From contig NZ_QWBU01000002.1 of NCBI RefSeq assembly GCF_003432075.1, positions 62,001 to 126,000 of the forward strand: a DNA stretch of 64,000 bases. The letters run 5' to 3'. Position numbers and translations under genes: made by a program. Under the pieces are notes generated by a model. That model was not told the origin of the DNA, did no database searches, and saw nothing but the letters and a program-made list of their open reading frames with translations. Of the stretch, positions 1 through 64,000 are shown piece after piece. The stretch is from Shinella sp. WSJ-2. GTDB lineage: Bacteria; Pseudomonadota; Alphaproteobacteria; Rhizobiales; Rhizobiaceae. Each line of letters begins with the position of its first letter. The stretch's first letter is position 1.

Positions 1-392
1 GGCCCGAGCGGGCTTGCCGAGAGGAGCTCGACCCACTGCGTCGCCTCGTCCGGGCCATCAGGGGCAAGACAGCCCTCGATGGCGCAGGCCGTCGGGTAGT
101 TACCGGTGAAGAAGGCCGTATCGACATCGAAGCCGCGAATGCGGCCTGCGGTCGCCAACGCAATCACGGCGTAGTCATGCCCCGGCCCGCGCCGCCGCCG
201 GGTTTCCCACCCATCCATCCATTTGCCATGCGCATCGTAGACGCCGGGGTGGTAGACGGCGGGCTCGTCGGCGAGCATGCGCGAGAGCGGACCGAAGAAC
301 TCATCCGTCGCGCAAAGCCCCTTCGCCCCGAGACCAGCCGAGGCGAGGTTGATCGTTCCGCGCGCGAAGGCGGGCAGGGCGGCGGTCGACAT
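1..392 (-). CDS. alc: Allantoicase (N-terminal part; cut by window edge)
   Basis: Allantoicase hydrolyses allantoate to ureidoglycolate and urea, the step after allantoinase in urate degradation. About 130 N-terminal codons are visible; the gene runs off the left edge. The reading FFGPLSRM, KWMDGWETRRRR, GHDYAVIALA and GFDVDTAFFTGNYP is typical of the first half of allantoicases. The ATG at 392 lies 11 bases after the stop of the allantoinase/OHCU decarboxylase gene on the same strand, so the two are very probably one transcript. The family call rests on conserved motifs read by eye; the C-terminal half cannot be checked here. Confidence 0.88.
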   Translation of the reverse strand, partial: MSTAALPAFARGTINLASAGLGAKGLCATDEFFGPLSRMLADEPAVYHPGVYDAHGKWMDGWETRRRRGPGHDYAVIALATAGRIRGFDVDTAFFTGNYPTACAIEGCLAPDGPDEATQWVELLSASPLG

Positions 393-403
393 GGCGGCGT
401 CTC

Positions 404-1822
404 TCAGGCCGGCAGCAGCGCCTTGAGCCGCAGGTAGCCGATGCGTTCCACCTGCTTGCAGGCGGTGGCGAATTCGGCGTCGCGGTCATGGGCGATGCGT
501 TTTTCGAAGGCGGCGAGGATGCTGGCCTTGGTGTTGTCGCGCACGGCGATGATGAAGGGGAAGCCGAACTTCGCAACATAACGCGCGTTGAGATCGGTGA
601 AGCGCGCGCGCTCCTCGTCCGTCAGGGCATCGAGGCCGGCGGAGGCCTGCTCGTCCGTCGAGCTTGCCGTCAGGCGCTTGGCGGCTGCCAGCTTGCCGGC
701 GAGATCCGGGTGGGCGACGAGCACGCCGAGGCGCTCCTCCTCACTTGCGGCGCGGAACTGGAAGGCGAGTGCTGCGGCAAGGCCAATGGCGGTGTCGTTG
801 GCCGGCGAAAGCTCGCCCGCCCAGGCGCGCTCGGCGATCCAGGGCGAATGCTCGTAGATATCGCCGAAGCGTTTGACGAACGCCTCTTTCGGCATCTGCG
901 AGGGGCGCTCGGCTTGCGGCTGCGTCGGATGGGTCTTCGCCCAGTGCTCGGCAATGTCGACGCGCCGGGGGATCCAGACCTTCTCATGGCTCTGGATGTA
1001 ATGGATGAAACGGGCAAGCGCCATGACGCGGCCGGGACGGCCCATCAGGCGGCAGTGCAGGCCGATGCTCATCATCTTGGGGCTACCGGCCTTGCCTTCG
1101 GCATAGAGCGCGTCGAACGAATCCTTCAGATAGGTGAAGAACTGGTCGCCGCTGTTGAAGCCCTGCGGCGTGGCGAAACGCATGTCGTTGGCGTCGAGCG
1201 TATAGGGAATGATCAGCTGCGGCTTGCCGTTGTGCTCATACCAGTAGGGCAGGTCGTCGGCATAGGTGTCGGAGATGTAGTCGAAGCCGCCGGCCTCGGC
1301 GACGAGATCCACCGTGTTGACCGAACAGCGGCCGGTATACCAGCCGCGCGGGCGCTCGCCGGTCACCAGTGTGTGCAGGCGGATCGCTTCGGCGATGGCC
1401 GCGCGCTCGTCCTCGGCGCTCATGTCCTTGTGCTCGACCCATTTCAGGCCGTGCGAGGCGATTTCCCAGCCGGCCTCGATCATCGCCGCGACCTGGGCGG
1501 GCGAGCGCTGCAACGCGGTCGCCACGCCATAGACCGTCACGGGCACGTTCTTTTCCGTCAGCAGGCGGTGCAGGCGCCAGAAGCCGGCGCGGGCGCCGTA
1601 TTCGTAGATCGATTCCATGTTCCAATGGCGCTGGCCCGGCCATTGCGCGGCGCCGACGATCTCCGACAGGAAGGCTTCGGAGGCCGCATCACCATGCAGC
1701 ACGCAGTTCTCGCCGCCCTCTTCATAGTTCAGGACGAACTGGACGGCGACACGGGCATCGCCGGGCCACTGAGCCTTCGGCGGGATCTGACCATATCCGT
1801 GCATGTCGCGGCAATATCGCAT
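404..1822 (-). CDS. puuE-uraD: Fused allantoinase (PuuE type) and OHCU decarboxylase (UraD)
   Basis: Bifunctional urate-pathway protein of 472 residues. Residues about 1-300 are a polysaccharide-deacetylase-like, cofactor-poor allantoinase of the PuuE family (NYEEGGE, SHGLKWVEH, YTGRCSVNT, IGLHCRLMGRPGR). Residues about 305-472 are 2-oxo-4-hydroxy-4-carboxy-5-ureidoimidazoline decarboxylase (YEHSPWIAERAW around His325, HPDLAGK at 371-377, EQASAGLDAL near 391-400). UraD makes S-allantoin and PuuE opens it to allantoate, so the fusion joins consecutive steps. An in-frame start 60 bases upstream exists, but the ATG at 1822 has a strong GGAGG eight bases before it and matches the family N-terminus. 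Alc follows closely and hiuH is divergent. Confidence 0.95.
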   Translation of the reverse strand: MRYCRDMHGYGQIPPKAQWPGDARVAVQFVLNYEEGGENCVLHGDAASEAFLSEIVGAAQWPGQRHWNMESIYEYGARAGFWRLHRLLTEKNVPVTVYGVATALQRSPAQVAAMIEAGWEIASHGLKWVEHKDMSAEDERAAIAEAIRLHTLVTGERPRGWYTGRCSVNTVDLVAEAGGFDYISDTYADDLPYWYEHNGKPQLIIPYTLDANDMRFATPQGFNSGDQFFTYLKDSFDALYAEGKAGSPKMMSIGLHCRLMGRPGRVMALARFIHYIQSHEKVWIPRRVDIAEHWAKTHPTQPQAERPSQMPKEAFVKRFGDIYEHSPWIAERAWAGELSPANDTAIGLAAALAFQFRAASEEERLGVLVAHPDLAGKLAAAKRLTASSTDEQASAGLDALTDEERARFTDLNARYVAKFGFPFIIAVRDNTKASILAAFEKRIAHDRDAEFATACKQVERIGYLRLKALLPA

Positions 1823-1982
1823 GGAACGCTCCTCCAAACGCTTTCGATTGCCAAATGCTAACCCGAAATTTGCGCGTGACATTCCTCAGGAAAATTTGAA
1901 AGTCTCGAACGATCTCACCGCTTTTCAGTGGATAAAGGGTGACGGATAGTGATGGCAGGCGTAGTGTGCTCGGGAGGAAAAC

Positions 1983-2348
1983 ATGCAGTCTCATAGCCAG
2001 GGAGCCGGGCGGCTCACGACCCACGTTCTGGATACGGCGCGCGGCAAGCCGGCAGAAGGCCTGCGCATCGATCTCTACCGGGTCGAGGGCGAAACCTTCC
2101 ACCTGATCAAGACCACGCAGACGAATGACGACGGCCGCTGCGATGCGCCGCTTCTAGCCGGCGAGACCATGAAATCCGGCACCTACGAACTGCGTTTCCA
2201 CGCCGGTGACTATCTCGGCCGCTCGGGTGACGGCCCGCTGTTCCTCGATATCATCCCGATCCGTTTCGGCCTTGCCGACGAGGGCGCGCATTATCATGTG
2301 CCGCTGCTCGTCTCGCCTTTCAGCTATTCCACCTACCGCGGGAGCTAA
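1983..2348 (+). CDS. hiuH: 5-hydroxyisourate hydrolase (transthyretin-like)
   Basis: Hydrolyses 5-hydroxyisourate, the product of urate oxidase, to OHCU, the substrate of UraD. The 121-residue protein has the N-terminal [14 protein letters not shown] signature and ends in the diagnostic transthyretin-like C-terminus YRGS. No signal peptide, so cytoplasmic. The start is set by GGAGG seven bases before the ATG. It heads the operon hiuH-xdhA-xdhB-xdhC, with only four bases before xdhA, and is divergent from puuE-uraD across a 160-bp promoter region (1823-1982). Confidence 0.96.
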
Positions 2349-2352
2349 TGCC

Positions 2353-3837
2353 ATGGCGGCCCCAAAAATCCGCTCCGAACTGCGCTTCATTCTCAACGGC
2401 CAAGACGTCTCGCTGCGCGACGTCGCACCGGACCATACGCTGCTCGACTGGCTGCGCCTCTCCAAGCTGCTCAAGGGCACCAAGGAAGGCTGCGCCGAGG
2501 GCGACTGCGGCGCCTGCACCGTGCTCGTCGGCCGGCTCACCCCCTCTGGCGGCCTCGTCTATGAGGGCGTCAACGCCTGTATCCGCTTCATGGGCTCGCT
2601 CGACGGCTGTCATGTCGTGACGGTCGAGCATGTCGCCGCGCGCGATGGCAAGCTGCATCCGGTGCAGCAGGCGATGGTCGATTACCATGGTTCGCAGTGC
2701 GGTTTCTGCACGCCGGGCTTCGTCATGTCGCTCTATGCGCTGTGGATGCAGACGCCGAACCCTACGGACCAGCAGATCGAGACCGCTCTGCAGGGCAATC
2801 TCTGTCGCTGCACCGGCTACGAGCCGATCCTGCGTGCCGCCCGCGCCATTTCCAGCTATGGCGGCACGGAGAAGGATCCGCTGCTCGTCGAGCGCGACGC
2901 GATGATTGCGCGCCTCAAGGCGCTGAAGGATGGCGCCCGCGTCGAGATCGGCGAGGGCAAGAGCCGCTTCGTCGTGCCGGCCAGTCTCGACGATTTCGCC
3001 GCCGTGCTGGAGGCTTCGACGACCGCGACCGTCGTTGCCGGCTCCACCGATGTCGGCCTGTGGGTCACCAAGCATATGCGCGATATCTCGCCCGTCGTCT
3101 TCATCGCCGGGCTGGACGAACTGAAGTCCATTTCGGTCGCGGGCGACACCGTCACCATCGGCGCCGGCGTCACCTATACGGAAGCGCTGAAGACGCTGGC
3201 GAACCATGTGCCGGCGCTCGGGCCGCTCATCGAGCGTATCGGGGGCCAGCAGGTGCGCAACATGGGCACGATCGGCGGCAACATCGCCAATGGCTCGCCG
3301 ATCGGCGACACCCCGCCGGCGCTGATCGCGCTCGATGCGACGCTGACCTTGCGCAAGGGGTCCGAACGGCGCACCATTCGCCTCGAAGATTACTTCATCG
3401 CCTATGGCAAGCAGGATCGCCAGCCGGGCGAATTCGTGGAGGCGGTGCATGTGCCCGCGCCCGCCGCTGGCGAAAAATTCGCCGTCTACAAGGTGACGAA
3501 GCGCCGCGACGAGGACATCACCGCATCGCTCGGCGCCTTCCGCTTGTCGCTTTCGGCCGATGGTACCGTCACCGGCATCACCATTGCCTATGGTGGCATG
3601 GCGGCGACGCCGAAGCGCGCCTTCGCCGTAGAGAAGGCGCTGCTCGGCCAGAAATGGACTGAAGCGACGGTGGAAGTGGCCATGGAGAAATATGCGGAGG
3701 ACTATACCCCGCTGACCGACATGCGCGCCACCGCCGAATACCGCGCTCTGGTGGCGAAAAACCTGCTTTTGCGGTTCTACACGGAAACGACCTCAGGCGC
3801 GGCTACCGCGCAAGTGTCCAGATACGAGGCTGCGTGA
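2353..3837 (+). CDS. xdhA: Xanthine dehydrogenase small (FeS/FAD) subunit
   Basis: Electron-transfer subunit of xanthine dehydrogenase, 494 residues. Residues 1-90 hold the plant-type [2Fe-2S] domain (Cys47, Cys52, Cys55 in CAEGDCGAC). Residues about 90-170 hold the second [2Fe-2S] domain (Cys116/Cys119 in CGFC and Cys151/Cys153 in CRC). From about residue 185 comes a CO-dehydrogenase-type FAD domain (VVAGSTDVGL, TIGGNIANGSPIGDTPPAL). The frame is open further upstream, but the start at 2353 gives the canonical N-terminus and follows hiuH directly. It forms the working enzyme with XdhB. Confidence 0.96.
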   Translation: MAAPKIRSELRFILNGQDVSLRDVAPDHTLLDWLRLSKLLKGTKEGCAEGDCGACTVLVGRLTPSGGLVYEGVNACIRFMGSLDGCHVVTVEHVAARDGKLHPVQQAMVDYHGSQCGFCTPGFVMSLYALWMQTPNPTDQQIETALQGNLCRCTGYEPILRAARAISSYGGTEKDPLLVERDAMIARLKALKDGARVEIGEGKSRFVVPASLDDFAAVLEASTTATVVAGSTDVGLWVTKHMRDISPVVFIAGLDELKSISVAGDTVTIGAGVTYTEALKTLANHVPALGPLIERIGGQQVRNMGTIGGNIANGSPIGDTPPALIALDATLTLRKGSERRTIRLEDYFIAYGKQDRQPGEFVEAVHVPAPAAGEKFAVYKVTKRRDEDITASLGAFRLSLSADGTVTGITIAYGGMAATPKRAFAVEKALLGQKWTEATVEVAMEKYAEDYTPLTDMRATAEYRALVAKNLLLRFYTETTSGAATAQVSRYEAA

Positions 3838-3841
3838 AGCC

Positions 3842-6196
3842 ATGAACAAGCACACTCCCGATCTCAAGGCTGAGAAAATCGAAGGCGGCGTCCATGCGAG
3901 CGTGCGCCACGATTCCGCGCACAAGCATGTCGCCGGAACCGCCGTCTATATCGACGACATCACCGAGCCGGCCGGCACGCTGCATGCGGGCCTCGGCCTC
4001 TCCACCGTCGCGCACGGCCTGCTGAAATCCGTTGATCTCTCGGCCGTTCGCGCCGCCCCAGGCGTCGTCGACGTGCTGACCTATGAGGACATTCCCGGCG
4101 TCAACGACATCTCGCCCTCGGGCATGCATGACGACCCGGTTCTGGCGGAAGGCAAGGTGCAGTTCCACGGCCAGCCGATCTTCTGCGTCATCGCGGAAAC
4201 CCGCGAGGAGGCCCGTCGCGCCGCGCGCCTCGCCAAGATCGAATATGAGGAGCTGCCGGCCAATATCGACATCTGGGATCTCGACCAGACGACGCATCCC
4301 CAAGTCTTCCCGCCGCTGACGCTGCAGCGCGGCGATGCGGCCGCTGCACTCGAAAGCGCGCCGCGCCGCGTGAAGGGCCGCATGCGGCTCGGCGGGCAGG
4401 ACCATTTCTACCTTGAAGGACAGGTGTCGCTCGCCGTGCCAGGCGAGGATGACGAGGTTCTCGTCCACTGCTCGACGCAGGGTCCGAGCGAGACGCAGCA
4501 CATGATCGCGCATGCGCTCGGCGTGCCGAGCAATGCGGTTGCGGTGGAAGTACGCCGCATGGGTGGCGGTTTCGGCGGCAAGGAAACGCAGGCCAACCAG
4601 TGCGCGGCGCTCGCCGCCATCGCGGCCAAGAAATTGAACCGCGCCGTCAAAGTTCGCCTCGACCGCGACGAGGACATGGTCGCCACCGGCAAGCGGCACG
4701 ATTTCGCCATCGATTACGATGTCGGCTTCGACGACGAGGGCCGCATCCTTGGGATCGACTACACCTTCGCCCTCCGGGCCGGTTTCTCGGCGGACCTCTC
4801 CGGCCCGGTGGGCGACCGTGCCCTCTTCCATTGCGACAACGCCTATTTCTATCCGCATGTGCACGCAAAGTCTGCGCTTCTGCACACAAACACGGTCTCG
4901 AACACCGCGTTTCGCGGTTTCGGCGGCCCGCAGGGCATGGTCGGCGCGGAGCGCGTCATCGACGAGGTAGCCTTTGCCGTCGGCAAGGACCCGCTCGAAA
5001 TCCGCAAGCTGAATTTCTACGATCCGATGGGCGTCGATGGGACACGCAACGTCACGCCCTACCACCAGAAGGTCGAGGACTGCATCATCCAGCGCATCGT
5101 CGCCGAGCTGGAAGAGAGCGCCGATTACGCCGGCCGCCGCAAGGCGATCCAGGAGTTCAACGCGAACAGCCGCTTCATCAAGCGGGGCCTTGCGCTGACG
5201 CCGGTGAAATTCGGCATCTCCTTCACCAAGACGGAATCCAACCAGGCCGGCGCGCTGGTGCATGTCTATACGGACGGTTCCGTGCACATGAACCACGGCG
5301 GCACGGAAATGGGCCAGGGCCTGCACCTGAAGGTGGCGCAGGTGGTGGCGGAAGAGTTCCAGATCGACCTTGACCGGGTGAAGATCACCGCGACGACGAC
5401 GGCCAAGGTGCCGAACACCTCGCCGACCGCTGCCTCCTCGGGCGCCGACCTGAACGGCATGGCCGCGCAGGATGCCGCCCGCCAGATCAAGGACCGGCTG
5501 ATCGATTTCGCGGCGGAAAAATACCAGATTCCGCGCGACCAGGTGGTCTTCCTGCCGAACCGCGTGCGCATCGGCAATGCCGAGATCGCGTTCAACGATC
5601 TCGTCAAGCAGGCCTATATGGCGCGCATCCAGCTCTCGGCGGCCGGCTTCTACAAGACGCCGAAAATCCACTGGGACCGCTCCAAGGGCCGCGGCCACGC
5701 CTTCTACTACTACGCCTACGGCGCGGCCTGTTCCGAAGTCTCCGTCGATACGCTGACCGGCGAATATGTCGTTGAGCGCACCGACATCCTGCACGATACC
5801 GGCCGTTCGCTGAACAAGATCATCGATATCGGCCAGGTCGAGGGCGGCTTCATCCAGGGCATGGGCTGGCTGACGACGGAGGAACTGTGGTGGGACGGCA
5901 AGGGGCGGCTGCGCACGCACGCGCCCTCCACCTACAAGATCCCGCTCGCCTCGGATCGTCCGAAAATCTTCAACGTCAACCTCACCGACTGGTCGGAGGC
6001 CTACGAGCCGACGGTCCATCGCTCCAAGGCGGTCGGCGAACCGCCGTTGCCGCTCGGCCTGGCCGTGCTGCATGCGCTGTCGGACGCGGTGGCGGCTGTG
6101 GCCGATCACACGATCTGCCCGCAACTCGATGCGCCGGCAACCCCGGAATGCGTGCTGATGGCCATCGAACGTCTCAAGGCCCGGAAGAAGGGGTAA
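3842..6196 (+). CDS. xdhB: Xanthine dehydrogenase large (molybdopterin) subunit
   Basis: Catalytic molybdenum subunit, 784 residues, oxidising hypoxanthine and xanthine to urate. Visible signatures are GQDHFYLEGQ, the Mo-cofactor loop GGGFGGKE, RGFGGPQG and the C-terminal VGEPPLPLG carrying the catalytic glutamate. The length matches the XdhB family. The start lies four bases after the xdhA stop, and xdhC begins four bases after xdhB, so the three are translationally close. Confidence 0.96.
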   Translation: MNKHTPDLKAEKIEGGVHASVRHDSAHKHVAGTAVYIDDITEPAGTLHAGLGLSTVAHGLLKSVDLSAVRAAPGVVDVLTYEDIPGVNDISPSGMHDDPVLAEGKVQFHGQPIFCVIAETREEARRAARLAKIEYEELPANIDIWDLDQTTHPQVFPPLTLQRGDAAAALESAPRRVKGRMRLGGQDHFYLEGQVSLAVPGEDDEVLVHCSTQGPSETQHMIAHALGVPSNAVAVEVRRMGGGFGGKETQANQCAALAAIAAKKLNRAVKVRLDRDEDMVATGKRHDFAIDYDVGFDDEGRILGIDYTFALRAGFSADLSGPVGDRALFHCDNAYFYPHVHAKSALLHTNTVSNTAFRGFGGPQGMVGAERVIDEVAFAVGKDPLEIRKLNFYDPMGVDGTRNVTPYHQKVEDCIIQRIVAELEESADYAGRRKAIQEFNANSRFIKRGLALTPVKFGISFTKTESNQAGALVHVYTDGSVHMNHGGTEMGQGLHLKVAQVVAEEFQIDLDRVKITATTTAKVPNTSPTAASSGADLNGMAAQDAARQIKDRLIDFAAEKYQIPRDQVVFLPNRVRIGNAEIAFNDLVKQAYMARIQLSAAGFYKTPKIHWDRSKGRGHAFYYYAYGAACSEVSVDTLTGEYVVERTDILHDTGRSLNKIIDIGQVEGGFIQGMGWLTTEELWWDGKGRLRTHAPSTYKIPLASDRPKIFNVNLTDWSEAYEPTVHRSKAVGEPPLPLGLAVLHALSDAVAAVADHTICPQLDAPATPECVLMAIERLKARKKG

Positions 6197-6200
6197 AACG

Positions 6201-7085
6201 ATGTCCGCCGCGCGTGAAGATGTCAGGGACTTTCTGCGCCGGGCGCAGGCAGCGATCCTGGTGGAAGTGACGGGCGCGGCGGGCTCGACGCCGCGCGATA
6301 CGGATGCCTTCATGCTGGTGTCCGAACGCGGCACCTTCGCGACGATCGGCGGCGGGCAGCTCGAATATATGGCGATCGACCATGCGCGACGGGCGTTGCG
6401 CTTCAACGTCGCCGCCGAGCCGATGGATGTGCCGCTCGGCCCGGAGATCGGTCAGTGCTGCGGCGGCCGGGTCGGATTGACCTTCACAGCAGTGACGCCG
6501 ACGATTGCGCGTGACCTCATTGCCCGCAGCGATCGCGAAATGGCCTCGCGTCCGCATGTCTATGTCTTCGGCGCCGGCCATGTCGGCGACGCGCTCGCCA
6601 TGGCGCTGTCGCTTGCGCCGCTGCGCGTCATTCTGGTGGATACGCGCGAGGACGAGCTGATCGCCTCGACGGTGCCCCGCATCGAGACGTGCCTGACGGC
6701 GATGCCCGAGGCCGTGGTGCGCGACGCGCCCGCCGGCAGCAGCTTCGTCATCCTGACCCATGACCATGCGCTGGATTTCCTGATCGCCGCCGAAGCACTG
6801 AAGCGCCCGGACGCCGCCTATGTCGGCATGATCGGCTCCAAGACCAAGCGCGCCACCTTCCGCAACTGGCTGTCGCGCGAAGTGGGCCAGCCCGATCTGT
6901 TCAAAAACCTTATCTGCCCGATCGGCGGTACTGCGGTTAAGGACAAGCGTCCGGCCGTCATCGCGACGCTTGCCGCGTCGGAGATCATGACGGCGGCTCT
7001 GACATGGTCTGCAAAAGGAACTCAGTCCTCGTCGGCCGTCTCAACCACCGGCTCCTCGCCGAGCAGCTTGCCGATCAGCCGCTGA
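6201..7085 (+). CDS. xdhC: XdhC, Mo-cofactor insertion chaperone for xanthine dehydrogenase
   Basis: XdhC proteins bind and sulfurate the molybdenum cofactor and load it into XdhB. This 294-residue protein has the XdhC N-terminal domain (AGSTPR, TIGGGQLE, GQCCGGRV around residues 30-95) and a Rossmann-like C-terminal domain (VYVFGAGHVGDA near 120-130; GMIGSKTKR). The last 20 or so codons are serine-rich, unlike the family, and run 64 bases antisense into the 3' end of the LysR gene. The stop at 7083-7085 is the first in frame, so the tail is real unless a frameshift lies near 7010. Confidence 0.93.
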   Translation: MSAAREDVRDFLRRAQAAILVEVTGAAGSTPRDTDAFMLVSERGTFATIGGGQLEYMAIDHARRALRFNVAAEPMDVPLGPEIGQCCGGRVGLTFTAVTPTIARDLIARSDREMASRPHVYVFGAGHVGDALAMALSLAPLRVILVDTREDELIASTVPRIETCLTAMPEAVVRDAPAGSSFVILTHDHALDFLIAAEALKRPDAAYVGMIGSKTKRATFRNWLSREVGQPDLFKNLICPIGGTAVKDKRPAVIATLAASEIMTAALTWSAKGTQSSSAVSTTGSSPSSLPISR

Positions 7086-7969
7086 CATCGCTCGGCCATG
7101 AAGTCGATCATCAGGCGCACCTTCGGGTCCTGAAAACGCTTGTGCGGATAGATGGCGGCGAGCTGGACGGAGGCGGGCGGGGTATCCTTCAGGATCTCCA
7201 CCAGGCGGCCTTCGGTCAGATGGGCTTTTACCTCGAACAGCGGCTTGTTGATGATGCCGCGCCCTTCCAGTGCCCAATGGGTCAGCACGTCGCCGTCGTC
7301 GCTGTCATAGGGGCCGCCGACTTCGAATTTCCGGCTGCCTTCGGGTGTGACGAGCGTCCAGAAATATTCTTTCGATCCCGGATAACGCAGCAGGAGGCAG
7401 TCGTGTTTGTCGGCAATCAACGCATCGGCATTCTTCGGCGTGCCGCGGCGGGCGAGATAGTCCGGCGAGGCGCAGAGCACGCGCTCGCATTTGAGGATGC
7501 CGCGCATGCGCAGGTTCGAATCTTCCAGCACGCCGAGCTTGAAGGCGACATCGACGCCCTCGGCGAGGATATCGACATTGTGGTCCGACAGGCGCACGCG
7601 CACCTCGATATCGGGATATTTGTCGTGGAATTCCGGAATGCCAGAGGCGATCAGCCGGCGGCCGATGCCGAGCGGGGCGGTGATCCGGAGCGAACCCTTA
7701 GGATTGCGTGACAGGTCGGCGATTGCCGCTTCCGCTTCGTTGACGGCCTCGATGATCTTGACGGCCCCCTCGTAGAACACACGGCCATGCTCGGTCGGCG
7801 AAAGCTTGCGCGTCGTACGGTTGAACAGCCGCACGCCGAGATGGCGTTCGAGTTCCTTGATGCGATTGCTGGCGACCGCCGGCGTGACGCGCTGGTCGCG
7901 CCCTGCCGCCGAGAGGGTACCGAGTTCGACCACGCGAACGAAGACACGCACATTATCGAGATAGGACAT
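7022..7969 (-). CDS. LysR-family transcriptional regulator
   Basis: LysR-type regulator of 315 residues. The N-terminal winged helix-turn-helix spans residues about 1-60 (VVELGTLSAAGRDQRVTPAVASNRIKE, HLGVRLFNRTTRKLSPTEHG), followed by a LysR substrate-binding domain. An upstream ATG at 7984 adds five residues; the ATG at 7969 gives the usual MSYLDNVRVF start with AGAAAG in front. It is divergent from puuD (140 bp apart) and convergent with xdhC, so it probably controls the urate genes. The ligand cannot be read from the sequence. Confidence 0.92.
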   Translation of the reverse strand: MSYLDNVRVFVRVVELGTLSAAGRDQRVTPAVASNRIKELERHLGVRLFNRTTRKLSPTEHGRVFYEGAVKIIEAVNEAEAAIADLSRNPKGSLRITAPLGIGRRLIASGIPEFHDKYPDIEVRVRLSDHNVDILAEGVDVAFKLGVLEDSNLRMRGILKCERVLCASPDYLARRGTPKNADALIADKHDCLLLRYPGSKEYFWTLVTPEGSRKFEVGGPYDSDDGDVLTHWALEGRGIINKPLFEVKAHLTEGRLVEILKDTPPASVQLAAIYPHKRFQDPKVRLMIDFMAERCQRLIGKLLGEEPVVETADED

Positions 7970-8109
7970 GGTTCTTTCTACCACATCGGCGTGTGGAACA
8001 AAGAGGCGGTTATCTTCTAGTTTTTTTTGAAAGTGTTGGCGATTCGCCGGGATTTCCTAGAAAATAACTTGATGGCATTCATTTCCCTGAAAATCGGGAG
8101 GAGGTCTCC

Positions 8110-9351
8110 ATGTATGAATACGCCATAGCCTGGGATTGGCTCATGTTCGCCGTCCGATGGCTGCACGTCATCACAGCCATCGCCTGGATCGGCTCGTCGT
8201 TCTATTTCGTCGCGCTCGACCTGGGCTTGAAGAAGCATCCCGACCTGCCGGCCGGCGCTCATGGCGAGGAATGGCAGGTTCACGGCGGTGGTTTCTACCA
8301 CATCCAGAAATACCTCGTGGCGCCGGCCAAGATGCCGGAGCACCTGGTCTGGTTCAAATGGGAAAGCTATGCCACTTGGCTCTCCGGCTTCGGCATGCTC
8401 TGTCTCGTTTATTATGCGGGTGCCGACCTCTATCTCATCGACCCGAACGTGCTGAACGTCTCCAAGCCGGTGGCCATCGCCATCTCGCTCGGTTCGCTCG
8501 CCTTCGGCTGGATCATGTACGACTTGATCTGCAAGTCGCCGTTCGGCAACGACAACACGCGCCTCATGGTCGCGCTGTACTTCATCCTCGTCGTCGTCGC
8601 CTGGGGCTATACGCAGCTCTTCACCGGCCGTGCCGCCTTCCTGCATCTCGGTGCCTTCACGGCAACGATCATGTCGGCGAACGTGTTCTTCATCATCATG
8701 CCGAACCAGCGCATCGTCGTCGCCGACCTCATCGCCGGCCGCACGCCCGATCCGAAATACGGCAAGATCGCCAAGCAGCGCTCCACGCACAACAACTACC
8801 TGACGCTGCCCGTGCTGTTCCTGATGCTGTCGAACCACTATCCGCTGGCCTTCGGCACGGAATTCAACTGGATCATCGCCTCACTGGTCTTCCTGATGGG
8901 CGTCACGATCCGCCACTACTTCAACACGACCCATGCCGGCACGGGCAATCCGACCTGGACCTGGCTCGTCACCGCCCTGCTCTTCGTCGCCATCATGTGG
9001 CTCTCCACGGTGCCGAAAATCCTGACCGGCGAGACGGCCGACGCCAAGGTGTCGGCCGCCCAGCAGCCCTTCGTGACGGCGGAAGCCTTCCCGAAGGTGC
9101 GCGACACCATCGCAGGCCGCTGCGCCATGTGCCATGCCAAGGAGCCGGGCTGGGAAGGCATGGTCACGCCACCGAAGGGCGTGACCCTGGAAAGCGACAG
9201 CGATATCGCCAAGCATGCCCGCGAGATCTACCTCCAGGCCGGCCGCTCGCACGCGATGCCGCCGGCCAACGTGACCCAGGTCTCGGACGAGGAACGCAAA
9301 CTCTTCGTCGCCTGGTACGAGAGCGCGGTCAGCGGGGAGAAGACCCAATGA
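8110..9351 (+). CDS. puuD: Membrane cytochrome c urate oxidase PuuD
   Basis: Integral-membrane urate oxidase, 413 residues, converting urate to 5-hydroxyisourate and passing electrons to a fused cytochrome c rather than to O2 with peroxide release. The N-terminal 300 or so residues are the urate-oxidase membrane domain (DUF989/Urate_ox_N) with about eight hydrophobic helices and conserved histidines (RWLHVITAIAWIGSSFYF). The C-terminus is cytochrome c with haem motif CAMCH at 338-342 and a likely axial methionine in HAMPPANV near 383. GGAGGAGGT precedes the ATG. The guaD ATG overlaps its stop (ATGA). Confidence 0.95.
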   Translation: MYEYAIAWDWLMFAVRWLHVITAIAWIGSSFYFVALDLGLKKHPDLPAGAHGEEWQVHGGGFYHIQKYLVAPAKMPEHLVWFKWESYATWLSGFGMLCLVYYAGADLYLIDPNVLNVSKPVAIAISLGSLAFGWIMYDLICKSPFGNDNTRLMVALYFILVVVAWGYTQLFTGRAAFLHLGAFTATIMSANVFFIIMPNQRIVVADLIAGRTPDPKYGKIAKQRSTHNNYLTLPVLFLMLSNHYPLAFGTEFNWIIASLVFLMGVTIRHYFNTTHAGTGNPTWTWLVTALLFVAIMWLSTVPKILTGETADAKVSAAQQPFVTAEAFPKVRDTIAGRCAMCHAKEPGWEGMVTPPKGVTLESDSDIAKHAREIYLQAGRSHAMPPANVTQVSDEERKLFVAWYESAVSGEKTQ

Positions 9352-10688
9352 GCGCGTGCCTGATCCGCGGACGGGTGCTGACTTTCGTCGCCGAGCCCCA
9401 GGGCATCGACGACACGGCCTCCTACCGCTATTTCGAGGACGGTGCCGTTCTCGTACGTGGCGGCAAGGTGGTGGACGCAGGCGATTATGCTGACATCAGC
9501 AAGCTTGCTGGCGCGGATGTCGAGGTGGCCGATCACCGGCCCAACCTCGTTCTGCCGGGCCTTATCGATACGCATTTGCACTTCCCGCAGACCCAGGCAA
9601 TCGCCTCCTACGGTGCCCAGCTTCTCGAATGGCTGAACACCTATATCTTCGTCGAGGAGCAGAAATTCGCCCAGGCCGCCCATGCGGCCGACGTGGCTGA
9701 CCGCTTCATGGACGAACTCCTGTCGAACGGTACCACCACCGCCGTCGCCTATTGCTCGGTGCATCCCGAAAGCGTCGACGCCTATTTCACGGCGGCCGAA
9801 GCGCGCGGCATGCGCATGATCGGCGGCAAGGTGATGATGGACCGCAACGCGCCGGACGCGCTGCGCGACACGCCGCAACAGGGCTACGACGAGACCAAGG
9901 CCTTGATCGAGAGGTGGCACGGCCGCGGCCGCGCGCTCTATGCGATCAGCCCACGCTTCGCCATCACCTCGACGCCGGAGCAGATGGAGATGAGCCAGGC
10001 GCTCGTCGCCGAGCACCCCACCTGCTACGTCCAGACCCATCTTTCGGAAAACCACGACGAGATCGCGTTCGCGACCTCGCTCTATCCGCAGGCCAAGGAC
10101 TATACGGACATCTATGCCCGTTACGGTCTTCTGAACGAGCGCATGCTGCTCGGCCATTGCATCCATCTGAGCGACCGGGAAATCAGCGTTCTCGCCGAGA
10201 CCCGCAGCGTCGGCGTGTTCTGCCCGACCTCGAACCTCTTCCTCGGTTCGGGCCTGTTCGACCGTGACCGGTTCGACAAGGCGGGTGCCCGCTGGTCGGT
10301 CGCGACCGATGTGGGCGCCGGCACCAGCTTCTCCATGCTGGAAACGATGGACGAGGCTTACAAGGTGCTGCACCTCCGCGGCCAGAAGCTGACGCCGTTC
10401 AACTCGCTCTATCGTATGACGCTCGGCAATGCCCGCGCGCTCGGCCTGGAAAAACAGATCGGTTCGCTGCATGCGGGAGCGGACGCGGATATCGTTGTCT
10501 TGGATTCCAGCGGCAAGTCGGCGATGGAATACCGCATGCGCACGGCGAAATCCCTGCTGGAGGAACTGTTCATCCTCCAGACCATGGGCGACGACCGCTG
10601 CGTGGCGGAGGTCTATGTCGCCGGCAAGCCGATGAAGGCCAAGGGAAAACGTGCGGCGGCGACAAGCCGGCTGCTCGAAAACGCCTGA
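9348..10688 (+). CDS. guaD: Guanine deaminase
   Basis: Amidohydrolase of 446 residues converting guanine to xanthine, feeding XdhAB. Zinc-site motifs are PGLIDTHLHFPQTQ (HxH), THLSEN and GHCIHL, with the late aspartate in ATDVGAGTSFSML, all typical of guanine deaminases. The frame is open far upstream through puuD, but the ATG at 9348 overlapping the puuD stop and preceded by GGGGAGAAG gives the correct N-terminus, so translation is probably coupled to puuD. Confidence 0.95.
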   Translation: MSACLIRGRVLTFVAEPQGIDDTASYRYFEDGAVLVRGGKVVDAGDYADISKLAGADVEVADHRPNLVLPGLIDTHLHFPQTQAIASYGAQLLEWLNTYIFVEEQKFAQAAHAADVADRFMDELLSNGTTTAVAYCSVHPESVDAYFTAAEARGMRMIGGKVMMDRNAPDALRDTPQQGYDETKALIERWHGRGRALYAISPRFAITSTPEQMEMSQALVAEHPTCYVQTHLSENHDEIAFATSLYPQAKDYTDIYARYGLLNERMLLGHCIHLSDREISVLAETRSVGVFCPTSNLFLGSGLFDRDRFDKAGARWSVATDVGAGTSFSMLETMDEAYKVLHLRGQKLTPFNSLYRMTLGNARALGLEKQIGSLHAGADADIVVLDSSGKSAMEYRMRTAKSLLEELFILQTMGDDRCVAEVYVAGKPMKAKGKRAAATSRLLENA

Positions 10689-10982
10689 TTATTTGACCGT
10701 GCAAACACCGTTCGCGCCGCCGTGTCCCGTATAGGAGACGGCGGCCGAACCATCCGGGTTGATGGAGAGCGAAACCGTAACCCCGTGGCCCTTGGCCTCG
10801 TAGTAATTGTCGTTAAAGACGTGAAGTTTCGCTTCCTCGCCGTTGATATAGATCGGCCCGCCCTCATCCGCATGCACCTCGATATTGCCGGGGCAGGTGG
10901 CGTTGATGAGCGGGATCTTTGCGAAAGCCGGGCTTGCGGCAAGCAGGGTTGCTGCGACAACGGCAAAATGGATATTGGCCAT
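10689..10982 (-). CDS. Small secreted protein of unknown function
   Basis: A 97-residue protein with a clear signal peptide (MANIHFAVVAATLLAASPAFA) and a mature part of about 76 residues containing two cysteines (TCPGN and GVCTVK) that could form a disulfide. The mature part has a conserved look (IYINGEEAKLHVFNDNYYEA, LSINPDGSAAVSYTG) that I associate with small periplasmic hypothetical proteins. AAAGGA lies eight bases before the ATG at 10982. It is convergent with guaD, abutting its stop. Function not recognised. Confidence 0.75.
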   Translation of the reverse strand: MANIHFAVVAATLLAASPAFAKIPLINATCPGNIEVHADEGGPIYINGEEAKLHVFNDNYYEAKGHGVTVSLSINPDGSAAVSYTGHGGANGVCTVK

Positions 10983-11034
10983 CGGCAAATCCTTTCATTA
11001 TACCGCCGTCAGACTGGCCATGGCGCCGGTGAAG

Positions 11035-11862
11035 TCAAGCACGTTTCGCCCGCCCACCCATCGCCTTGGTCAATGCTTCTGCCGCGGCGCGGATGACCGG
11101 GCCGAAGGCTTCGATCTTGCTATCAGGCAGCCGTACGGCCGGGCCTGATACGGAAATGCCGGCGACCGCCTCACCATATTCATCGAAAATCGGCGCGGCC
11201 ACACAACGCATACCGAGTGTGTGCTCCTCGTCATCTATCGACCAACCACGGGTGCGGATTGTCGCGATATCCGCAAGGAGCGTCGGGATTGTGTCGCGGG
11301 TCTTGTCGGTGAAATGGGCGAGCGTTCGGCCGGCAAGCAGCGCCTCGATGCGGGCATCCTGCCAGGTGGAAAGGATGGCCTTGCCGATGCCGGACGCATG
11401 GATCGGCCCGCGCCGGCCGGGGCGGAAGAAGGCGCGCATCGGCGCATGGCTCTCGACCTGCGAGATGAAGACCACGTCGCCGTCATCCTCGATGGCGATA
11501 TTGGCGGTCTCGCCGCAGCCCTCCATCAATTGTTTGAGGAACGGCCGGCTGATCGTGCCGAGCTTGCGGAAGCGCAGATAGGCGGTGCCGATCTCGAAGG
11601 CCTTGACGCCGATCGTCCAGGCTCCGGTCTCGCCGTCATGGGTCACCATGCCGTGCTGGGCAAGCGAGGTCAGCAGCCGGTGTACGGTGGAGGGCGCCAT
11701 GCCGGACTGGTCGGCAAGGTCGGTCAGGCCTGCGCCATCCGCCTGCGCCACGAGATCCAGCAGTTTCAGGCTCCTGTCCAGCACCTGTACTGAAGACGGT
11801 GCGGCGTCTGCCGCCGGTTTGCGGCCGGGCCGCCCGCGTGTCTTTTCCTGATGCTCCGCCAT
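11035..11862 (-). CDS. IclR-family regulator, probable control of the glyoxylate carboligase operon
   Basis: IclR-type regulator of 275 residues: N-terminal winged helix (residues about 30-90, LTDLADQSGMAPSTVHRLLTSLAQHGMV) and C-terminal effector-binding domain (KAILSTWQDARIEALL, VAAPIFDEYGEAVAGISVSGP). The ATG at 11862 is chosen because GAGGGAGAA precedes it; the frame extends nine codons further upstream without a ribosome site. It is divergent from gcl by 164 bp. Divergent IclR proteins commonly repress glyoxylate/allantoin genes (AllR, GclR types), so the same role is inferred here. Confidence 0.9.
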   Translation of the reverse strand: MAEHQEKTRGRPGRKPAADAAPSSVQVLDRSLKLLDLVAQADGAGLTDLADQSGMAPSTVHRLLTSLAQHGMVTHDGETGAWTIGVKAFEIGTAYLRFRKLGTISRPFLKQLMEGCGETANIAIEDDGDVVFISQVESHAPMRAFFRPGRRGPIHASGIGKAILSTWQDARIEALLAGRTLAHFTDKTRDTIPTLLADIATIRTRGWSIDDEEHTLGMRCVAAPIFDEYGEAVAGISVSGPAVRLPDSKIEAFGPVIRAAAEALTKAMGGRAKRA

Positions 11863-11938
11863 AGCCGTTCTCCCTCGTCGCCGCATCATTCCATATCTGG
11901 CTCGCGGTGATTGTTCCAGATTCGTTGAAAATGTTTAT

Positions 11939-11953
11939 TTCCATCTGATGGGA
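11939..11953. promoter_or_regulatory. Candidate IclR operator between the iclR-type gene and gcl
   Basis: Imperfect palindrome TTCCATCTGATGGGA (arms TTCCAT/ATGGGA with one mismatch), followed 17 bases later by a second ATTTCCATTTTAT half-site. It lies midway in the divergent promoter region, where an IclR dimer or tetramer would be expected to bind. Assignment is by position and symmetry only. Confidence 0.4.
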
Positions 11954-12026
11954 TCGATTTCCATTTTATGATTGCACGTCGAACGGAATCCGCTACCTTC
12001 CATCCCAAGAGACGGAGGAAAAACCC

Positions 12027-13814
<1,788 letters not shown>

Positions 13815-13883
13815 GAGCTAGCAACTTCAGGGGAGCCGTTTGGCGGCTCCCCTGGAAACGCACCGGAATAAAGGGAGACGACC

Positions 13884-14663
13884 ATGCCGAAATTTGCGGC
13901 CAACCTGACCATGCTCTTCAACGAGGCGCCCTTCATGGAGCGTTTCGCGCTTGCCGCCAAGGCCGGCTTCGAAGGCGTCGAATATCTCTTCCCCTACGAT
14001 TTCGACAAGGACGCGATCCGTGCCGAACTCGACAAACACGGCCTGACGCAGGTGCTGCACAACCTGCCGGCCGGCAACTGGGCCGGTGGCGAGCGCGGCA
14101 TCGCGGTCCTGCCGGATCGCGTCGACGAATTCCGTGAAGGCGTCGCCAAGGCCATCGACTATGCGACGACGCTCGGCTGCAAGCAGATCAACTGCCTGTC
14201 GGGTATCGCCCCGGCCGGCGTGCCGGACAGCGTGCTGCGCGCCACCTTCGTCGCCAACCTGAAGCTCGCCGCAAGCGAACTCGGCAAACACGGCATCAAG
14301 CTCTTGATCGAGCCGATCAACCACTTCGACATTCCGGGCTTCTACCTGAACACCCCGGACCAGGCGGCCTCGATCATCGCGGACGTCGGTTCCGACAACC
14401 TCTACATCCAGTACGACCTCTACCACCAGCAGCGTACCGAGGGCGAGCTGATCGGCACGTTCAAGAAGCACCAGGGGAAAATCCCCCATGTGCAGCTTGC
14501 CGACAATCCCGGCCGCAACGAACCGGGCACCGGCGAGATCGCCTATGGCTTCGTGTTCAAGACACTCGACGCGCTCGGCTACGACGGCTGGATCGGCTGC
14601 GAATACAAGCCGCGCACGACCACCGAGGAAGGTCTCGGCTGGCTCGCTGAAGTCGGTCGCTGA
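13884..14663 (+). CDS. hyi: Hydroxypyruvate isomerase
   Basis: Interconverts hydroxypyruvate and tartronate semialdehyde. The 259-residue TIM-barrel protein matches the Hyi family in length and motifs (FAANLTMLFNEAPF, IEPINHFDIPGFYL, QYDLYHQQRTEGEL, HVQLADNPGRNEPGTGEI with metal-binding Glu/His). GGGAGA precedes the ATG. It lies 69 bases after gcl, in the usual gcl-hyi-glxR order. Confidence 0.95.
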   Translation: MPKFAANLTMLFNEAPFMERFALAAKAGFEGVEYLFPYDFDKDAIRAELDKHGLTQVLHNLPAGNWAGGERGIAVLPDRVDEFREGVAKAIDYATTLGCKQINCLSGIAPAGVPDSVLRATFVANLKLAASELGKHGIKLLIEPINHFDIPGFYLNTPDQAASIIADVGSDNLYIQYDLYHQQRTEGELIGTFKKHQGKIPHVQLADNPGRNEPGTGEIAYGFVFKTLDALGYDGWIGCEYKPRTTTEEGLGWLAEVGR

Positions 14664-14696
14664 ACAAACAGTACTTTTAGATTGGGAGACAAAATC

Positions 14697-15581
14697 ATGG
14701 CAAATATCGGTTTCATCGGCCTCGGCATCATGGGCACCCCCATGGCGCGCCACCTGCAGAATGCCGGCCACACGGTCATCACCTCGAAGTTCTTCATCCC
14801 GCCGCACAAGGATCTGGTCGATAACGGCCTGCAGATCGTCGACAGCCCCAAGGCGCTGGCCGAGACCGTCGACACGATCATCCTCATGCTGCCCGACACG
14901 CCGGAAGTGCAGGATGTCCTGTTCGGCGAAAACGGCGTCGCCCTCGGCCTCAAGGCCGGCAAGCTCGTCATCGACATGAGCTCGATTTCGCCGATCGCTA
15001 CCAAGGAATTCGCCAAGAAGGTCCGTGAAACCGGTGCCGAATATGTCGACGGTCCGGTTTCGGGCGGCGAAGTCGGTGCCAAGAACGCCTCGCTGTCGAT
15101 CATGGCCGGCGGTTCGCAGGAGAGCTTCGACCGTGCTCTGCCGCTCTTCCAGCTGATGGGCAAGAACATCACGCTCGTCGGCGATTGCGGCGACGGCCAG
15201 GTGACCAAGGTCGCCAACCAGATCATCGTGGCGCTCACCATCGAAGCCGTTGCCGAAGCGCTCGTCTTCGCGTCCAAGGCCGGCGCGGATCCGGCCCGCG
15301 TTCGCGAGGCGCTGATGGGCGGCTTTGCCTCCTCGCGCATTCTCGAAGTGCATGGCGACCGCATGGTCAAGCGGACATTCGATCCTGGCTTCCGCATCTC
15401 GCTGCACCAGAAGGACCTCAACCTGGCTCTCCAGGGCGCCAAGGCGCTGGGCGTTTCGCTGCCCAACACCGCCTCGACGCAGGAACTCTTCAACCAGTGC
15501 GCCGCCCATGGCGATGCCGGCCTCGATCACTCAGGTCTCGTCACGGCGCTGGAGCGCATGGCGAACCACGCCGTCGCATGA
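14697..15581 (+). CDS. glxR: 2-hydroxy-3-oxopropionate (tartronate semialdehyde) reductase
   Basis: NAD(P)H-dependent reductase of 294 residues making D-glycerate from tartronate semialdehyde. It belongs to the beta-hydroxyacid dehydrogenase family: Rossmann GFIGLGIMGTPMARHL at the N-terminus, substrate loop DGPVSGGEVGAKNASLSIM, and catalytic Lys in GDGQVTKVANQ. The ATG at 14697 has GGGAGA upstream. Third gene of the operon; a strong GC hairpin follows seven bases after its stop. Confidence 0.95.
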   Translation: MANIGFIGLGIMGTPMARHLQNAGHTVITSKFFIPPHKDLVDNGLQIVDSPKALAETVDTIILMLPDTPEVQDVLFGENGVALGLKAGKLVIDMSSISPIATKEFAKKVRETGAEYVDGPVSGGEVGAKNASLSIMAGGSQESFDRALPLFQLMGKNITLVGDCGDGQVTKVANQIIVALTIEAVAEALVFASKAGADPARVREALMGGFASSRILEVHGDRMVKRTFDPGFRISLHQKDLNLALQGAKALGVSLPNTASTQELFNQCAAHGDAGLDHSGLVTALERMANHAVA

Positions 15582-15587
15582 CGGCCT

Positions 15588-15618
15588 GACCGGGCGGGGA
15601 GGGGAGCCCCGCCCGGTC
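15588..15618 (+). terminator. GC-rich hairpin after glxR
   Basis: Perfect 12-bp stem (GACCGGGCGGGG with CCCCGCCCGGTC) and 7-base loop just after the glxR stop. There is no strong U-tract (ACCCTTTC follows), so it may terminate weakly or protect the gcl-hyi-glxR mRNA end. Confidence 0.6.
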
Positions 15619-15638
15619 ACCCTTTCGGAGGAGACAGA

Positions 15639-15696
15639 CCCCTCATCCCGCCGCGCCTTCTCTCATCCGGGAACGGTGCGGCTTGCGGATGAGGGG
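15639..15696. repeat. RIME-like intergenic palindromic element
   Basis: Inverted repeat CCCCTCATCC / GGATGAGGGG with the intervening text CCGCGCCTTCTCTCATCCGG. This resembles the dispersed rhizobial intergenic palindromes that begin CCCCTCATCC and carry CCTTCTC. It lies between glxR and the glycerate kinase gene. Confidence 0.5.
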
Positions 15697-15739
15697 TTAT
15701 GTTTTATAAGACCTGCGCACCGCAGACTTGGAGGAACCG

Positions 15740-17008
15740 ATGCCCGCTATCGCAGACCCGCGCGCCTTTCTCGAAAATTTGTTCTCCGTTGCGGTCGCCG
15801 CAGCCGATCCGGACAAGGTTCTGGCCGCCAACCTGCCGGAAAAGCCTAGGGGGCGCACTGTGGTGATCGGCGCCGGCAAGGGTGCCGCGCAGATGGCCCG
15901 CGCCTTCGAGCGCCTGTGGGACGCGCCGCTGACTGGCGTGATCGTCACGCGTTACGGATATGCCGTGCCCTGCGAACGTATCGAAGTCCTCGAAGCCGCC
16001 CATCCCGTGCCCGACGATAGCGGCCTTCTCGCCTCCGGCCGCTTGATGGCTGCCGTGCGCGACCTGACCGAGGACGATCTCGTCGTCGCACTGATCTGCG
16101 GTGGAGGCTCCGCCCTCCTGCCGGCCCCGGCCGGCGATCTGACACTCGCGGACGAGATCGCCGTCAACAAGGCGCTGCTCGCCTCTGGCGCGCCGATCAG
16201 CGCCATGAATGCCGTGCGCAAGCAGGTCTCGCGCATCAAGGGCGGCCGGCTGGCCGCGCTTGCCCATCCGGCCCGCGTCGTCTCGCTGGTCGTGTCCGAT
16301 ATCCCCGGCGACAATCCGGCGCTCGTCGCCTCCGGCCCGACCATCGCTGACGCCACCACCCGCGCCGACGCGCTGCGCCTCATCGAGCGCTACCGCCTCG
16401 ACCTGCCGGAAGCCGTCATGCGCCATATCCAGGGCGGCAAGGACGAGCCGCCGCTGCCGACGGACGCACAATTCTCCCGCAACGAGGTGAAGCTCGTCGC
16501 CTCCGCCGCCGTGTCGCTGGAAGCGGCCGCCAACGCCGCCCGCAAGGCGGGCGTCGAAGCGGTCATCCTGTCCGATGCCATCGAGGGCGAAGCCTCGGAA
16601 GTCGGCCGCGTCCATGCCGCCATCGCTGCCGAGGTCGTGCGCCGCGACCGGCCGTTCAAGAAGCCGGTCGTCATCCTCTCGGGTGGCGAGACCACCGTGA
16701 CGATCAAGGGCAAGGGCAAGGGCGGCCGCAATGGCGAATTCCTGCTCTCCTTCGCCTGCGCCACCGATGGCCTTGAAGGCCTCTACGCGCTCGCGGCCGA
16801 TACGGATGGCATCGACGGTTCGGAAGACAATGCCGGCGCCTTCGCCGATGGCACCACCGTCGCGCGTCTCGCCGACAAGGGCAAGGATGCCGCGGAGTTC
16901 CTGTCGCGCAATGACAGCTGGACGGCCTTCGACGCGCTCGGCGACCTGTTTGTTCCGGGACCGACCGGAACAAACGTCAACGATTTCAGGGCAATCCTCA
17001 TCCAGTAG
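15740..17008 (+). CDS. Glycerate 2-kinase (MOFRL family; TtuD/GckA type)
   Basis: Phosphorylates D-glycerate to 2-phosphoglycerate, completing the glyoxylate-to-glycolysis route started by gcl. The protein has 422 residues. The N-terminal glycerate-kinase domain carries GAGKGAAQMARAFE, CGGGSALLPAPAG and VVSDIPGDNPALVASGPT. The C-terminal MOFRL domain carries KGGRNGEFLLSFA and ADTDGIDGSEDNAGA. Older annotations call this family hydroxypyruvate reductase (TtuD), which is probably a naming error. The ATG at 15740 follows GGAGG by five bases. It is 158 bases after glxR, past a hairpin and a repeat, so it may have its own promoter. Confidence 0.92.
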   Translation: MPAIADPRAFLENLFSVAVAAADPDKVLAANLPEKPRGRTVVIGAGKGAAQMARAFERLWDAPLTGVIVTRYGYAVPCERIEVLEAAHPVPDDSGLLASGRLMAAVRDLTEDDLVVALICGGGSALLPAPAGDLTLADEIAVNKALLASGAPISAMNAVRKQVSRIKGGRLAALAHPARVVSLVVSDIPGDNPALVASGPTIADATTRADALRLIERYRLDLPEAVMRHIQGGKDEPPLPTDAQFSRNEVKLVASAAVSLEAAANAARKAGVEAVILSDAIEGEASEVGRVHAAIAAEVVRRDRPFKKPVVILSGGETTVTIKGKGKGGRNGEFLLSFACATDGLEGLYALAADTDGIDGSEDNAGAFADGTTVARLADKGKDAAEFLSRNDSWTAFDALGDLFVPGPTGTNVNDFRAILIQ

Positions 17009-17020
17009 CCCAAACGAAAG

Positions 17021-17041
17021 CAGCCCCGGTTTCCGGGGCTG
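17021..17041 (+). terminator. Rho-independent terminator after glycerate kinase
   Basis: Nine-bp perfect stem CAGCCCCGG / CCGGGGCTG with TTT loop, 12 bases after the stop and followed by a T-rich run (TTCTGTTCTCT). Confidence 0.8.
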
Positions 17042-17073
17042 TTCTGTTCTCTCCCTTTTCCTCCCCACCAATG

Positions 17074-17100
17074 TCATCCTCGGGTCAATCCCGAGCATGA
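17074..17100. repeat. Short intergenic palindrome
   Basis: Imperfect inverted repeat TCATCCTCGGG / CCCGAGCATGA around TCAAT, between the convergent glycerate kinase and peroxiredoxin genes. Similar GTCATCCTCGGG palindromes are frequent between genes in rhizobia; it could also act as a terminator for the minus-strand peroxiredoxin. Confidence 0.4.
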
Positions 17101-17120
17101 CGGAGGAGAGGGCAGGTGCC

Positions 17121-17780
17121 TTAGGCAGCCGGCTGCTTGGTCTTGCGCAAGTACGGCAGCACCGTGTCGAAGGAGCCGAAGCGGGCGATGGCGTCCTCGT
17201 TGGAGACGGCGGCGGTGATGATGACGTCGTCGCCCTGCTGCCAGTTGGCGGGCGTTGCGACCTGATGCTTGCTGGTGAGCTGGATAGAATCGATGGCGCG
17301 CAGGATTTCCGCAAAATTGCGGCCGGTCGTCATCGGATAGGTGAGGATCAGCTTGATCTTCTTGTCCGGGCCGATGACGAAGACGGAGCGGACCGTCGCG
17401 TTGTCGGCGGGCGTGCGGCCTTCCGAGCTATCACCCGCGGCGGCCGGCAGCATGTCGTAGAGCTTGGCGACGGCAAGATCCTTGTCACCGATCAGCGGAT
17501 AGTCGACGTCGAAGCCGGTGGCGGTGCGGATATCGGCCTTCCACTTGGCGTGGCTGTCGACCGGATCGACGGAGATGCCGATGATCTTGACGCCGCGCTT
17601 ACGGAACTCGCCCTCGATGCCGGCCATGGCGCCGAGCTCGGTGGTGCAGACCGGGGTGAAGTTCTTGGGGTGCGAGAAGAGCACGGCCCAGCCATTGCCG
17701 ATCCACTCATGGAAATTGATCGTGCCGGCAGTGGTTTCGGCGGTGAAATCAGGAGCGATGTCGTTGATGCGAAGGCTCAT
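17121..17780 (-). CDS. 1-Cys peroxiredoxin (Prx6 subfamily)
   Basis: Thiol peroxidase of 219 residues reducing hydrogen peroxide and organic peroxides. The peroxidatic cysteine is Cys45 in FTPVCTTELG. The long C-terminal extension (YPMTTGRNFAEILRAIDSIQ, VATPANWQQGDD) and absence of a resolving-cysteine motif place it in the 1-Cys Prx6 group. Cytoplasmic, no signal peptide. GAGAGGACC lies before the ATG. It may guard against oxidants, but nothing links it to neighbours beyond position. Confidence 0.93.
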   Translation of the reverse strand: MSLRINDIAPDFTAETTAGTINFHEWIGNGWAVLFSHPKNFTPVCTTELGAMAGIEGEFRKRGVKIIGISVDPVDSHAKWKADIRTATGFDVDYPLIGDKDLAVAKLYDMLPAAAGDSSEGRTPADNATVRSVFVIGPDKKIKLILTYPMTTGRNFAEILRAIDSIQLTSKHQVATPANWQQGDDVIITAAVSNEDAIARFGSFDTVLPYLRKTKQPAA

Positions 17781-18038
17781 GGGATGGTCCTCTCTGTCGT
17801 GCGCGATCGCAGGCAGAACCCGCGAAAAGTGTATCCGGGCGGTTCAATAGACCGAAAATCTCCGATTGCCTATAGCGGCCGGGTGCCGAAGGACGAAGGG
17901 CGGCGAGCGCATCTTTGCGCCGTTTCCGCCGCTGGAAAGAAGGCTTTCGGCGACTCCTGAATCGCACGCCAAACCGTTCCGCCAAGCCGCTTGCGAATGG
18001 AAAGGTGATTTTATTTCGCGGGAACCGTAAAACAGGCG

Positions 18039-18695
18039 CTATTCGCCGATTTCGGCGCGCCCGCTGGTCAGATCGACGATCAGCCGCAGCGTTTCTTCCG
18101 CCCGCTCCGAGGGAATGCGGAAGAACAGGCGCGCGCCGCTGTCATCGAAAACTTCGTCGTCGAACATCAAGCCCGGCAGCGCTGCAAGTCGCGCCTTGAC
18201 GAGGGCGAGATCGGAAAAGCCGAGCGAAACGGAAAGCGCCGCGCGCTCGACATATTCCGTCTTGGCGGCGGCGCGCAGGCAAAGCGCCGCCGTGCCGCCA
18301 TAGGCGCGCATCAGGCCGCCGCTGCCGAGAAGAATGCCGCCGAACCAGCGCGTGACGACTACCAGCGTGCGGTCGAGCGCCTGCCCGTCGATGGCCTGCA
18401 GGATCGGCTTGCCTGCCGTGCCGCTTGGCTCGCCGTCATCGCTGAAGCGATAGGCCTGGCCGACGCGCCAGGCCCAGCAATTGTGGTTGGCCGACAGGTC
18501 GGAAACCCCCGCTATCAGCGCTTTAGCCTCCGCCTCGGTCTCGACCGGGCAGGCGATCGCCAGGAACCGGCTCTTGCGGATTTCCTGCTCGAAATGCTCG
18601 GTCTGGTCCAGCGTGTACAAGGGGCGGCGTCCATTCGGGTTAACGCCTCCTAGCCGCTCGGAGGCCTCAACGGCAAGCGCAGAATAATGCACCAA
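18039..18695 (-). CDS. yigZ: YigZ/IMPACT family protein
   Basis: UPF0029/IMPACT-family protein of up to 218 residues; family members are linked to translation regulation but the bacterial activity is unclear. Motifs are EQEIRKSRFLAIA, DDGEPSGTAGKPIL and VVTRWFGGILLGSGGLMRAYG, with a C-terminal UPF0029 domain. The start is uncertain: the longest frame begins with TTG at 18695 and GTG at 18692. Family alignment would favour a TTG about 25 codons in, at the YTLDQTEHF segment. Confidence 0.85.
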   Translation of the reverse strand: MVHYSALAVEASERLGGVNPNGRRPLYTLDQTEHFEQEIRKSRFLAIACPVETEAEAKALIAGVSDLSANHNCWAWRVGQAYRFSDDGEPSGTAGKPILQAIDGQALDRTLVVVTRWFGGILLGSGGLMRAYGGTAALCLRAAAKTEYVERAALSVSLGFSDLALVKARLAALPGLMFDDEVFDDSGARLFFRIPSERAEETLRLIVDLTSGRAEIGE

Positions 18696-18769
18696 TTCTG
18701 TAGACTATTGACACTCGCCACGATTTCGCCATCATGTTTGCCGGGACGTTAAAAATACGGGAGCTGCAC

Positions 18770-18958
18770 ATGATGTATCTCGGCGGCGTGACGCTTGGTT
18801 ATTTCAATCTCTATCCGGTCGGCTTTCAGCCGAAGGATGAACAATCCGCGCAGGCCGACACGGCCGGCAGCGTCACCGAAGAGCGCCTGCCCCTCGAAGG
18901 CAGCCGCCTTTCATCGGCCCGCCGCCCGGTGCAATGGCCGCTGCACGTTTTCTTCTGA
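18770..18958 (+). CDS. Possible small protein, unknown
   Basis: A 62-codon frame starting MMYLGGVTLGYFNLYPVGFQPKDEQ, preceded by GGGAG seven bases before the ATG. A TTGACA hexamer lies about 60 bases upstream near 18709. No family is recognised; the N-terminal half is hydrophobic and aromatic, the C-terminal half polar and basic. It lies in the 460-bp space between yigZ and the glycosyltransferase gene. The rest of that space shows nothing I can assign. Confidence 0.35.
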   Translation: MMYLGGVTLGYFNLYPVGFQPKDEQSAQADTAGSVTEERLPLEGSRLSSARRPVQWPLHVFF

Positions 18959-19155
18959 CGGCCCATACGCACCCTACAGGAAATGATGGATAATTTCCTG
19001 TCGTCGGGTTTTGACGGCATGATCGGAGAACGGCACGCATGGCCCGGCTATTCCCGGTAGTGTTCATCCTGGGTTAAGGTTTTGTAGACAAATTGCGTGA
19101 GACGGCGGAAGACCGCCCAATCTGCGCTATCATCGATCGTTTGCAAGGCCTGCTC

Positions 19156-20040
19156 ATGTTTCCGGACGATCCGGTTTTCCTCCTCTCGATGATTGTCGCG
19201 ACGCTCGGCCGTTCCAATGAATTGGACGCGCTCTTCGCTTCGCTTGCCGCCTTCGGTCGGCGCGATTTCGAAGTCATTCTCGTCGACCAGAACAAGGACG
19301 ACCGGCTCGTTCCCATCGTTGCTGCGTGGGCCGACCGCCTGACGATCCGCCATCTCAGGACCGACCGCCCCGGCGTCTGCCGCGCCCGCAATCTCGGCGC
19401 CGCCGAGGCGCGCGGCACATGGCTGATCTTCCCCGACGACGATTGCTGGTATCCTGCCGATCTCCTGAAGCGTTTCGATGCCATCGCCGCCGCAGAACCC
19501 GCGGATTTCTATTGCGGCCGCGCCGTCAATGCCGAAGGCGAGACCATCATGGGGCGGTTTTCGCTGGAGCCGCAGCCCATCGTGCGGGACAATGTCTGGA
19601 CGACGCTGATCGAATGGATGCTGTTCGTCCGCCGTGAGGCCTTCGCCAAGGCGGGTGGATTCGATGCGCGCATCGGCCCCGGCTCCGGCACGCCTTGGGG
19701 GGCCTATGAGGTGCAGGACCTGGCTCTGAACCTCTTGTCTAACGGCGCGAAGGGCCGTTACGACCCCGCGCTCACCGGCCACCATCCCGATGACCGCCTG
19801 CTCGCCGAAACGCCCGATGGTGCGCGCAAGATGCGCGTCTATGGTGCTGGTCTCGGTTACGTCATGCGAAAACATGGTTACCGGTTTTTTGATTACCTTC
19901 CTCATCTTCTACGCCCGATCGCCGGCATGGCGGTTTATACGGTGACCGGCCGCTCCGCCCTTGCCCGCCGCTCGCGGGAAATCCTCGCCGGACGCTGGTC
20001 CGGCTGGCGCTCGGCAACCTCGGGAAGGACGATATCTTAA
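19156..20040 (+). CDS. Family 2 glycosyltransferase
   Basis: Inverting nucleotide-sugar glycosyltransferase, 294 residues. The GT-A fold shows in the N-terminal LSMIVATLGRSNELDALFASL, DFEVILVDQN, RPGVCRARNLGA and the metal-binding acidic motif IFPDDDCWYP, with acceptor-side GTPWGAYEVQDLAL. The ATG at 19156 is the first plausible start; the frame continues upstream to a TTG at 19093. The flippase gene follows 73 bases later. Together they suggest assembly of an exported glycan. Acceptor and sugar are unknown. Confidence 0.85.
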   Translation: MFPDDPVFLLSMIVATLGRSNELDALFASLAAFGRRDFEVILVDQNKDDRLVPIVAAWADRLTIRHLRTDRPGVCRARNLGAAEARGTWLIFPDDDCWYPADLLKRFDAIAAAEPADFYCGRAVNAEGETIMGRFSLEPQPIVRDNVWTTLIEWMLFVRREAFAKAGGFDARIGPGSGTPWGAYEVQDLALNLLSNGAKGRYDPALTGHHPDDRLLAETPDGARKMRVYGAGLGYVMRKHGYRFFDYLPHLLRPIAGMAVYTVTGRSALARRSREILAGRWSGWRSATSGRTIS

Positions 20041-20070
20041 GGGTTTCGTCCTAGGGTTCCCCGCTGAAGA

Positions 20071-20089
20071 ACCGCGGCGTTTCCGCGGT
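20071..20089 (+). promoter_or_regulatory. Hairpin in leader of flippase gene
   Basis: Perfect 7-bp stem ACCGCGG / CCGCGGT with 5-base loop, 25 bases before the preferred flippase start. Without a U-run it is more likely a leader structure than a terminator. Confidence 0.35.
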
Positions 20090-20113
20090 CGCATGCGGCG
20101 GATGGAACGACCG

Positions 20114-21643
20114 ATGAGCAAGGGCATTATGTCCAATTCGATCATGAACGCGGCGGCGGGAATGCTGCTGCTGGTGACTGGCTTTGCCTGTTCGATCCTG
20201 GTGGCCCGCCTGCTCGGGCCGGAGGCGAATGGCACGATTGCGTTTGCGCTTTGGATCGGCGCCACGGGTGCTTTGGTCGCCGAGCTTGGCACCGGCGTTC
20301 TGCTTCTGCGCCTTCTGCCGCAATTGAAGGCGCGCGGCGTCGACGAGGCGGGCCGGCGCGGCTTTGCCGCCTATCTCGCGCTGCCGGTCATTGCCTCGAC
20401 GCTGCTCCTCGTCGCGCTTTATTTCGGTCTGGCCTTCAAGACCCCGCTGCTCTATGGCACGGATGTCACGGCTGGCATCGTCGTGCTCACGGCCGCCCTG
20501 CTGATTATCCAGTCGATCGGTTCGTTCTCCAAGAATTTCCTGATCGGTGAGCAACGCGTCGGCACCTTTTTTCGCATCACCGCGCTGTCGTCGCTGCTTC
20601 AGATGACGTTCGTCATCGCCGGCGCCGCCTTTTACGGTATCGATGGCGCGCTGTTCGGCTATATCGCCGGCCAGTGCGTGCAGTTCCTCTACACGCTCAG
20701 TCTGTTTGGCGTGCGCCGCGACAATGCCGGCTATCGCCGCCGCTACCTGCTCGCCACCTCGGCGGTTCTGTTCTTCGAGTATGTCGTCAGCGCGATCTTC
20801 CTCAGCCGCCCGGAACTGTTCTTCCTGCAGCATTTCCGCTCGCTCGGCGAGGTCGGCTATTACGCCGTGGCGCTGTCGCTGGCCAATCTGGCGCTGCAGC
20901 TTCCTGTGCAGCTGACGGGCAGTCTGCTGCCCTACTATGCCGAGCGGCGCGAAGCCTCGGGCGGCACGGTGCATGTCGCGGTGTTCGATGGCGTTGTGCG
21001 CAGCTTTGCCTATATCACCTTTCCGCTGTGCTTCGGCCTGGCGGCCATCGCCCACCCGCTGGTGACAGCAGTCTATGGCGCGCCCTTTGCAGAGGCCGGG
21101 CTGATCGTTGCGATCCTCGCGGCAGGGTCTCCGGCCTATGTGCTCGGTCAGCTCGTCACGCAATATCTCTATTCCATGGACCGGGTGAAAATCCGGCTTG
21201 TGGCCTCCGGCATCGGTGCCACACTGATGGTCATCGGCTGCCTGCTCGTGGTGCCGACCTGGGGCGGGGCGGGGGCGGCGACCGTACGCGGCGTGGTCTT
21301 TGCCGTCATCGCCGTTCTGCTTCTGACCGGCGTCGGCCGCGGCGCTATGTCGGCGCAGCTGCCGGGCGTGCTGATCAAGGTGGCCTTGGCGGGCGCGGGC
21401 TGCGGCCTCGCCGCCTGGCCGGTCGCCGAGGAAATCGGCGGTTTTGCGGGCGTCGTCGCGGGTATCCTGGCCGGCGCGATCGCCTACGCGGCGCTGCTGC
21501 GCCTGTTACGCGCCGTGCCGCCGGAAGACGGCGCGGTCATTGACGGCATGCTGAAATCGCTGCCCATGAAACCCGGCCGTATCGCGCGCCGTCTGCTGGC
21601 CTTCGTGGTGCCGATGCCGGCCGCCCAGCCGGCGGGGGAATGA
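20114..21643 (+). CDS. Polysaccharide flippase (Wzx/MOP family)
   Basis: Integral membrane protein of 509 residues with 12-14 hydrophobic helices, the MOP/Wzx architecture that flips lipid-linked oligosaccharide across the inner membrane. The N-terminal AAAGMLLLVTGFACSILVARLLGPEANGTIAFA is typical of this family. In-frame ATGs at 20093, 20102 and 20114 are all possible; 20114 is chosen because GGAACG precedes it. It lies after a GT2 gene and the hydrolase gene follows, with its alternative start overlapping the flippase stop. Substrate unknown. Confidence 0.85.
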   Translation: MSKGIMSNSIMNAAAGMLLLVTGFACSILVARLLGPEANGTIAFALWIGATGALVAELGTGVLLLRLLPQLKARGVDEAGRRGFAAYLALPVIASTLLLVALYFGLAFKTPLLYGTDVTAGIVVLTAALLIIQSIGSFSKNFLIGEQRVGTFFRITALSSLLQMTFVIAGAAFYGIDGALFGYIAGQCVQFLYTLSLFGVRRDNAGYRRRYLLATSAVLFFEYVVSAIFLSRPELFFLQHFRSLGEVGYYAVALSLANLALQLPVQLTGSLLPYYAERREASGGTVHVAVFDGVVRSFAYITFPLCFGLAAIAHPLVTAVYGAPFAEAGLIVAILAAGSPAYVLGQLVTQYLYSMDRVKIRLVASGIGATLMVIGCLLVVPTWGGAGAATVRGVVFAVIAVLLLTGVGRGAMSAQLPGVLIKVALAGAGCGLAAWPVAEEIGGFAGVVAGILAGAIAYAALLRLLRAVPPEDGAVIDGMLKSLPMKPGRIARRLLAFVVPMPAAQPAGE

Positions 21644-21651
21644 GGGGACGT

Positions 21652-23445
21652 ATGTATTTGGGCGAGGAGAAGACAGAGGCAAAGTCGGAGCAGATCGCCA
21701 GATCCGCCTGGCATTCCGGTGAGGCGGCGCATCCCGTCGTTTTCGGCGCAACCGTCGGCCTCTATACGCCGCCGGCGGCGGGAAGCCTGCTTTCGGATGC
21801 CGCCGTGCTGTTTCTCAGCCCTTGGGGTTTCGAGGAAATGTGCACGCGAAAACTCTGGCGTCTGCTGGCCGAGCGTGCCGCGACGCTGGGTCTCGCCAGC
21901 CTGCGCTTCGATTATCCGGGGACCGGCGATGCGCTCGATCTTTCGGAGCCCGCCGATCTCGCGGCCTGGGACGACAGCATCATCGAGGCGGCTCGCACGC
22001 TACGCCGCTTTTCTGGCGCCCGCCGGCTGGTCCTGATCGGCCATGGCCTGGGCGCGACCTTCGCCGCACGGCTGGCCAAGGTGCTCGGCGCCGATTCCGC
22101 GGTGTTGATGGCGCCCGTTGTCAGTGGCCGTTTCTATCTGCGCGAACTCTCCGCATGGTCTAAGATGGTCGATGAAGGCCTGGGTCTGCGGCAGGAGCAG
22201 CGCATCACTGAAGGCACCGCCGTTGCCGGCCTCGTCCTGCCGGAAAAGATCGCCGAGACGGTGCGTGGCTTCAATCTTGAACGGCTTGAAGCCCAGCCCT
22301 TCGCGAGGGCGCTCATCGTGGAGAGGCCGGGTCGGGAAAAGGATGCGGCATTCGCCGCCCATCTCGCCGCGCTGGGCACCACGATCGCCCGTTTGGACTA
22401 TGCCGGCTATGACGATCTCGTTTCCAACCCCACGCTGGCGCATCAGCCGTTGGCGGTGATCGATGGTGTTGCGGAATGGCTTGCGCAGCTTGCCTATAAA
22501 GGCGCGAATGCGGATGCATCGGAGCCCCTGCCGACGGCAGTCGATCTGGCCGGTGATGGCTTTGTCGAGGAGCCGGTGCGGTTCGGCGACAACGCCCGGC
22601 TGTTCGGCACGCTCTGCCTGCCCGCCGGTACGCGCCGTGGTGCCACGGTCCTGCTGTTCGGCACGGCCTATGACCGGCAGGCCGGCTGGGCGCGGGGCGT
22701 GACGGAAACGGCGCGGAACCTCGCGAGAAACGGCGTTGCCTCGCTACGCTTCGATGCCGCGAATGTCGGCGATAGCCCGCCGGCTCCGGCCGCACCCGAA
22801 CAGGTGCAATACAGTGACGCCCAGCTGGCCGACGCCCGCGCCGCCGTCGATCTGCTTGACAAACGTGGTCTCGGACCGGTCGTGGCAGCGGGGCGGTGCA
22901 GCGGTGCCTATCTCGCCTTCCGCGCCGCCGTCGATGACCGCCGTATCGCCGCCGTCGTGCCGGTCAATGCCTATACGTTCCGCTGGGATCCCGACATGTC
23001 GGTCGACGAGGCGCTCAAGGTCAATCCGCGCTCGCTCGACGATTATCGTCAGCGCTTGTTCGATCCGGCGACTTTCCGTCGGCTTTTCGCCGGAGAGATC
23101 AATCTCGGCCGGGCGCTTTCCAATGTCGGCCTGCAGATCCTTCGCCGGCTTATCGCGCTTTCCCCCGGTCTTTTCGGCCGCTTCACCAGCGCCGGCCGGC
23201 TGAGCCTGGCGGCGCATGGCGATTTCCACAATCTCGCGGCCCGCAAGGTTCCTGTCCTGCTGATCTACAGCGAAGGCGATGTCGGGCTGGAGCGTTTAAA
23301 ACTTGATTTCGGCCGTCGGGGCCTCTCCCACCACGGCAATGTCACGGTCGAGACGATCTCCGACGCCGATCACAACCTTTCCCCGCCGCAGGCGCAGGCC
23401 GCCTATCGCGCGCTGCTGCTCGATGCAGCCCTGAAAGCCGGCTGA
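21652..23445 (+). CDS. Double alpha/beta-hydrolase protein, first lobe lacking the nucleophile
   Basis: A 597-residue protein made of two tandem alpha/beta-hydrolase lobes. In lobe 1 (residues about 30-285) the nucleophile elbow reads G130-H-G-L-G, with glycine where serine should be. In lobe 2 (about 300-595) it reads G414-R-C-S-G, placing Cys416 at the nucleophile position, and a late histidine is present in SDADHNLSP. Lobe 1 is therefore probably catalytically dead, and lobe 2 may be a cysteine-type hydrolase or acyltransferase. No signal peptide. The start at 21652 has GAGGGG in front; an ATG at 21640 overlaps the flippase stop. Likely co-transcribed with GT2 and the flippase. Confidence 0.8.
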   Translation: MYLGEEKTEAKSEQIARSAWHSGEAAHPVVFGATVGLYTPPAAGSLLSDAAVLFLSPWGFEEMCTRKLWRLLAERAATLGLASLRFDYPGTGDALDLSEPADLAAWDDSIIEAARTLRRFSGARRLVLIGHGLGATFAARLAKVLGADSAVLMAPVVSGRFYLRELSAWSKMVDEGLGLRQEQRITEGTAVAGLVLPEKIAETVRGFNLERLEAQPFARALIVERPGREKDAAFAAHLAALGTTIARLDYAGYDDLVSNPTLAHQPLAVIDGVAEWLAQLAYKGANADASEPLPTAVDLAGDGFVEEPVRFGDNARLFGTLCLPAGTRRGATVLLFGTAYDRQAGWARGVTETARNLARNGVASLRFDAANVGDSPPAPAAPEQVQYSDAQLADARAAVDLLDKRGLGPVVAAGRCSGAYLAFRAAVDDRRIAAVVPVNAYTFRWDPDMSVDEALKVNPRSLDDYRQRLFDPATFRRLFAGEINLGRALSNVGLQILRRLIALSPGLFGRFTSAGRLSLAAHGDFHNLAARKVPVLLIYSEGDVGLERLKLDFGRRGLSHHGNVTVETISDADHNLSPPQAQAAYRALLLDAALKAG

Positions 23446-23449
23446 TTTT

Positions 23450-25897
23450 TTAGAAGGAGATGACGGTTTCCGCGCCGATGCCGCGGACGGTGCCATGCGG
23501 CTTTGCCGCGGGGGCGGTGCCGGTGCGCGGCGAGAGCCTGACAGGCTTGATCCTGCCCGGCGCCAGATGGAACCAGCTGTCATCGGCCAGAAAGCCCTCC
23601 GCCTCGATGGCGACGGACTGAGCGAGGCGGTCCGCCGAAAGATCGAGCACCCAGCCCTCCGCATCCTGCCGCAACTCTGCTGAAAGGATGGAAGGCGCCA
23701 TTGCCTTCGCCCGGCCGCGCGGGAAATGAAACGCTTCGGCCACCATCCGCCCCCCGCCATCGAGCAACCGGCCGACCGTGACGTCATGGGCGGGCGGGCC
23801 GAAGCGGAAGGCGTAGGTCGTGTCGAAGAAGGCGCCGAACAGATCGGTCGCCGGCAGCGTCGTGGAGGAGTGTGGGGCGAGCGCTATGTCGCGCTTGCCG
23901 GAGACGATGGTCTGCCGGCCGCGGCGCAGGCAGGCGAGGTCTAGCGTCAGGTGCTGTTCGTGGGCGCTGTCGTTGTGCACATGCACGTCGAGGCCGTTGG
24001 TGCCCTCGTCGGACAGCGTGACCTGCACGGGGCGGAAAGCGCGACGCAGCGCATGCCAGGCAGATTTCGGCAGGCCCGTTGCATCGACGGTGCCCCAGCC
24101 GGCGCCGGTTAGCAGGTCCTGATAGGTCCAGACCAGCGCGCCGTTGCAGGTCGATTTCTCGCGCCGCCATTCGGCAAAGGTCGCTTCCATCACCTCGGCG
24201 ACGGTCGCGCGGGAGAGGTCGAGATAGAACGAAGGGTCTTCGCGGCGCAGGCGGGCTGGGTCTTCCTCATAGAGCAGGCCGAGATAGTGGTCTCGCACAT
24301 CCTCGAAATCCCAGGAGGCGCCACGGTCGCGCGGCACACGCGCCTTCCAGCGCGGATCGTGCACGGCGGGCACGGGCAGGTGCGCGTCGAGCGTTTCCTG
24401 CTCCGGCACATTGGCGAAGGCCAGGCTTTCGGCGGCAAAGCGCACCTCGGCGCGGCGTGCGTCTTCCAGCGGCCGGCAATACGCGCCGACACCGTAGTAG
24501 TGCGTGACGCCGGCATTCGGCGAAAAGGGCATGGCGCCGCCGCTGGGCGAATTCTCGACATAGGGCACATCGGGGCGGTGTGTGGCGACGAGCGCCGGCA
24601 GGATGTCGAGCGTCAGCGGTCCGGCCCAGGCCGCCTCCGGCAGGCCGAGCATCGCCGCCTGCTGGTCGATCTCGCTGCCGCCGCAGAGCACGGCGAGCGA
24701 CGGCGATGCGGCGGTGGCGTCGAGGAATTGCGAAACCTCCGTCTGCACATTCGCGGCGAAGGCCGGATCGTTCGCCGGATAATCGAAATTGGCGAACTGG
24801 AAATCCTGCCAGACGAGGATGCCGAGCTCGTCGCACAGCGCAAAGAAGTCCGGCGTCTCATAGGCCATGGTGCCGCCGATGCGCAGCATATTCATATGGG
24901 CGTCGGCGGCAAGCTTGAGCAGCGGTTCGTAGCGCTCACGCGTGCCGGGCAGATCGACGATATCGGCATTGGTCCAGACCGCACCACGGCAGAAGATCTT
25001 TGTGCCGTTGACGACGAGAGCGAAGTCGCGGCCATCGGCGCCGCGGTCGATCTCGATGCGGCGGAAGCCGGTGCGGCCGAGCTTTTGCCTGACGCCTTCC
25101 ACCACAAGGAAAATATCGTGCAGGACGGGCGTGCCATGCGTGCGTGGCCACCAGGCCTTGACGTCGGGGATGGTGAGGCTGGCGCTGAAACTGTTCTCAC
25201 CACTGGGGATCGCTGCGGCGCTGACGCCGGCACATTCCACGACAGGGGCTGTCGCAGCGTCGAGCGTGAAGCCAATCTCCAGCTGGCCCTTGCCGCTTTC
25301 GAGCAGGCGGGCGGAGAGGCGGATATCAGTCGCGATGGCCGGTGTCGGCCGTGTCAGGCGCACCGGCCGCCAGGGGCCGGATGCATGGACCTCCGGGCAC
25401 CAGCCGGGCATGCGGCCGAGCAGGGTGGTGCGCACAAGGCGCAGGCCCTGCGGCGTGATCATCTGCGGGCGCCAGCGGGCGCGGGGGCCGCGTTTTTCCA
25501 GATGCGGTTTTAGCGCACGGAAACACAGGCCGAGGCGGTCGTTACCGGTCAGCGTGATGGGCAAGGCGTGGCGGATGAACATGCTGTCGGAGGACAGCAC
25601 GAGCGCGCCGTTCCACCAGATCTCGGTGATCGTCGCGAGGCCATCGAAATGCAGCACGGCGTCGCCCGGCGCTTCGCCCGAGAGGTCGAGCACATACCAG
25701 GCGTCGAGATGATCGAGCGGTGCGGGGGCGGTGCGGTCGAAGCGGCCGGCGCGTTCCAGAGCACCGGCGACGGTGCCGGGCACGGGCGCGTCGAGGAGAT
25801 CGGAAAGGCTTTCCAGCGCGGCCGGGTCGGCGGCGGCATGGGCCGCTGTCAACGCCATGCGCCAGCCGGTGGAAAGCGCCTTACCGGTCTCGGACAT
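23450..25897 (-). CDS. Glycoside hydrolase family 2 (beta-mannosidase-like)
   Basis: An 815-residue GH2 protein: N-terminal sugar-binding jelly roll (residues about 1-180, GTVAGALERAGRF, WYVLDLSGEAPGD), immunoglobulin-like domain (about 185-290) and a TIM barrel (about 290-600) with GFRRIEIDRG, MLRIGGTMAYETPDFFALCDELGILVWQDFQFANFDYP and CGGSEIDQQ holding the probable acid/base glutamate. The nucleophile is probably the Glu in FAAESLAFANVPE. No signal peptide is visible, so it may act inside the cell, possibly as a transglycosidase or esterase-like tailoring enzyme. GAAGGAAGA precedes the ATG. Last gene of the carrier-protein operon. Confidence 0.88.
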   Translation of the reverse strand: MSETGKALSTGWRMALTAAHAAADPAALESLSDLLDAPVPGTVAGALERAGRFDRTAPAPLDHLDAWYVLDLSGEAPGDAVLHFDGLATITEIWWNGALVLSSDSMFIRHALPITLTGNDRLGLCFRALKPHLEKRGPRARWRPQMITPQGLRLVRTTLLGRMPGWCPEVHASGPWRPVRLTRPTPAIATDIRLSARLLESGKGQLEIGFTLDAATAPVVECAGVSAAAIPSGENSFSASLTIPDVKAWWPRTHGTPVLHDIFLVVEGVRQKLGRTGFRRIEIDRGADGRDFALVVNGTKIFCRGAVWTNADIVDLPGTRERYEPLLKLAADAHMNMLRIGGTMAYETPDFFALCDELGILVWQDFQFANFDYPANDPAFAANVQTEVSQFLDATAASPSLAVLCGGSEIDQQAAMLGLPEAAWAGPLTLDILPALVATHRPDVPYVENSPSGGAMPFSPNAGVTHYYGVGAYCRPLEDARRAEVRFAAESLAFANVPEQETLDAHLPVPAVHDPRWKARVPRDRGASWDFEDVRDHYLGLLYEEDPARLRREDPSFYLDLSRATVAEVMEATFAEWRREKSTCNGALVWTYQDLLTGAGWGTVDATGLPKSAWHALRRAFRPVQVTLSDEGTNGLDVHVHNDSAHEQHLTLDLACLRRGRQTIVSGKRDIALAPHSSTTLPATDLFGAFFDTTYAFRFGPPAHDVTVGRLLDGGGRMVAEAFHFPRGRAKAMAPSILSAELRQDAEGWVLDLSADRLAQSVAIEAEGFLADDSWFHLAPGRIKPVRLSPRTGTAPAAKPHGTVRGIGAETVISF

Positions 25898-25908
25898 CTC
25901 GTCTTCCT

Positions 25909-26862
25909 TCAGTCGATGCGGGTGGCCAAGTCAGCCATAAGAGTATCCCACGCTTCGATCGCCGGATCGAGCGCCGTCGCCAGCGGATCGAATTTCCGGC
26001 GCGTCACGGCGCGGGCGAGCTGGAACTGCACGGACTTCGCCGTCTCCGAGATTTTGCGCGCGGCGTCGCTGCCGTCGACACCGAGCCAGTCGAGATGGCT
26101 GCCGGCCAACTCGAAATTGGCGCCGAGCTGGCGCAGCGTGTTGAAGGCATATTTATGGAAGAAGCCGAAGGGGCGATCCGCCACGGCCTCGACCTGCTTC
26201 GGAAACACCTTTGCGAAGGCCGCGACCGGGTTTTGCGAAGGACGGCGTGCGAAATGGAACGCGAGCAGGCGTTTTGCCTCATGGCGCAAATGCGCCTCGT
26301 CCGGTTGCTTTTCCGGGAATTTGGCGAATTCCGTATAGGGCAGGAAAGGCAGGTCTTCGGGGCCGTCGTTCAGGTGGAACAGCCCGTCGAAATCCTCGCC
26401 CTCCAGCCGGAAGAAGCCGGCATTGTGGAAATAGTCGAGCTGCTTTGCCTCGAGATCCAGCCGGTTGATCGCGACCGTCGTCTTGCCGTGCTCCTGCCGG
26501 TAGGCGACGCCGCGGGTATCCGGCATGTAGAAGCTGTCCATCTCGACGAGGCAGAGGCGGCCGCGGGCGATCTGGGTCGCGACATGGCTTTCCACCGTGT
26601 CGAAGATGGCGAGTTCCGTCGCGCGGATGCCGTAGAGTGCTTCGAGGTCTTCCAGCGGCACCTTGAAGAAGGTGAACTGGTCGCCCTCGAAATCCTGCGT
26701 CAGCGAGAAGCCGAGCACCGCCTCGGGCTGGGTGCCGAACGCATTCAGCACCTCGATCCAGAGGTCGACGTAACAATTCGTCTCCGGCCACATGCGCTCC
26801 GCGTCGTGCAGGGCATGCGGCCGGTAGGTCTCGGGATTGGCCCCGGCGAAGACGGCAGCCAT
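25909..26862 (-). CDS. DUF1839 family protein
   Basis: A 317-residue protein recognised as DUF1839, a family typically found beside amino acid:[carrier protein] ligases. Visible features are ETNCYVDLWIEVLNAFGTQPEA, LGFSLTQDFEGDQFTFFK, GRLCLVEMDSFYMPDTRG and HLRHEAKRLLAFHFARRP, with many conserved aromatics. The layout suggests a papain- or transglutaminase-like substrate pocket (Cys in TNCYVD, Asp/His further on), but that is speculation. The start lies one base after the ligase stop, with AGGA upstream, so translation is coupled. It could be the acyltransferase that uses the aminoacyl-carrier protein. Confidence 0.85.
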   Translation of the reverse strand: MAAVFAGANPETYRPHALHDAERMWPETNCYVDLWIEVLNAFGTQPEAVLGFSLTQDFEGDQFTFFKVPLEDLEALYGIRATELAIFDTVESHVATQIARGRLCLVEMDSFYMPDTRGVAYRQEHGKTTVAINRLDLEAKQLDYFHNAGFFRLEGEDFDGLFHLNDGPEDLPFLPYTEFAKFPEKQPDEAHLRHEAKRLLAFHFARRPSQNPVAAFAKVFPKQVEAVADRPFGFFHKYAFNTLRQLGANFELAGSHLDWLGVDGSDAARKISETAKSVQFQLARAVTRRKFDPLATALDPAIEAWDTLMADLATRID

Positions 26863-26863
26863 G

Positions 26864-27778
26864 TCAGTCCTGGTATCCCAGGGTCTTGCGGACTTCAGCC
26901 GGCCACAGCGCGATATCCATGCCGTGGCGGGCGAAGAGTGCGAGCGCGATGCGCTCCAGGCCGAAGCCGACGCAGGCAGTGTGCGCGACATCGCCGTTTT
27001 CGAGGTTCAGGCCCCACTTCGCGCCAAAAGCGTCCTGGTGATAGTTGAAGCTCATGCAGGCCGTCGGCTTGGCGGCCGAGGTGACGGGGATCAGTAGCTC
27101 GAACTTCAGGTTCTGGTCGCGTTGATTGTTGGCCATCATGCGGCCCGCGCGGCCGAAGAACGGGTCGTTGGCGACGTCGATTGTCACGTCGAGGCCGACC
27201 TTGGCCATCATTTCCAGGCCGCGATCCATCCAGGTCTGGCGGAACTCGGTGACGTGTTCCTGTGTGCCCATGCAGACATATTCGCGCATGCGGAACAGCT
27301 GCTGGCGGGCCGGGTCATTGGAGGGCTCGTGGCGGAAGCAGTAGGACTGCAGGTCGTAGAGACCGCCCTTGGCCGGAAGGCGGCCGCGCTTGGCGATGGT
27401 CGGATAGAGCGGGTAGCAGGCGGCCGGCGTCAGCACGATGTCCGTCGCCTTCTGGTCCTTGGTCCAGTCGCCGTTTACTTCCATGCATTGCAGCAGGTTC
27501 ATGTGGTCGGCATCGCCGCCGCAGAAGCTGTGCACGGTGCCGGCGAGTTGCGGAAAACTCTTCATGTAGCCGGAGGTTTCGAAATGCGCGCGGTTCATGC
27601 CCGGCGGAAAGCGCATGGCCTCCGCGCCGTCGGCACCGCCGAAGGCATCGATCAGCCGCTCGAAGCGGGCGATCACATCTTCGAAGGCACCCGAGCGGCC
27701 ATAGAGGCCTTCGACGCCGGTATCGATGAGCAGACCGGAATCGAAGAGCCGGTCGAGAAGCGAAGTCTGCATATCCAT
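26864..27778 (-). CDS. Amino acid:[carrier protein] ligase (class II synthetase-like)
   Basis: A 304-residue homologue of the catalytic core of atypical seryl-tRNA synthetases. Family members do not charge tRNA; they adenylate glycine or alanine and load it onto the phosphopantetheine arm of a small carrier protein. Motif 2 is [21 protein letters not shown] (Arg149) and motif 3 GFGLERIAL (Arg276). The zinc triad Cys121, Glu166, Cys269 has spacing 45 and 103, as I recall for the Bradyrhizobium glycine:CP ligase. There is no N-terminal tRNA-binding coiled coil. The start lies four bases after the dehydrogenase stop. Its own carrier protein is encoded two genes upstream. Confidence 0.92.
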
Positions 27779-27782
27779 GGTG

Positions 27783-28955
27783 TCACCCGATCAGGCTGGT
27801 GTCCTGCTTGTGAACAAGCAGGAGGTTGGACGTGTTGCCGAGGATGCGGTCGTTGGAGATCATCAGCTGGGCGGAATGCGCATCGCGCAGATGCCGACCG
27901 AGGCTGAACGGCGTGCCGTTCTTGTAGCCCATGATGCCGACGATCAGCATGGCCTGGTTGATGATGGACAGGATCGTTTCCGAGGAGGCGATCTTCACAT
28001 TGTTCATCGCCACCGCAAAACCCATGGAGGAGAGCCGGTCCGGATCCGCCTTGGCCGCTTCGTATTCGCGAAGCCCGGCGATCGTGTTGGACTTGACGAG
28101 TTGCAGCAGGTTGGAGGCTTCCGCCAGACGCAGGGCACCGGGCGGTGCAACGCCGGGGCTCTTGCGGGCGGCGGCGCGGACGAAGGCCTGAGCGCGGGCG
28201 ACCGCGTTGACGGCGATGCCGTACCAGACCGCACTCCACAGCAGGTGCGAAGTGGCGAGCATCGACTGGGCGGCGATCTCGGCGAAGGGTTTCGGAAGGA
28301 TCTGTTCCTTCGGCGCCTCGCCCTTGAACAGCCAGCCGTCCGAGCAGGTGCCGCGCATGCCGAGCGTATCCCAGACATGGGTTTGCTCCAGCGTGTACTG
28401 ATCCTTGGTGAAGACCGTCATGACTTGATCGGTCGAGGCGGCATCCGCATGGGCGCGCGAGGTGATGAGGATCGCGTCGGCGTGCGCACCGTAGGAGATG
28501 ACGGTGGCGTCCTTCGTCAGGCGGCAGGTGTCGCCGTCGATCTCGATCGCGCAGATGCTGTTGCGCAGGTTGCCGCCGATGCCGCCTTCGGTCGTCGCAG
28601 AGGCGAGCAGCAGCTGCTCGTCGGAGACGCGGCGCATGAAGCCGGAATGCCAGGTGTCGCCAGCGCCGTGCGAGACGAGGCTCGACAGCTTGATATGGTG
28701 CATGGCGAAGACCATGGCGGCGGCCGAGCAGCTCTGGCCGATGAGCGAGCAGACTTCGGCGATCTGCGAAAGGGACGCATCCTCGCCACCGAGCGCGGCG
28801 GGGATCTGGATGGACAACAGCCGTTCGGCGATCATCGCGTCGACTGCTTCGCGCGGGAAGCGGCCCTTGACGTCCACATCGTCGGCATGCGCTGCGGCCA
28901 CGGCGGAAACGCGCTCGGCGCGTTCCGCAAGGCCCGAACCGACGGTGAGGGTCAT
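27783..28955 (-). CDS. Acyl-CoA dehydrogenase-like flavoprotein
   Basis: A 390-residue flavoprotein of the acyl-CoA dehydrogenase fold: N-terminal helical domain, middle beta domain ([36 protein letters not shown]) and C-terminal helical domain ([29 protein letters not shown]). The usual late YEGT glutamate region reads RILGNTS, so the classical base is displaced or missing. Its ATG overlaps the carrier-protein stop (ATGA). This suggests it acts on the carrier-bound aminoacyl thioester, as such enzymes do on prolyl carrier proteins in pyrrole synthesis; substrate here is inferred. Confidence 0.88.
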
Positions 28956-29206
28956 TCGGCGGCCTCCGCATTGCCGACGAGGCTCGACACCGCACGCGTG
29001 ATAGCGTCCACGCTCTGGAAGGACTTGCGGTTGAGCAGGTTGTCGGGGAATTCCACGTCGAAGGCTTCCTCGATGCCGAGCATCACCTGCACGGAGGCGA
29101 AGGAGGACAGGCCTGCCGCATAGAGATCGGCATCGTCGGCGAGCGTCTCGACCGGAACCGGGAGGCCGCCATGTTTGCCCAGGATATCACGGATCTTCTG
29201 CTTCAT
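28952..29206 (-). CDS. Acyl carrier protein for the amino acid ligase
   Basis: An 84-residue carrier protein of the ACP/PCP fold. The phosphopantetheine site reads GLSSFASVQVML, aligning with the common GLDSLATV, so Ser35 is the likely attachment site and the preceding aspartate is replaced by serine. Following helices (IEEAFDVEFPDNLLNRKSFQSVDAITRAV) are typical. The start at 29206 has GGAGAAG five bases upstream; an earlier ATG at 29218 overlaps that ribosome site and is less likely. First gene of the operon; it should be loaded by the downstream synthetase-like ligase. Confidence 0.9.
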   Translation of the reverse strand: MKQKIRDILGKHGGLPVPVETLADDADLYAAGLSSFASVQVMLGIEEAFDVEFPDNLLNRKSFQSVDAITRAVSSLVGNAEAAE

Positions 29207-29516
29207 GTTCTTCTCCATCGTTTCTCGGCCGGCCGGGGCTGGCTGTGCTTATTCTTCGAGAAAGATATAACCGACGGTTGATAAGATCGGCTGAAGGGAC
29301 ATGGATAAGATTTTGTGAAGCCGCAAAAGTGGGCGCTCCGTTCTGAACCGGGCATCACCGAGGCTTCGTGAAAAAATACAGAATGGCCCTGCTTTTTCAG
29401 GGTGTTGCGCGCAATCTCCACTGTCCTGCAATGGCACGGTGTGTTGCCGTTTGCATTGCGTTAGCCATACTCTGAAAGCGTGTGGGGTTGGCGGCTTCAG
29501 GGCTTGAAAAGTCAGC
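29207..29516. other. 310-bp intergenic region before the carrier-protein operon
   Basis: No gene seen. It must hold the minus-strand promoter of the carrier-protein operon and the 3' end of the GH5 message. A small hairpin CCCTG-CTTTTT-CAGGG lies at 29387-29402. I cannot pick a convincing -35/-10 pair. Confidence 0.4.
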
Positions 29517-30569
29517 TTAAGGAAGGGCCGGGCAGGCGCCGGGCTTTGCCGGCAGGCCGCCGCCGGCGATGAGGGCTGCGAGCTGCGGTCGGTCGCCGTC
29601 GGCGGTCGGCTGGATGTTCAGCGCTTCCGTCGCCGGCCACCAGTCGCCGCCGGCCCAATAGGTCCAGCCGGTCCAGACCGCCGGTTCCTTGTTGACGAGC
29701 GCCGTCATTCGGGCCAGGCCGTCGAGGCAGGCCTTGTCGGCGGAGCCGCCGAACTCGCCCAGAAAACCGCGCTTGCCGTTGCGCTTCAGCCAGTCGGTGA
29801 AACCCTCAAGCGCCTTGACCGCATCGTCGGCGCGCGCGCAGGTTTCTGCCTTGCCGGAAAAATCGTCGTCGAGATACTGGTGCACCTCATAGGCGTGGTT
29901 GTTGGCGGGGTCCTCGATGCCGAGCATGACGGTGCCGTTAGCGCCGCCGTCGCGCTCCGTTTCCCAGCTGTGTGCACCCGTCCAGATCGTGCCCGGCACC
30001 AGCACGAGGTTCTTTGCGCCCGTCTCGCGGATGGCGGCGATGGCGGCATTGGCGGAGGCGAGCCATTGCATCGCCGTCACGTCATGGGGCTCGTTCATCA
30101 GGCCGAACTGCACGCCGGCATCGTCCTTGTAGTCCTCGGCCAGCCGCTTCCAGAAGTCGGCGAAGGCGCTGTCGGGCACCTTGGCCGAGCCGATCTGGTT
30201 GTCGCCGTAATAGGCGTAGTTGTGCGGGTCGAGGATGACCGTCATGCCGGCAGCGCGCAGCGCCTTCACGGTCTCGGAAAGCCGCTTGTGCTCCGCCTTT
30301 TCGAAACCGCGCTTGAGGCGTGGTTGCAGCCGTTCCCATTTGAACGGCAGGCGCACGGCGTTGAACCCCTTGCCGGCGAAATAGGCGATCGTCTCGGCCG
30401 AAGGATAGGCATAATCCTTGCCATAGGTGCCACGGCCCTTGCCGAACTCGGCGCCGGCCAGATTGACGCCGCGCAGGCAGCCGGCGCTCGCCTGAGCCGG
30501 GATCGCAAGCGAGACCATGGCCGCCACCACCAGTTTCGAGAGTGCCGATGCGCGGCCCGAGGATACCAT
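29517..30569 (-). CDS. Secreted glycoside hydrolase family 5 (cellulase-like)
   Basis: A 350-residue exported GH5 enzyme. A signal peptide (SKLVVAAMVSLAIPAQASA) ends before residue 30. The barrel shows GCLRGVNLAGAEFG, AVRLPFKWERLQP, DPHNYAYYG, the acid/base glutamate in GLMNEPHD and the nucleophile glutamate in FLGEFGGS. The substrate is likely a beta-glucan or related polymer. The ATG at 30569 is preceded by GGAG; an ATG at 30581 is also in frame. It lies between a GT4 gene and the carrier-protein operon on the same strand, so it may trim or release the glycan made by this locus. Confidence 0.9.
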   Translation of the reverse strand: MVSSGRASALSKLVVAAMVSLAIPAQASAGCLRGVNLAGAEFGKGRGTYGKDYAYPSAETIAYFAGKGFNAVRLPFKWERLQPRLKRGFEKAEHKRLSETVKALRAAGMTVILDPHNYAYYGDNQIGSAKVPDSAFADFWKRLAEDYKDDAGVQFGLMNEPHDVTAMQWLASANAAIAAIRETGAKNLVLVPGTIWTGAHSWETERDGGANGTVMLGIEDPANNHAYEVHQYLDDDFSGKAETCARADDAVKALEGFTDWLKRNGKRGFLGEFGGSADKACLDGLARMTALVNKEPAVWTGWTYWAGGDWWPATEALNIQPTADGDRPQLAALIAGGGLPAKPGACPALP

Positions 30570-30631
30570 GGCTGTCTCCATTCCGGGTTTGGTGCCGCCG
30601 GACCTGCGTGAAAACAAAGGGAGCGAACGTG

Positions 30632-31900
30632 TCAGGCGCCCGGACGTTCCGCGAGAAGCCCACGGGGCTCGCCGTACTTGGTCCCGCCAAGGGTAGCACG
30701 ATATACGTCTGCGTAGCGATCCGCCACGCGATCCCAGGAATAGGCTGCCGCCGCGTCCATCGCCGCGCGGCGATAACCGGCGGGATCGAGCACCAGCATG
30801 GCATGGGCACCCGCAATAGCCTCGGCGGCCCTGCGAGCATCGGAAAAATCGCAGAGACGGATTTCCGGATGGCTGGCGGCGAGGTCGGTATAGGCAACGT
30901 TCGGGTGCAGCACCGGCACGAGGCCGGCGCTCATCGCTTCGATGGCGACGAGGCCGAAGCCTTCGTATTCGGAGGCCGAGGCGAAGAGTGAGGTATCGCC
31001 GATCAGCCCGCGCACGGCCTCGTTGGGGAGACCGATATGCACGGTGACATTGGCGTTGAGGCCACGCGCCCGCACCATGCCGGCCAAGTCCTCGGCGGAA
31101 TGGTCGCCCGGCACGCCGGCAATGTCGAGGTGCCAGGTTGGGTCGGTCGCGGCGAGTTGCACCATTGCGTCCATCAGCCTGTCGAGGCGCTTGTTGACGG
31201 AGAAGCGGCCGACGGTGATCAGCCGGCGGCGGGCATCGCGGGCGCCGGCATCGCCGAACTTTTGGGTATCGGCGCCATTGTCGATACGCACGACGCGGCT
31301 GCCGGCGACCTTTTGGAAGGTTCGGGTATCCTGCGCGCTGCAGCCGATGATGCGGCGATAGGCGAGCGCCGAAAGCCGCGTCGTCGTGTTGAACCAGATC
31401 GTCTTGAGGCCGGAGAATTTCGCCGTGTGGAAGAAGCCGCCATGGGTCGTGGCGATCAGCGGCTTGCGATGCGCCAGCCAGCCCCAGGCGAGCGCGTCAT
31501 AGAAGAAATCGATGGCATGCACATGCACGATCGCAGCATCCGAGAGATGGCGGAAGACCTGCGGGGCGATCGGATAGCGCGTGCTGCCGGAATACGGGAT
31601 GCGCACGACCTCGACGCCGTCAATGATCTCGCGTGCCGGCAAGGTCCTGTCGGGTGCGGAAAACAGCCGGTCGAGCGTGATGACGCGTACGCGAAAACCG
31701 CGCGACAGGAGCTGGCGTGACAGCTGCGCAACGACATCCTCCAGCCCGCCGCGGTTCGGGATGTACTGGCGCACGACCTGCACGGCCAGCGGCGCTGAGA
31801 CATTCGAGGCGGCAAGGGTGGCAGGGTTCATCGCGGTCATCCGTAGCAGGGGATCGAGCGCCGCAATCGCACGAGCGACGACGCCGCTGGGCGACACCAT
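30632..31900 (-). CDS. Family 4 glycosyltransferase
   Basis: Retaining GT-B glycosyltransferase of about 422 residues. The N-terminal acceptor domain has RQYIPNRGGLEDVVAQLSRQL and VHVHAIDFFYDALAW; the C-terminal donor domain has TVGRFSVNKRLDRLMDAM and the E-x7-E element in SEYEGFGLVAIEAMSAG. The N-terminus is uncertain: in-frame ATGs at 31900 and about 31840 are both possible and neither has a strong ribosome site. The GH5 gene follows on the same strand. Confidence 0.87.
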   Translation of the reverse strand: MVSPSGVVARAIAALDPLLRMTAMNPATLAASNVSAPLAVQVVRQYIPNRGGLEDVVAQLSRQLLSRGFRVRVITLDRLFSAPDRTLPAREIIDGVEVVRIPYSGSTRYPIAPQVFRHLSDAAIVHVHAIDFFYDALAWGWLAHRKPLIATTHGGFFHTAKFSGLKTIWFNTTTRLSALAYRRIIGCSAQDTRTFQKVAGSRVVRIDNGADTQKFGDAGARDARRRLITVGRFSVNKRLDRLMDAMVQLAATDPTWHLDIAGVPGDHSAEDLAGMVRARGLNANVTVHIGLPNEAVRGLIGDTSLFASASEYEGFGLVAIEAMSAGLVPVLHPNVAYTDLAASHPEIRLCDFSDARRAAEAIAGAHAMLVLDPAGYRRAAMDAAAAYSWDRVADRYADVYRATLGGTKYGEPRGLLAERPGA

Positions 31901-31937
31901 CGCGCCCAATCGCGCCGATCAAGACGCCTGCGATGTT

Positions 31938-31963
31938 AAGGCCGCGTTAAGCCGCGCGGCCTT
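31938..31963 (-). terminator. Hairpin between polA and the GT4 gene
   Basis: Perfect 9-bp stem AAGGCCGCG / CGCGGCCTT with 8-base loop, 55 bases after the polA stop. No clear U-tract; a weak terminator or processing structure separating polA from the glycosyltransferase. Confidence 0.45.
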
Positions 31964-32017
31964 CCGCAAACAGGCTTAAGAGATTGCAACCGCCGCGCGT
32001 CCGCGTGGCGATGCTCC

Positions 32018-35005
32018 TCAGTGCGCCTCGTCCCAGTTCGTCGCGGCGCGCGCATCCACTTTCAGCGGTACCTTCATGGACAGCGCCGGCATCGAGGCGT
32101 TTTCCATGACATCGACGATGACGGGAATGGCCTTCTCGACCTCGCCGTCCTCGACCTCGAAGATCAGTTCGTCGTGCACCTGGAGCAGCATGCGGGCGGA
32201 AAGGCCGGCGGCGGCGAGTGCCGGCTCCATCTTCACCATGGCGCGGCGGATGATATCGGCGGCGGAACCCTGGATCGGTGCGTTGATCGAGGCGCGTTCG
32301 TTGAAGGCGCGCACCGAGGGATTGGACGACTTGATCTCGGGGTAATGCGCGCGGCGGCCGAAGATGGTTTCGACATAGCCATGCTCGCGGGCGAAGGCCT
32401 TGGTGCTGTCCATGTAGTCCTTGATGCCGGGGAAACGCTCGAAATACTTCTTGATGTAGTCGCTCGCTTCCGAACGCTCGATCGACAGCTGGTTGGCGAG
32501 GCCGAAGGCCGAGATGCCGTAGATGATGCCGAAATTGATCGCCTTGGCGCGGCGTCGGACTTCCGACGGCATGCCCTCGACGGGAACGCCGAACATTTCC
32601 GACGCCGTCATCGCATGAATGTCGACGCCATCGGCGAAGGCCTGCTTGAGCTGCGGGATATCGGCGACATGGGCCAGCACGCGCAGCTCGATCTGGCTGT
32701 AGTCTGCCGAAACAAGCTTGTTGCCCGGCGTCGAGATGAAGGCCGTGCGAATCTTGCGGCCTTCCGCCGTGCGCACCGGGATGTTCTGCAGATTCGGCTC
32801 GGAGGAGGAGAGGCGGCCCGTCGTGGTGGAGGCGAGCGCATAGGACGTGTGGACGCGCTTGGTGTCAGGATGCACGAAGCCGGGCAGTGCATCGGTATAG
32901 GTCGATTTCAGCTTGGTCAGCTGGCGCCAGTCGACGATCTTGCGCGGCAGCGGAATGCCCTGGGCGGCGAGGTCTTCCAGCACCTGTGCGGAGGTCGACC
33001 ATTGACCGGTCTTGGTCTTGGAGGCGCCGGGCAGGCCCATCTTGCCGAACAGGATGTCGCCGAGCTGCTTGGGCGAGCCGATGTTGAAGCGCTCGCCGGC
33101 CAGCTCGTAGATTTCCTCCTCGTAGCCGGCGGCACCCTGCGCCAGTTCGCCCGACAGGCGGGACAAGACCTGCCGGTCGATGGTGATGCCGCGCTCTTCC
33201 ATGCGCGCCAGCACCGGCACCAGCGGGCGCTCCAGCCGCTCGTAGACGGTCGTCATGCGCTCGGCGGCGAGGCGGGGCTTCAGGACGTGCCAGAGGCGCA
33301 GCGTCACATCGGCATCCTCGGCCGCATAGGCTGTGGCGCGGGAAATATCGACCATGTCGAAGGTCTGCGCTCCCTTGCCGGAGCCGGCGACGTCCTTGTA
33401 GGCGATCGGCTTGTGGCCTAGCCAGCGTTCGGAGAGCGTGTCCATGCCGTGGGTGCCGGCACCGGCATCGAGCGCATAGGACATCAGCATCGTATCGTCG
33501 AAGCTCTGCACGGTGATGCCGTGGCGGCGCATGACGAGATAATCGTATTTGAGGTTCTGTGCGACCTTGAGGACCGATGGGTCCTCCAGCAGCGATTTCA
33601 GCCGCTCCAGTGCGGCGCGCACCGGGATCTGTCCCTCGGCCAGCCCGCCGCCGAGCAGGTCGCCGACGCCGGTCTTGTGGTTGAGCGGCACGTAGCAGGC
33701 CCGAATCTTTACACCCGTCGGGTCTTTGGCATTGTCGGCGATGGCGAGCGAGAAGCCACAGAGTTCGGCCTGCATGGCATCGAGCGACGTCGTCTCTGTA
33801 TCGAAGGCGACGAGGCCGGTTTCACGGGCGGCGGCGATCCAACGGTCGAGGCTTTCGAGGTCGCGCACCGTCTCGTAGGTCGAATGGTCGATCGGGGCGG
33901 CGGAGAAGCGTTCCGCCCGCGCCCTGGCAAGCGATGTCGGTGTGGCACCGTCGGGGCCGGCGGTGGGCAGCAGCGTCTCGGCAGCCTCGGCAGCCGTCTC
34001 GTTGCCGTCGAGATCGAGCGCCGGGCCTGCGACATCGCCCTTGTCGAGATCGGGACCATGCGCTTCCGTACCCCACTCGACCGGCACATTGGCCGCGTCG
34101 ATGGCAGCAGCGTCGCAGGCGCAATCCTCGGCGACACGGCGCGTCAGCGTGGTGAATTCCATGGCCTTGAGGAAGGCGATGAGCTTGGGACCGTCCTGGG
34201 GGTGGAGCGTCAGCTCGTCCAGACCTATGTCGAGCGGCGTATCGGTCTTCAGCGTGACGAGTTGGCGCGAGATCAGCACGAGGTCGCGGTTGGCGATGAT
34301 GTTCTCGCGGCGCTTGACCTGCTTGATCTCCTCGGCGCGGGCGAGAAGCGTGTCGAGATCGCCATATTCCTCGAGAAGCTGGGCGGCGGTCTTCGGGCCG
34401 ATGCCGGGGACGCCGGGCACGTTATCGGTCGAATCGCCGGTCAGCGATTGCAGGTCGATCATCTTTTCTGGCGGCACGCCCCATTTCTCGATCACCTCGG
34501 GAATGGAGATCTGCTTGTCCTTCATGCTGTCATACATTGAGACCCTGTCGGTCACGAGCTGCATGAGGTCCTTGTCGGAGGAGACGATGGTGACGTCTGC
34601 GCCATCGGCCTCGGCAAGCCGCGCATAGGTGGCGATCAGGTCGTCGGCCTCGAAGCCTTCCTTCTCGATGCAGGGCAGGTTGAAGGCGCGCGTCGCATGG
34701 CGGATCAGGCCGAACTGCGGGATCAGGTCTTCCGGCGGCGCCGTGCGGTTGGCCTTGTACTGATCGTAGAGTTCGTTACGGAAGGTCTTCGAGGAATAGT
34801 CGAAGATGACGGCGAAATGCGTCGGCGTGACGCCCACATCGGTGTTGCGCGCATCCTTCAGGAGCTTCCACAGCATGTTGCAGAAACCCGAGACGGCATT
34901 GACCGGCAAACCGTCGGATTTGCGGTTGAGCGGCGGGATGGCGTGGAAGGCGCGGAAGATGAAGCCGGAGCCGTCGACGAGGAAGAGATGATCACCTTTT
35001 TTCAT
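32018..35005 (-). CDS. polA: DNA polymerase I
   Basis: Replication and repair polymerase of 995 residues. Domains in order: 5'-3' exonuclease (residues 1-290, FLVDGSGFIFRAFHAI, SSDKDLMQL, GVPGIGPKTAAQLL), a 3'-5' exonuclease domain around 400-600 with the DTETTSLD motif retained (so proofreading may be active), and the polymerase domain (about 620-995: SADYSQIELRVLAH, RRRAKAINFGIIYG, LLQVHDELIFEVED). The start at 35005 gives the family N-terminus, although it lacks a clear Shine-Dalgarno and the frame is open 51 codons upstream. Divergent from the AbcR-like sRNA and marR. Confidence 0.97.
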   Translation of the reverse strand: MKKGDHLFLVDGSGFIFRAFHAIPPLNRKSDGLPVNAVSGFCNMLWKLLKDARNTDVGVTPTHFAVIFDYSSKTFRNELYDQYKANRTAPPEDLIPQFGLIRHATRAFNLPCIEKEGFEADDLIATYARLAEADGADVTIVSSDKDLMQLVTDRVSMYDSMKDKQISIPEVIEKWGVPPEKMIDLQSLTGDSTDNVPGVPGIGPKTAAQLLEEYGDLDTLLARAEEIKQVKRRENIIANRDLVLISRQLVTLKTDTPLDIGLDELTLHPQDGPKLIAFLKAMEFTTLTRRVAEDCACDAAAIDAANVPVEWGTEAHGPDLDKGDVAGPALDLDGNETAAEAAETLLPTAGPDGATPTSLARARAERFSAAPIDHSTYETVRDLESLDRWIAAARETGLVAFDTETTSLDAMQAELCGFSLAIADNAKDPTGVKIRACYVPLNHKTGVGDLLGGGLAEGQIPVRAALERLKSLLEDPSVLKVAQNLKYDYLVMRRHGITVQSFDDTMLMSYALDAGAGTHGMDTLSERWLGHKPIAYKDVAGSGKGAQTFDMVDISRATAYAAEDADVTLRLWHVLKPRLAAERMTTVYERLERPLVPVLARMEERGITIDRQVLSRLSGELAQGAAGYEEEIYELAGERFNIGSPKQLGDILFGKMGLPGASKTKTGQWSTSAQVLEDLAAQGIPLPRKIVDWRQLTKLKSTYTDALPGFVHPDTKRVHTSYALASTTTGRLSSSEPNLQNIPVRTAEGRKIRTAFISTPGNKLVSADYSQIELRVLAHVADIPQLKQAFADGVDIHAMTASEMFGVPVEGMPSEVRRRAKAINFGIIYGISAFGLANQLSIERSEASDYIKKYFERFPGIKDYMDSTKAFAREHGYVETIFGRRAHYPEIKSSNPSVRAFNERASINAPIQGSAADIIRRAMVKMEPALAAAGLSARMLLQVHDELIFEVEDGEVEKAIPVIVDVMENASMPALSMKVPLKVDARAATNWDEAH

Positions 35006-35132
35006 GGGGTGAATGGATAGCGCGGGCTTCCTTCCGCGTCCATCGTTCATTGCGGCGGGAGGGCTTTCCGAGGCGCGCGAAAGCCTCACACGAACGTTAC
35101 CAATTTGTAATTCTCGGGGGGCTCGGAATCCC

Positions 35133-35161
35133 TTGAAAAGCCACATTCGGACCCACAAATA
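35133..35161 (+). promoter_or_regulatory. Candidate promoter of the AbcR-like sRNA
   Basis: TTGAAA at 35133-35138 and CAAATA at 35156-35161, spaced by 17 bases, would start transcription around 35168. This fits with the three hairpins that follow. Confidence 0.5.
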
Positions 35162-35167
35162 TTCCTC

Positions 35168-35321
35168 ATCGGCACCTGATCAAGCCGCTGTCTGGCATCC
35201 CGGCCTGTCCCCCGCCGCGCCAGACAAGGACAAAGGCCTCATCCCCCTCTCCGGGCCTTTGTCCATCTTTCGTGAGAAGCCGCCGCGACAAGCCTCCTGT
35301 CGTCGGCGGCTTCTCCTTTTT
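35168..35321 (+). ncRNA. abcR: AbcR-like (alpha-r15 family) small RNA
   Basis: Three stem-loops in a row without a reading frame. Stem 1 is TGTCTGGC/GCCAGACA at 35189-35226. Stem 2 is an 11-bp perfect GGACAAAGGCC/GGCCTTTGTCC at 35228-35264. Stem 3 is a 12-bp GAGAAGCCGCCG/CGGCGGCTTCTC at 35274-35315 followed by TTTTT, a Rho-independent terminator. Loops are pyrimidine-rich (TGTCCCCCGCC, TCATCCCCCTCTCC, AGCCTCCT), suited to pairing with ribosome-binding sites. Position between polA and a marR gene is where the Hfq-binding AbcR RNAs, which silence ABC-transporter mRNAs, lie in Sinorhizobium and relatives, usually as two tandem copies. Only one is seen here. The 5' end is estimated. Confidence 0.7.
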
Positions 35322-35405
35322 GGGCGGTTGCATTCCTGTTTGGGGTGATTGTATTGCCTACGATCTATCATTGCCAGTTGCCGCGAACCGGCATAGCCTC
35401 CGTTC

Positions 35406-35846
35406 ATGGATTTTGACCGCAAGGAGTCGGCTGCCTACCTCGCCAATCTCGTGGCGAAGGGAGCGTCGCGCGCGCTGCAGGCGCGGGCGGATGGCAGCGG
35501 CTTGGCGCCCGGTCAGTTTCCGGTCCTGCTCGAATTGTGGAGCGGCGACGGCCTCACCCAGCGCGAACTTCTCGATCGGCTCGACATCGAACAGGCGACC
35601 ATGGCCAATACATTGGCGCGCATGGAGCGCGACGGGCTGGTCTCCCGCAGGAAACACCCCAAGGACAAGCGCGCCCAGCTCGTTTACCTCACGACACGCG
35701 GCAAGGCGCTGCGCGAGACGGCAATGGCGGCGGCCTCGGAAACCGAAGATGCCCTGTTTCAGGGCTTCAGGCGCTTCGAGCGCGAACTGCTGCTCGAATA
35801 TATGCGCATGGTGCTGGCCAATCTCGGCCGCGACCCCAGGATCTGA
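35406..35846 (+). CDS. MarR-family transcriptional regulator
   Basis: A 146-residue winged-helix protein of the MarR family: LAPGQFPVLLELWSGDGLTQRELLDRLDIEQATMANTLARMERDGLVSRRK is the DNA-binding core, followed by the wing KDKRAQLVYLTTRGK and a C-terminal dimer helix. It is the usual right-hand neighbour of AbcR genes in rhizobia. Regulon unknown. Its own promoter should lie between 35322 and 35405. Confidence 0.9.
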   Translation: MDFDRKESAAYLANLVAKGASRALQARADGSGLAPGQFPVLLELWSGDGLTQRELLDRLDIEQATMANTLARMERDGLVSRRKHPKDKRAQLVYLTTRGKALRETAMAAASETEDALFQGFRRFERELLLEYMRMVLANLGRDPRI

Positions 35847-35935
35847 CGTCGCAGAATCGTCATACGATTTGCCCTCGCCGACACGATCGGTCTAATGTCG
35901 CGCCCGAACGCCATTTGATTTGCGCGTGGTGTCCA

Positions 35936-35961
35936 CGCAAGGGCCGAGAAACGGCCTTGCG
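35936..35961 (+). promoter_or_regulatory. Hairpin in leader of the M20 peptidase gene
   Basis: CGCAAGG(G)CCG / CGGCCTTGCG with AGAAA loop and a single bulged G, 23 bases before the peptidase ATG. No U-tract; possible leader structure. Confidence 0.3.
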
Positions 35962-35983
35962 CGCCATGTTTAGGGAATTCGCC

Positions 35984-37375
35984 ATGACCAACATCCTGCC
36001 CGTCCTCGACCGCGCCAGCGCCAATGTTCCGGCTAGCCTCGATCGCCTGTTCGAGCTGGTGCGCATCAAGTCCATCTCCACCGATCCGGCCTTCAAGCCG
36101 GAGTGCCGCCGGGCGGCCGAATGGCTGGTGGCCGAGCTGCGCTCGCTGGGTTTCGATGCGACGGTGCGCGACACGCCCGGCCACCCGATGGTGGTGGCCC
36201 ATCACGATGCCGGCAAGCCTGATGCGCCGCATGTGCTGTTCTACGGTCATTACGACGTCCAGCCGGTCGATCCCCTGAACCTCTGGGACCACGATCCCTT
36301 CGATCCGGCGGTGCGCGATGCCGGCGAAGGCCGCCGCATCATCACCGGCCGCGGCACATCCGACGATAAGGGCCAGCTCCTCACCTTCGTCGAGGCCTGC
36401 CGCGCCTACAAGGAAACCGTGGGTTCGCTGCCCTGCCGCGTCTCCATCCTGTTCGAGGGCGAGGAGGAATCCGGGTCGCCGTCGCTGAAGCCCTTCCTCG
36501 AAGCCAATGCCGCCGAACTGACTGCCGATTTCGCGCTGGTCTGCGACACCAGCATGTGGGACGCCGATACGCCGGCCATTTCTGCGGGCCTGCGCGGCCT
36601 CGTCGGCGAGGAGGTCATCGTCAAGGCGGCCGATCGCGACTTGCATTCCGGCTATTTCGGCGGTGCCGCCGCCAACCCCATCCACATCCTGACGACGATC
36701 CTCGCCGGCCTGCACGACGAGACCGGCCGCGTGACGCTCGACGGTTTCTACGAGGGCGTCGAGGAGACCCCGACGCAGATCAAGGCTGGCTGGGAAACGC
36801 TCGGCAAGACGGCGGAAAGCTTCCTCGGCGAGATCGGCCTGTCGATCCCCTCGGGCGAGAAGGGCCGTTCCGTGCTGGAACTGACCTGGGCACGCCCGAC
36901 GGCGGAAGTGAACGGCATCACCGGCGGCTATACCGGCGAAGGCTTCAAGACGGTCATCGCGGCGGAAGCCTCGGCAAAGGTCTCCTTCCGTCTCGTCGGC
37001 AAGCAGGATCCCGCAAAGATCCGCGACGCTTTCCGCGCCTATGTGCGTGCAAAAATCCCGGCGGATTGCTCGGTGACGTTCCACGCCCATGGCGGCTCGC
37101 CGGCCATCCAGCTGCCCTATGATTCGGCGCTGCTCTCCAAGGCGAAATCGGCTCTGTCCGACGAGTGGCCGAAGCCGGCCGTCGTCATCGGCATGGGCGG
37201 CTCCATCCCGATTGTTGGCGATTTCCAGAAGATGCTGGGTATGGAATCCCTGCTCGTCGGCTTCGCGCTTTCGGACGACCGTATCCATTCTCCGAACGAG
37301 AAATACGAATTGCGCTCCTTCGAGAAGGGCATCCGCTCCTGGGTGCGCATTCTCTCCGCGCTCGCGGCGCGCTGA
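35984..37375 (+). CDS. M20 family dipeptidase/carboxypeptidase
   Basis: Zinc metallopeptidase of 463 residues. Metal-site motifs are LFYGHYDVQP (His and Asp), GRGTSDDKGQ (bridging Asp) and the catalytic glutamate pair in FEGEEESGS. The dimerisation lid follows (residues about 200-350) with conserved RDLHSGYFGGAAANP. It resembles bacterial CNDP-like dipeptidases. The ATG at 35984 has AGGGA eight bases upstream; another ATG six codons earlier is possible. No signal peptide, so cytosolic. Confidence 0.92.
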   Translation: MTNILPVLDRASANVPASLDRLFELVRIKSISTDPAFKPECRRAAEWLVAELRSLGFDATVRDTPGHPMVVAHHDAGKPDAPHVLFYGHYDVQPVDPLNLWDHDPFDPAVRDAGEGRRIITGRGTSDDKGQLLTFVEACRAYKETVGSLPCRVSILFEGEEESGSPSLKPFLEANAAELTADFALVCDTSMWDADTPAISAGLRGLVGEEVIVKAADRDLHSGYFGGAAANPIHILTTILAGLHDETGRVTLDGFYEGVEETPTQIKAGWETLGKTAESFLGEIGLSIPSGEKGRSVLELTWARPTAEVNGITGGYTGEGFKTVIAAEASAKVSFRLVGKQDPAKIRDAFRAYVRAKIPADCSVTFHAHGGSPAIQLPYDSALLSKAKSALSDEWPKPAVVIGMGGSIPIVGDFQKMLGMESLLVGFALSDDRIHSPNEKYELRSFEKGIRSWVRILSALAAR

Positions 37376-37576
37376 CCAAGATGTGATGACGATTTGGGCC
37401 AGCGTTAACCCGATGACACGGAAATGCTGGTCCACTGACCGAACAAAGGGCCGCGTCGCCGCAAGGCGAATGACAGGACCGGACGGTGGGGATAACGAGA
37501 TGGCTTTTTACGGGGCAAATGCGGGAAACCCCTGCGGCCCCGGCGGTGGGACGCCGGGCATGCGGGGGAAGGCGGA

Positions 37577-38524
37577 ATGAAGCGACTGAAGAAATTCTTC
37601 TGGCCGCTGGTCAGCACGGTCGCGATCATTCTGTCGATCTATATTCTCTACAAGGACCTGAGGGGCTTATCGCTTGACGAGTTCATGGCGAGCATTCACG
37701 CCATTCCCGTCTCGGGCTGGGTGCTGGCCTGTTGCGCGACACTCGTCGCCTATGCGGCGCTGGCGGCCTATGACCATCTGGCGCTGGAGCATCTTGGCCA
37801 CCGCATCTCGCTGTGGTTCATCACCGTCACCTCGTTCACGACCTATGCGCTCTCGCACAATATCGGCGCCTCGGTCTTTTCCGGTGCGCTGGTGCGCTAT
37901 CGGGCCTATACGGCAAAGGGGCTGACGGCATCCGAGGTCGGCGTTCTCGTCGCCTTCTGCTCGTTTACCTTCGCGCTCGGCACGGTGATGCTGTTCGGCC
38001 TTGTTCTGGTGTTTGAGCCGGAGATCGTCGGGCGTTTTTCCCATGTCCTGCCGATCGAGGCGGCCTTTTCGACCGGCATCTTCATTCTCGGGCTGGTCGT
38101 GCTCTATGTGATCGGCAGCCTCGTCGGCTTCCGGCCGATCAACACGCGCTGGCTGAAGCTCGAATACCCAAAGCCTTCGCTGGTCTTCCGCCAGCTGTTC
38201 ATCGCGCCGATCGAGCTGATCGGGGCCGCCGCGATCATCTATTTCGTGCTGCCGGCGGAGGGCAATCCTGGTTTCTTCGTCGTGCTCGGCATCTTCCTCG
38301 CCTCCTTCTCGGTCGCCCTGCTCTCGCATGCGCCAGGCGGCATCGGCGTTCTCGAGCTGGTTTTCATCGCCGGTCTGCCGGATATCGATCCCGCCAAGGT
38401 TCTGGCGGCGCTCGCGGTCTTCAGGCTGTTCTACCTCATCATTCCGTTCATCATGGCGCTGGTGGTCATTCTCATCTACGAGCGCCAGCGGTTCCTCGCG
38501 CGGCTCGGCAGCAGCGAAGACTGA
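37577..38524 (+). CDS. YbhN/AglD-like membrane protein (UPF0104, LPG synthase TM domain)
   Basis: A 315-residue polytopic membrane protein with about eight helices of the lysylphosphatidylglycerol-synthase transmembrane (flippase) family. Characteristic are SFTTYALSHNIGASVFSGALVRYRAYTAKGL and the C-terminal SHAPGGIGVLELVFIAGLP. It lacks the cytosolic MprF aminoacyltransferase domain, so it probably transports or flips a lipid. AAGGCGGA precedes the ATG. The 200 bases before it hold no convincing gene. Confidence 0.88.
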   Translation: MKRLKKFFWPLVSTVAIILSIYILYKDLRGLSLDEFMASIHAIPVSGWVLACCATLVAYAALAAYDHLALEHLGHRISLWFITVTSFTTYALSHNIGASVFSGALVRYRAYTAKGLTASEVGVLVAFCSFTFALGTVMLFGLVLVFEPEIVGRFSHVLPIEAAFSTGIFILGLVVLYVIGSLVGFRPINTRWLKLEYPKPSLVFRQLFIAPIELIGAAAIIYFVLPAEGNPGFFVVLGIFLASFSVALLSHAPGGIGVLELVFIAGLPDIDPAKVLAALAVFRLFYLIIPFIMALVVILIYERQRFLARLGSSED

Positions 38525-38623
38525 TACAACGGATAGTTTTGGTTCATCGCGGGTTCAGCCGAATTCTTTCATGGTGTGATCCGTCTAGTGCACTGTAAAA
38601 CAGTGATATCAAGGGAGATCGAC

Positions 38624-39052
38624 ATGAAGACAACGATCAAGAGCGGTTTTGCCGCTGCCATGGCCGTCGCCATGTTCGCCACCACCTTCGTCTCTGCACC
38701 GGCCATTGCCATGCCCCTGGCCAAGGCCGGTATTGCGCAGACGAGCGATGTTGAACAGGTGCAGTATCGCGAGCGTCGCGGCTGGCATGGTGGCCATCGC
38801 GGTTACAGGCATCATCGCCATGGCTATCGCCGCCATTCGGATGGCTGGTGGTATCCGCTGGCTGCCTTCGGCGCGGGCGCAATCATCGGCGGTGCCATTG
38901 CCAATGACGGCTATGCCGAGCCGCGTTACGAGGGGATCAATCCGCGTCACACCGAATGGTGCTATTCGCGCTATCGGTCCTACCGGGCTTACGACAACAC
39001 GTTCCAGCCCAACTATGGCGGCCGCCGCCAGTGCTATTCGCCTTACTACTAA
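38624..39052 (+). CDS. BA14K family exported protein
   Basis: A 142-residue protein with a signal peptide (MKTTIKSGFAAAMAVAMFATTFVSAPAIA), a His/Arg/Gly-rich stretch (WHGGHRGYRHHRHGYRRH), a single hydrophobic helix (YPLAAFGAGAIIGGAIA) and the C-terminal BA14K motif HTEWCYSRYRSYRAYDNTF...GGRRQCYSPYY with two cysteines. BA14K was described as a Brucella antigen with lectin-like properties. AAGGGAGA precedes the ATG. Confidence 0.92.
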   Translation: MKTTIKSGFAAAMAVAMFATTFVSAPAIAMPLAKAGIAQTSDVEQVQYRERRGWHGGHRGYRHHRHGYRRHSDGWWYPLAAFGAGAIIGGAIANDGYAEPRYEGINPRHTEWCYSRYRSYRAYDNTFQPNYGGRRQCYSPYY

Positions 39053-39062
39053 GGTTTTCAGA

Positions 39063-39092
39063 CGGGCGGCCTTAGTGTCGCCCGATCTTTTT
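39063..39092 (+). terminator. Terminator after the BA14K gene
   Basis: Stem CGGGCG / CGCCCG with 10-base loop, followed by ATCTTTTT, just after the stop codon. Confidence 0.65.
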
Positions 39093-39101
39093 AGATTGGT
39101 C

Positions 39102-39142
39102 GCAATTCCGGATGCAAACCGCTACACTTTTGCTGGAATTGC
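39102..39142. repeat. Dispersed palindromic repeat, copy 1
   Basis: Core GCAAACCGCTACACTTTTGC flanked by the complementary arms GCAATTCC / GGAATTGC. One of four related copies in this window (others near 53189, 59540 and 60990). Confidence 0.7.
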
Positions 39143-39151
39143 TCCGGGGAC

Positions 39152-40123
39152 TTACTGGAACAGCCTCAAGACGCCCTCCGCATTGGAGTTGGCGATCTGA
39201 AGCGTCTGTATCCCCAGCTGCTGCTGGGTTTCCAGGGCCTTGAGCCGGGTCGATTCCTCGTTCATGTCGGCATCGACAAGTCGGCCGATGCCTTGGCCGA
39301 TGGCGTCGCTCAGATTTTCCAGAAAGGCCGACGACAGCGAGATGCGGCTCTCCAGCGCGCCGAACATCGAGGCGACCTTGATCATGCGTTCCGTCATCAG
39401 GTCGACGACCACGGTCATTTCCTCGAGTTCCTGCCGCGTCGTCTCCGGGGTAAGCGTGATTTCCGGATGGCCGACATGATTGGCGCCGCTGATCAGCACC
39501 CAGTCCTGGCTATAGCCCTGCATGGTGGCAAATCCGGAATTGGTGATGATGCCGTCACAGCCTCCATCCGAAACAAGGTAGAAGACCTGATCTGTGTCGA
39601 ACACGGCGGTCATGTCGAACTTGATGTTGGTGATCGAGACACCGCCGGCCTCGTTGCGTACGAAGGAAGCGGGCAGCGATTTCACGCCGTTCTGCATCGG
39701 GTCGGTCGGATCCGTCATGTGCAGCCAGTTCTGGCCGGCGAATGAGGCCGAGGAGGCAATCGACCGCAGCTGGTCCTTCAACTGGTCGAGTTCCGTGTTG
39801 ATCTTCACCTTGTCGACGCCATCCTCATGGGCAGCCACGAGCTTCGCCTTGACCTGATGCATGACCTCGATGGCCGATGACATGCCGGCATAGGCGGTGT
39901 TGACGATGCTTTCGCTGATGCCGAGCGCGTCGGACACCGCATCCAGCGCCATGCTGTCAGAGCGCATGGTGGTGGCGACCGCCCAATAGGCGACATTGTC
40001 CTCGGCAGTCTGCACGCGAAGGCCGCTGGAAACACGGCCTTGCGCGTCCATCATGCTGGAATTGAGCGCGCGAAGGGTCTGGAGCGCGGAAACCGCGCCC
40101 GCATTCGTCAGGATGCTGGTCAT
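39152..40123 (-). CDS. Flagellin (orphan copy)
   Basis: A 323-residue flagellin. The conserved N-terminal D0/D1 region reads SALQTLRALNSSMMDAQGRVSSGLRVQTAEDNVAYWAVATTMRSD and the C-terminal D0/D1 region ESTRLKALETQQQLGIQTLQIANSNAEGVLRLF, with a small variable centre as in rhizobial Fla proteins. No other flagellar gene is in the window, so it is an orphan. The centre has an unusual Cys (DGGCDGII). The ribosome site is weak. It is divergent from the PBP1A gene. Confidence 0.93.
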   Translation of the reverse strand: MTSILTNAGAVSALQTLRALNSSMMDAQGRVSSGLRVQTAEDNVAYWAVATTMRSDSMALDAVSDALGISESIVNTAYAGMSSAIEVMHQVKAKLVAAHEDGVDKVKINTELDQLKDQLRSIASSASFAGQNWLHMTDPTDPMQNGVKSLPASFVRNEAGGVSITNIKFDMTAVFDTDQVFYLVSDGGCDGIITNSGFATMQGYSQDWVLISGANHVGHPEITLTPETTRQELEEMTVVVDLMTERMIKVASMFGALESRISLSSAFLENLSDAIGQGIGRLVDADMNEESTRLKALETQQQLGIQTLQIANSNAEGVLRLFQ

Positions 40124-40414
40124 ATCAAATCATTCAAAAGGGGATTGTGCCCATCATGGGCCGGGAAGGTCATGCCGAGTAAGCGTGGTTATGGTTAACG
40201 AATTCTAAATCACCCAATTTTTACCAAATATCTCAGTGGATTAGCGGTGGCTTGAATGCGCGTAGCTGAAATGGGCCCGGTTTCGCGGCGTATTAAGGGT
40301 CGGTGGAAGGCCCCAAAACCGGGATGGAGCGTTTGCTATTCCTTAACCACCCCTTAAATCGCCTCATTTAAGGTTCAGGCACCGCAACGTTTTCAAGGGT
40401 ATATCCGACCGTTC
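40124..40414. other. Intergenic region between flagellin and PBP1A genes
   Basis: No gene. Contains an 8-bp inverted repeat CCCGGTTT (40276-40283) / AAACCGGG (40316-40323). It must carry both divergent promoters, but no clear -35/-10 pair is visible. Confidence 0.4.
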
Positions 40415-42649
40415 ATGGCAGCCAATCGCAAATCCCAGCGCATCGAGCCCTCGTTCCAGGCATCCGGGGGCCGAGACGACGACGACTTTCATGTCGGCGC
40501 CGGCGATCGTGTGGCAGGGAGTGGCGGGCGTAAGCCGCGCGGCAAGACGGCGAAGGCCGAGAAGCCGCAGCGCGGCGCACGCCGCCAGCGGGGTGGTTCG
40601 GGTGGCGGTGGCCTTTTTGGTCTCGTGCGCCGGCTCATCTACTGGTGCGTCGTGCTCGGCATCTGGGGCGCGATCGGCGTCGGGGGGCTTGTGCTTTACT
40701 ACGGCGCGCGCATGCCGAGCGCCACAAGTTGGTCGATCCCCGACCGTCCGCCGAATATCAAGATCCTCGCCGTCAGCGGCGATACGATCGCCAATCGCGG
40801 CCTGACCGGCGGCGAGGCGCTGTCGCTCGAAAACATGTCGCCCTATATCCCGCAGGCCGTCATCGCCATCGAGGATCGCCGCTTCTATTCGCATTTCGGC
40901 ATCGATCCGCTCGGCCTTGCGCGCGCGATGCTGACCAATGTCACGACCGGCCGCATGGTGCAGGGCGGCTCGACGCTGACGCAGCAGCTGGCGAAGAACA
41001 TGTTCCTCTCGCCGGACCGCACGCTGGAGCGCAAGGTGCAGGAAGTGCTGCTCGCGCTGTGGCTGGAACACAAATACACCAAGGACCAGATCCTCGCGAT
41101 GTACCTGAACCGCGTGTTCTTCGGCTCGAATTCCTACGGAGTCGAGGCTGCATCGCGGCGCTACTTCAACAAGTCGGCGCGCGACGTGAATCTCGGCGAG
41201 GCTGCCCTTCTTGCCGGTCTCCTCAAGGCGCCGTCGCGCTTGTCGCCGGCGCGCGATCCGGAAGCCGCCGAAGCCCGCGCGCAGGTCGTGCTCGGTGCTA
41301 TGCGCGAAGAAGGTTTCGTCACCGAAAACGAAATCAAGACCGCCATGTCGCAGACGCCGGCGCGGGCGAAGAGCTACTGGTCCGGTGCGCAGCATTATGC
41401 CGCCGACATGGTTATGGCCCAGCTTCCCGGCATGATCGGCGATATCAAGGAAGACCTCGTCATCGATACGACGATCGACCTGGACCTTGAAAAGAAGGCC
41501 GACGAGGCGATCACTGCGGTCATGGACAAGGAGGGCGCCAAGCTGAACGCCTCGCAGGCCGCCCTCGTCTCCATCGACGGTACGGGCGCCATTCGCGCGC
41601 TGGTCGGCGGGCGCGATTATGCCGAAAGCCAGTTCGACCGCGCCTCCAAAGCCAAGCGCCAGCCCGGCTCGGCCTTCAAACCCTTCGTCTATGCGGCGGC
41701 GCTGGAAGCGGGCCGCTCGCCGCTCTCCATCCGCAACGACGCGCCGGTCCGGATCGGCAAATGGACGCCGGAGAACTACGACCAGAAATATCGCGGCGAG
41801 GTGACGCTGGCCTCCGCGCTTGCCAATTCGCTGAACACAATCGCCGCTCAACTCGTCATGGAAGTCGGTCCCGACGAGGTGATCAAGCTCGCCCGCCGGC
41901 TCGGTATCGAATCGGAGCTGCAGTCGAACGCCTCCATCGCGCTCGGCACGTCGGAAGTGACGCTGGTGGAGCTCACCTCCGCCTATGCGCCCTTCATGAA
42001 CGGCGGCTACAAGGCGACGCCGCATATTATCCGCCGCATTTCGACGGCCGACGGCAAGGTGCTCTACGAAAATACCTATGACAACCCGCCGCGCGTGCTG
42101 GCGGAAAACATCGTTGCCCAGATGAACGGAATGATGATGCGCGTCATCACGGAGGGTACCGGCAAGAATGCTCGCGTCCCCGGCTGGCCGGTCGCCGGCA
42201 AGTCGGGTACGACCCAGTCGTTCCGCGACGCGCTCTTCGTCGGCTATACCAGCAACCTGACGACCGGCGTCTGGTTTGGCAATGACGACGGCAAGTCGAT
42301 GAAGAAGGTCACGGGCGGCGGGCTGCCGGCCAAGGCCTTCAGCCAGTTCATGATCGCCGCCCATACCGGCCTTGCGCCATCGCCGCTCTTTGGTACGGCC
42401 AATGGCGGCGTCGAGCTGCCGGCAGCCGGCGGCACGGAACCGACCCCGGAAGGCGACCAGCTCTTCGACATCATCTCCCGCACGCTCGGCACGGACGAAC
42501 AGCCCGCCGGCAACGGTCAGGCCGTCGCGACCGACCAGACCGGCTCGGTCCCTCTTGACGACGGCATGACGCCGCCAGCCGATGTCGGCGAACAGCGCCA
42601 GCCGGCCACGCGGCGCACCACCCTTCTCGACGTTCTCCTGGGCGGCTGA
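40415..42649 (+). CDS. Penicillin-binding protein 1A (glycosyltransferase/transpeptidase)
   Basis: Bifunctional peptidoglycan synthase, 744 residues. A basic, Gly-rich cytoplasmic tail (1-70) precedes one membrane helix (about 75-98). GT51 follows at about 120-310 (IEDRRFYSHFGID, QGGSTLTQQLAKNMFL). The transpeptidase domain follows from about 390, with the SxxK serine in QPGSAFKPF, SxN in ANSLNT and the KSGTT triad. A disordered C-terminus ends the protein. The first ATG at 40415 lacks a strong ribosome site. It is probably one of several class A PBPs in the genome. Confidence 0.95.
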   Translation: MAANRKSQRIEPSFQASGGRDDDDFHVGAGDRVAGSGGRKPRGKTAKAEKPQRGARRQRGGSGGGGLFGLVRRLIYWCVVLGIWGAIGVGGLVLYYGARMPSATSWSIPDRPPNIKILAVSGDTIANRGLTGGEALSLENMSPYIPQAVIAIEDRRFYSHFGIDPLGLARAMLTNVTTGRMVQGGSTLTQQLAKNMFLSPDRTLERKVQEVLLALWLEHKYTKDQILAMYLNRVFFGSNSYGVEAASRRYFNKSARDVNLGEAALLAGLLKAPSRLSPARDPEAAEARAQVVLGAMREEGFVTENEIKTAMSQTPARAKSYWSGAQHYAADMVMAQLPGMIGDIKEDLVIDTTIDLDLEKKADEAITAVMDKEGAKLNASQAALVSIDGTGAIRALVGGRDYAESQFDRASKAKRQPGSAFKPFVYAAALEAGRSPLSIRNDAPVRIGKWTPENYDQKYRGEVTLASALANSLNTIAAQLVMEVGPDEVIKLARRLGIESELQSNASIALGTSEVTLVELTSAYAPFMNGGYKATPHIIRRISTADGKVLYENTYDNPPRVLAENIVAQMNGMMMRVITEGTGKNARVPGWPVAGKSGTTQSFRDALFVGYTSNLTTGVWFGNDDGKSMKKVTGGGLPAKAFSQFMIAAHTGLAPSPLFGTANGGVELPAAGGTEPTPEGDQLFDIISRTLGTDEQPAGNGQAVATDQTGSVPLDDGMTPPADVGEQRQPATRRTTLLDVLLGG

Positions 42650-42757
42650 TGCTGTTGCCGGCTTGACGCCTGTCAGGAAGGCCCCCACATTGCCGCCGGG
42701 GATCGCTTATCCGTCTTAGACATGCTGATTTTGCGCGCTTTGCGGCGCGGCAATGTC

Positions 42758-42786
42758 TTGCAGTCGTCTGGAGGCATCCTTATATA
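42758..42786 (+). promoter_or_regulatory. Candidate dnaK promoter
   Basis: CTTGCAG with TTGCAG at 42758-42763, 17-base spacer, TATATACCCC with TATATA at 42781-42786, 110 bases before the dnaK ATG. The CTTG -35 core also fits the alphaproteobacterial RpoH consensus, so heat-shock use is plausible. Confidence 0.5.
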
Positions 42787-42896
42787 CCCCGCAAAGCTTC
42801 GGATCCGTTCGATGCTTTCGCTAAGACCATACCATTAGGGGCTGCCAACAGAATGCCTGAATGGGTTCCGGCAGTTCGCTTGAAGGAGAGAATGAC

Positions 42897-44798
<1,902 letters not shown>

Positions 44799-44811
44799 GC
44801 CTCCAGACATG

Positions 44812-44834
44812 CCGGCCGCGTTTTACGCGGCCGG
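44812..44834 (+). terminator. Hairpin between dnaK and dnaJ
   Basis: Perfect 9-bp stem CCGGCCGCG / CGCGGCCGG with TTTTA loop, 13 bases after the dnaK stop. There is no U-tract, so it more likely sets partial termination or RNA processing, which would explain a higher dnaK than dnaJ level. Confidence 0.55.
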
Positions 44835-45043
44835 TGCACTTGGACAGCGAAAAGGCGGAAGTCAGCGCGAAGGGAACAAGGCCGAGATGATCACGCCCGT
44901 TTTCAGCGGTGACGATGTCCTGGCCCTGTCTTTCGCACCGGCTCCCGCCTTTTTTCATGCGCGCTTTTCAGGCGCGCAGGCTGAAGGCAAGTTTGCTCAT
45001 CCATAACAAGAAGACCGTTCCCGCGAAACGGATGTGAACCCGA

Positions 45044-46168
45044 ATGGCAAAAGCTGATTTTTACGAGACGCTGGGTGTCTCCAAGACCGCCGACGAGAAG
45101 GAGCTGAAGAGCGCCTTCCGCAAGATGGCGATGAAGTATCATCCGGACAAGAATCCGGGCGATGCCTCTGCCGAGCAGAAGTTCAAGGAAGTCAATGAAG
45201 CCTATGAGACGCTGAAGGACGCGCAGAAGCGCGCAGCCTATGACCGTTACGGCCACGCCGCCTTCGAACAGGGCGGCATGGGGGGCGGTGGCGGCGGCTT
45301 CCAGGGCGGCGGTTTCTCCGACATCTTCGAGGACATCTTCGGCGAGATGATGGGCGGCGGGCGCCAGCGGCGATCCTCAGGCGGACGCGAGCGCGGCGGC
45401 GACCTGCGCTACAACATGGAAATCTCGCTGGAAGAGGCCTACGCCGGCAAGACCGCGCAGATCCGCGTGCCAACGTCGATCACCTGCGACGTCTGCACGG
45501 GCACCGGCGCCAAGCCGGGCACCAGCCCGAAAACCTGCGCGACCTGCCAAGGCTCCGGCCGCGTGCGAGCCGCCCAAGGCTTCTTCTCGATCGAGCGTAC
45601 CTGCCCGACCTGTCATGGCCGCGGCCAGACGATCACCGACCCCTGCACCAAGTGCCACGGAAACGGCCGCGTCACGGAAGAGCGTTCGCTGTCGGTGAAC
45701 ATTCCGGCTGGCATCGAGGACGGCACACGTATCCGCCTGTCGGGCGAGGGCGAAGCCGGCGTTCGCGGCGGTCCGGCGGGCGATCTCTATATTTTCCTGT
45801 CGGTCAAGCCGCATGAATTCTACCAGCGCGACGGGGCGGATCTTTACTGCGCCGTGCCGATCTCGATGACGACGGCGGCGCTTGGCGGAACCTTCGATGT
45901 CGCGACGCTCGATGGCACCAAGTCGCGCGTCTCGGTGCCGGAGGGCACGCAGGCCGGCAAACAGTTCCGCCTGAAGGGCAAGGGCATGCCGGTGCTCCGC
46001 TCCAACCAGGTCGGCGATCTCTATATCCAGATCCAGATCGAGACGCCGCAGAAGCTGACCAAGCGCCAGCGCGAGCTGCTCAAGGAATTCGAGGAGATTT
46101 CCTCGAAGGACAACAATCCGGAATCCGCGGGTTTCTTCGCGCGGATGAAGGAATTCTTCGAGGGCTGA
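45044..46168 (+). CDS. dnaJ: Chaperone DnaJ (Hsp40)
   Basis: DnaK co-chaperone of 374 residues: J domain (residues 1-70) with HPD in KYHPDKN, Gly/Phe-rich linker ([15 protein letters not shown]), zinc domain with four repeats ([32 protein letters not shown]) and two C-terminal client domains. The length is normal for type I DnaJ. Confidence 0.98.
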
Positions 46169-46186
46169 TTCGGCCTGAGGACCAAG

Positions 46187-46218
46187 AAAAAGCCGGGGTG
46201 GAAACACCCGGCTTTTTT
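46187..46218. terminator. Bidirectional terminator after dnaJ
   Basis: Stem AAAAAGCCGGG / CCCGGCTTTTT with GAAA-type loop. The A-run and T-run let it stop transcription both from dnaJ and from the convergent small membrane protein gene. Confidence 0.85.
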
Positions 46219-46454
46219 CATGCCGCGCGCAGGAAGAAATTCGAAAACCGCTTCTGCACGAAGGGCGAGACGAAGAAGACCATGGCGAAGACCATGATGG
46301 GAGCGATGACGGCCGTGCGCTGCCAGATCGTCCAGCCCTCGGTGAACGGCAGCACGATATAGAGGATCGTGGTGATCAGCGGATAGACGGGCACGAGCGT
46401 AGCGAGTGCGAGATGGATGCGGGAAAGCTTGCGGGGATGAGAGGCAGCGGTCAT
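46218..46454 (-). CDS. Small two-helix membrane protein
   Basis: A 78-residue protein with two hydrophobic helices (LALATLVPVYPLITTILYIVLPF and TAVIAPIMVFAMVFFVSPFV), no recognised family. GGGAGG lies just before the ATG at 46454. Its promoter region is the large TetR-type palindrome shared with the divergent TetR gene, so it is the probable regulatory target. Confidence 0.7.
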   Translation of the reverse strand: MTAASHPRKLSRIHLALATLVPVYPLITTILYIVLPFTEGWTIWQRTAVIAPIMVFAMVFFVSPFVQKRFSNFFLRAA

Positions 46455-46471
46455 GGGAGGAACCTTTATAA

Positions 46472-46511
46472 AACGGAACGTTTCGTTTATATAGAAACGA
46501 AACGTTCCGTT
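46472..46511. promoter_or_regulatory. TetR operator, perfect 17-bp inverted repeat
   Basis: Arms AACGGAACGTTTCGTTT and AAACGAAACGTTCCGTT around ATATAG. Each arm also contains a smaller GGAACGTT/AACG repeat, suggesting two dimers. It lies between a small membrane protein gene and a TetR gene, covering both promoters. Confidence 0.85.
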
Positions 46512-46553
46512 CAAGTACCTTTCATGCTAGAAGGGTAAAAAAGGAAAATCCCC

Positions 46554-47177
46554 GTGTCCGAAACTGCCCAAGTTACCGAAACCAAGCCGGCCCGCCGCTC
46601 GATCGGCGCGACCCGCAATCCCGAGAGCGAGGCGGCGATCCTTGCTGCGGCCGAAGCGGTGCTTCTGGAAAACGGCCTGAACGGCTTCTCCATCGAGGCG
46701 GTGGCCAAGCGCGCGCGGGCCGGCAAGCCGACGATCTACCGCTGGTGGCCCTCGCAGGCCGCGCTGTTGCTCGACGTCTATCATTGCCGCAAGCGCACCA
46801 GCTTCATCTTCCCGGACACGGGCAACATCCGCGAAGACCTGCGCGCCTATCTGACAGGCATCCTGGCGACCTGGCGCGAAGGCACGGGCGGCGAAGTGTT
46901 CCGCTGCGTGGTGGCGAAGGCGCAGGGCGATCGCGATGCGCTGGCCGCCCTTTCGGCCTATATGGTTGATCGTCGCAGCCAGAGCGGAAAGATCATCGAG
47001 AAGGCGCAGGCGCGCGGAGAGGTGCGCGCGGATGTGAATCCCACGCTGACCACGGAACTCATCTCCAGCTTCGCCTGGGGCCGATTGCTGACGGAACGGC
47101 TCGACGTGACCGACGCAGAGATCGACGCCGTGATCGATACGGTTTTGGCCGGCATCGTCACGCAGCCAGCCGCATAG
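46554..47177 (+). CDS. TetR-family regulator
   Basis: A 207-residue repressor. The helix-turn-helix is in residues 30-70 (AAILAAAEAVLLENGLNGFSIEAVAKRARAGKPTIYRWW), followed by a ligand domain resembling TetR_C. The start codon is GTG at 46554, with AAGGAAAA in front. The perfect palindrome 43 bases upstream indicates autoregulation and control of the divergent membrane protein gene. Ligand unknown. Confidence 0.92.
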   Translation: MSETAQVTETKPARRSIGATRNPESEAAILAAAEAVLLENGLNGFSIEAVAKRARAGKPTIYRWWPSQAALLLDVYHCRKRTSFIFPDTGNIREDLRAYLTGILATWREGTGGEVFRCVVAKAQGDRDALAALSAYMVDRRSQSGKIIEKAQARGEVRADVNPTLTTELISSFAWGRLLTERLDVTDAEIDAVIDTVLAGIVTQPAA

Positions 47178-47180
47178 CCT

Positions 47181-47858
47181 TCAGTCGGCTGTGCGCAGAA
47201 GGCGCAGTTTGCCGTCGGCATCCACCGCGGATGTCACGCCCTCATAGCTCTTCAAAAGCGGATGACTGGTTTCGATCGGATGATGATGCGTTGCCGTCAT
47301 CACGGCCACCTGCGCGCCCGCTCCTTCGCCCGCCAGAATGCCGGCCGGCACGTCCTCGAAAACCAGGCAATCGGCCGGATCGAAGCCGAGGCGTTTTGCG
47401 CCGAGGATATAGCCATCCGGCGCCGGCTTGCCCTTCGTCACGTCATCGGCGGTGACGATGACCGTCGGCAGCGGAATGCCGGTTGCGGCAAGGCGGCGAT
47501 GGGCGAGCGCTACCGGCGCCGAGGTCACGATGCCCCAGCGGCTCATCGGAAGCGCCGAAAGGAATTCGATGGCACCGGAAATGGGAACGATGCCCTCGAC
47601 ATCCTCCATCTCCGCCCGCTCGACCTCTTTCGCCTCGGCAAGCGGATCCACGCCGGGCAGGCCGAGCCGCGTGATCGTATCAATGCCGCGCACGCCATGC
47701 ATGGTCGGCAGGAAGGCCGCGACATCGAGCCCATGTTTGCGCGCCCAGTTGCTCCAGACACGTTCGGTTGCCGGAATGGAATTGATGATCGTGCCGTCCA
47801 TGTCGAAAAGGAAGGCGGAAAAGCTGCGGTCGAAAACGGGACGGGCTGAAAGGGACAA
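47181..47858 (-). CDS. HAD-family phosphatase (sugar-phosphatase-like)
   Basis: A haloacid-dehalogenase phosphatase of about 225 residues: motif I FLFDMDGTIINS, motif II IVTSAP, motif III Lys in KGKPAPDGY and motif IV CLVFEDVPAG, with an alpha-helical cap between I and II (subfamily I, like sugar phosphatases). The start is uncertain: a TTG at 47858 with AGG upstream gives the usual N-terminus, but the frame is open to 47939. It abuts the TetR gene tail to tail. Confidence 0.88.
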   Translation of the reverse strand: MSLSARPVFDRSFSAFLFDMDGTIINSIPATERVWSNWARKHGLDVAAFLPTMHGVRGIDTITRLGLPGVDPLAEAKEVERAEMEDVEGIVPISGAIEFLSALPMSRWGIVTSAPVALAHRRLAATGIPLPTVIVTADDVTKGKPAPDGYILGAKRLGFDPADCLVFEDVPAGILAGEGAGAQVAVMTATHHHPIETSHPLLKSYEGVTSAVDADGKLRLLRTAD

Positions 47859-48078
47859 GATGAAAACCTGCTGGCCGGGGAGGGGAGGCGCAAAGCGCGG
47901 CGGGAGCTTTGAATTACCCGCTCCCGTCCGGGCAGGCAACCGGCTTCACGCCTTCGTGTCCCGCGCAGCGCCTGTGATGTTGATGCGGCGCACCCGCAAC
48001 CCCATCTTTCTGTTGCTCGCGGCAGAATGCGCCGACAAACGATTCCCCTTCGCGGAAAAATGCTCTAGCTCTCGAACC

Positions 48079-49203
48079 ATGCCGCACAAGGTTTCCCTCT
48101 CCCGCCTCAAGCTCACGGATTTCCGCAATTATGCGGGCCTGTCGCTGTCGCTCGACGGCCGGCATGTCGTGCTGACCGGACAGAACGGGGCGGGCAAGAC
48201 GAACCTCATGGAGGCCGTCTCCTTCCTCTCGCCCGGCCGGGGTCTTCGCCGCGCCGCCTATGCGGATGTGCCGCGTGCCGGCAGCGATGGCGGTTTCTCC
48301 GTCTTTGTCACGCTCGACGGCATGATGGGCGAGGTCGATATAGGCACCGGCACGGACGGCGGCGATGAGGGCACGGCGCGAAAGCTGCGCCTGAACGGCA
48401 CGGCGGTGAAAACCGTCGATGAGCTGCTCGATCACCTGCGCGTCGTCTGGCTGACGCCCTCCATGGACGGCCTCTTCACCGGCCCCTCGGCTGATCGCCG
48501 CCGCTTCCTCGACCGGCTGGTGCTGTCGCTCGATCCCGAACATGGCCGCCGCGCGGCGGATTTCGAAAAGGCGATGCGCGGCCGCAACCGGCTCCTGTCC
48601 GACCACCGGCCCGATCCCGCATGGCTGACGGCGCTGGAAAAGCAGATGGCCGAACTCGGCATAGCCATGGCCCATGCCCGCCACGAGCTCGTCAGCCTGC
48701 TTTCCGGCCTGGTGGAGGCCGCCCGCGACGACGGGCCGTTCCCCTCCGCCACGCTTCGCCTCTCCGGCTTTCTCGATGACGAATGGCAGCGCCCGGCATA
48801 CGAGATCGAGGAAATCTATCTCGATATGCTACAAAGCGGACGTTACCGCGACGCCGCCGCCGGCCGCACGCTGGACGGGCCGCACCGTGCCGACCTGCTG
48901 ATCCGCCATCGCGAGAAGGATATGGAGGCCGAGCGCTGCTCGACGGGCGAGCAGAAGGCGCTCTTGATCGGCCTCATCCTCGCCCATGCCGGGCTTGTCG
49001 CCGGCATGACCGGCCATGCGCCGGTGCTGCTGCTCGACGAGATCGCCGCCCATCTCGACGAGGGCCGGCGCGCCGCGCTGTTCGACCGGGTCGATGCACT
49101 CGGCGGCCAGTCCTTCATGACCGGCACGGACCGGTCGATGTTCGATGCGCTCGGCGACCGAGCGCAATTTCTCACCGTCTCGAACGGAGGCATTTTGGCA
49201 TGA
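48079..49203 (+). CDS. recF: DNA replication and repair protein RecF
   Basis: SMC-like ATPase of 374 residues that loads RecA at gaps with RecO and RecR. Seen are LKLTDFRNYAGLSLSLDG, Walker A GQNGAGKTNLMEA, signature CSTGEQKALLIGLILAHA and Walker B PVLLLDEIAAHLDEGRR. The ATG at 48079 matches the family N-terminus, although the frame is open upstream and there is no strong Shine-Dalgarno. Its stop overlaps the next ATG (ATGA). Confidence 0.96.
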   Translation: MPHKVSLSRLKLTDFRNYAGLSLSLDGRHVVLTGQNGAGKTNLMEAVSFLSPGRGLRRAAYADVPRAGSDGGFSVFVTLDGMMGEVDIGTGTDGGDEGTARKLRLNGTAVKTVDELLDHLRVVWLTPSMDGLFTGPSADRRRFLDRLVLSLDPEHGRRAADFEKAMRGRNRLLSDHRPDPAWLTALEKQMAELGIAMAHARHELVSLLSGLVEAARDDGPFPSATLRLSGFLDDEWQRPAYEIEEIYLDMLQSGRYRDAAAGRTLDGPHRADLLIRHREKDMEAERCSTGEQKALLIGLILAHAGLVAGMTGHAPVLLLDEIAAHLDEGRRAALFDRVDALGGQSFMTGTDRSMFDALGDRAQFLTVSNGGILA

Positions 49204-49967
49204 CCGATCCGCTCAGCCCTGAAGAAATCGACCGGTACCGCCGCCATATCGTGCTCGCCGAAATCGGCGGTTCCGGCCAGCAGAAGCTGAAGGCGGCGAA
49301 TGTGCTTGTCGTCGGCGCGGGCGGTCTCGGAGCGCCTGTTATTCAGTATCTCGCCGCCGCCGGCATCGGCCACATCGGTGTACTCGACGACGACACCGTC
49401 TCGCTCTCCAACCTCCAGCGCCAGGTGATCCACGACACCGCGGGCCTGGGTACGCCGAAGATCGAGAGCGCCGAGGCTGCCGTCGCCCGCCTCAATCCGC
49501 ATGTGCGGTTTTCCGGTCTCGCCGAACGGCTGACCGCGGAGAATGCGGCCCGCTTGTTAGCCGGCTATGATCTCCTGGTCGATGGCTCCGACAATTTCGA
49601 CACGCGCTATGCTGCCGCCGATGCGGCGGAGGCCGCGCGCATCCCGCTGGTGACCGGCGCCGTCGGCCGTTTCGATGGTTCGCTGACCGTGCTGAAGCCC
49701 TATGAGACAGCCGCGGACGGCCGGGACAATCCCGGCTACCGCGACCTTTTCCCGTCCGCACCCCCGCCCGGTGTGGTACCGGCCTGCGCGGAGGCGGGCA
49801 TCGTTGGCGCGCTGACCGGCGTTGTCGGCACGCTGATGGCGATGGAGGTCATCAAGCTGGTGACCGGCGCCGGCGAGCCGTTGGTTGGCCGGCTTCTACT
49901 CTATGACGGGCTGGCGGCCCGTTTCGAAACCATGAAATATGCAAGGCGCCGGGTCGCCGGAGCGTGA
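49200..49967 (+). CDS. MoeB/ThiF-like adenylyltransferase without zinc cysteines
   Basis: E1-like enzyme of 255 residues that would adenylate the C-terminal glycine of a sulfur-carrier protein (MoaD or ThiS). It has VVGAGGLGAPVIQYLAAAG (ATP site), DDDTVSLSNLQRQVIHD and VDGSDNFDTRY. The region that normally reads CYRCLFP reads GYRDLFP here, and the C-terminal CxxC is absent, so the structural zinc is lost. A lone Cys remains in VVPACAEAG. GGAGG lies before the ATG, which overlaps the recF stop. Confidence 0.9.
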   Translation: MTDPLSPEEIDRYRRHIVLAEIGGSGQQKLKAANVLVVGAGGLGAPVIQYLAAAGIGHIGVLDDDTVSLSNLQRQVIHDTAGLGTPKIESAEAAVARLNPHVRFSGLAERLTAENAARLLAGYDLLVDGSDNFDTRYAAADAAEAARIPLVTGAVGRFDGSLTVLKPYETAADGRDNPGYRDLFPSAPPPGVVPACAEAGIVGALTGVVGTLMAMEVIKLVTGAGEPLVGRLLLYDGLAARFETMKYARRRVAGA

Positions 49968-50437
49968 CGGCGATCCTCCGCATCGATGCAGGCTTTCAGC
50001 GGTGGGACGACCTCCTGGCGCTCATCCTCGAGGCCTTCGCCTCCATGGACGGGGTCATCGACCCGCCGTCTTCCGCGCACCTGCTGACCCCGGCCTCGCT
50101 CGCCGCCCGAGCACGGGCTGAAATCGCCTACGCGGCCGTGGAGGGCCAAAGGCTGCTCGGCTGCATCTTCTGCCGGCCCGAACCCGAAGCGCTCTACATC
50201 GGCAAGCTCGCCGTCGCGCCGGCCCTTCAGGGCCGGGGCGTGGGGCGATTGCTGATGGCGGCGGCCGAAGAGCTGGCACGCGGCCTGCGCTTGCCGGCAT
50301 TGCGGCTCGAAACGCGCATCGAACTCACCGGCAATCACGTAACCTTCGCGCACTGGGGTTTCGTCCGGACGGCCGAAAACGCCCATCCCGGTTTTACCCG
50401 CATCACCTCGGTCGAGATGCGTAAGCGTCTCGACTAG
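49964..50437 (+). CDS. GNAT family N-acetyltransferase
   Basis: A 157-residue acetyltransferase with the acetyl-CoA loop in LAVAPALQGRGVGRLLMAAAEELA and the C-terminal beta strand LRLETRIELTGNHVTFAHWGFV. It starts with GTG overlapping the upstream stop (GTGA), so recF, the MoeB-like gene and this gene form a tightly coupled unit. Substrate unknown. Its stop overlaps the end of the convergent dehydrogenase gene. Confidence 0.88.
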   Translation: MTAILRIDAGFQRWDDLLALILEAFASMDGVIDPPSSAHLLTPASLAARARAEIAYAAVEGQRLLGCIFCRPEPEALYIGKLAVAPALQGRGVGRLLMAAAEELARGLRLPALRLETRIELTGNHVTFAHWGFVRTAENAHPGFTRITSVEMRKRLD

Positions 50438-51438
50438 ATCCGGCTCGGCAGCACGCGGTCCGGCGGGCGGTGGCCGTCGAAGAAGGTGCGGATGTTGATG
50501 ACGACCTTCTCGCCCATGTCGACGCGGCCTTCGATCGTCGCCGAGCTCATATGCGGCAGAAGCACGACCTTGCCTTCGGCGGCGAGCTTCAGGAGCTTGG
50601 GGCTGACCGCGGGCTCGTTTTCGAAGACGTCGAGGCCGGCACCCGCGATCTTGCCCTCGCGCAGGCACTTGATCAGCGCCGTCTCGTCGATGATGCCGCC
50701 GCGCGCCGTGTTGACGATATAGCTCGTCGGCTGCATCAACTCGAGCCGGCGGGCCGAGAGCAGATGGAAGGTCGCGGGTGTCGAGGGGCAGTTGACCGAG
50801 ACGATATCGACGCGCGCCAGCATCTGGTCGAGGCTGTCCCAATAGGTCGCTTCCAGCGCGTCTTCCGTGTCCGGGCGCACGCGGTGGCGGTTGTGATAGT
50901 GAATGGAGAGGCCGAAGGCCTTGGCGCGCTTGGCGACCGCCGTGCCGATGCGGCCCATGCCGATGATGCCCAGCCGCTTGCCCCAGATGCGGCGGCCGAG
51001 CATCCATGTCGGCGACCAGCCGGCCCATTCGCCCTTGCGGTCGGTCAGGATATGCGCACCCTCGGCAAGGCGCCGGGGGGCGGCGAGGATCAGCGCCATC
51101 GTCATGTCGGCGGTGTCTTCGGTCAGGACGTTCGGCGTGTTGGTAACGGTGATGCCCCGCTTGGCGGCCGCTTCCACGTCGACATTGTCGACGCCGTTGG
51201 AAAAGCACGCGATCAGCTTCAACTGAGGGCCGGCCTGCTCGATCAGCGCGGCATCGATCCGGTCGCCGAGGGTGGGCACCAGAACGTCGGCGCTCTTCAC
51301 GGCGGCGACGAGCTCCGGCTGGCTGCGCGGCTTATCGTCGATGTTGAGCTCTGCGTCGAACAGTTCGCGCATCCGGGTCTCCACCACCTCGGGCAGGCGG
51401 CGCGTGATATAGACCTTCGGTTTTTTCTTCTGCGTCAT
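50434..51438 (-). CDS. D-isomer 2-hydroxyacid dehydrogenase (glyoxylate/hydroxypyruvate reductase-like)
   Basis: NAD(P)-dependent dehydrogenase of 334 residues. Dinucleotide loop LGIIGMGRIGTAVAKRAKAFG; catalytic Arg in VNTARGGIIDE, Glu in DVFENEPAV and His in LLPHMSSATIEGR. Motifs resemble GyaR/GhrA-like glyoxylate reductases, so it may connect with the glyoxylate route encoded in region 2, but substrate cannot be fixed from sequence. Confidence 0.93.
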   Translation of the reverse strand: MTQKKKPKVYITRRLPEVVETRMRELFDAELNIDDKPRSQPELVAAVKSADVLVPTLGDRIDAALIEQAGPQLKLIACFSNGVDNVDVEAAAKRGITVTNTPNVLTEDTADMTMALILAAPRRLAEGAHILTDRKGEWAGWSPTWMLGRRIWGKRLGIIGMGRIGTAVAKRAKAFGLSIHYHNRHRVRPDTEDALEATYWDSLDQMLARVDIVSVNCPSTPATFHLLSARRLELMQPTSYIVNTARGGIIDETALIKCLREGKIAGAGLDVFENEPAVSPKLLKLAAEGKVVLLPHMSSATIEGRVDMGEKVVINIRTFFDGHRPPDRVLPSRI

Positions 51439-51619
51439 GGGATGTTCCGGCGTCCTGTTGACGGGTCCTTAACCAAGTTGGGCAAGGATTGCTTCATCAG
51501 GGGCATTTTCTACCAGACCCGGTCGCGAAGACAATCCGCCCGTCGTGCGGTCCCCGCGATTTGCTACCGCTGACCGGCATGGCAGCCCGATGCCTCCTCA
51601 AAATCTGTGCGGATCGTCC

Positions 51620-52159
51620 ATGCGTAACCTTGTCGTGCGTCTCAGCCTCGTCGCCCTTGCGGGCATCATCCTTTCCGTCGCCGGCCTCCAGTCGGCCCAT
51701 GCCCAGGCGGCCAAGGGCCCGAGTGGCCTGCCGCTGCCGCGCTTCGTCAGCCTCAAGGCCAAGAGCGTCAATCTGCGCGTTGGCCCGAGCGTCGATTATG
51801 CGGTGTCCTGGCGCTATCTGAAATCCGGCGTACCGGTCGAGATCATTCAGGAGTACGATAACTGGCGCCGCATCCGCGATGCCGACGGCACGGAAGGCTG
51901 GGTGAACCAGGCGCTGCTGTCGGGCGAGCGCACGGCCGTCACCGCGCCGTGGATGCGCGGCAAGGGCGAGAACGTCTTCGTCAACATGCGCCGTGAGGGC
52001 ATGTCGAACGCCACACTGGTGGCCAAGATCCAGCCCGGCGTCGTCGTCAAGGTCGGCGAGTGCAACGGCGACTGGTGCCGTGCCGAAGTGGACGGCACGG
52101 CCGGCTGGGTCTCGCAGAACGAGATCTGGGGCGCCTATCCGGGCGAAGCCTTCAAATAA
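51620..52159 (+). CDS. Exported SH3-domain protein
   Basis: A 179-residue protein with a signal peptide ending in SAHAQA and two bacterial SH3-like repeats (SLKAKSVNLRVGPSVDYAVSWRYLKSGVPVEII and EGMSNATLVAKIQPGVVVKVGECNGDWCRAEVDGTAGWV). Such proteins bind cell-wall peptides or act in envelope stress. The start at 51620 has CGGAT upstream; longer versions are open. It overlaps the end of the convergent adenosine kinase gene by eight bases. Confidence 0.87.
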   Translation: MRNLVVRLSLVALAGIILSVAGLQSAHAQAAKGPSGLPLPRFVSLKAKSVNLRVGPSVDYAVSWRYLKSGVPVEIIQEYDNWRRIRDADGTEGWVNQALLSGERTAVTAPWMRGKGENVFVNMRREGMSNATLVAKIQPGVVVKVGECNGDWCRAEVDGTAGWVSQNEIWGAYPGEAFK

Positions 52160-53144
52160 GGCCTGATTTCTTGGCCTCCGCCGCCAGCGATTGCAGCGGC
52201 CGGGGGCCGATTTGCTGGATGACGAGGCCGGCGGCAAGGCTGCCGAGGCGGCCGCAATCGGCAAGCGTGCGGCCGGCAGTATAGCCATACAGGAAGCCGG
52301 CGGCATAGAGATCGCCGGCGCCCGTCGTGTCGACGACCGAGGGAACGCTGATCGCTTCCACCTTGGTGCGCTCGCCCTTCGACAGGATGATCGAGCCTTC
52401 CTCGCTCATCGTCACCGCCGCGAGGCGGCAATCCTGCGCAATCTTCGTCAAGGCTTCTTCAAAGTCTTCCGTCTCGTAGAGCGCCAGCGCTTCGGCCTTG
52501 TTGGCAAAGACGATATCGACGGTGCCGGAGCGCATCAGGTCGAGGAACTCGCCGCGGTAGCGGTGCACGCAGAAACTGTCAGACAGCGTCATCGACATTT
52601 CGCGGCCGTGGGCATGCGCAATGCGGGCGCATTCGCGAATCGCGTCCTTGGCGCGCGGCGGATCCCAGAGATAACCCTCGAAATAGGTGACCTTGGCGTC
52701 GGCCACGACCTGCTCTTCCACATCCTCGGGACCAAGCTCCACGCAAGCGCCGAGATAGGTGTTCATCGAGCGCTCGCCGTCCGGCGTCACGAAGATCATC
52801 GAGCGGGCGGTCGGCGGAGGGCCGGCGAGCGGCTTCGTCTCGAAATGCACGCCCTGGGCGCGGATATCGTGGATGAAGATGTCGCCGAGCTGGTCGTTCG
52901 CCACCTTGCCGAAATAGGCCGCCTTGCCGCCGAAGCTCGCGACGCCCGAGGCGGTGTTGCCGGCGCTGCCGCCGGAGGCTTCGAGGGCGGGACCCATGCG
53001 CGAATAGAGCAGTTCGGCGCGTTCGGCATCGATGAGGTTCATCGCCCCCTTGATGATGCCGTTGTCCGTGATGAAGTTCTCGTCGCAGCGCGCGATGATG
53101 TCGACGATGGCATTGCCGACCGTCAGCACGTCGAATTTGGTCAT
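52152..53144 (-). CDS. Adenosine kinase (PfkB family)
   Basis: PfkB carbohydrate kinase of 330 residues resembling rhizobial adenosine kinases. N-terminal FDVLTVGNAIVDIIARC, glycine motif SGGSAGNTASGVASFGG, and the C-terminal catalytic signature DTTGAGDLYAAGFLYGY. It would salvage adenosine to AMP. A dispersed repeat copy lies just upstream at 53167-53211. Confidence 0.93.
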   Translation of the reverse strand: MTKFDVLTVGNAIVDIIARCDENFITDNGIIKGAMNLIDAERAELLYSRMGPALEASGGSAGNTASGVASFGGKAAYFGKVANDQLGDIFIHDIRAQGVHFETKPLAGPPPTARSMIFVTPDGERSMNTYLGACVELGPEDVEEQVVADAKVTYFEGYLWDPPRAKDAIRECARIAHAHGREMSMTLSDSFCVHRYRGEFLDLMRSGTVDIVFANKAEALALYETEDFEEALTKIAQDCRLAAVTMSEEGSIILSKGERTKVEAISVPSVVDTTGAGDLYAAGFLYGYTAGRTLADCGRLGSLAAGLVIQQIGPRPLQSLAAEAKKSGLI

Positions 53145-53166
53145 GCGGAAGTCCCGTCTCGATAAG

Positions 53167-53211
53167 CCTGCCGCGCAAAAGTGTTCAGCGGTTTTGCGGC
53201 AACGGCATGCG
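53167..53211. repeat. Dispersed palindromic repeat, copy 2 (inverted orientation)
   Basis: The core GCAAAAGTGTTCAGCGGTTT is the reverse complement of the core of copies 1, 3 and 4, with flanking arms GCCTGCCGCG / GCGGCAACGGC. Confidence 0.65.
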
Positions 53212-53264
53212 TCAAAAAAGTAAGAGCCGGGATTTGGTCATAATGGTTTTTGCGGAGTTTGAAA

Positions 53265-53300
53265 GAAAAAAGCCGCCGCGCCGTTTCCGGCGGGCGGCTT
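53265..53300 (-). terminator. Terminator after efp
   Basis: On the minus strand, AAGCCGCC-CGCCG / CGGCG-CGGCGGCTT with a GAAA loop and single bulge, followed by a T-rich run, 19 bases after the efp stop. Confidence 0.85.
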
Positions 53301-53318
53301 GATGTCGGCGAAAGCGGA

Positions 53319-53888
53319 TCAATCCTTGGCGCGTTCCACGTAGGAACCGTCTTCCGTCGCGATGACGACGCGCGTGCCGGCCGAGATGTGCGGCGGCACC
53401 AGCGTGCGAACGCCGTTCGACAGGATCGCCGGCTTGTAGGACGACGAAGCCGTCTGGCCCTTCACGACCGGTTCCGTCTCGGCGATTTCGAGCGTGACGT
53501 GACGCGGCAGGTCGATGGCGATGGCAACGCCTTCATGCACCGACAGGATGACCGTCATGCCTTCCTGGAGATAGGCCTTGAGGTCGCCGATGTCCTCTTG
53601 GGACATGGTGAGCTGGTCGTAGCTCTCCGGGTTCATGAAGTGGAAGCCTTCACCGTCCTCATAAAGGAAGTTGTGCTCGCGATCTTCGACGAAGGCGCGC
53701 TCGACCTGCTCGGTCGTGCGGTAGCGCTCGGAGACCTTCACGCCATCGGAGATGCGGCGCATGTCGATCTGCGTGACCGGCGTGCCCTTGCCGGGGTGGA
53801 AGTTCTGCGCCGTCAGCACGACATAGAGCTTGCCTTCGACCTCGAGGACATTGCCCTTGCGGACGGAAGAGGCGATGATCTTTACCAT
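53319..53888 (-). CDS. efp: Translation elongation factor P
   Basis: EF-P, 189 residues, relieves ribosome stalling at proline runs. Three beta-barrel domains; the modification loop reads NFHPGKGTP with Lys34 in the E. coli position, so it should be beta-lysylated. Divergent from epmA-epmB, which encode the modification enzymes, making this a self-contained EF-P module. Confidence 0.97.
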
Positions 53889-54037
53889 AAGTCTTCCTTG
53901 TAAGTGGATGGTTCGCGTCGTAGAGGACCGTTAAGGACGCTTCCCGGACGCTGAAAATCTGTATTCGGGGCCGCAACTACCCTATATCACGGCAAAAGAC
54001 CAGTCTTGCCGTCCGCATGGTCGAAGAAACCTGTCAT

Positions 54038-55102
54038 ATGAGCGTAACAAGCCAAAAACCTTCGCCCTGGTGGACGCCTGACGTCCATGCAGATCGCCGG
54101 GCGTTTCTGATGGCCCGCAACCGCATCCAGGCGGCGCTGCGCGTCTGGTTTTCCGCGCGCGATTTCGTCGAAGTCGATACGGCGACGCTGCAGGTTTCCC
54201 CCGGCAACGAGGCGCACCTGCATGCCTTTCGGACGACCGCCATCGGCCATTCGGGCGCGGAGACGCCGCTCTACCTGCATACCTCGCCGGAATTCGCCTG
54301 CAAGAAGCTTTTGGCGGCCGGTGAGAAGCGCATTGCCTGTTTCGCCCATGTCTATCGCAACCGGGAGCGCGGACCGCTGCACCACCCGGAATTCACCATG
54401 TTGGAATGGTATCGCGCCGGCGAGACCTATGACATGCTGATGGAGGATTGCGGAGAGATGCTGGCGTTGGCCGCCGAGGTCACCGGCGCCTCCATGCTCA
54501 CCTATCGCGGTGCCACCTGCGATCCGACGCTTGTACCCGAGCGGCTGGCGGTCGCCGCGGCCTTCCATCGCCATGCCGGCATCGATCTTCTGGCGACGAT
54601 CGCTCCCGACGGCGCGACGGACCGCGAGGCGCTTGCGACAGCTATGCGCGCTGCGGGCCTGCGGGTTGCCGAAGACGACACCTGGGCCGATCTGTTCAGC
54701 CGCGTTTTGGTGGAGAAGGTCGAACCCGAACTCGGCTTCGGCCGTGCCACCATTCTCTGCGAATATCCCACAGCCGAAGCCGCCCTGGCCCGCCCCGCGC
54801 CGCACGATCGCCGCGTGGCGGAGCGCTTCGAGCTCTATGCCTGCGGCGTGGAACTGGCGAACGCTTTTGGCGAACTGACGGACGCCGCCGAGCAGCGTCG
54901 CCGCTTCGAGCTGGAAATGGCCGAAAAAGCTCGTGTCTATGGCGAGACCTATCCGCTCGACGAGGATTTTCTGGCGGCGCTGGCGGTAATGCCCGCGGCA
55001 AGCGGCATCGCGCTCGGCTTCGACCGGCTCGTCATGCTGGCGACGGGCGCGTCACGCATCGATCAGGTGATCTGGGCGCCCGTGGCGGAGACCGCCCCTT
55101 GA
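54038..55102 (+). CDS. epmA: EF-P beta-lysylation ligase EpmA (GenX/PoxA)
   Basis: Class II lysyl-tRNA-synthetase-like enzyme of 354 residues without the tRNA anticodon domain; attaches (R)-beta-lysine to EF-P Lys34. Motif 2 FAHVYRNRERGPLHHPEFTMLEWYRAG; motif 3 GIALGFDRLVMLATGA. The start is uncertain between 54017 and 54038. Divergent from efp; epmB follows with overlap. Confidence 0.94.
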   Translation: MSVTSQKPSPWWTPDVHADRRAFLMARNRIQAALRVWFSARDFVEVDTATLQVSPGNEAHLHAFRTTAIGHSGAETPLYLHTSPEFACKKLLAAGEKRIACFAHVYRNRERGPLHHPEFTMLEWYRAGETYDMLMEDCGEMLALAAEVTGASMLTYRGATCDPTLVPERLAVAAAFHRHAGIDLLATIAPDGATDREALATAMRAAGLRVAEDDTWADLFSRVLVEKVEPELGFGRATILCEYPTAEAALARPAPHDRRVAERFELYACGVELANAFGELTDAAEQRRRFELEMAEKARVYGETYPLDEDFLAALAVMPAASGIALGFDRLVMLATGASRIDQVIWAPVAETAP

Positions 55103-56154
55103 CCGTATCGCGTAGCCTCTCAACCGTGGACGATCTGGTCGCCGCCGGTCTCGTGCGGGACGACAGGCGCGCGCAAACGGCCGCCGTCGCCGAGCGCTAC
55201 GCGGTCGCCGTCACGCCGCCGCTCGTCGCGCTCATCGATGCAGACGACCCCAACGATCCCATCGCCCGCCAGTTCGTGCCCGATGCCGCCGAGCTGGTGA
55301 CGCTGCCGGAAGAGCGCGCCGACCCGATCGGTGACCTCGCGCACAGTCCTGTCGAGGGCATCGTGCACCGTTATCCCGATCGCGTGCTCTTGAAGGCCGT
55401 GCATGTCTGCCCCGTCTATTGCCGCTTCTGCTTCCGCCGCGAGATGGTCGGGCCGGAAGGCCTTGGCACACTGACGCCCGCTGCGCTCGATGCCGCCATC
55501 GCCTATATCGCCGGGCGGCCGGAAATCTGGGAAGTCATTCTGACAGGCGGCGATCCGCTCGTGCTGTCACCGCGCCGGCTGCGCGACATGATGGAGCGGC
55601 TTGCAGCGATCGATCATGTGAAGATCGTGCGCTTCCACAGCCGCGTTCCGGTCGTTGATCCTGCCCGGATCGATGCCGAACTGATCGACGCGCTGAAAGC
55701 CTCCGGCAAGACCACTTATGTCGCGCTGCACGCCAACCATCCGCGCGAATTCACCGAGGACGCCCGCGCCGCCATCGCCCGCATCGTCGATGCCGGCCTG
55801 GTTATGATCAGCCAGACGGTGCTGTTGAAGGGCGTCAACGACGACGAGGATGTGCTGGCCGCGCTGATGCGCAGCTTCGTCGAGAACCGGATAAAGCCCT
55901 ATTACCTGCACCATCCGGACCTCGCCCCCGGTACCGCGCATTTCCGCCTGACGCTCGCCGAAGGCCGGGCGCTGGTGGAGCGCCTGCGCGGCCGCGTCTC
56001 CGGCCTCTGCCAGCCCGCCTATATCCTCGACATCCCCGGCGGCCACGGCAAGGTACGCGCGGATTCCATGGCGGTGGAAGAGGCCGACGACGGCTGTTTC
56101 CGCCTGCGCGATTTCCGCGGCGAGACGCATCGCTATCCGCCGGAAGAGAATTAG
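55099..56154 (+). CDS. epmB: EF-P (R)-beta-lysine 2,3-aminomutase EpmB
   Basis: Radical SAM, PLP-dependent lysine 2,3-aminomutase of 351 residues making the beta-lysine used by EpmA. The cluster motif is CPVYCRFC (Cys104, Cys108, Cys111), followed by ILTGGDPLVLSPRRL and HANHPREFT. It starts with a TTG whose bases overlap the epmA stop (TTGA), so translation is coupled. The frame is open far upstream but only in an epmA-overlapping, non-family sequence. Confidence 0.93.
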   Translation: MTVSRSLSTVDDLVAAGLVRDDRRAQTAAVAERYAVAVTPPLVALIDADDPNDPIARQFVPDAAELVTLPEERADPIGDLAHSPVEGIVHRYPDRVLLKAVHVCPVYCRFCFRREMVGPEGLGTLTPAALDAAIAYIAGRPEIWEVILTGGDPLVLSPRRLRDMMERLAAIDHVKIVRFHSRVPVVDPARIDAELIDALKASGKTTYVALHANHPREFTEDARAAIARIVDAGLVMISQTVLLKGVNDDEDVLAALMRSFVENRIKPYYLHHPDLAPGTAHFRLTLAEGRALVERLRGRVSGLCQPAYILDIPGGHGKVRADSMAVEEADDGCFRLRDFRGETHRYPPEEN

Positions 56155-56170
56155 GCCTTAAAAGCCTTTC

Positions 56171-58204
56171 TCAAAACTCTTCCCAGTCTCCGTCATTGCC
56201 CTTCTCCTGCCGCACGCCCAGCGCGCCGGCGAGCTTTTCGCTGAGAGCGAGGGCCGGCGAGCTGACCGGGCGGGATTTGGCGCTGGCAGCCTTGACGTTC
56301 CATTGGCCGGGCGATTTGCGGGCGACGGTCGGTTCCGGCGCGGAGATAACGGGCGGGGAAGGGGTGGAGGGCACGATGTGGAGGTGCGGCGCCTGCATGG
56401 AGCGGTCGGCGGCCGCGCTGCCGCCGACATTGAAGCGGCCGATCAGGGCGTTCAGCGCCTGTACTTCCGAGGCGAGGCCGTGGCTCGCCGCCGTCGTCTC
56501 CTCGACCATGGCGGCGTTCTTCTGCGTGCCCTGGTCCATGGCGTTGACGGCGGTGTTGATCTCCTGAAGGCCGGTCGACTGTTCACGCGCGGCCTCGACG
56601 ATCGCCACGACATGGCTGTTGATCTCCTGCACCTCGGTAACGATGGTCTGCAAGGCGCGGCCGGTTTCGCCGACCAGCGACACGCCGGTGCGCACCTGCT
56701 CGCCGGAGGTGTTGATCAGCGACTTGATCTCCTTGGCGGCCTTGGCGGAGCGCTGGGCAAGCTCGCGCACCTCCTGCGCGACGACCGCAAAACCCTTGCC
56801 GGCTTCACCGGCGCGGGCCGCCTCGACGCCGGCATTCAGTGCCAGAAGATTTGTCTGGAAGGCGATGTCGTCGATCACGCCGATGATATTGGTGATCTCG
56901 CTGGAGGACTTTTCGATCTCCTGCATGGCTGACACGGCGCGGCGCACGATTTCGCCGGATTTTTCCGCGCCCGTGCGGGTGCGGCCCACCAGCGCGCCGG
57001 CCTCTTCCGCCCGCTTGGTCGAATCCTTGACGGTGGTGGTGATCTCTTCGAGCGCGGCGGCGGTCTCCTCGACTGCGGCGGCCTGCTGCTCGGTGCGGCG
57101 CGACAGGTCGTCGGCGGCGGCACGGATCTGGCTTGCGCCGGCATCGATGGCGCGGGCGTTTTCGCCCACCTCGCGCAGAGCGTCGCTGAGGCGCGCGACC
57201 GAGGCGTTGAAGTCCTCGCGCAGCCGGTCGAGATCGCCGTCGAAGGGCTTTGCGATCTGGCAGGTCATGTCGCCGGCGGCGAGCTTGCCGAGTGCGTCGG
57301 CAAGGCTGGCGACCGCCTCCTGCACGCGGCCGCTGTCGCGGGTGCGCTCGGCGTCACGGGCCTGGCGCTCGCTATCAGCGCGGCGGCGGTCCTCCTCGCT
57401 CTGGCGCTCCAGGCGCTGGCGGTCGGCGGCATTGTCGCGGAAGATGGCGACGGTGCCGGCCATTTCGCCGATCTCGTCGGTGCGATCGGCATGCGGAATG
57501 GTGACAGTCGTGTCGCCTTCGGCCAGCCGCTTCATCGCGGCACCCAGGCCGTTGAGCGGCTTCACGACGCGGCGGTTGACGAGGAAAATGGCGGCAAGCG
57601 CGATGCCCATGGCCGCGGCAAGCGAGGCCCAGGTCAGCGCGAAGGCCGAGCCTTCCTCGGCGCGGGCCGACAGGATCGTCTCGTCCGTCACCTTCTGGGT
57701 GCGGGCGACGAGGTCGTTCAGCGAGGCGGTGATCGCATCGGCGCTCGCCTGCATTGGGCCTTTGTAGACTTCCAGCGCCGGCCCCTTGGCGGCGATGGCG
57801 GAAAACTGGATGAGCTTGGCGGCGCCGTCGAGATAGGTCTTCAGCGTCGCCTTGATGCCGTCCACCTCGGTCGTCGTCGCCGCGTCGCCGGTATTGGCCG
57901 CACCATAGCTGTCGACCATGCCGGCAAAGGCATCGGCGCGCTCCTTGATGCGGGCCTCGATGCGACCGATCTCGTCCGGATCCATCGAGAGCAGATGTTC
58001 GGAATAGGTGGCGTTCAACTCGGAAAAGGCGTGGCTCAGCTGCAGGATGCTGCTCATCTGCGGCATGCGGTCCGTGCCGATGCGCTCGATATGGCCGGTC
58101 ATCGCCGACAGCGAGCGGAAGGCGACGGCACCCTGCAGGCCGCCGAGCACCACCATAAGGACGAAGAGGGCGGGCAAGAGCCTGCTGATCCGGACATTGC
58201 GCAT
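56171..58204 (-). CDS. Methyl-accepting chemotaxis protein
   Basis: Chemoreceptor of 677 residues. Membrane helix 1 at about 8-30, a four-helix-bundle periplasmic sensor (about 35-185), helix 2 at about 187-208 ([21 protein letters not shown]), HAMP, then a long cytoplasmic coiled coil with the conserved tip [20 protein letters not shown]. The C-terminus ends GDWEEF, close to the NWETF pentapeptide that tethers CheR. The sensed ligand is unknown; no che genes are nearby. Confidence 0.95.
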
Positions 58205-58361
58205 GACAGTTCCCTGATTTTTTTGGTGTTTGCACGGCGACGTGCGAGTGCGCGAGAGTCTAGGCGCGGGCGTTTAACACCGGCTTAATGGGGCGTTGCG
58301 AAGGCCTGCCTTGCCGGGCGCTTTTCCACACCCTACATGCGGGAGCGAACAGGAGTTTGCG

Positions 58362-59087
58362 ATGATCTTCGACGCCGCCCGGCTTTCGCTGGCCAATCTC
58401 TTCGCCCCGGAGACGCGTGGCGTCTTCTGGAAGGTTTTGGGCCTCACGCTGCTTGCCCTTGTGGTCATCTGGTTCGGGCTGCGCGAAACCTTCATCGCCT
58501 TCGCCTGGCCGTGGCTTGAGGGCGCCTTCATGCCCGACCTGCCGGATTGGGCGGGCTGGCTCACCCTCGTCTTCGGCGTTATCGCCAGCATCGGTCTGGC
58601 GCTCGGCCTTGCCTTGCTGCTCGCCCCCGTCACGGCCGTCATCGCCGGCTTCTTCCTCGACGATGTCGCCGAAGTGATCGAGAAGCGCGATTATCCCGCG
58701 GAAAAGCCGGGTGTTCCCCTGCCGATGGGGCAAGCCATTGCCGGTTCGATCAAATTCCTCGGCATCGTCATCCTCGGCAATCTGATCGCGTTATTCCTGC
58801 TGTTCATTCCGGGCGTCAATCTCGTCGCCTTCTTCGTGGTCAACGGCTACCTGCTCGGCCGGGAATTTTTCGAATTCGCCGCCATGCGCTACCGTCCGCC
58901 TCAGGAGGCACGGCTGTTTCGCGCCAAACACGGGTCTACTGTGCTGCTCGCCGGCCTGCTGATAGCGGCCTTCCTGGCAATACCCATCGTCAACCTGCTG
59001 ACGCCGCTCTTTGCGGCCGGCCTCATGGTGCATCTCCACAAAGCCTTGAGCCGCAAGGATTCCGGTTTTTCACTGCGGCAGAACTGA
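58362..59087 (+). CDS. EI24/CysZ-like membrane protein
   Basis: A 241-residue inner-membrane protein with four or five hydrophobic segments of the EI24 (sulfate-transporter CysZ-like) family: [22 protein letters not shown] at the start and [28 protein letters not shown], typical of the family. AGGAG precedes the ATG at 58362. It overlaps the VOC gene by 18 bases tail to tail. Confidence 0.85.
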
Positions 59088-59495
59088 CGCGTCGTAGAGG
59101 GCGGCATAGTCGGCGCTCGGCGGGATCGGCTTGATCACGTCGATCATCACGCCGTTCGGATCGGCGGTGATGAAATGGCGCTGGCCGAAATCCTCGTCCC
59201 TGATGTCGCGCAGGATCGGCAGCCCGGCCGCGCGCACGGCGTCATAGACCGCATCGACATCCTCGACCTCGAAATTCAACAGAAGCCCTGAGACCTTGCC
59301 GCGCCCCACGGCCGGGATCGTCTCATGGCTGCCATCGAGCACCGCAAGCGTCACCTTCTCGTCCTCCTTTGACTGGAGGTGGATGTACCAGTCGCTGGTG
59401 AAAAGTGCCTCAAACCGGAAATGCGCCGTGTAGAATTCGGCGGTCCCCGCCACGTCGTCGGTCATGATCACGGGATAGTAGTTGGTCGTTTTCAT
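59070..59495 (-). CDS. VOC family (glyoxalase-like) protein
   Basis: A 141-residue metalloenzyme-like protein with the VOC fold: [21 protein letters not shown], and [25 protein letters not shown] followed by [15 protein letters not shown] carrying the late glutamate-equivalent region. AAAGG lies before the ATG. It is divergent from a TetR gene and shares the palindromic operator region; likely the regulated gene. Confidence 0.88.
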
Positions 59496-59517
59496 CGCTT
59501 TGCCTTTCGTCTCCTGC

Positions 59518-59561
59518 GCAATCCCGAACGCAAAACCGCTTCACACTTTTGCTGGAGTTGC
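59518..59561. repeat. Dispersed palindromic repeat, copy 3
   Basis: Core GCAAAACCGCTTCACACTTT flanked by GCAATCCCG / TGGAGTTGC arms; highly similar to copy 1. Confidence 0.7.
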
Positions 59562-59572
59562 GGCGTGAAAAA

Positions 59573-59622
59573 ACATACAGTCTGCATCTTTCTATCAATT
59601 AACATACATGCAGATTGTATGT
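59573..59622. promoter_or_regulatory. TetR operator upstream of the TetR gene
   Basis: The palindrome ACATACA-N7-TGTATGT at 59602-59622 ends 11 bases before the TetR ATG. A second half ACATACAGTCTGCAT at 59573-59587 matches the reverse complement of its right side with one mismatch. It probably mediates autoregulation and control of the divergent VOC gene. Confidence 0.8.
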
Positions 59623-59633
59623 AAAGAGGCGAG

Positions 59634-60206
59634 ATGGCACGCAGTAACAGGGAACGAACGGAAGCGACGCGGCTGGCTTTGATCGAGGCGGCGCGGCGGC
59701 TGTTCGTGGAAAAGGGTTATGCGGACACGGCGACACCCGACATCGTGGCGGAGGCCGGCGTGACACGCGGCGCGCTCTATCACCATTTCGAGGACAAGCG
59801 GGCGCTGTTTCGCGCGACGCTGGAGCGCGAGGCGCAAGCTGTCGCCGCACAGATCGAGACGATCTCGACCACTTCCGGCACGCCGCGCGAGGCGCTGCTG
59901 TCCGGTGCCGCCGCCTATTTCGACGCGATGGCCGAACCCGGCCGCACGCGGCTTCTGCTTTTGGAGGCCCCCGCCGTCATTGGCCTCGAAGGCACATCTG
60001 CGATCGACCAGGAGAATGCCGAGGGCACGTTGAAAACAGGCCTTTCCGACCTGCTCGGGCCGCATGTGGGTGCGGAAAAACTCCAGGTGCTGACAGATCT
60101 GCTCTCCGCCGCCTTTGACCGCGCGGCAATCGCCATCGAGGCCGGAGCGGACCGCAAGGCCTATGAGGCGGCGATTGCCGACCTGATCGACGGTCTCAAG
60201 GCGTAG
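59634..60206 (+). CDS. TetR-family regulator
   Basis: A 190-residue repressor with N-terminal helix-turn-helix (LIEAARRLFVEKGYADTATPDIVAEAGVTRGALYHHFEDKRALF) and a TetR-type effector domain. GAGGCGAG precedes the ATG. The stop overlaps the convergent nth gene by 11 bases. Confidence 0.93.
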   Translation: MARSNRERTEATRLALIEAARRLFVEKGYADTATPDIVAEAGVTRGALYHHFEDKRALFRATLEREAQAVAAQIETISTTSGTPREALLSGAAAYFDAMAEPGRTRLLLLEAPAVIGLEGTSAIDQENAEGTLKTGLSDLLGPHVGAEKLQVLTDLLSAAFDRAAIAIEAGADRKAYEAAIADLIDGLKA

Positions 60207-60951
60207 GGCCGAACAGCTGGGCCGGCAGTTCCACCAGGGGCGCCGGCACGTCGCAACTCTTCTCCGGCGATCGACAGAGATCGGCGATGACGCAGTGCTC
60301 GCATTCGGGCCGGCGCGCCTTGCAGCAGTAGCGCCCGTGCAGGATCAGCCAGTGGTGGGCGTGGTAGAGATATTCGTCGGGGATGAGACGCATCAGCTTC
60401 TCCTCCACCTCATCAGGCGTCTTGCCGGGGGCAAGGCGCAGCCGGTTGGCGATGCGGAAGATGTGGGTGTCCACTGCCATTGTCGCCTGGCCGAAGGCCA
60501 TGGACAGCACCACATTTGCCGTCTTGCGCCCGACGCCGGGCAGCATAACGAGTTCCTCGCGGGTGCGCGGCACCTCGCTGTTAAAGCGATCGACCAGCAT
60601 CTGGCTGAGCGCGATGACGTTCTTCGCCTTGTTGCGGTAGAGGCCGATCGTCTTGATGTAGTCGCGCACCTTCTCTTCGCCGAGCGCGAGCATCTTTTCC
60701 GGCGTGTCGGCAACGGCAAAGAGCGCGCGCGTCGCCTTGTTGACGCCGGCATCGGTCGCCTGCGCGGAAAGGGCGACGGCGACGACGAGCGTGAACGGGT
60801 TCACATGTTCGAGCTCGCCCTTCGGCTCCGGCCGCTGGATGGAGAAGCGGCGAAAGATCTCCTTCAGCTCGTCCTGCGAATAGAGGCTTTTCGGCCGGGC
60901 CGGCCCCTTGCTGCGCGGGGCCACTGTCTTTTTGATCTTTCCGTTTTCCAT
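60196..60951 (-). CDS. nth: Endonuclease III
   Basis: Base-excision-repair glycosylase/AP lyase, 251 residues. The helix-hairpin-helix reads LPGVGRKTANVVL, catalytic Asp is in AVDTHIFR, and the [4Fe-4S] cluster Cys pattern is C-x6-C-x2-C-x5-C (CKARRPECEHCVIADLC). It has a Lys-rich N-terminal extension (residues 1-25). GGAAGC lies before the ATG at 60951. Confidence 0.97.
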   Translation of the reverse strand: MENGKIKKTVAPRSKGPARPKSLYSQDELKEIFRRFSIQRPEPKGELEHVNPFTLVVAVALSAQATDAGVNKATRALFAVADTPEKMLALGEEKVRDYIKTIGLYRNKAKNVIALSQMLVDRFNSEVPRTREELVMLPGVGRKTANVVLSMAFGQATMAVDTHIFRIANRLRLAPGKTPDEVEEKLMRLIPDEYLYHAHHWLILHGRYCCKARRPECEHCVIADLCRSPEKSCDVPAPLVELPAQLFGPTP

Positions 60952-60965
60952 CGTGCTTCCGCAGG

Positions 60966-61012
60966 GCGCATATCGTGGCCGCAAAACCGCTACACACTTT
61001 TGCGCGACATGC
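60966..61012. repeat. Dispersed palindromic repeat, copy 4
   Basis: Core GCAAAACCGCTACACACTTT with flanks GCATATCGTGG / CGCGACATGC, between the divergent nth and DUF2244 genes. Confidence 0.7.
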
Positions 61013-61027
61013 TTATAATCCTCGCCC

Positions 61028-61528
61028 ATGACGCAAGGCAACGCTGACATCACGATGAACGAATTGCCGGTCTTCTCGGCCGAGCTGCACCCCTATCGGT
61101 CGCTCGGACGCAACGGCCATCGCATCTTCTTCGTCATCGCCGGTGCACTCACTTTTGCCCATATGGCGGTCTTCATGATCTCCGGTGCCTGGCCCGTGGT
61201 GCTGTTCTTCGGCGCGGATTTCCTGATCCTCTTCGGCGCCTTCTGGCTGAACAATCGCGCCGCCAAGGCGCGCGAGGTGGTCTCGCTGTCGCGCACCAAC
61301 ATTTCCATCCGCAAGATCAGCCCGTCCGGGCGCGAGACGGAACATGTCTTCAACCCGTTCTGGGCGCGTTTCCAGGTCTCGCGCAAGGCCGAGATCGGCA
61401 TCACCGCCATGCATGTCCGCGGCAACGGCCGCGAGACCGATGTCGGCACCTTCCTGCCGCTCGACGACCGCGAGCGCTTCGCCTCGGCCTTTTCCGGTGC
61501 GCTGGCGCGGGTGAAACGCGGCTACTGA
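61028..61528 (+). CDS. DUF2244 family membrane protein
   Basis: A 166-residue protein with two hydrophobic helices (residues about 36-80) followed by a cytoplasmic domain (VSLSRTNISIRKISPSGRETEHVFNPFWARFQV) typical of DUF2244. Function unknown. Divergent from nth, with a repeat copy just upstream; the AraC/AGT gene follows 69 bases later. Confidence 0.88.
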   Translation: MTQGNADITMNELPVFSAELHPYRSLGRNGHRIFFVIAGALTFAHMAVFMISGAWPVVLFFGADFLILFGAFWLNNRAAKAREVVSLSRTNISIRKISPSGRETEHVFNPFWARFQVSRKAEIGITAMHVRGNGRETDVGTFLPLDDRERFASAFSGALARVKRGY

Positions 61529-61597
61529 CGAGGCTTGCAGGAATCGGGTGGCGAGCCTGCGCGCGCCATGCTTTTCTGGCGGCACAGGAGAAAAGCG

Positions 61598-62470
61598 ATG
61601 AACATTGCCGCGACTTTGCAAACCGACATCACGCCCGAGGGCGACGATTACACGACCGTCCGCCAGGTCATCGAAATGATCACGGACGACTATCGCGACC
61701 AGCCCGGTCTGGACGACATTGCCGGTCGTCTCGGCCAGTCGCCGACGCAGTTGCAAAAGACATTCACCCGCTGGGCCGGCCTATCGCCAAAGGCCTTTCT
61801 GCAGGCCGTGACACTCGATCACGCCAAGCGCCTGTTGCGCCAGGAAGAGCTGCCGCTGCTCGAAACCAGCTTCGAGGTCGGTCTGTCCGGCCCGAGCCGC
61901 CTGCACGATCTCTTCGTCACGCACGAGGCCATGTCGCCGGGCGAATGGAAGGCGCGCGGCGCCGGTCTGACGATCCGCTACGGTTTTCACCCGTCTCCCT
62001 TCGGCCGCGCCCTCGTCATGATCACCGACCGCGGCCTCGCCGGCCTTGCCTTTGCCGACGAACCGGGTGGCGATGATGCCTTCGAGGACATGTCCTCGCG
62101 CTGGCCCAATGCCCATTATGTGGAGGACAGCGAGGCGACCGCCGCCTATGCCGCCCGCATCTTCGATCCGACGCGCTGGGATCCCAAGGCGCCGCTGCGC
62201 ATCGTGTTGATCGGCTCGGATTTTCAGGTCCGCGTCTGGGAGGCGCTGCTGCGCATTCCCATGGGCTGCGCCGTCACCTATTCGTCGATTGCCGAAACGC
62301 TGGGACAGCCCACCGCCTCGCGCGCGGTGGGTGCCGCAGTCGGTCGCAACCCCATCTCCTTCGTCGTGCCCTGCCACCGCGCGCTCGGCAAGAGCGGCGC
62401 GCTTACCGGCTACCATTGGGGCCTGACGCGCAAGCGGGCGATGCTTGGCTGGGAATCGGGCAAGGCCTGA
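61598..62470 (+). CDS. AraC-HTH / O6-alkylguanine-DNA methyltransferase fusion (Ada-like, truncated)
   Basis: A 290-residue protein. Residues about 18-120 are an AraC-type DNA-binding domain (LDDIAGRLGQSPTQLQKTFTRWAGLSPKAFLQ). Residues about 195-290 are the alkylguanine methyltransferase with the acceptor Cys259 in FVVPCHRALGKSG and the preceding FQVRVWEALLRIPMG. It lacks the N-terminal zinc Ada domain that senses methyl phosphotriesters. It may both repair O6-methylguanine and regulate genes. AGGAG precedes the ATG. Confidence 0.93.
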   Translation: MNIAATLQTDITPEGDDYTTVRQVIEMITDDYRDQPGLDDIAGRLGQSPTQLQKTFTRWAGLSPKAFLQAVTLDHAKRLLRQEELPLLETSFEVGLSGPSRLHDLFVTHEAMSPGEWKARGAGLTIRYGFHPSPFGRALVMITDRGLAGLAFADEPGGDDAFEDMSSRWPNAHYVEDSEATAAYAARIFDPTRWDPKAPLRIVLIGSDFQVRVWEALLRIPMGCAVTYSSIAETLGQPTASRAVGAAVGRNPISFVVPCHRALGKSGALTGYHWGLTRKRAMLGWESGKA

Positions 62471-62478
62471 AACGAAAG

Positions 62479-62503
62479 AGGCCGGCAGAGATGCCGGCCT
62501 TTT
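62479..62503 (+). terminator. Terminator between the Ada-like gene and gpmA
   Basis: Perfect 9-bp stem AGGCCGGCA / TGCCGGCCT with GAGA loop followed by TTTTC. Confidence 0.8.
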
Positions 62504-62528
62504 CATTTGCGAAGGTGTTGGGAACCGC

Positions 62529-63164
62529 TCAGTGCGCGCCCGACATGTCGCCGAGAACGTCCTTGGTTTTGACGGTCGAATCGGCGTTCAGCGTGTAGAC
62601 CATGGGTACACCGGTCGCGAGGTTGAGTTTCAGGATCTCGTCCTTGGTCAGCTTGTCGAGCACCATGACCAGCGAGCGCAGCGAGTTGCCGTGCGCGGCG
62701 ACCAGAACCTTTTCGCCGCGCAGCACGCGGGGCAGGATTTCCGTGAGGTAATAGGGCCAGACGCGGGCACCGGTGTCGCGCAGGCTCTCGCCACCCGGCG
62801 GCGGGATGTCGTAGGACCGGCGCCAGATATGCACCTGCTCCTCGCCCCACTTGGCACGGGCGTCGTCCTTGTTGAGGCCGGAGAGATCGCCGTAGTCGCG
62901 CTCGTTGAGCGCCTGGTCGCGGATCGTTTCTAGACCCTGCTGGCCGATCTCGTCGAGAATGATCTTCAGCGTCTTCTGGGCGCGGGAAAGGTCCGAAGTG
63001 AAGGCGATGTCGAACTTGATGCCCGTCTCGGCGATCGCCTTGCCGCCGGTCTTGGCTTCCTCGACGCCGAGTTCGGTCAGGTCGGGATCGCGCCAGCCGG
63101 TGAAGAGGTTTTTCAGGTTCCATTCGCTCTGGCCGTGGCGAACGAGGACGAGGGTTCCGCTCAT
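62529..63164 (-). CDS. gpmA: 2,3-bisphosphoglycerate-dependent phosphoglycerate mutase
   Basis: Glycolytic mutase of 211 residues. Phospho-histidine in [12 protein letters not shown] (His near residue 9), second His in [14 protein letters not shown], and the family [10 protein letters not shown]. It interconverts 3- and 2-phosphoglycerate, the point where the glycerate kinase product enters. dapB lies upstream on the same strand, 22 bases away. Confidence 0.96.
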
Positions 63165-63186
63165 AGGGTCTGTCTCCGAGGTTTGA

Positions 63187-63990
63187 TCAATTGAGCCCGA
63201 GCACGTCGAGCATGGAATAGAGGCCGGGCTTCTTGTCGCGCGCCCAGAGTGCGGCCTGCACCGCGCCGCGGGCGAAGATCGAGCGGTCGGTGGCGCTGTG
63301 CGACAGCGTCACCAGTTCGCCTTCGCCGGCAATGACGACGGAATGTTCGCCGATGACGGAGCCGCCGCGCAGCGTGGCAAAGCCGATCGTGCCCGTGGGG
63401 CGCGCGCCGGTATGGCCGTCGCGCACCCGCACGGAATTGTCGGCCAGCGAAATGCCGCGCCCTTTGGCAGCCGCCTGGCCGAGCAACAGCGCCGTGCCGG
63501 AGGGCGCATCGACCTTGTGCTTGTGGTGCATTTCCAGCACCTCGATATCCCAGTCGGCGGGGCCGAGTGCGCGGGCGGCGGTCTCGGTGAGCACACCGAG
63601 CAGGTTCACGCCGAGGCTCATATTGCCCGATTTGACGATGCGGGCATGGCGGGCGGCCGCCTTGATCTTCTCGTCGTCTTCGGGCGAGCAGCCGGTGGTG
63701 CCGATGACATGCACGATGCGGGCCTGCGCGGCGAGCCCGGCGAAATCGACGGTCGCGGCGGGTGCCGTGAAATCGAGCACGCCTTCGGCGGCGACGAAGG
63801 CTTCGAGCGGCTTGTCGGTGATGGCAACGCCGATCGGGCCGAGGCCGGCAAGTTCGCCCGCATCGCGGCCGATGAAGGGCGATCCTTCACGCTCGACGGC
63901 AGCGAACACCTCCGCCCCCTCGATGGCGTGGATGGTGCGGATCAGCGTCTGACCCATGCGGCCGGCGGCGCCGACGACGACCAGCTTCAT
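63187..63990 (-). CDS. dapB: 4-hydroxy-tetrahydrodipicolinate reductase
   Basis: Lysine/meso-diaminopimelate biosynthesis reductase, 267 residues. NAD(P) loop [13 protein letters not shown]; substrate motif [16 protein letters not shown] with the catalytic His/Lys. Complete; it starts 10 bases from the window edge, so its ribosome site is only partly visible. Likely co-transcribed with gpmA. Confidence 0.97.
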
Positions 63991-64000
63991 TGCGGTGCCG

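What the first reader, a model, noticed from the sequence alone, without database searches (positions are those of the whole stretch)
25909..29206. Non-ribosomal aminoacyl-carrier-protein operon with unknown product
Four tightly packed genes encode a carrier protein, an acyl-CoA dehydrogenase-like flavoprotein, a class-II-synthetase-like amino acid:[carrier protein] ligase with an intact zinc triad (Cys121/Glu166/Cys269), and DUF1839; a GH2 gene follows 11 bases after DUF1839. The joins are an ATGA overlap, then gaps of four bases and one base. The ligase family is known to load Gly or Ala on carrier proteins, but the step after loading is undescribed as far as I know. The gene order predicts load amino acid, oxidise on the carrier, transfer by DUF1839, act on a glycan by GH2.
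Basis: partly seen in the sequence, partly recalled or inferred. Interest (0 to 1): 0.85.

Follow-up and report, generated by a model that had tools for sequence, protein, structure and literature searches.

The report
Carrier-bound amino acid transfer operon
A conserved set of five or six bacterial genes appears to load an amino acid onto a small carrier protein, modify it with a flavin enzyme, and hand it to an unidentified acceptor, perhaps an amino sugar; the loading step is known from relatives, while the later steps are predictions that can now be tested.

Summary
The order is not local: 38 of 39 further operon loci read carry all five in this order. A fused alpha/beta hydrolase is a frequent sixth partner. 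The outline function (amino acid joined to a sugar amine by the 'uncharacterized ORF', e.g. Atu2574) was predicted in print in 2010, so the step after loading is not wholly undescribed. Added here: (1) DUF1839 models confidently (pLDDT 91.5) and its 19 significant PDB matches are all AziU3/U2, CtaG or CcbD chains; CcbD joins a carrier-bound amino acid to an amino sugar. No sequence-level link was found. (2) The flavoprotein lacks the catalytic glutamate at both known positions in 51 of 51 sequences, like the aminoacyl-carrier N-oxygenase ChmG, so oxygenation fits better than dehydrogenation, though searches also return dehydrogenases. (3) In four loci the operon DUF1839 lost its cysteine, and each time a second, cysteine-intact copy is present. 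(4) A sister clade keeps flavoprotein and ligase (carrier in 10 of 11) with no DUF1839 or GH2 in the stretch read. Acceptor, amino acid and GH2's role remain unknown.

The parts
28952..29206 (-). Aminoacyl carrier protein, 84 aa from the ATG behind a GGAGAA site (88 aa from the upstream ATG at 29218); Ser35 (Ser39 in 88-aa numbering) is the predicted phosphopantetheine site
   Evidence: NF005480 119.9 bits over cut-off 72; best PDB matches 2jq4 (Atu2571) and 4h2w_C, a carrier protein in an entry with the ligase; Ser invariant in 40 of 40
27783..28955 (-). Acyl-CoA-dehydrogenase-superfamily flavoprotein without the catalytic glutamate; predicted aminoacyl-carrier oxygenase
   Evidence: Weak Pfam ACAD matches; Ser236 and Ile366 at the two known base positions, no Glu there in 51 of 51; DnmZ/KijD3/nitrososynthase at ranks 3-6 of the profile search, below two dehydrogenases
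26864..27778 (-). Amino acid:[carrier protein] ligase (class II synthetase-like), zinc triad Cys121/Glu166/Cys269
   Evidence: NF005479 510 bits over cut-off 357; 4h2w/3mey E 5e-97 / 1e-92; triad invariant in 51 of 51
25909..26862 (-). DUF1839: predicted cysteine-dependent carrier-protein:amine amide synthase (Cys30, with His146 and Asp157 as candidate partners)
   Evidence: PF08893 E=5e-134; AF2 model pLDDT 91.5; Foldseek AziU3/U2, CtaG, CcbD; Cys30 in 133 of 137 rows, His146 in 137, Asp157 in 136 (134 rows distinct)
23450..25897 (-). GH2, beta-mannosidase-like glycoside hydrolase with both predicted catalytic glutamates (Glu409, Glu490)
   Evidence: PDB beta-mannosidases E 9e-45 and first by profile; both Glu invariant in 39 of 39
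21640..23445 (+). Fused pair of alpha/beta hydrolase domains (resembles exosortase-A-system hydrolases 2 and 1, below their cut-offs); frequent sixth partner, convergent here
   Evidence: in 27 of 40 fetched regions; annotated as overlapping GH2 by 4 bases as a sixth gene on Mycetohabitans and Azospirillum plasmids
19961..21643 (+). Polysaccharide flippase-like membrane protein (context)
   Evidence: Polysacc_synt_3 E=1e-12; in 11 of 40 regions
29517..30617 (-). GH5 glycoside hydrolase upstream of the operon (context)
   Evidence: PF00150 E=3e-55; in 8 of 40 regions
30632..31909 (-). GT4 glycosyltransferase (context)
   Evidence: PF00534 E=2e-21; in 13 of 40 regions, two of them only at 27 and 41 bits

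Best explanation
It is a dedicated, carrier-protein-dependent aminoacylation pathway. Step 1 (shown biochemically for relatives, by recall; inferred here): the class II synthetase-like ligase adenylates a small amino acid (Gly or Ala) and puts it on the phosphopantetheine of the carrier protein. Step 2 (inferred): the flavoprotein modifies the carrier-bound aminoacyl group, more likely by flavin-dependent oxygenation, perhaps at the alpha-nitrogen, than by dehydrogenation. Step 3 (inferred from fold and conserved residues): DUF1839 takes the group onto Cys30 and passes it by a ping-pong mechanism to an amine, most likely an amino sugar, making an amide as CcbD does in celesticetin biosynthesis. 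Step 4 (weakest): the GH2, assumed cytosolic, and the alpha/beta hydrolase pair prepare, trim or recycle the acceptor or product, in many genomes probably in connection with a surface polysaccharide.
For: Order ACP-ACAD-LIG-DUF1839-GH2 in 38 of 39 operon loci of other genomes and, same direction throughout, in 79 of 80 named close relatives, the last cut by a contig end. Ligase and ACP over curated cut-offs; close PDB relatives are a ligase and a carrier protein found in one entry, 4h2w. DUF1839: confident model; the 19 matches with E<=0.001 are only AziU3/U2, CtaG and CcbD, the next being at E=0.015. CcbD loads carrier-bound proline on a Cys and gives it to a thiooctose amine (PMC12945683, passages). 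Cys30 kept in 133 of 137 rows; the 4 exceptions are operon copies in genomes that also hold an intact copy. ACAD: no Glu at either known base position in 51 of 51, DnmZ/KijD3/nitrososynthase at ranks 3-6 of 71; ChmG is a precedent for an ACAD-superfamily N-oxygenase acting on an aminoacyl carrier protein (PMC11177257, passages). Glycan genes lie near part of the loci: GT4 13, flippase 11 of 40; Wzz 11, initiating sugar transferase 6, Wzc 3 of 48 stretches clustered (named).
Against: No sequence-level link of DUF1839 to CcbD or CtaG: the profile found only 5hu4 at E=0.79. BtrH_N is matched by 3 of 40 members at best E 0.0021, no stronger than a plainly spurious NCBIfam hit at 0.0024. The fold match is moderate (TM 0.53-0.64, rmsd 5.5-7.3 A, 11-16% identity), and AziU3 is (recalled) a ring-forming enzyme, so the fold does not fix the reaction. 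For the ACAD, dehydrogenases come first by single-sequence search, by profile (ranks 1-2) and in NCBIfam (FadE16-type, below cut-off), and the structure search does not separate dehydrogenases from oxygenases. Plasmid loci in Azospirillum and R. rhizoryzae have no glycosyltransferase, flippase or polymerase listed in the 15-19 kb shown (that gene table is incomplete), which weakens the surface-polysaccharide acceptor. No amino-sugar gene was identified among the window neighbours scanned.
Confidence: 0.5

Rival explanations
1. The same machine makes a free small metabolite (an aminoacylated sugar or glycoside, signal or metallophore), not a surface polysaccharide; GH2 releases or trims the sugar part and the alpha/beta hydrolase frees the product.
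For: Operon occurs without listed glycan-assembly genes close by on plasmids of Azospirillum sp. B510 and R. rhizoryzae; six genes with a 4-base GH2-hydrolase overlap form a compact unit; the DUF1839 fold relatives CtaG and CcbD (and, recalled, AziU3) belong to small-molecule pathways.
Against: In part of the loci polysaccharide genes (Wzz, initiating sugar transferase, GT4, flippase) lie near the operon; I saw no exporter constantly linked.
Confidence: 0.25
2. The flavoprotein is a true aminoacyl-carrier dehydrogenase (imine-forming), as the first reader and the family name suggest.
For: Full-length ACAD fold with dehydrogenases first in the structure, single-sequence and profile lists; an ACAD (AzsF, like Tri22) is assigned to dehydrogenation of a glycine-like carrier-bound group (PMC10445470, passages); other ACADs oxidise prolyl carrier proteins (PMC11177257, passages).
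Against: No Glu at either known base position in 51 of 51 sequences, whereas characterised prolyl-carrier oxidases keep it (PMC11177257).
Confidence: 0.25
3. DUF1839 is a hydrolase or editing thioesterase, or makes a different bond (ester, cyclisation), and not an amide synthase.
For: Papain-like folds often hydrolyse (established knowledge); AziU3 (recalled) does ring chemistry; no sequence link to CcbD.
Against: The significant fold matches are AziU3/U2, CtaG and CcbD only, with generic papain-like peptidases well below; constant operon linkage to a loading module.
Confidence: 0.2

Closest known systems
Agrobacterium Atu2571-Atu2574 set and the published prediction for it (Biol Direct 2010, PMC2922099, note added in proof)
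   Same: Same neighbourhood as described there: StRS-like ligase, ACP, redox enzyme, conserved uncharacterized protein (e.g. Atu2574), glycosidase; ligases of two records named A. tumefaciens are 83-84% identical to the window's (L132, L142). Atu2571 is the ACP by its PDB name; the other locus tags are inferred.
   Different: That note predicted an amide ligase without naming a fold in the passages seen; here a fold match, candidate residues, a sister clade, duplicated Cys-less copies and the sixth gene are added.
Amino acid:[carrier protein] ligases (Bll0957, PDB 3mey/4h2w; Mocibob et al. 2010, 2013, recalled and cited in PMC9437257)
   Same: Same family over the curated cut-off, same zinc triad, same kind of carrier protein.
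Lincosamide synthetase CcbD/LmbD with stand-alone loading module
   Same: Carrier-bound amino acid, cysteine enzyme with a matching overall fold, predicted amino-sugar acceptor.
   Different: Loading by an NRPS-type A domain there (PMC4351081, passages), by a class II synthetase-like ligase here; no detectable sequence similarity; Streptomyces antibiotic pathway versus a five- to six-gene operon in proteobacteria.
ChmG / KijD3 / DnmZ flavin N-oxygenases
   Same: ACAD superfamily; ChmG lacks the dehydrogenase base and acts on an aminoacyl carrier protein.
   Different: Sequence similarity is remote and shared with dehydrogenases; activity not tested.

Membership tests
Amino acid:[carrier protein] ligase (NF005479) | Score over the curated cut-off | tested here: met
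   510.4 bits vs 357
Amino acid:[carrier protein] ligase (NF005479) | Zinc-binding Cys/Glu/Cys triad | tested here: met
   Cys121/Glu166/Cys269 in 51 of 51
Amino acid:[carrier protein] ligase (NF005479) | Lacks the N-terminal tRNA-binding part of archaeal-type SerRS | tested here: met
   304 aa; aligns only to residues about 311-513 of 522-527-aa SerRS
Amino acid:[carrier protein] ligase (NF005479) | Loads Gly/Ala on the carrier, not tRNA | not testable with these tools
   Needs enzyme assay
CcbD/CtaG-type carrier-protein amide synthase | Full-length papain-like fold shared with CcbD and CtaG | tested here: met
   Foldseek E 4e-8 to 4e-5 for CtaG and CcbD, TM 0.53-0.64, 312-359 columns
CcbD/CtaG-type carrier-protein amide synthase | Catalytic Cys-His-acid | tested here: inconclusive
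   Cys30, His146, Asp157 conserved, but no coordinates were available to superpose; PMC10318531 names a C(T/S)H triad instead
CcbD/CtaG-type carrier-protein amide synthase | Sequence homology detectable by profile | tested here: not met
   No CcbD/CtaG hit at E<=10; BtrH_N in 3 of 40 at chance-like strength
CcbD/CtaG-type carrier-protein amide synthase | Transfers carrier-bound acyl to an amine | not testable with these tools
   Needs enzyme assay
Acyl-CoA / aminoacyl-carrier dehydrogenase | Catalytic Glu at the MCAD-376 or IVD-254 type position | tested here: not met
   S/C/A/T at 236 and I/V at 366 in 51 of 51; positions placed by alignment and recall
Flavin N-oxygenase (KijD3/ChmG-like) | Closest solved relatives are N-oxygenases | tested here: inconclusive
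   Ranks 3-6 of 71 by profile, below two dehydrogenases; not separated by structure
GH2 beta-mannosidase | Acid/base and nucleophile Glu | tested here: met
   Glu409 and Glu490 in 39 of 39; matched to the mannosidase alignment, roles recalled
GH2 beta-mannosidase | Mannosidase subsite residues | tested here: inconclusive
   The WDWG stretch of the Bacteroides-type mannosidase is not matched in the alignment; subsite roles recalled only

The most novel reading that the evidence does not exclude
A widespread proteobacterial pathway in which a tRNA-synthetase relative loads glycine or alanine on a carrier, an ACAD-type flavoenzyme N-oxygenates it there, and a CcbD-like cysteine enzyme (DUF1839) joins it to an amino sugar: a chemical modification of glycans or a glycoside family (N-oxidised aminoacyl amides) that I know of from no other system, with a sister clade that uses the same modified carrier-bound amino acid for another product.
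Probability: 0.3. Interest if true: 0.85.

Novelty: new variant of a known kind. Interest (0 to 1): 0.62.

Why it matters
[quoted passage not shown] The conserved operon, the fold of DUF1839 and the missing base in the flavoprotein turn that into a chain of single-enzyme tests with mass shifts that can be predicted. If right, it links tRNA-synthetase evolution to glycan or glycoside decoration and gives DUF1839 a function.

Tried and rejected
Considered and rejected: chance clustering (order kept across alpha- and betaproteobacteria). Inactive GH2 (both Glu invariant, 39 of 39). An ordinary fatty-acid or beta-oxidation operon (carrier and ligase over the cut-offs of dedicated families).

Led nowhere: the structure search with the ACAD model does not discriminate. 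Profile search of DUF1839 against PDB found no relative by sequence. NCBIfam on 40 DUF1839 members gave only single chance hits, the best at E 0.0024; the BtrH_N match in Pfam (3 of 40, best 0.0021) is no stronger and is not counted as support. Whether the acceptor is an amino sugar could not be told from the neighbours. Catalytic residues of CcbD/CtaG could not be superposed because model coordinates are not given. The extra low-score 'LIG' ORFs are, in my reading, echoes of out-of-frame extensions in my profile; with the best hit per gene the 80 loci give 79 complete and in order. The ORF scan overextends some starts; gaps were recomputed. The 'c8' cluster is, by position, an out-of-frame ORF over DUF1839/ligase, and some real genes were missed by that home-made caller, so its neighbour counts are rough.

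Selection: the trimmed alignment left out the two Cys-less operon copies of L078 and L080, so 'C30 invariant' there is by selection and is not used; 133 of 137 is. Of those 137 rows 134 are distinct, and three of the named loci have the same ligase as an unnamed one, so the two sets overlap slightly. In L138 and L143 the GH2 is scored low, both on short contigs.

Sampling: 53 genomes with DUF1839 were seen (my count after removing repeats); regions of 39 of them besides the window's own genome were fetched; 13 were not. G515 has two DUF1839 matches; only one was read. Of the plasmid records with two places, two were read. Of the 70 ligase genomes, 20 were fetched, chosen by me. The 80 named loci are the best 80 of 547, thus close relatives. 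Of 59 plasmid records, 6 were read. The alignment for the ACAD model used 28 of 40 sequences, that for GH2 25 of 39, for the ligase 39 of 40, for DUF1839 40 of 42.
Full report
WHAT IS THERE. The five genes lie on the minus strand exactly as described: ACP 28952-29206 (or 29218), ACAD-like flavoprotein 27783-28955, ligase 26864-27778, DUF1839 25909-26862, GH2 23450-25897, joined by -4 (ATGA), +4, +1 and +11 bases. Pfam and NCBIfam give PP-binding/NF005480, weak ACAD domains, NF005479 amino acid--[ACP] ligase, DUF1839 at E=5e-134 and GH2/mannosidase domains. Upstream on the same strand are GH5 and GT4 genes; convergent from the other side are a fused pair of alpha/beta hydrolase domains and a flippase-like protein. 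The genome gives one DUF1839 and one ligase match at E<=0.001. The ligase is 94-98% identical to those of five named Shinella records and 90% to a sixth, so the window is most likely Shinella or very near it.

THE ORDER IS CONSERVED. DUF1839 was found in 5 of 385 genomes sampled from the class, 40 of 199 from the family and 16 of 398 from the phylum, overlapping samples. Forty regions from 39 genomes were read. One (L083) is a second DUF1839 of a genome whose operon is L078. Of the other 39, 38 have ACP-ACAD-ligase-DUF1839-GH2 in this order and direction; one (L047) lacks GH2. Of the 80 best named relatives, 79 have all five in this order and direction and one (L156) lacks the ACP, its contig beginning within the ACAD gene. 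In two (L144 R. lentis, L163 a second locus of R. altiplani) GH2 is in pieces, which could also be sequencing error, and the same two carry Pro in place of Thr64 in DUF1839. Identity to the window falls to 42-49% in the most distant members, so the linkage is old.

A SIXTH PARTNER. The fused alpha/beta hydrolase lies within 27 of 40 regions. It overlaps GH2 by 4 bases in the same direction in L071 and L081 and, as annotated, in Mycetohabitans rhizoxinica pBRH01 and Azospirillum sp. B510 pAB510e. In most of the 26 regions that hold both, it lies on the opposite strand or further away, as in the window. It resembles exosortase-A-system hydrolases 2 and 1 below their cut-offs.

A SISTER CLADE. 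Of 20 further ligase loci from the order (20 of 70 genomes with a hit), 7 have the full set; 11 have ligase and ACAD, with a divergently oriented ACP in 10, and no DUF1839 or GH2 in the 13-17 kb read; 2 have only a distant ligase. These 11 form one clade in both the ligase and the ACAD tree (support 1.0, trees rooted on the window sequence). Ten neighbours of three of them were scanned with Pfam: in L204 an AMP-ligase, a short-chain reductase, a class IV aminotransferase, a TPP enzyme and a homoserine-succinyltransferase-type protein, in L211 an alpha/beta hydrolase, in L197 a nucleoside-phosphorylase-type protein; three had no match. So ACP-ACAD-ligase looks like the common core, and DUF1839-GH2 like the part that defines the window's type. 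This suggests that the flavoprotein works on the carrier-bound amino acid and not on the sugar.

LOADING. The ligase aligns over nearly its whole length with Bll0957 (3mey, 4h2w) and only to the catalytic part of archaeal-type SerRS. Its triad is invariant in 51 of 51. The ACP's best PDB relatives are Atu2571 (2jq4) and 4h2w_C, from the same entry as the ligase. Gly/Ala loading by relatives is recalled from Mocibob et al. 2010/2013; the 2010 paper is not held, and a 2022 review summarises them and calls the role unknown (PMC9437257, passages).

FLAVOPROTEIN. In the alignment with acyl-CoA dehydrogenases, the two positions known to hold the catalytic Glu (recalled: MCAD 376 type and IVD 254 type) carry Ile/Val366 and Ser/Cys/Ala/Thr236, with no Glu in 51 of 51. 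His237, Trp240, Trp244, Asn368, Arg370 and Asn374 are invariant there. A profile search ranks DnmZ, two KijD3 entries and a nitrososynthase 3rd to 6th, but two dehydrogenases stand above them; the single-sequence search puts five dehydrogenases first, the best NCBIfam match, far below its cut-off, is a FadE16-type dehydrogenase, and the structure search mixes both kinds. The best precedent is ChmG, an ACAD-superfamily enzyme with Met in place of the Glu that N-oxygenates a carrier-bound proline (PMC11177257, passages). I therefore favour oxygenation with modest confidence. The counter-precedent is AzsF/Tri22-type dehydrogenation of a glycine-like group (PMC10445470, passages).

DUF1839. The AF2 model is confident (pLDDT 91.5, pTM 0.90). 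Foldseek against the PDB gives 19 matches with E<=0.001, all AziU3/U2, CtaG or CcbD chains; then a gap to E=0.015 and, below it, papain-like enzymes such as phytochelatin synthase and staphopain among unrelated hits. CcbD takes carrier-bound proline on a Cys and gives it to the amino group of a thiooctose, with a Cys-His-Glu triad (PMC12945683, passages). CtaG is proposed to transfer an acyl group between carrier-bound partners (PMC6772006, passages). AziU3 is (recalled) a ring-forming enzyme. By sequence there is no link; a BtrH_N match in 3 of 40 members (best E 0.0021) is no stronger than a chance hit (0.0024). Cys30 is kept in 133 of 137 rows, His125 and His146 in 137, Asp157 in 136 (134 rows distinct). 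The four Cys-less proteins (Arg in three, Gln in one) all sit in the operon position of Cupriavidus or unnamed phylum-level loci (L078, L080, L218, L221), and each of these genomes has a second, Cys-intact DUF1839 (for L078 it is L083), in L221 directly before an alpha/beta hydrolase ORF. A free active-site Cys thus seems to be needed once per genome; other genomes with two copies (G515, some plasmid records) were not all read. The published assignment is C-(T/S)-H (PMC10318531, passages); I could not decide between this and Cys30-His146-Asp157.

GH2 AND ACCEPTOR. GH2 is closest to beta-mannosidases, with both Glu invariant in 39 of 39. No obvious secretion signal is seen at its N-terminus (by eye; no predictor was run), so cytosolic work is an assumption. 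Polysaccharide genes stand near part of the loci: GT4 in 13 and flippase in 11 of 40; Wzz in 11, an initiating sugar transferase in 6 and Wzc in 3 of 48 stretches clustered, families named from one representative each. The annotated plasmid loci of Azospirillum and R. rhizoryzae list none in the stretch read, in a gene table that is incomplete. The acceptor may therefore be a soluble amino sugar or glycoside rather than a polymer.

PRIOR ART AND NOVELTY. The 2010 note in proof already proposed amide formation with a cell-surface sugar amine by Atu2574 and modification 'probably via monoxygenation' (PMC2922099, passages). In the held library DUF1839 occurs in one paper, whose main text does not mention CcbD, LmbD, CtaG or AziU3. 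Searches showed no experimental follow-up of the operon in the rows listed (9 and 19 list only 20 of 81 and 30 of 818). One mention only: Atu2573 is a hub gene in a transcriptome study (PMC11941606, passage). The library lacks most subscription journals, so absence there is weak. The operon is an orthologue of a known set; what is added is the likely chemistry of two of its steps.

Noticed in passing
window 53319-53888 (-) and 54017-55102 (+): EF-P and a class II synthetase paralogue (tRNA-synt_2; by position and size EpmA/GenX-like, name recalled) in the same window; in some Rhizobiaceae loci EF-P, this synthetase and a radical-SAM gene lie directly upstream of the ACP gene (e.g. L058, L070, L085, L086).
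   Followed up: partly
L078/L083, L080, L218, L221: Two DUF1839 copies per genome: the operon copy has lost Cys30, the other keeps it. May be a pseudoenzyme-enzyme pair.
   Followed up: partly
L144 (Rhizobium lentis), L163 (R. altiplani second locus): GH2 in pieces and Thr64 of DUF1839 changed to Pro in the same loci: possible joint decay of the last two genes.
   Followed up: no
L204, L211: Sister-clade loci without DUF1839 in the stretch read: L204 carries AMP-ligase, SDR, class IV aminotransferase and TPP-enzyme genes nearby, L211 an alpha/beta hydrolase; looks like a separate small-molecule cluster around the same aminoacyl carrier.
   Followed up: no
window 37577-38524 (+): Protein with the lysylphosphatidylglycerol-synthase transmembrane domain (PF03706); no synthetase domain matched.
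   Followed up: no
plasmids of Rhizobium, Azospirillum, Mycetohabitans, Caballeronia, Cupriavidus and others: 59 plasmid records carry DUF1839; 19 of these are predicted conjugative or mobilizable, so the operon can probably move.
   Followed up: partly
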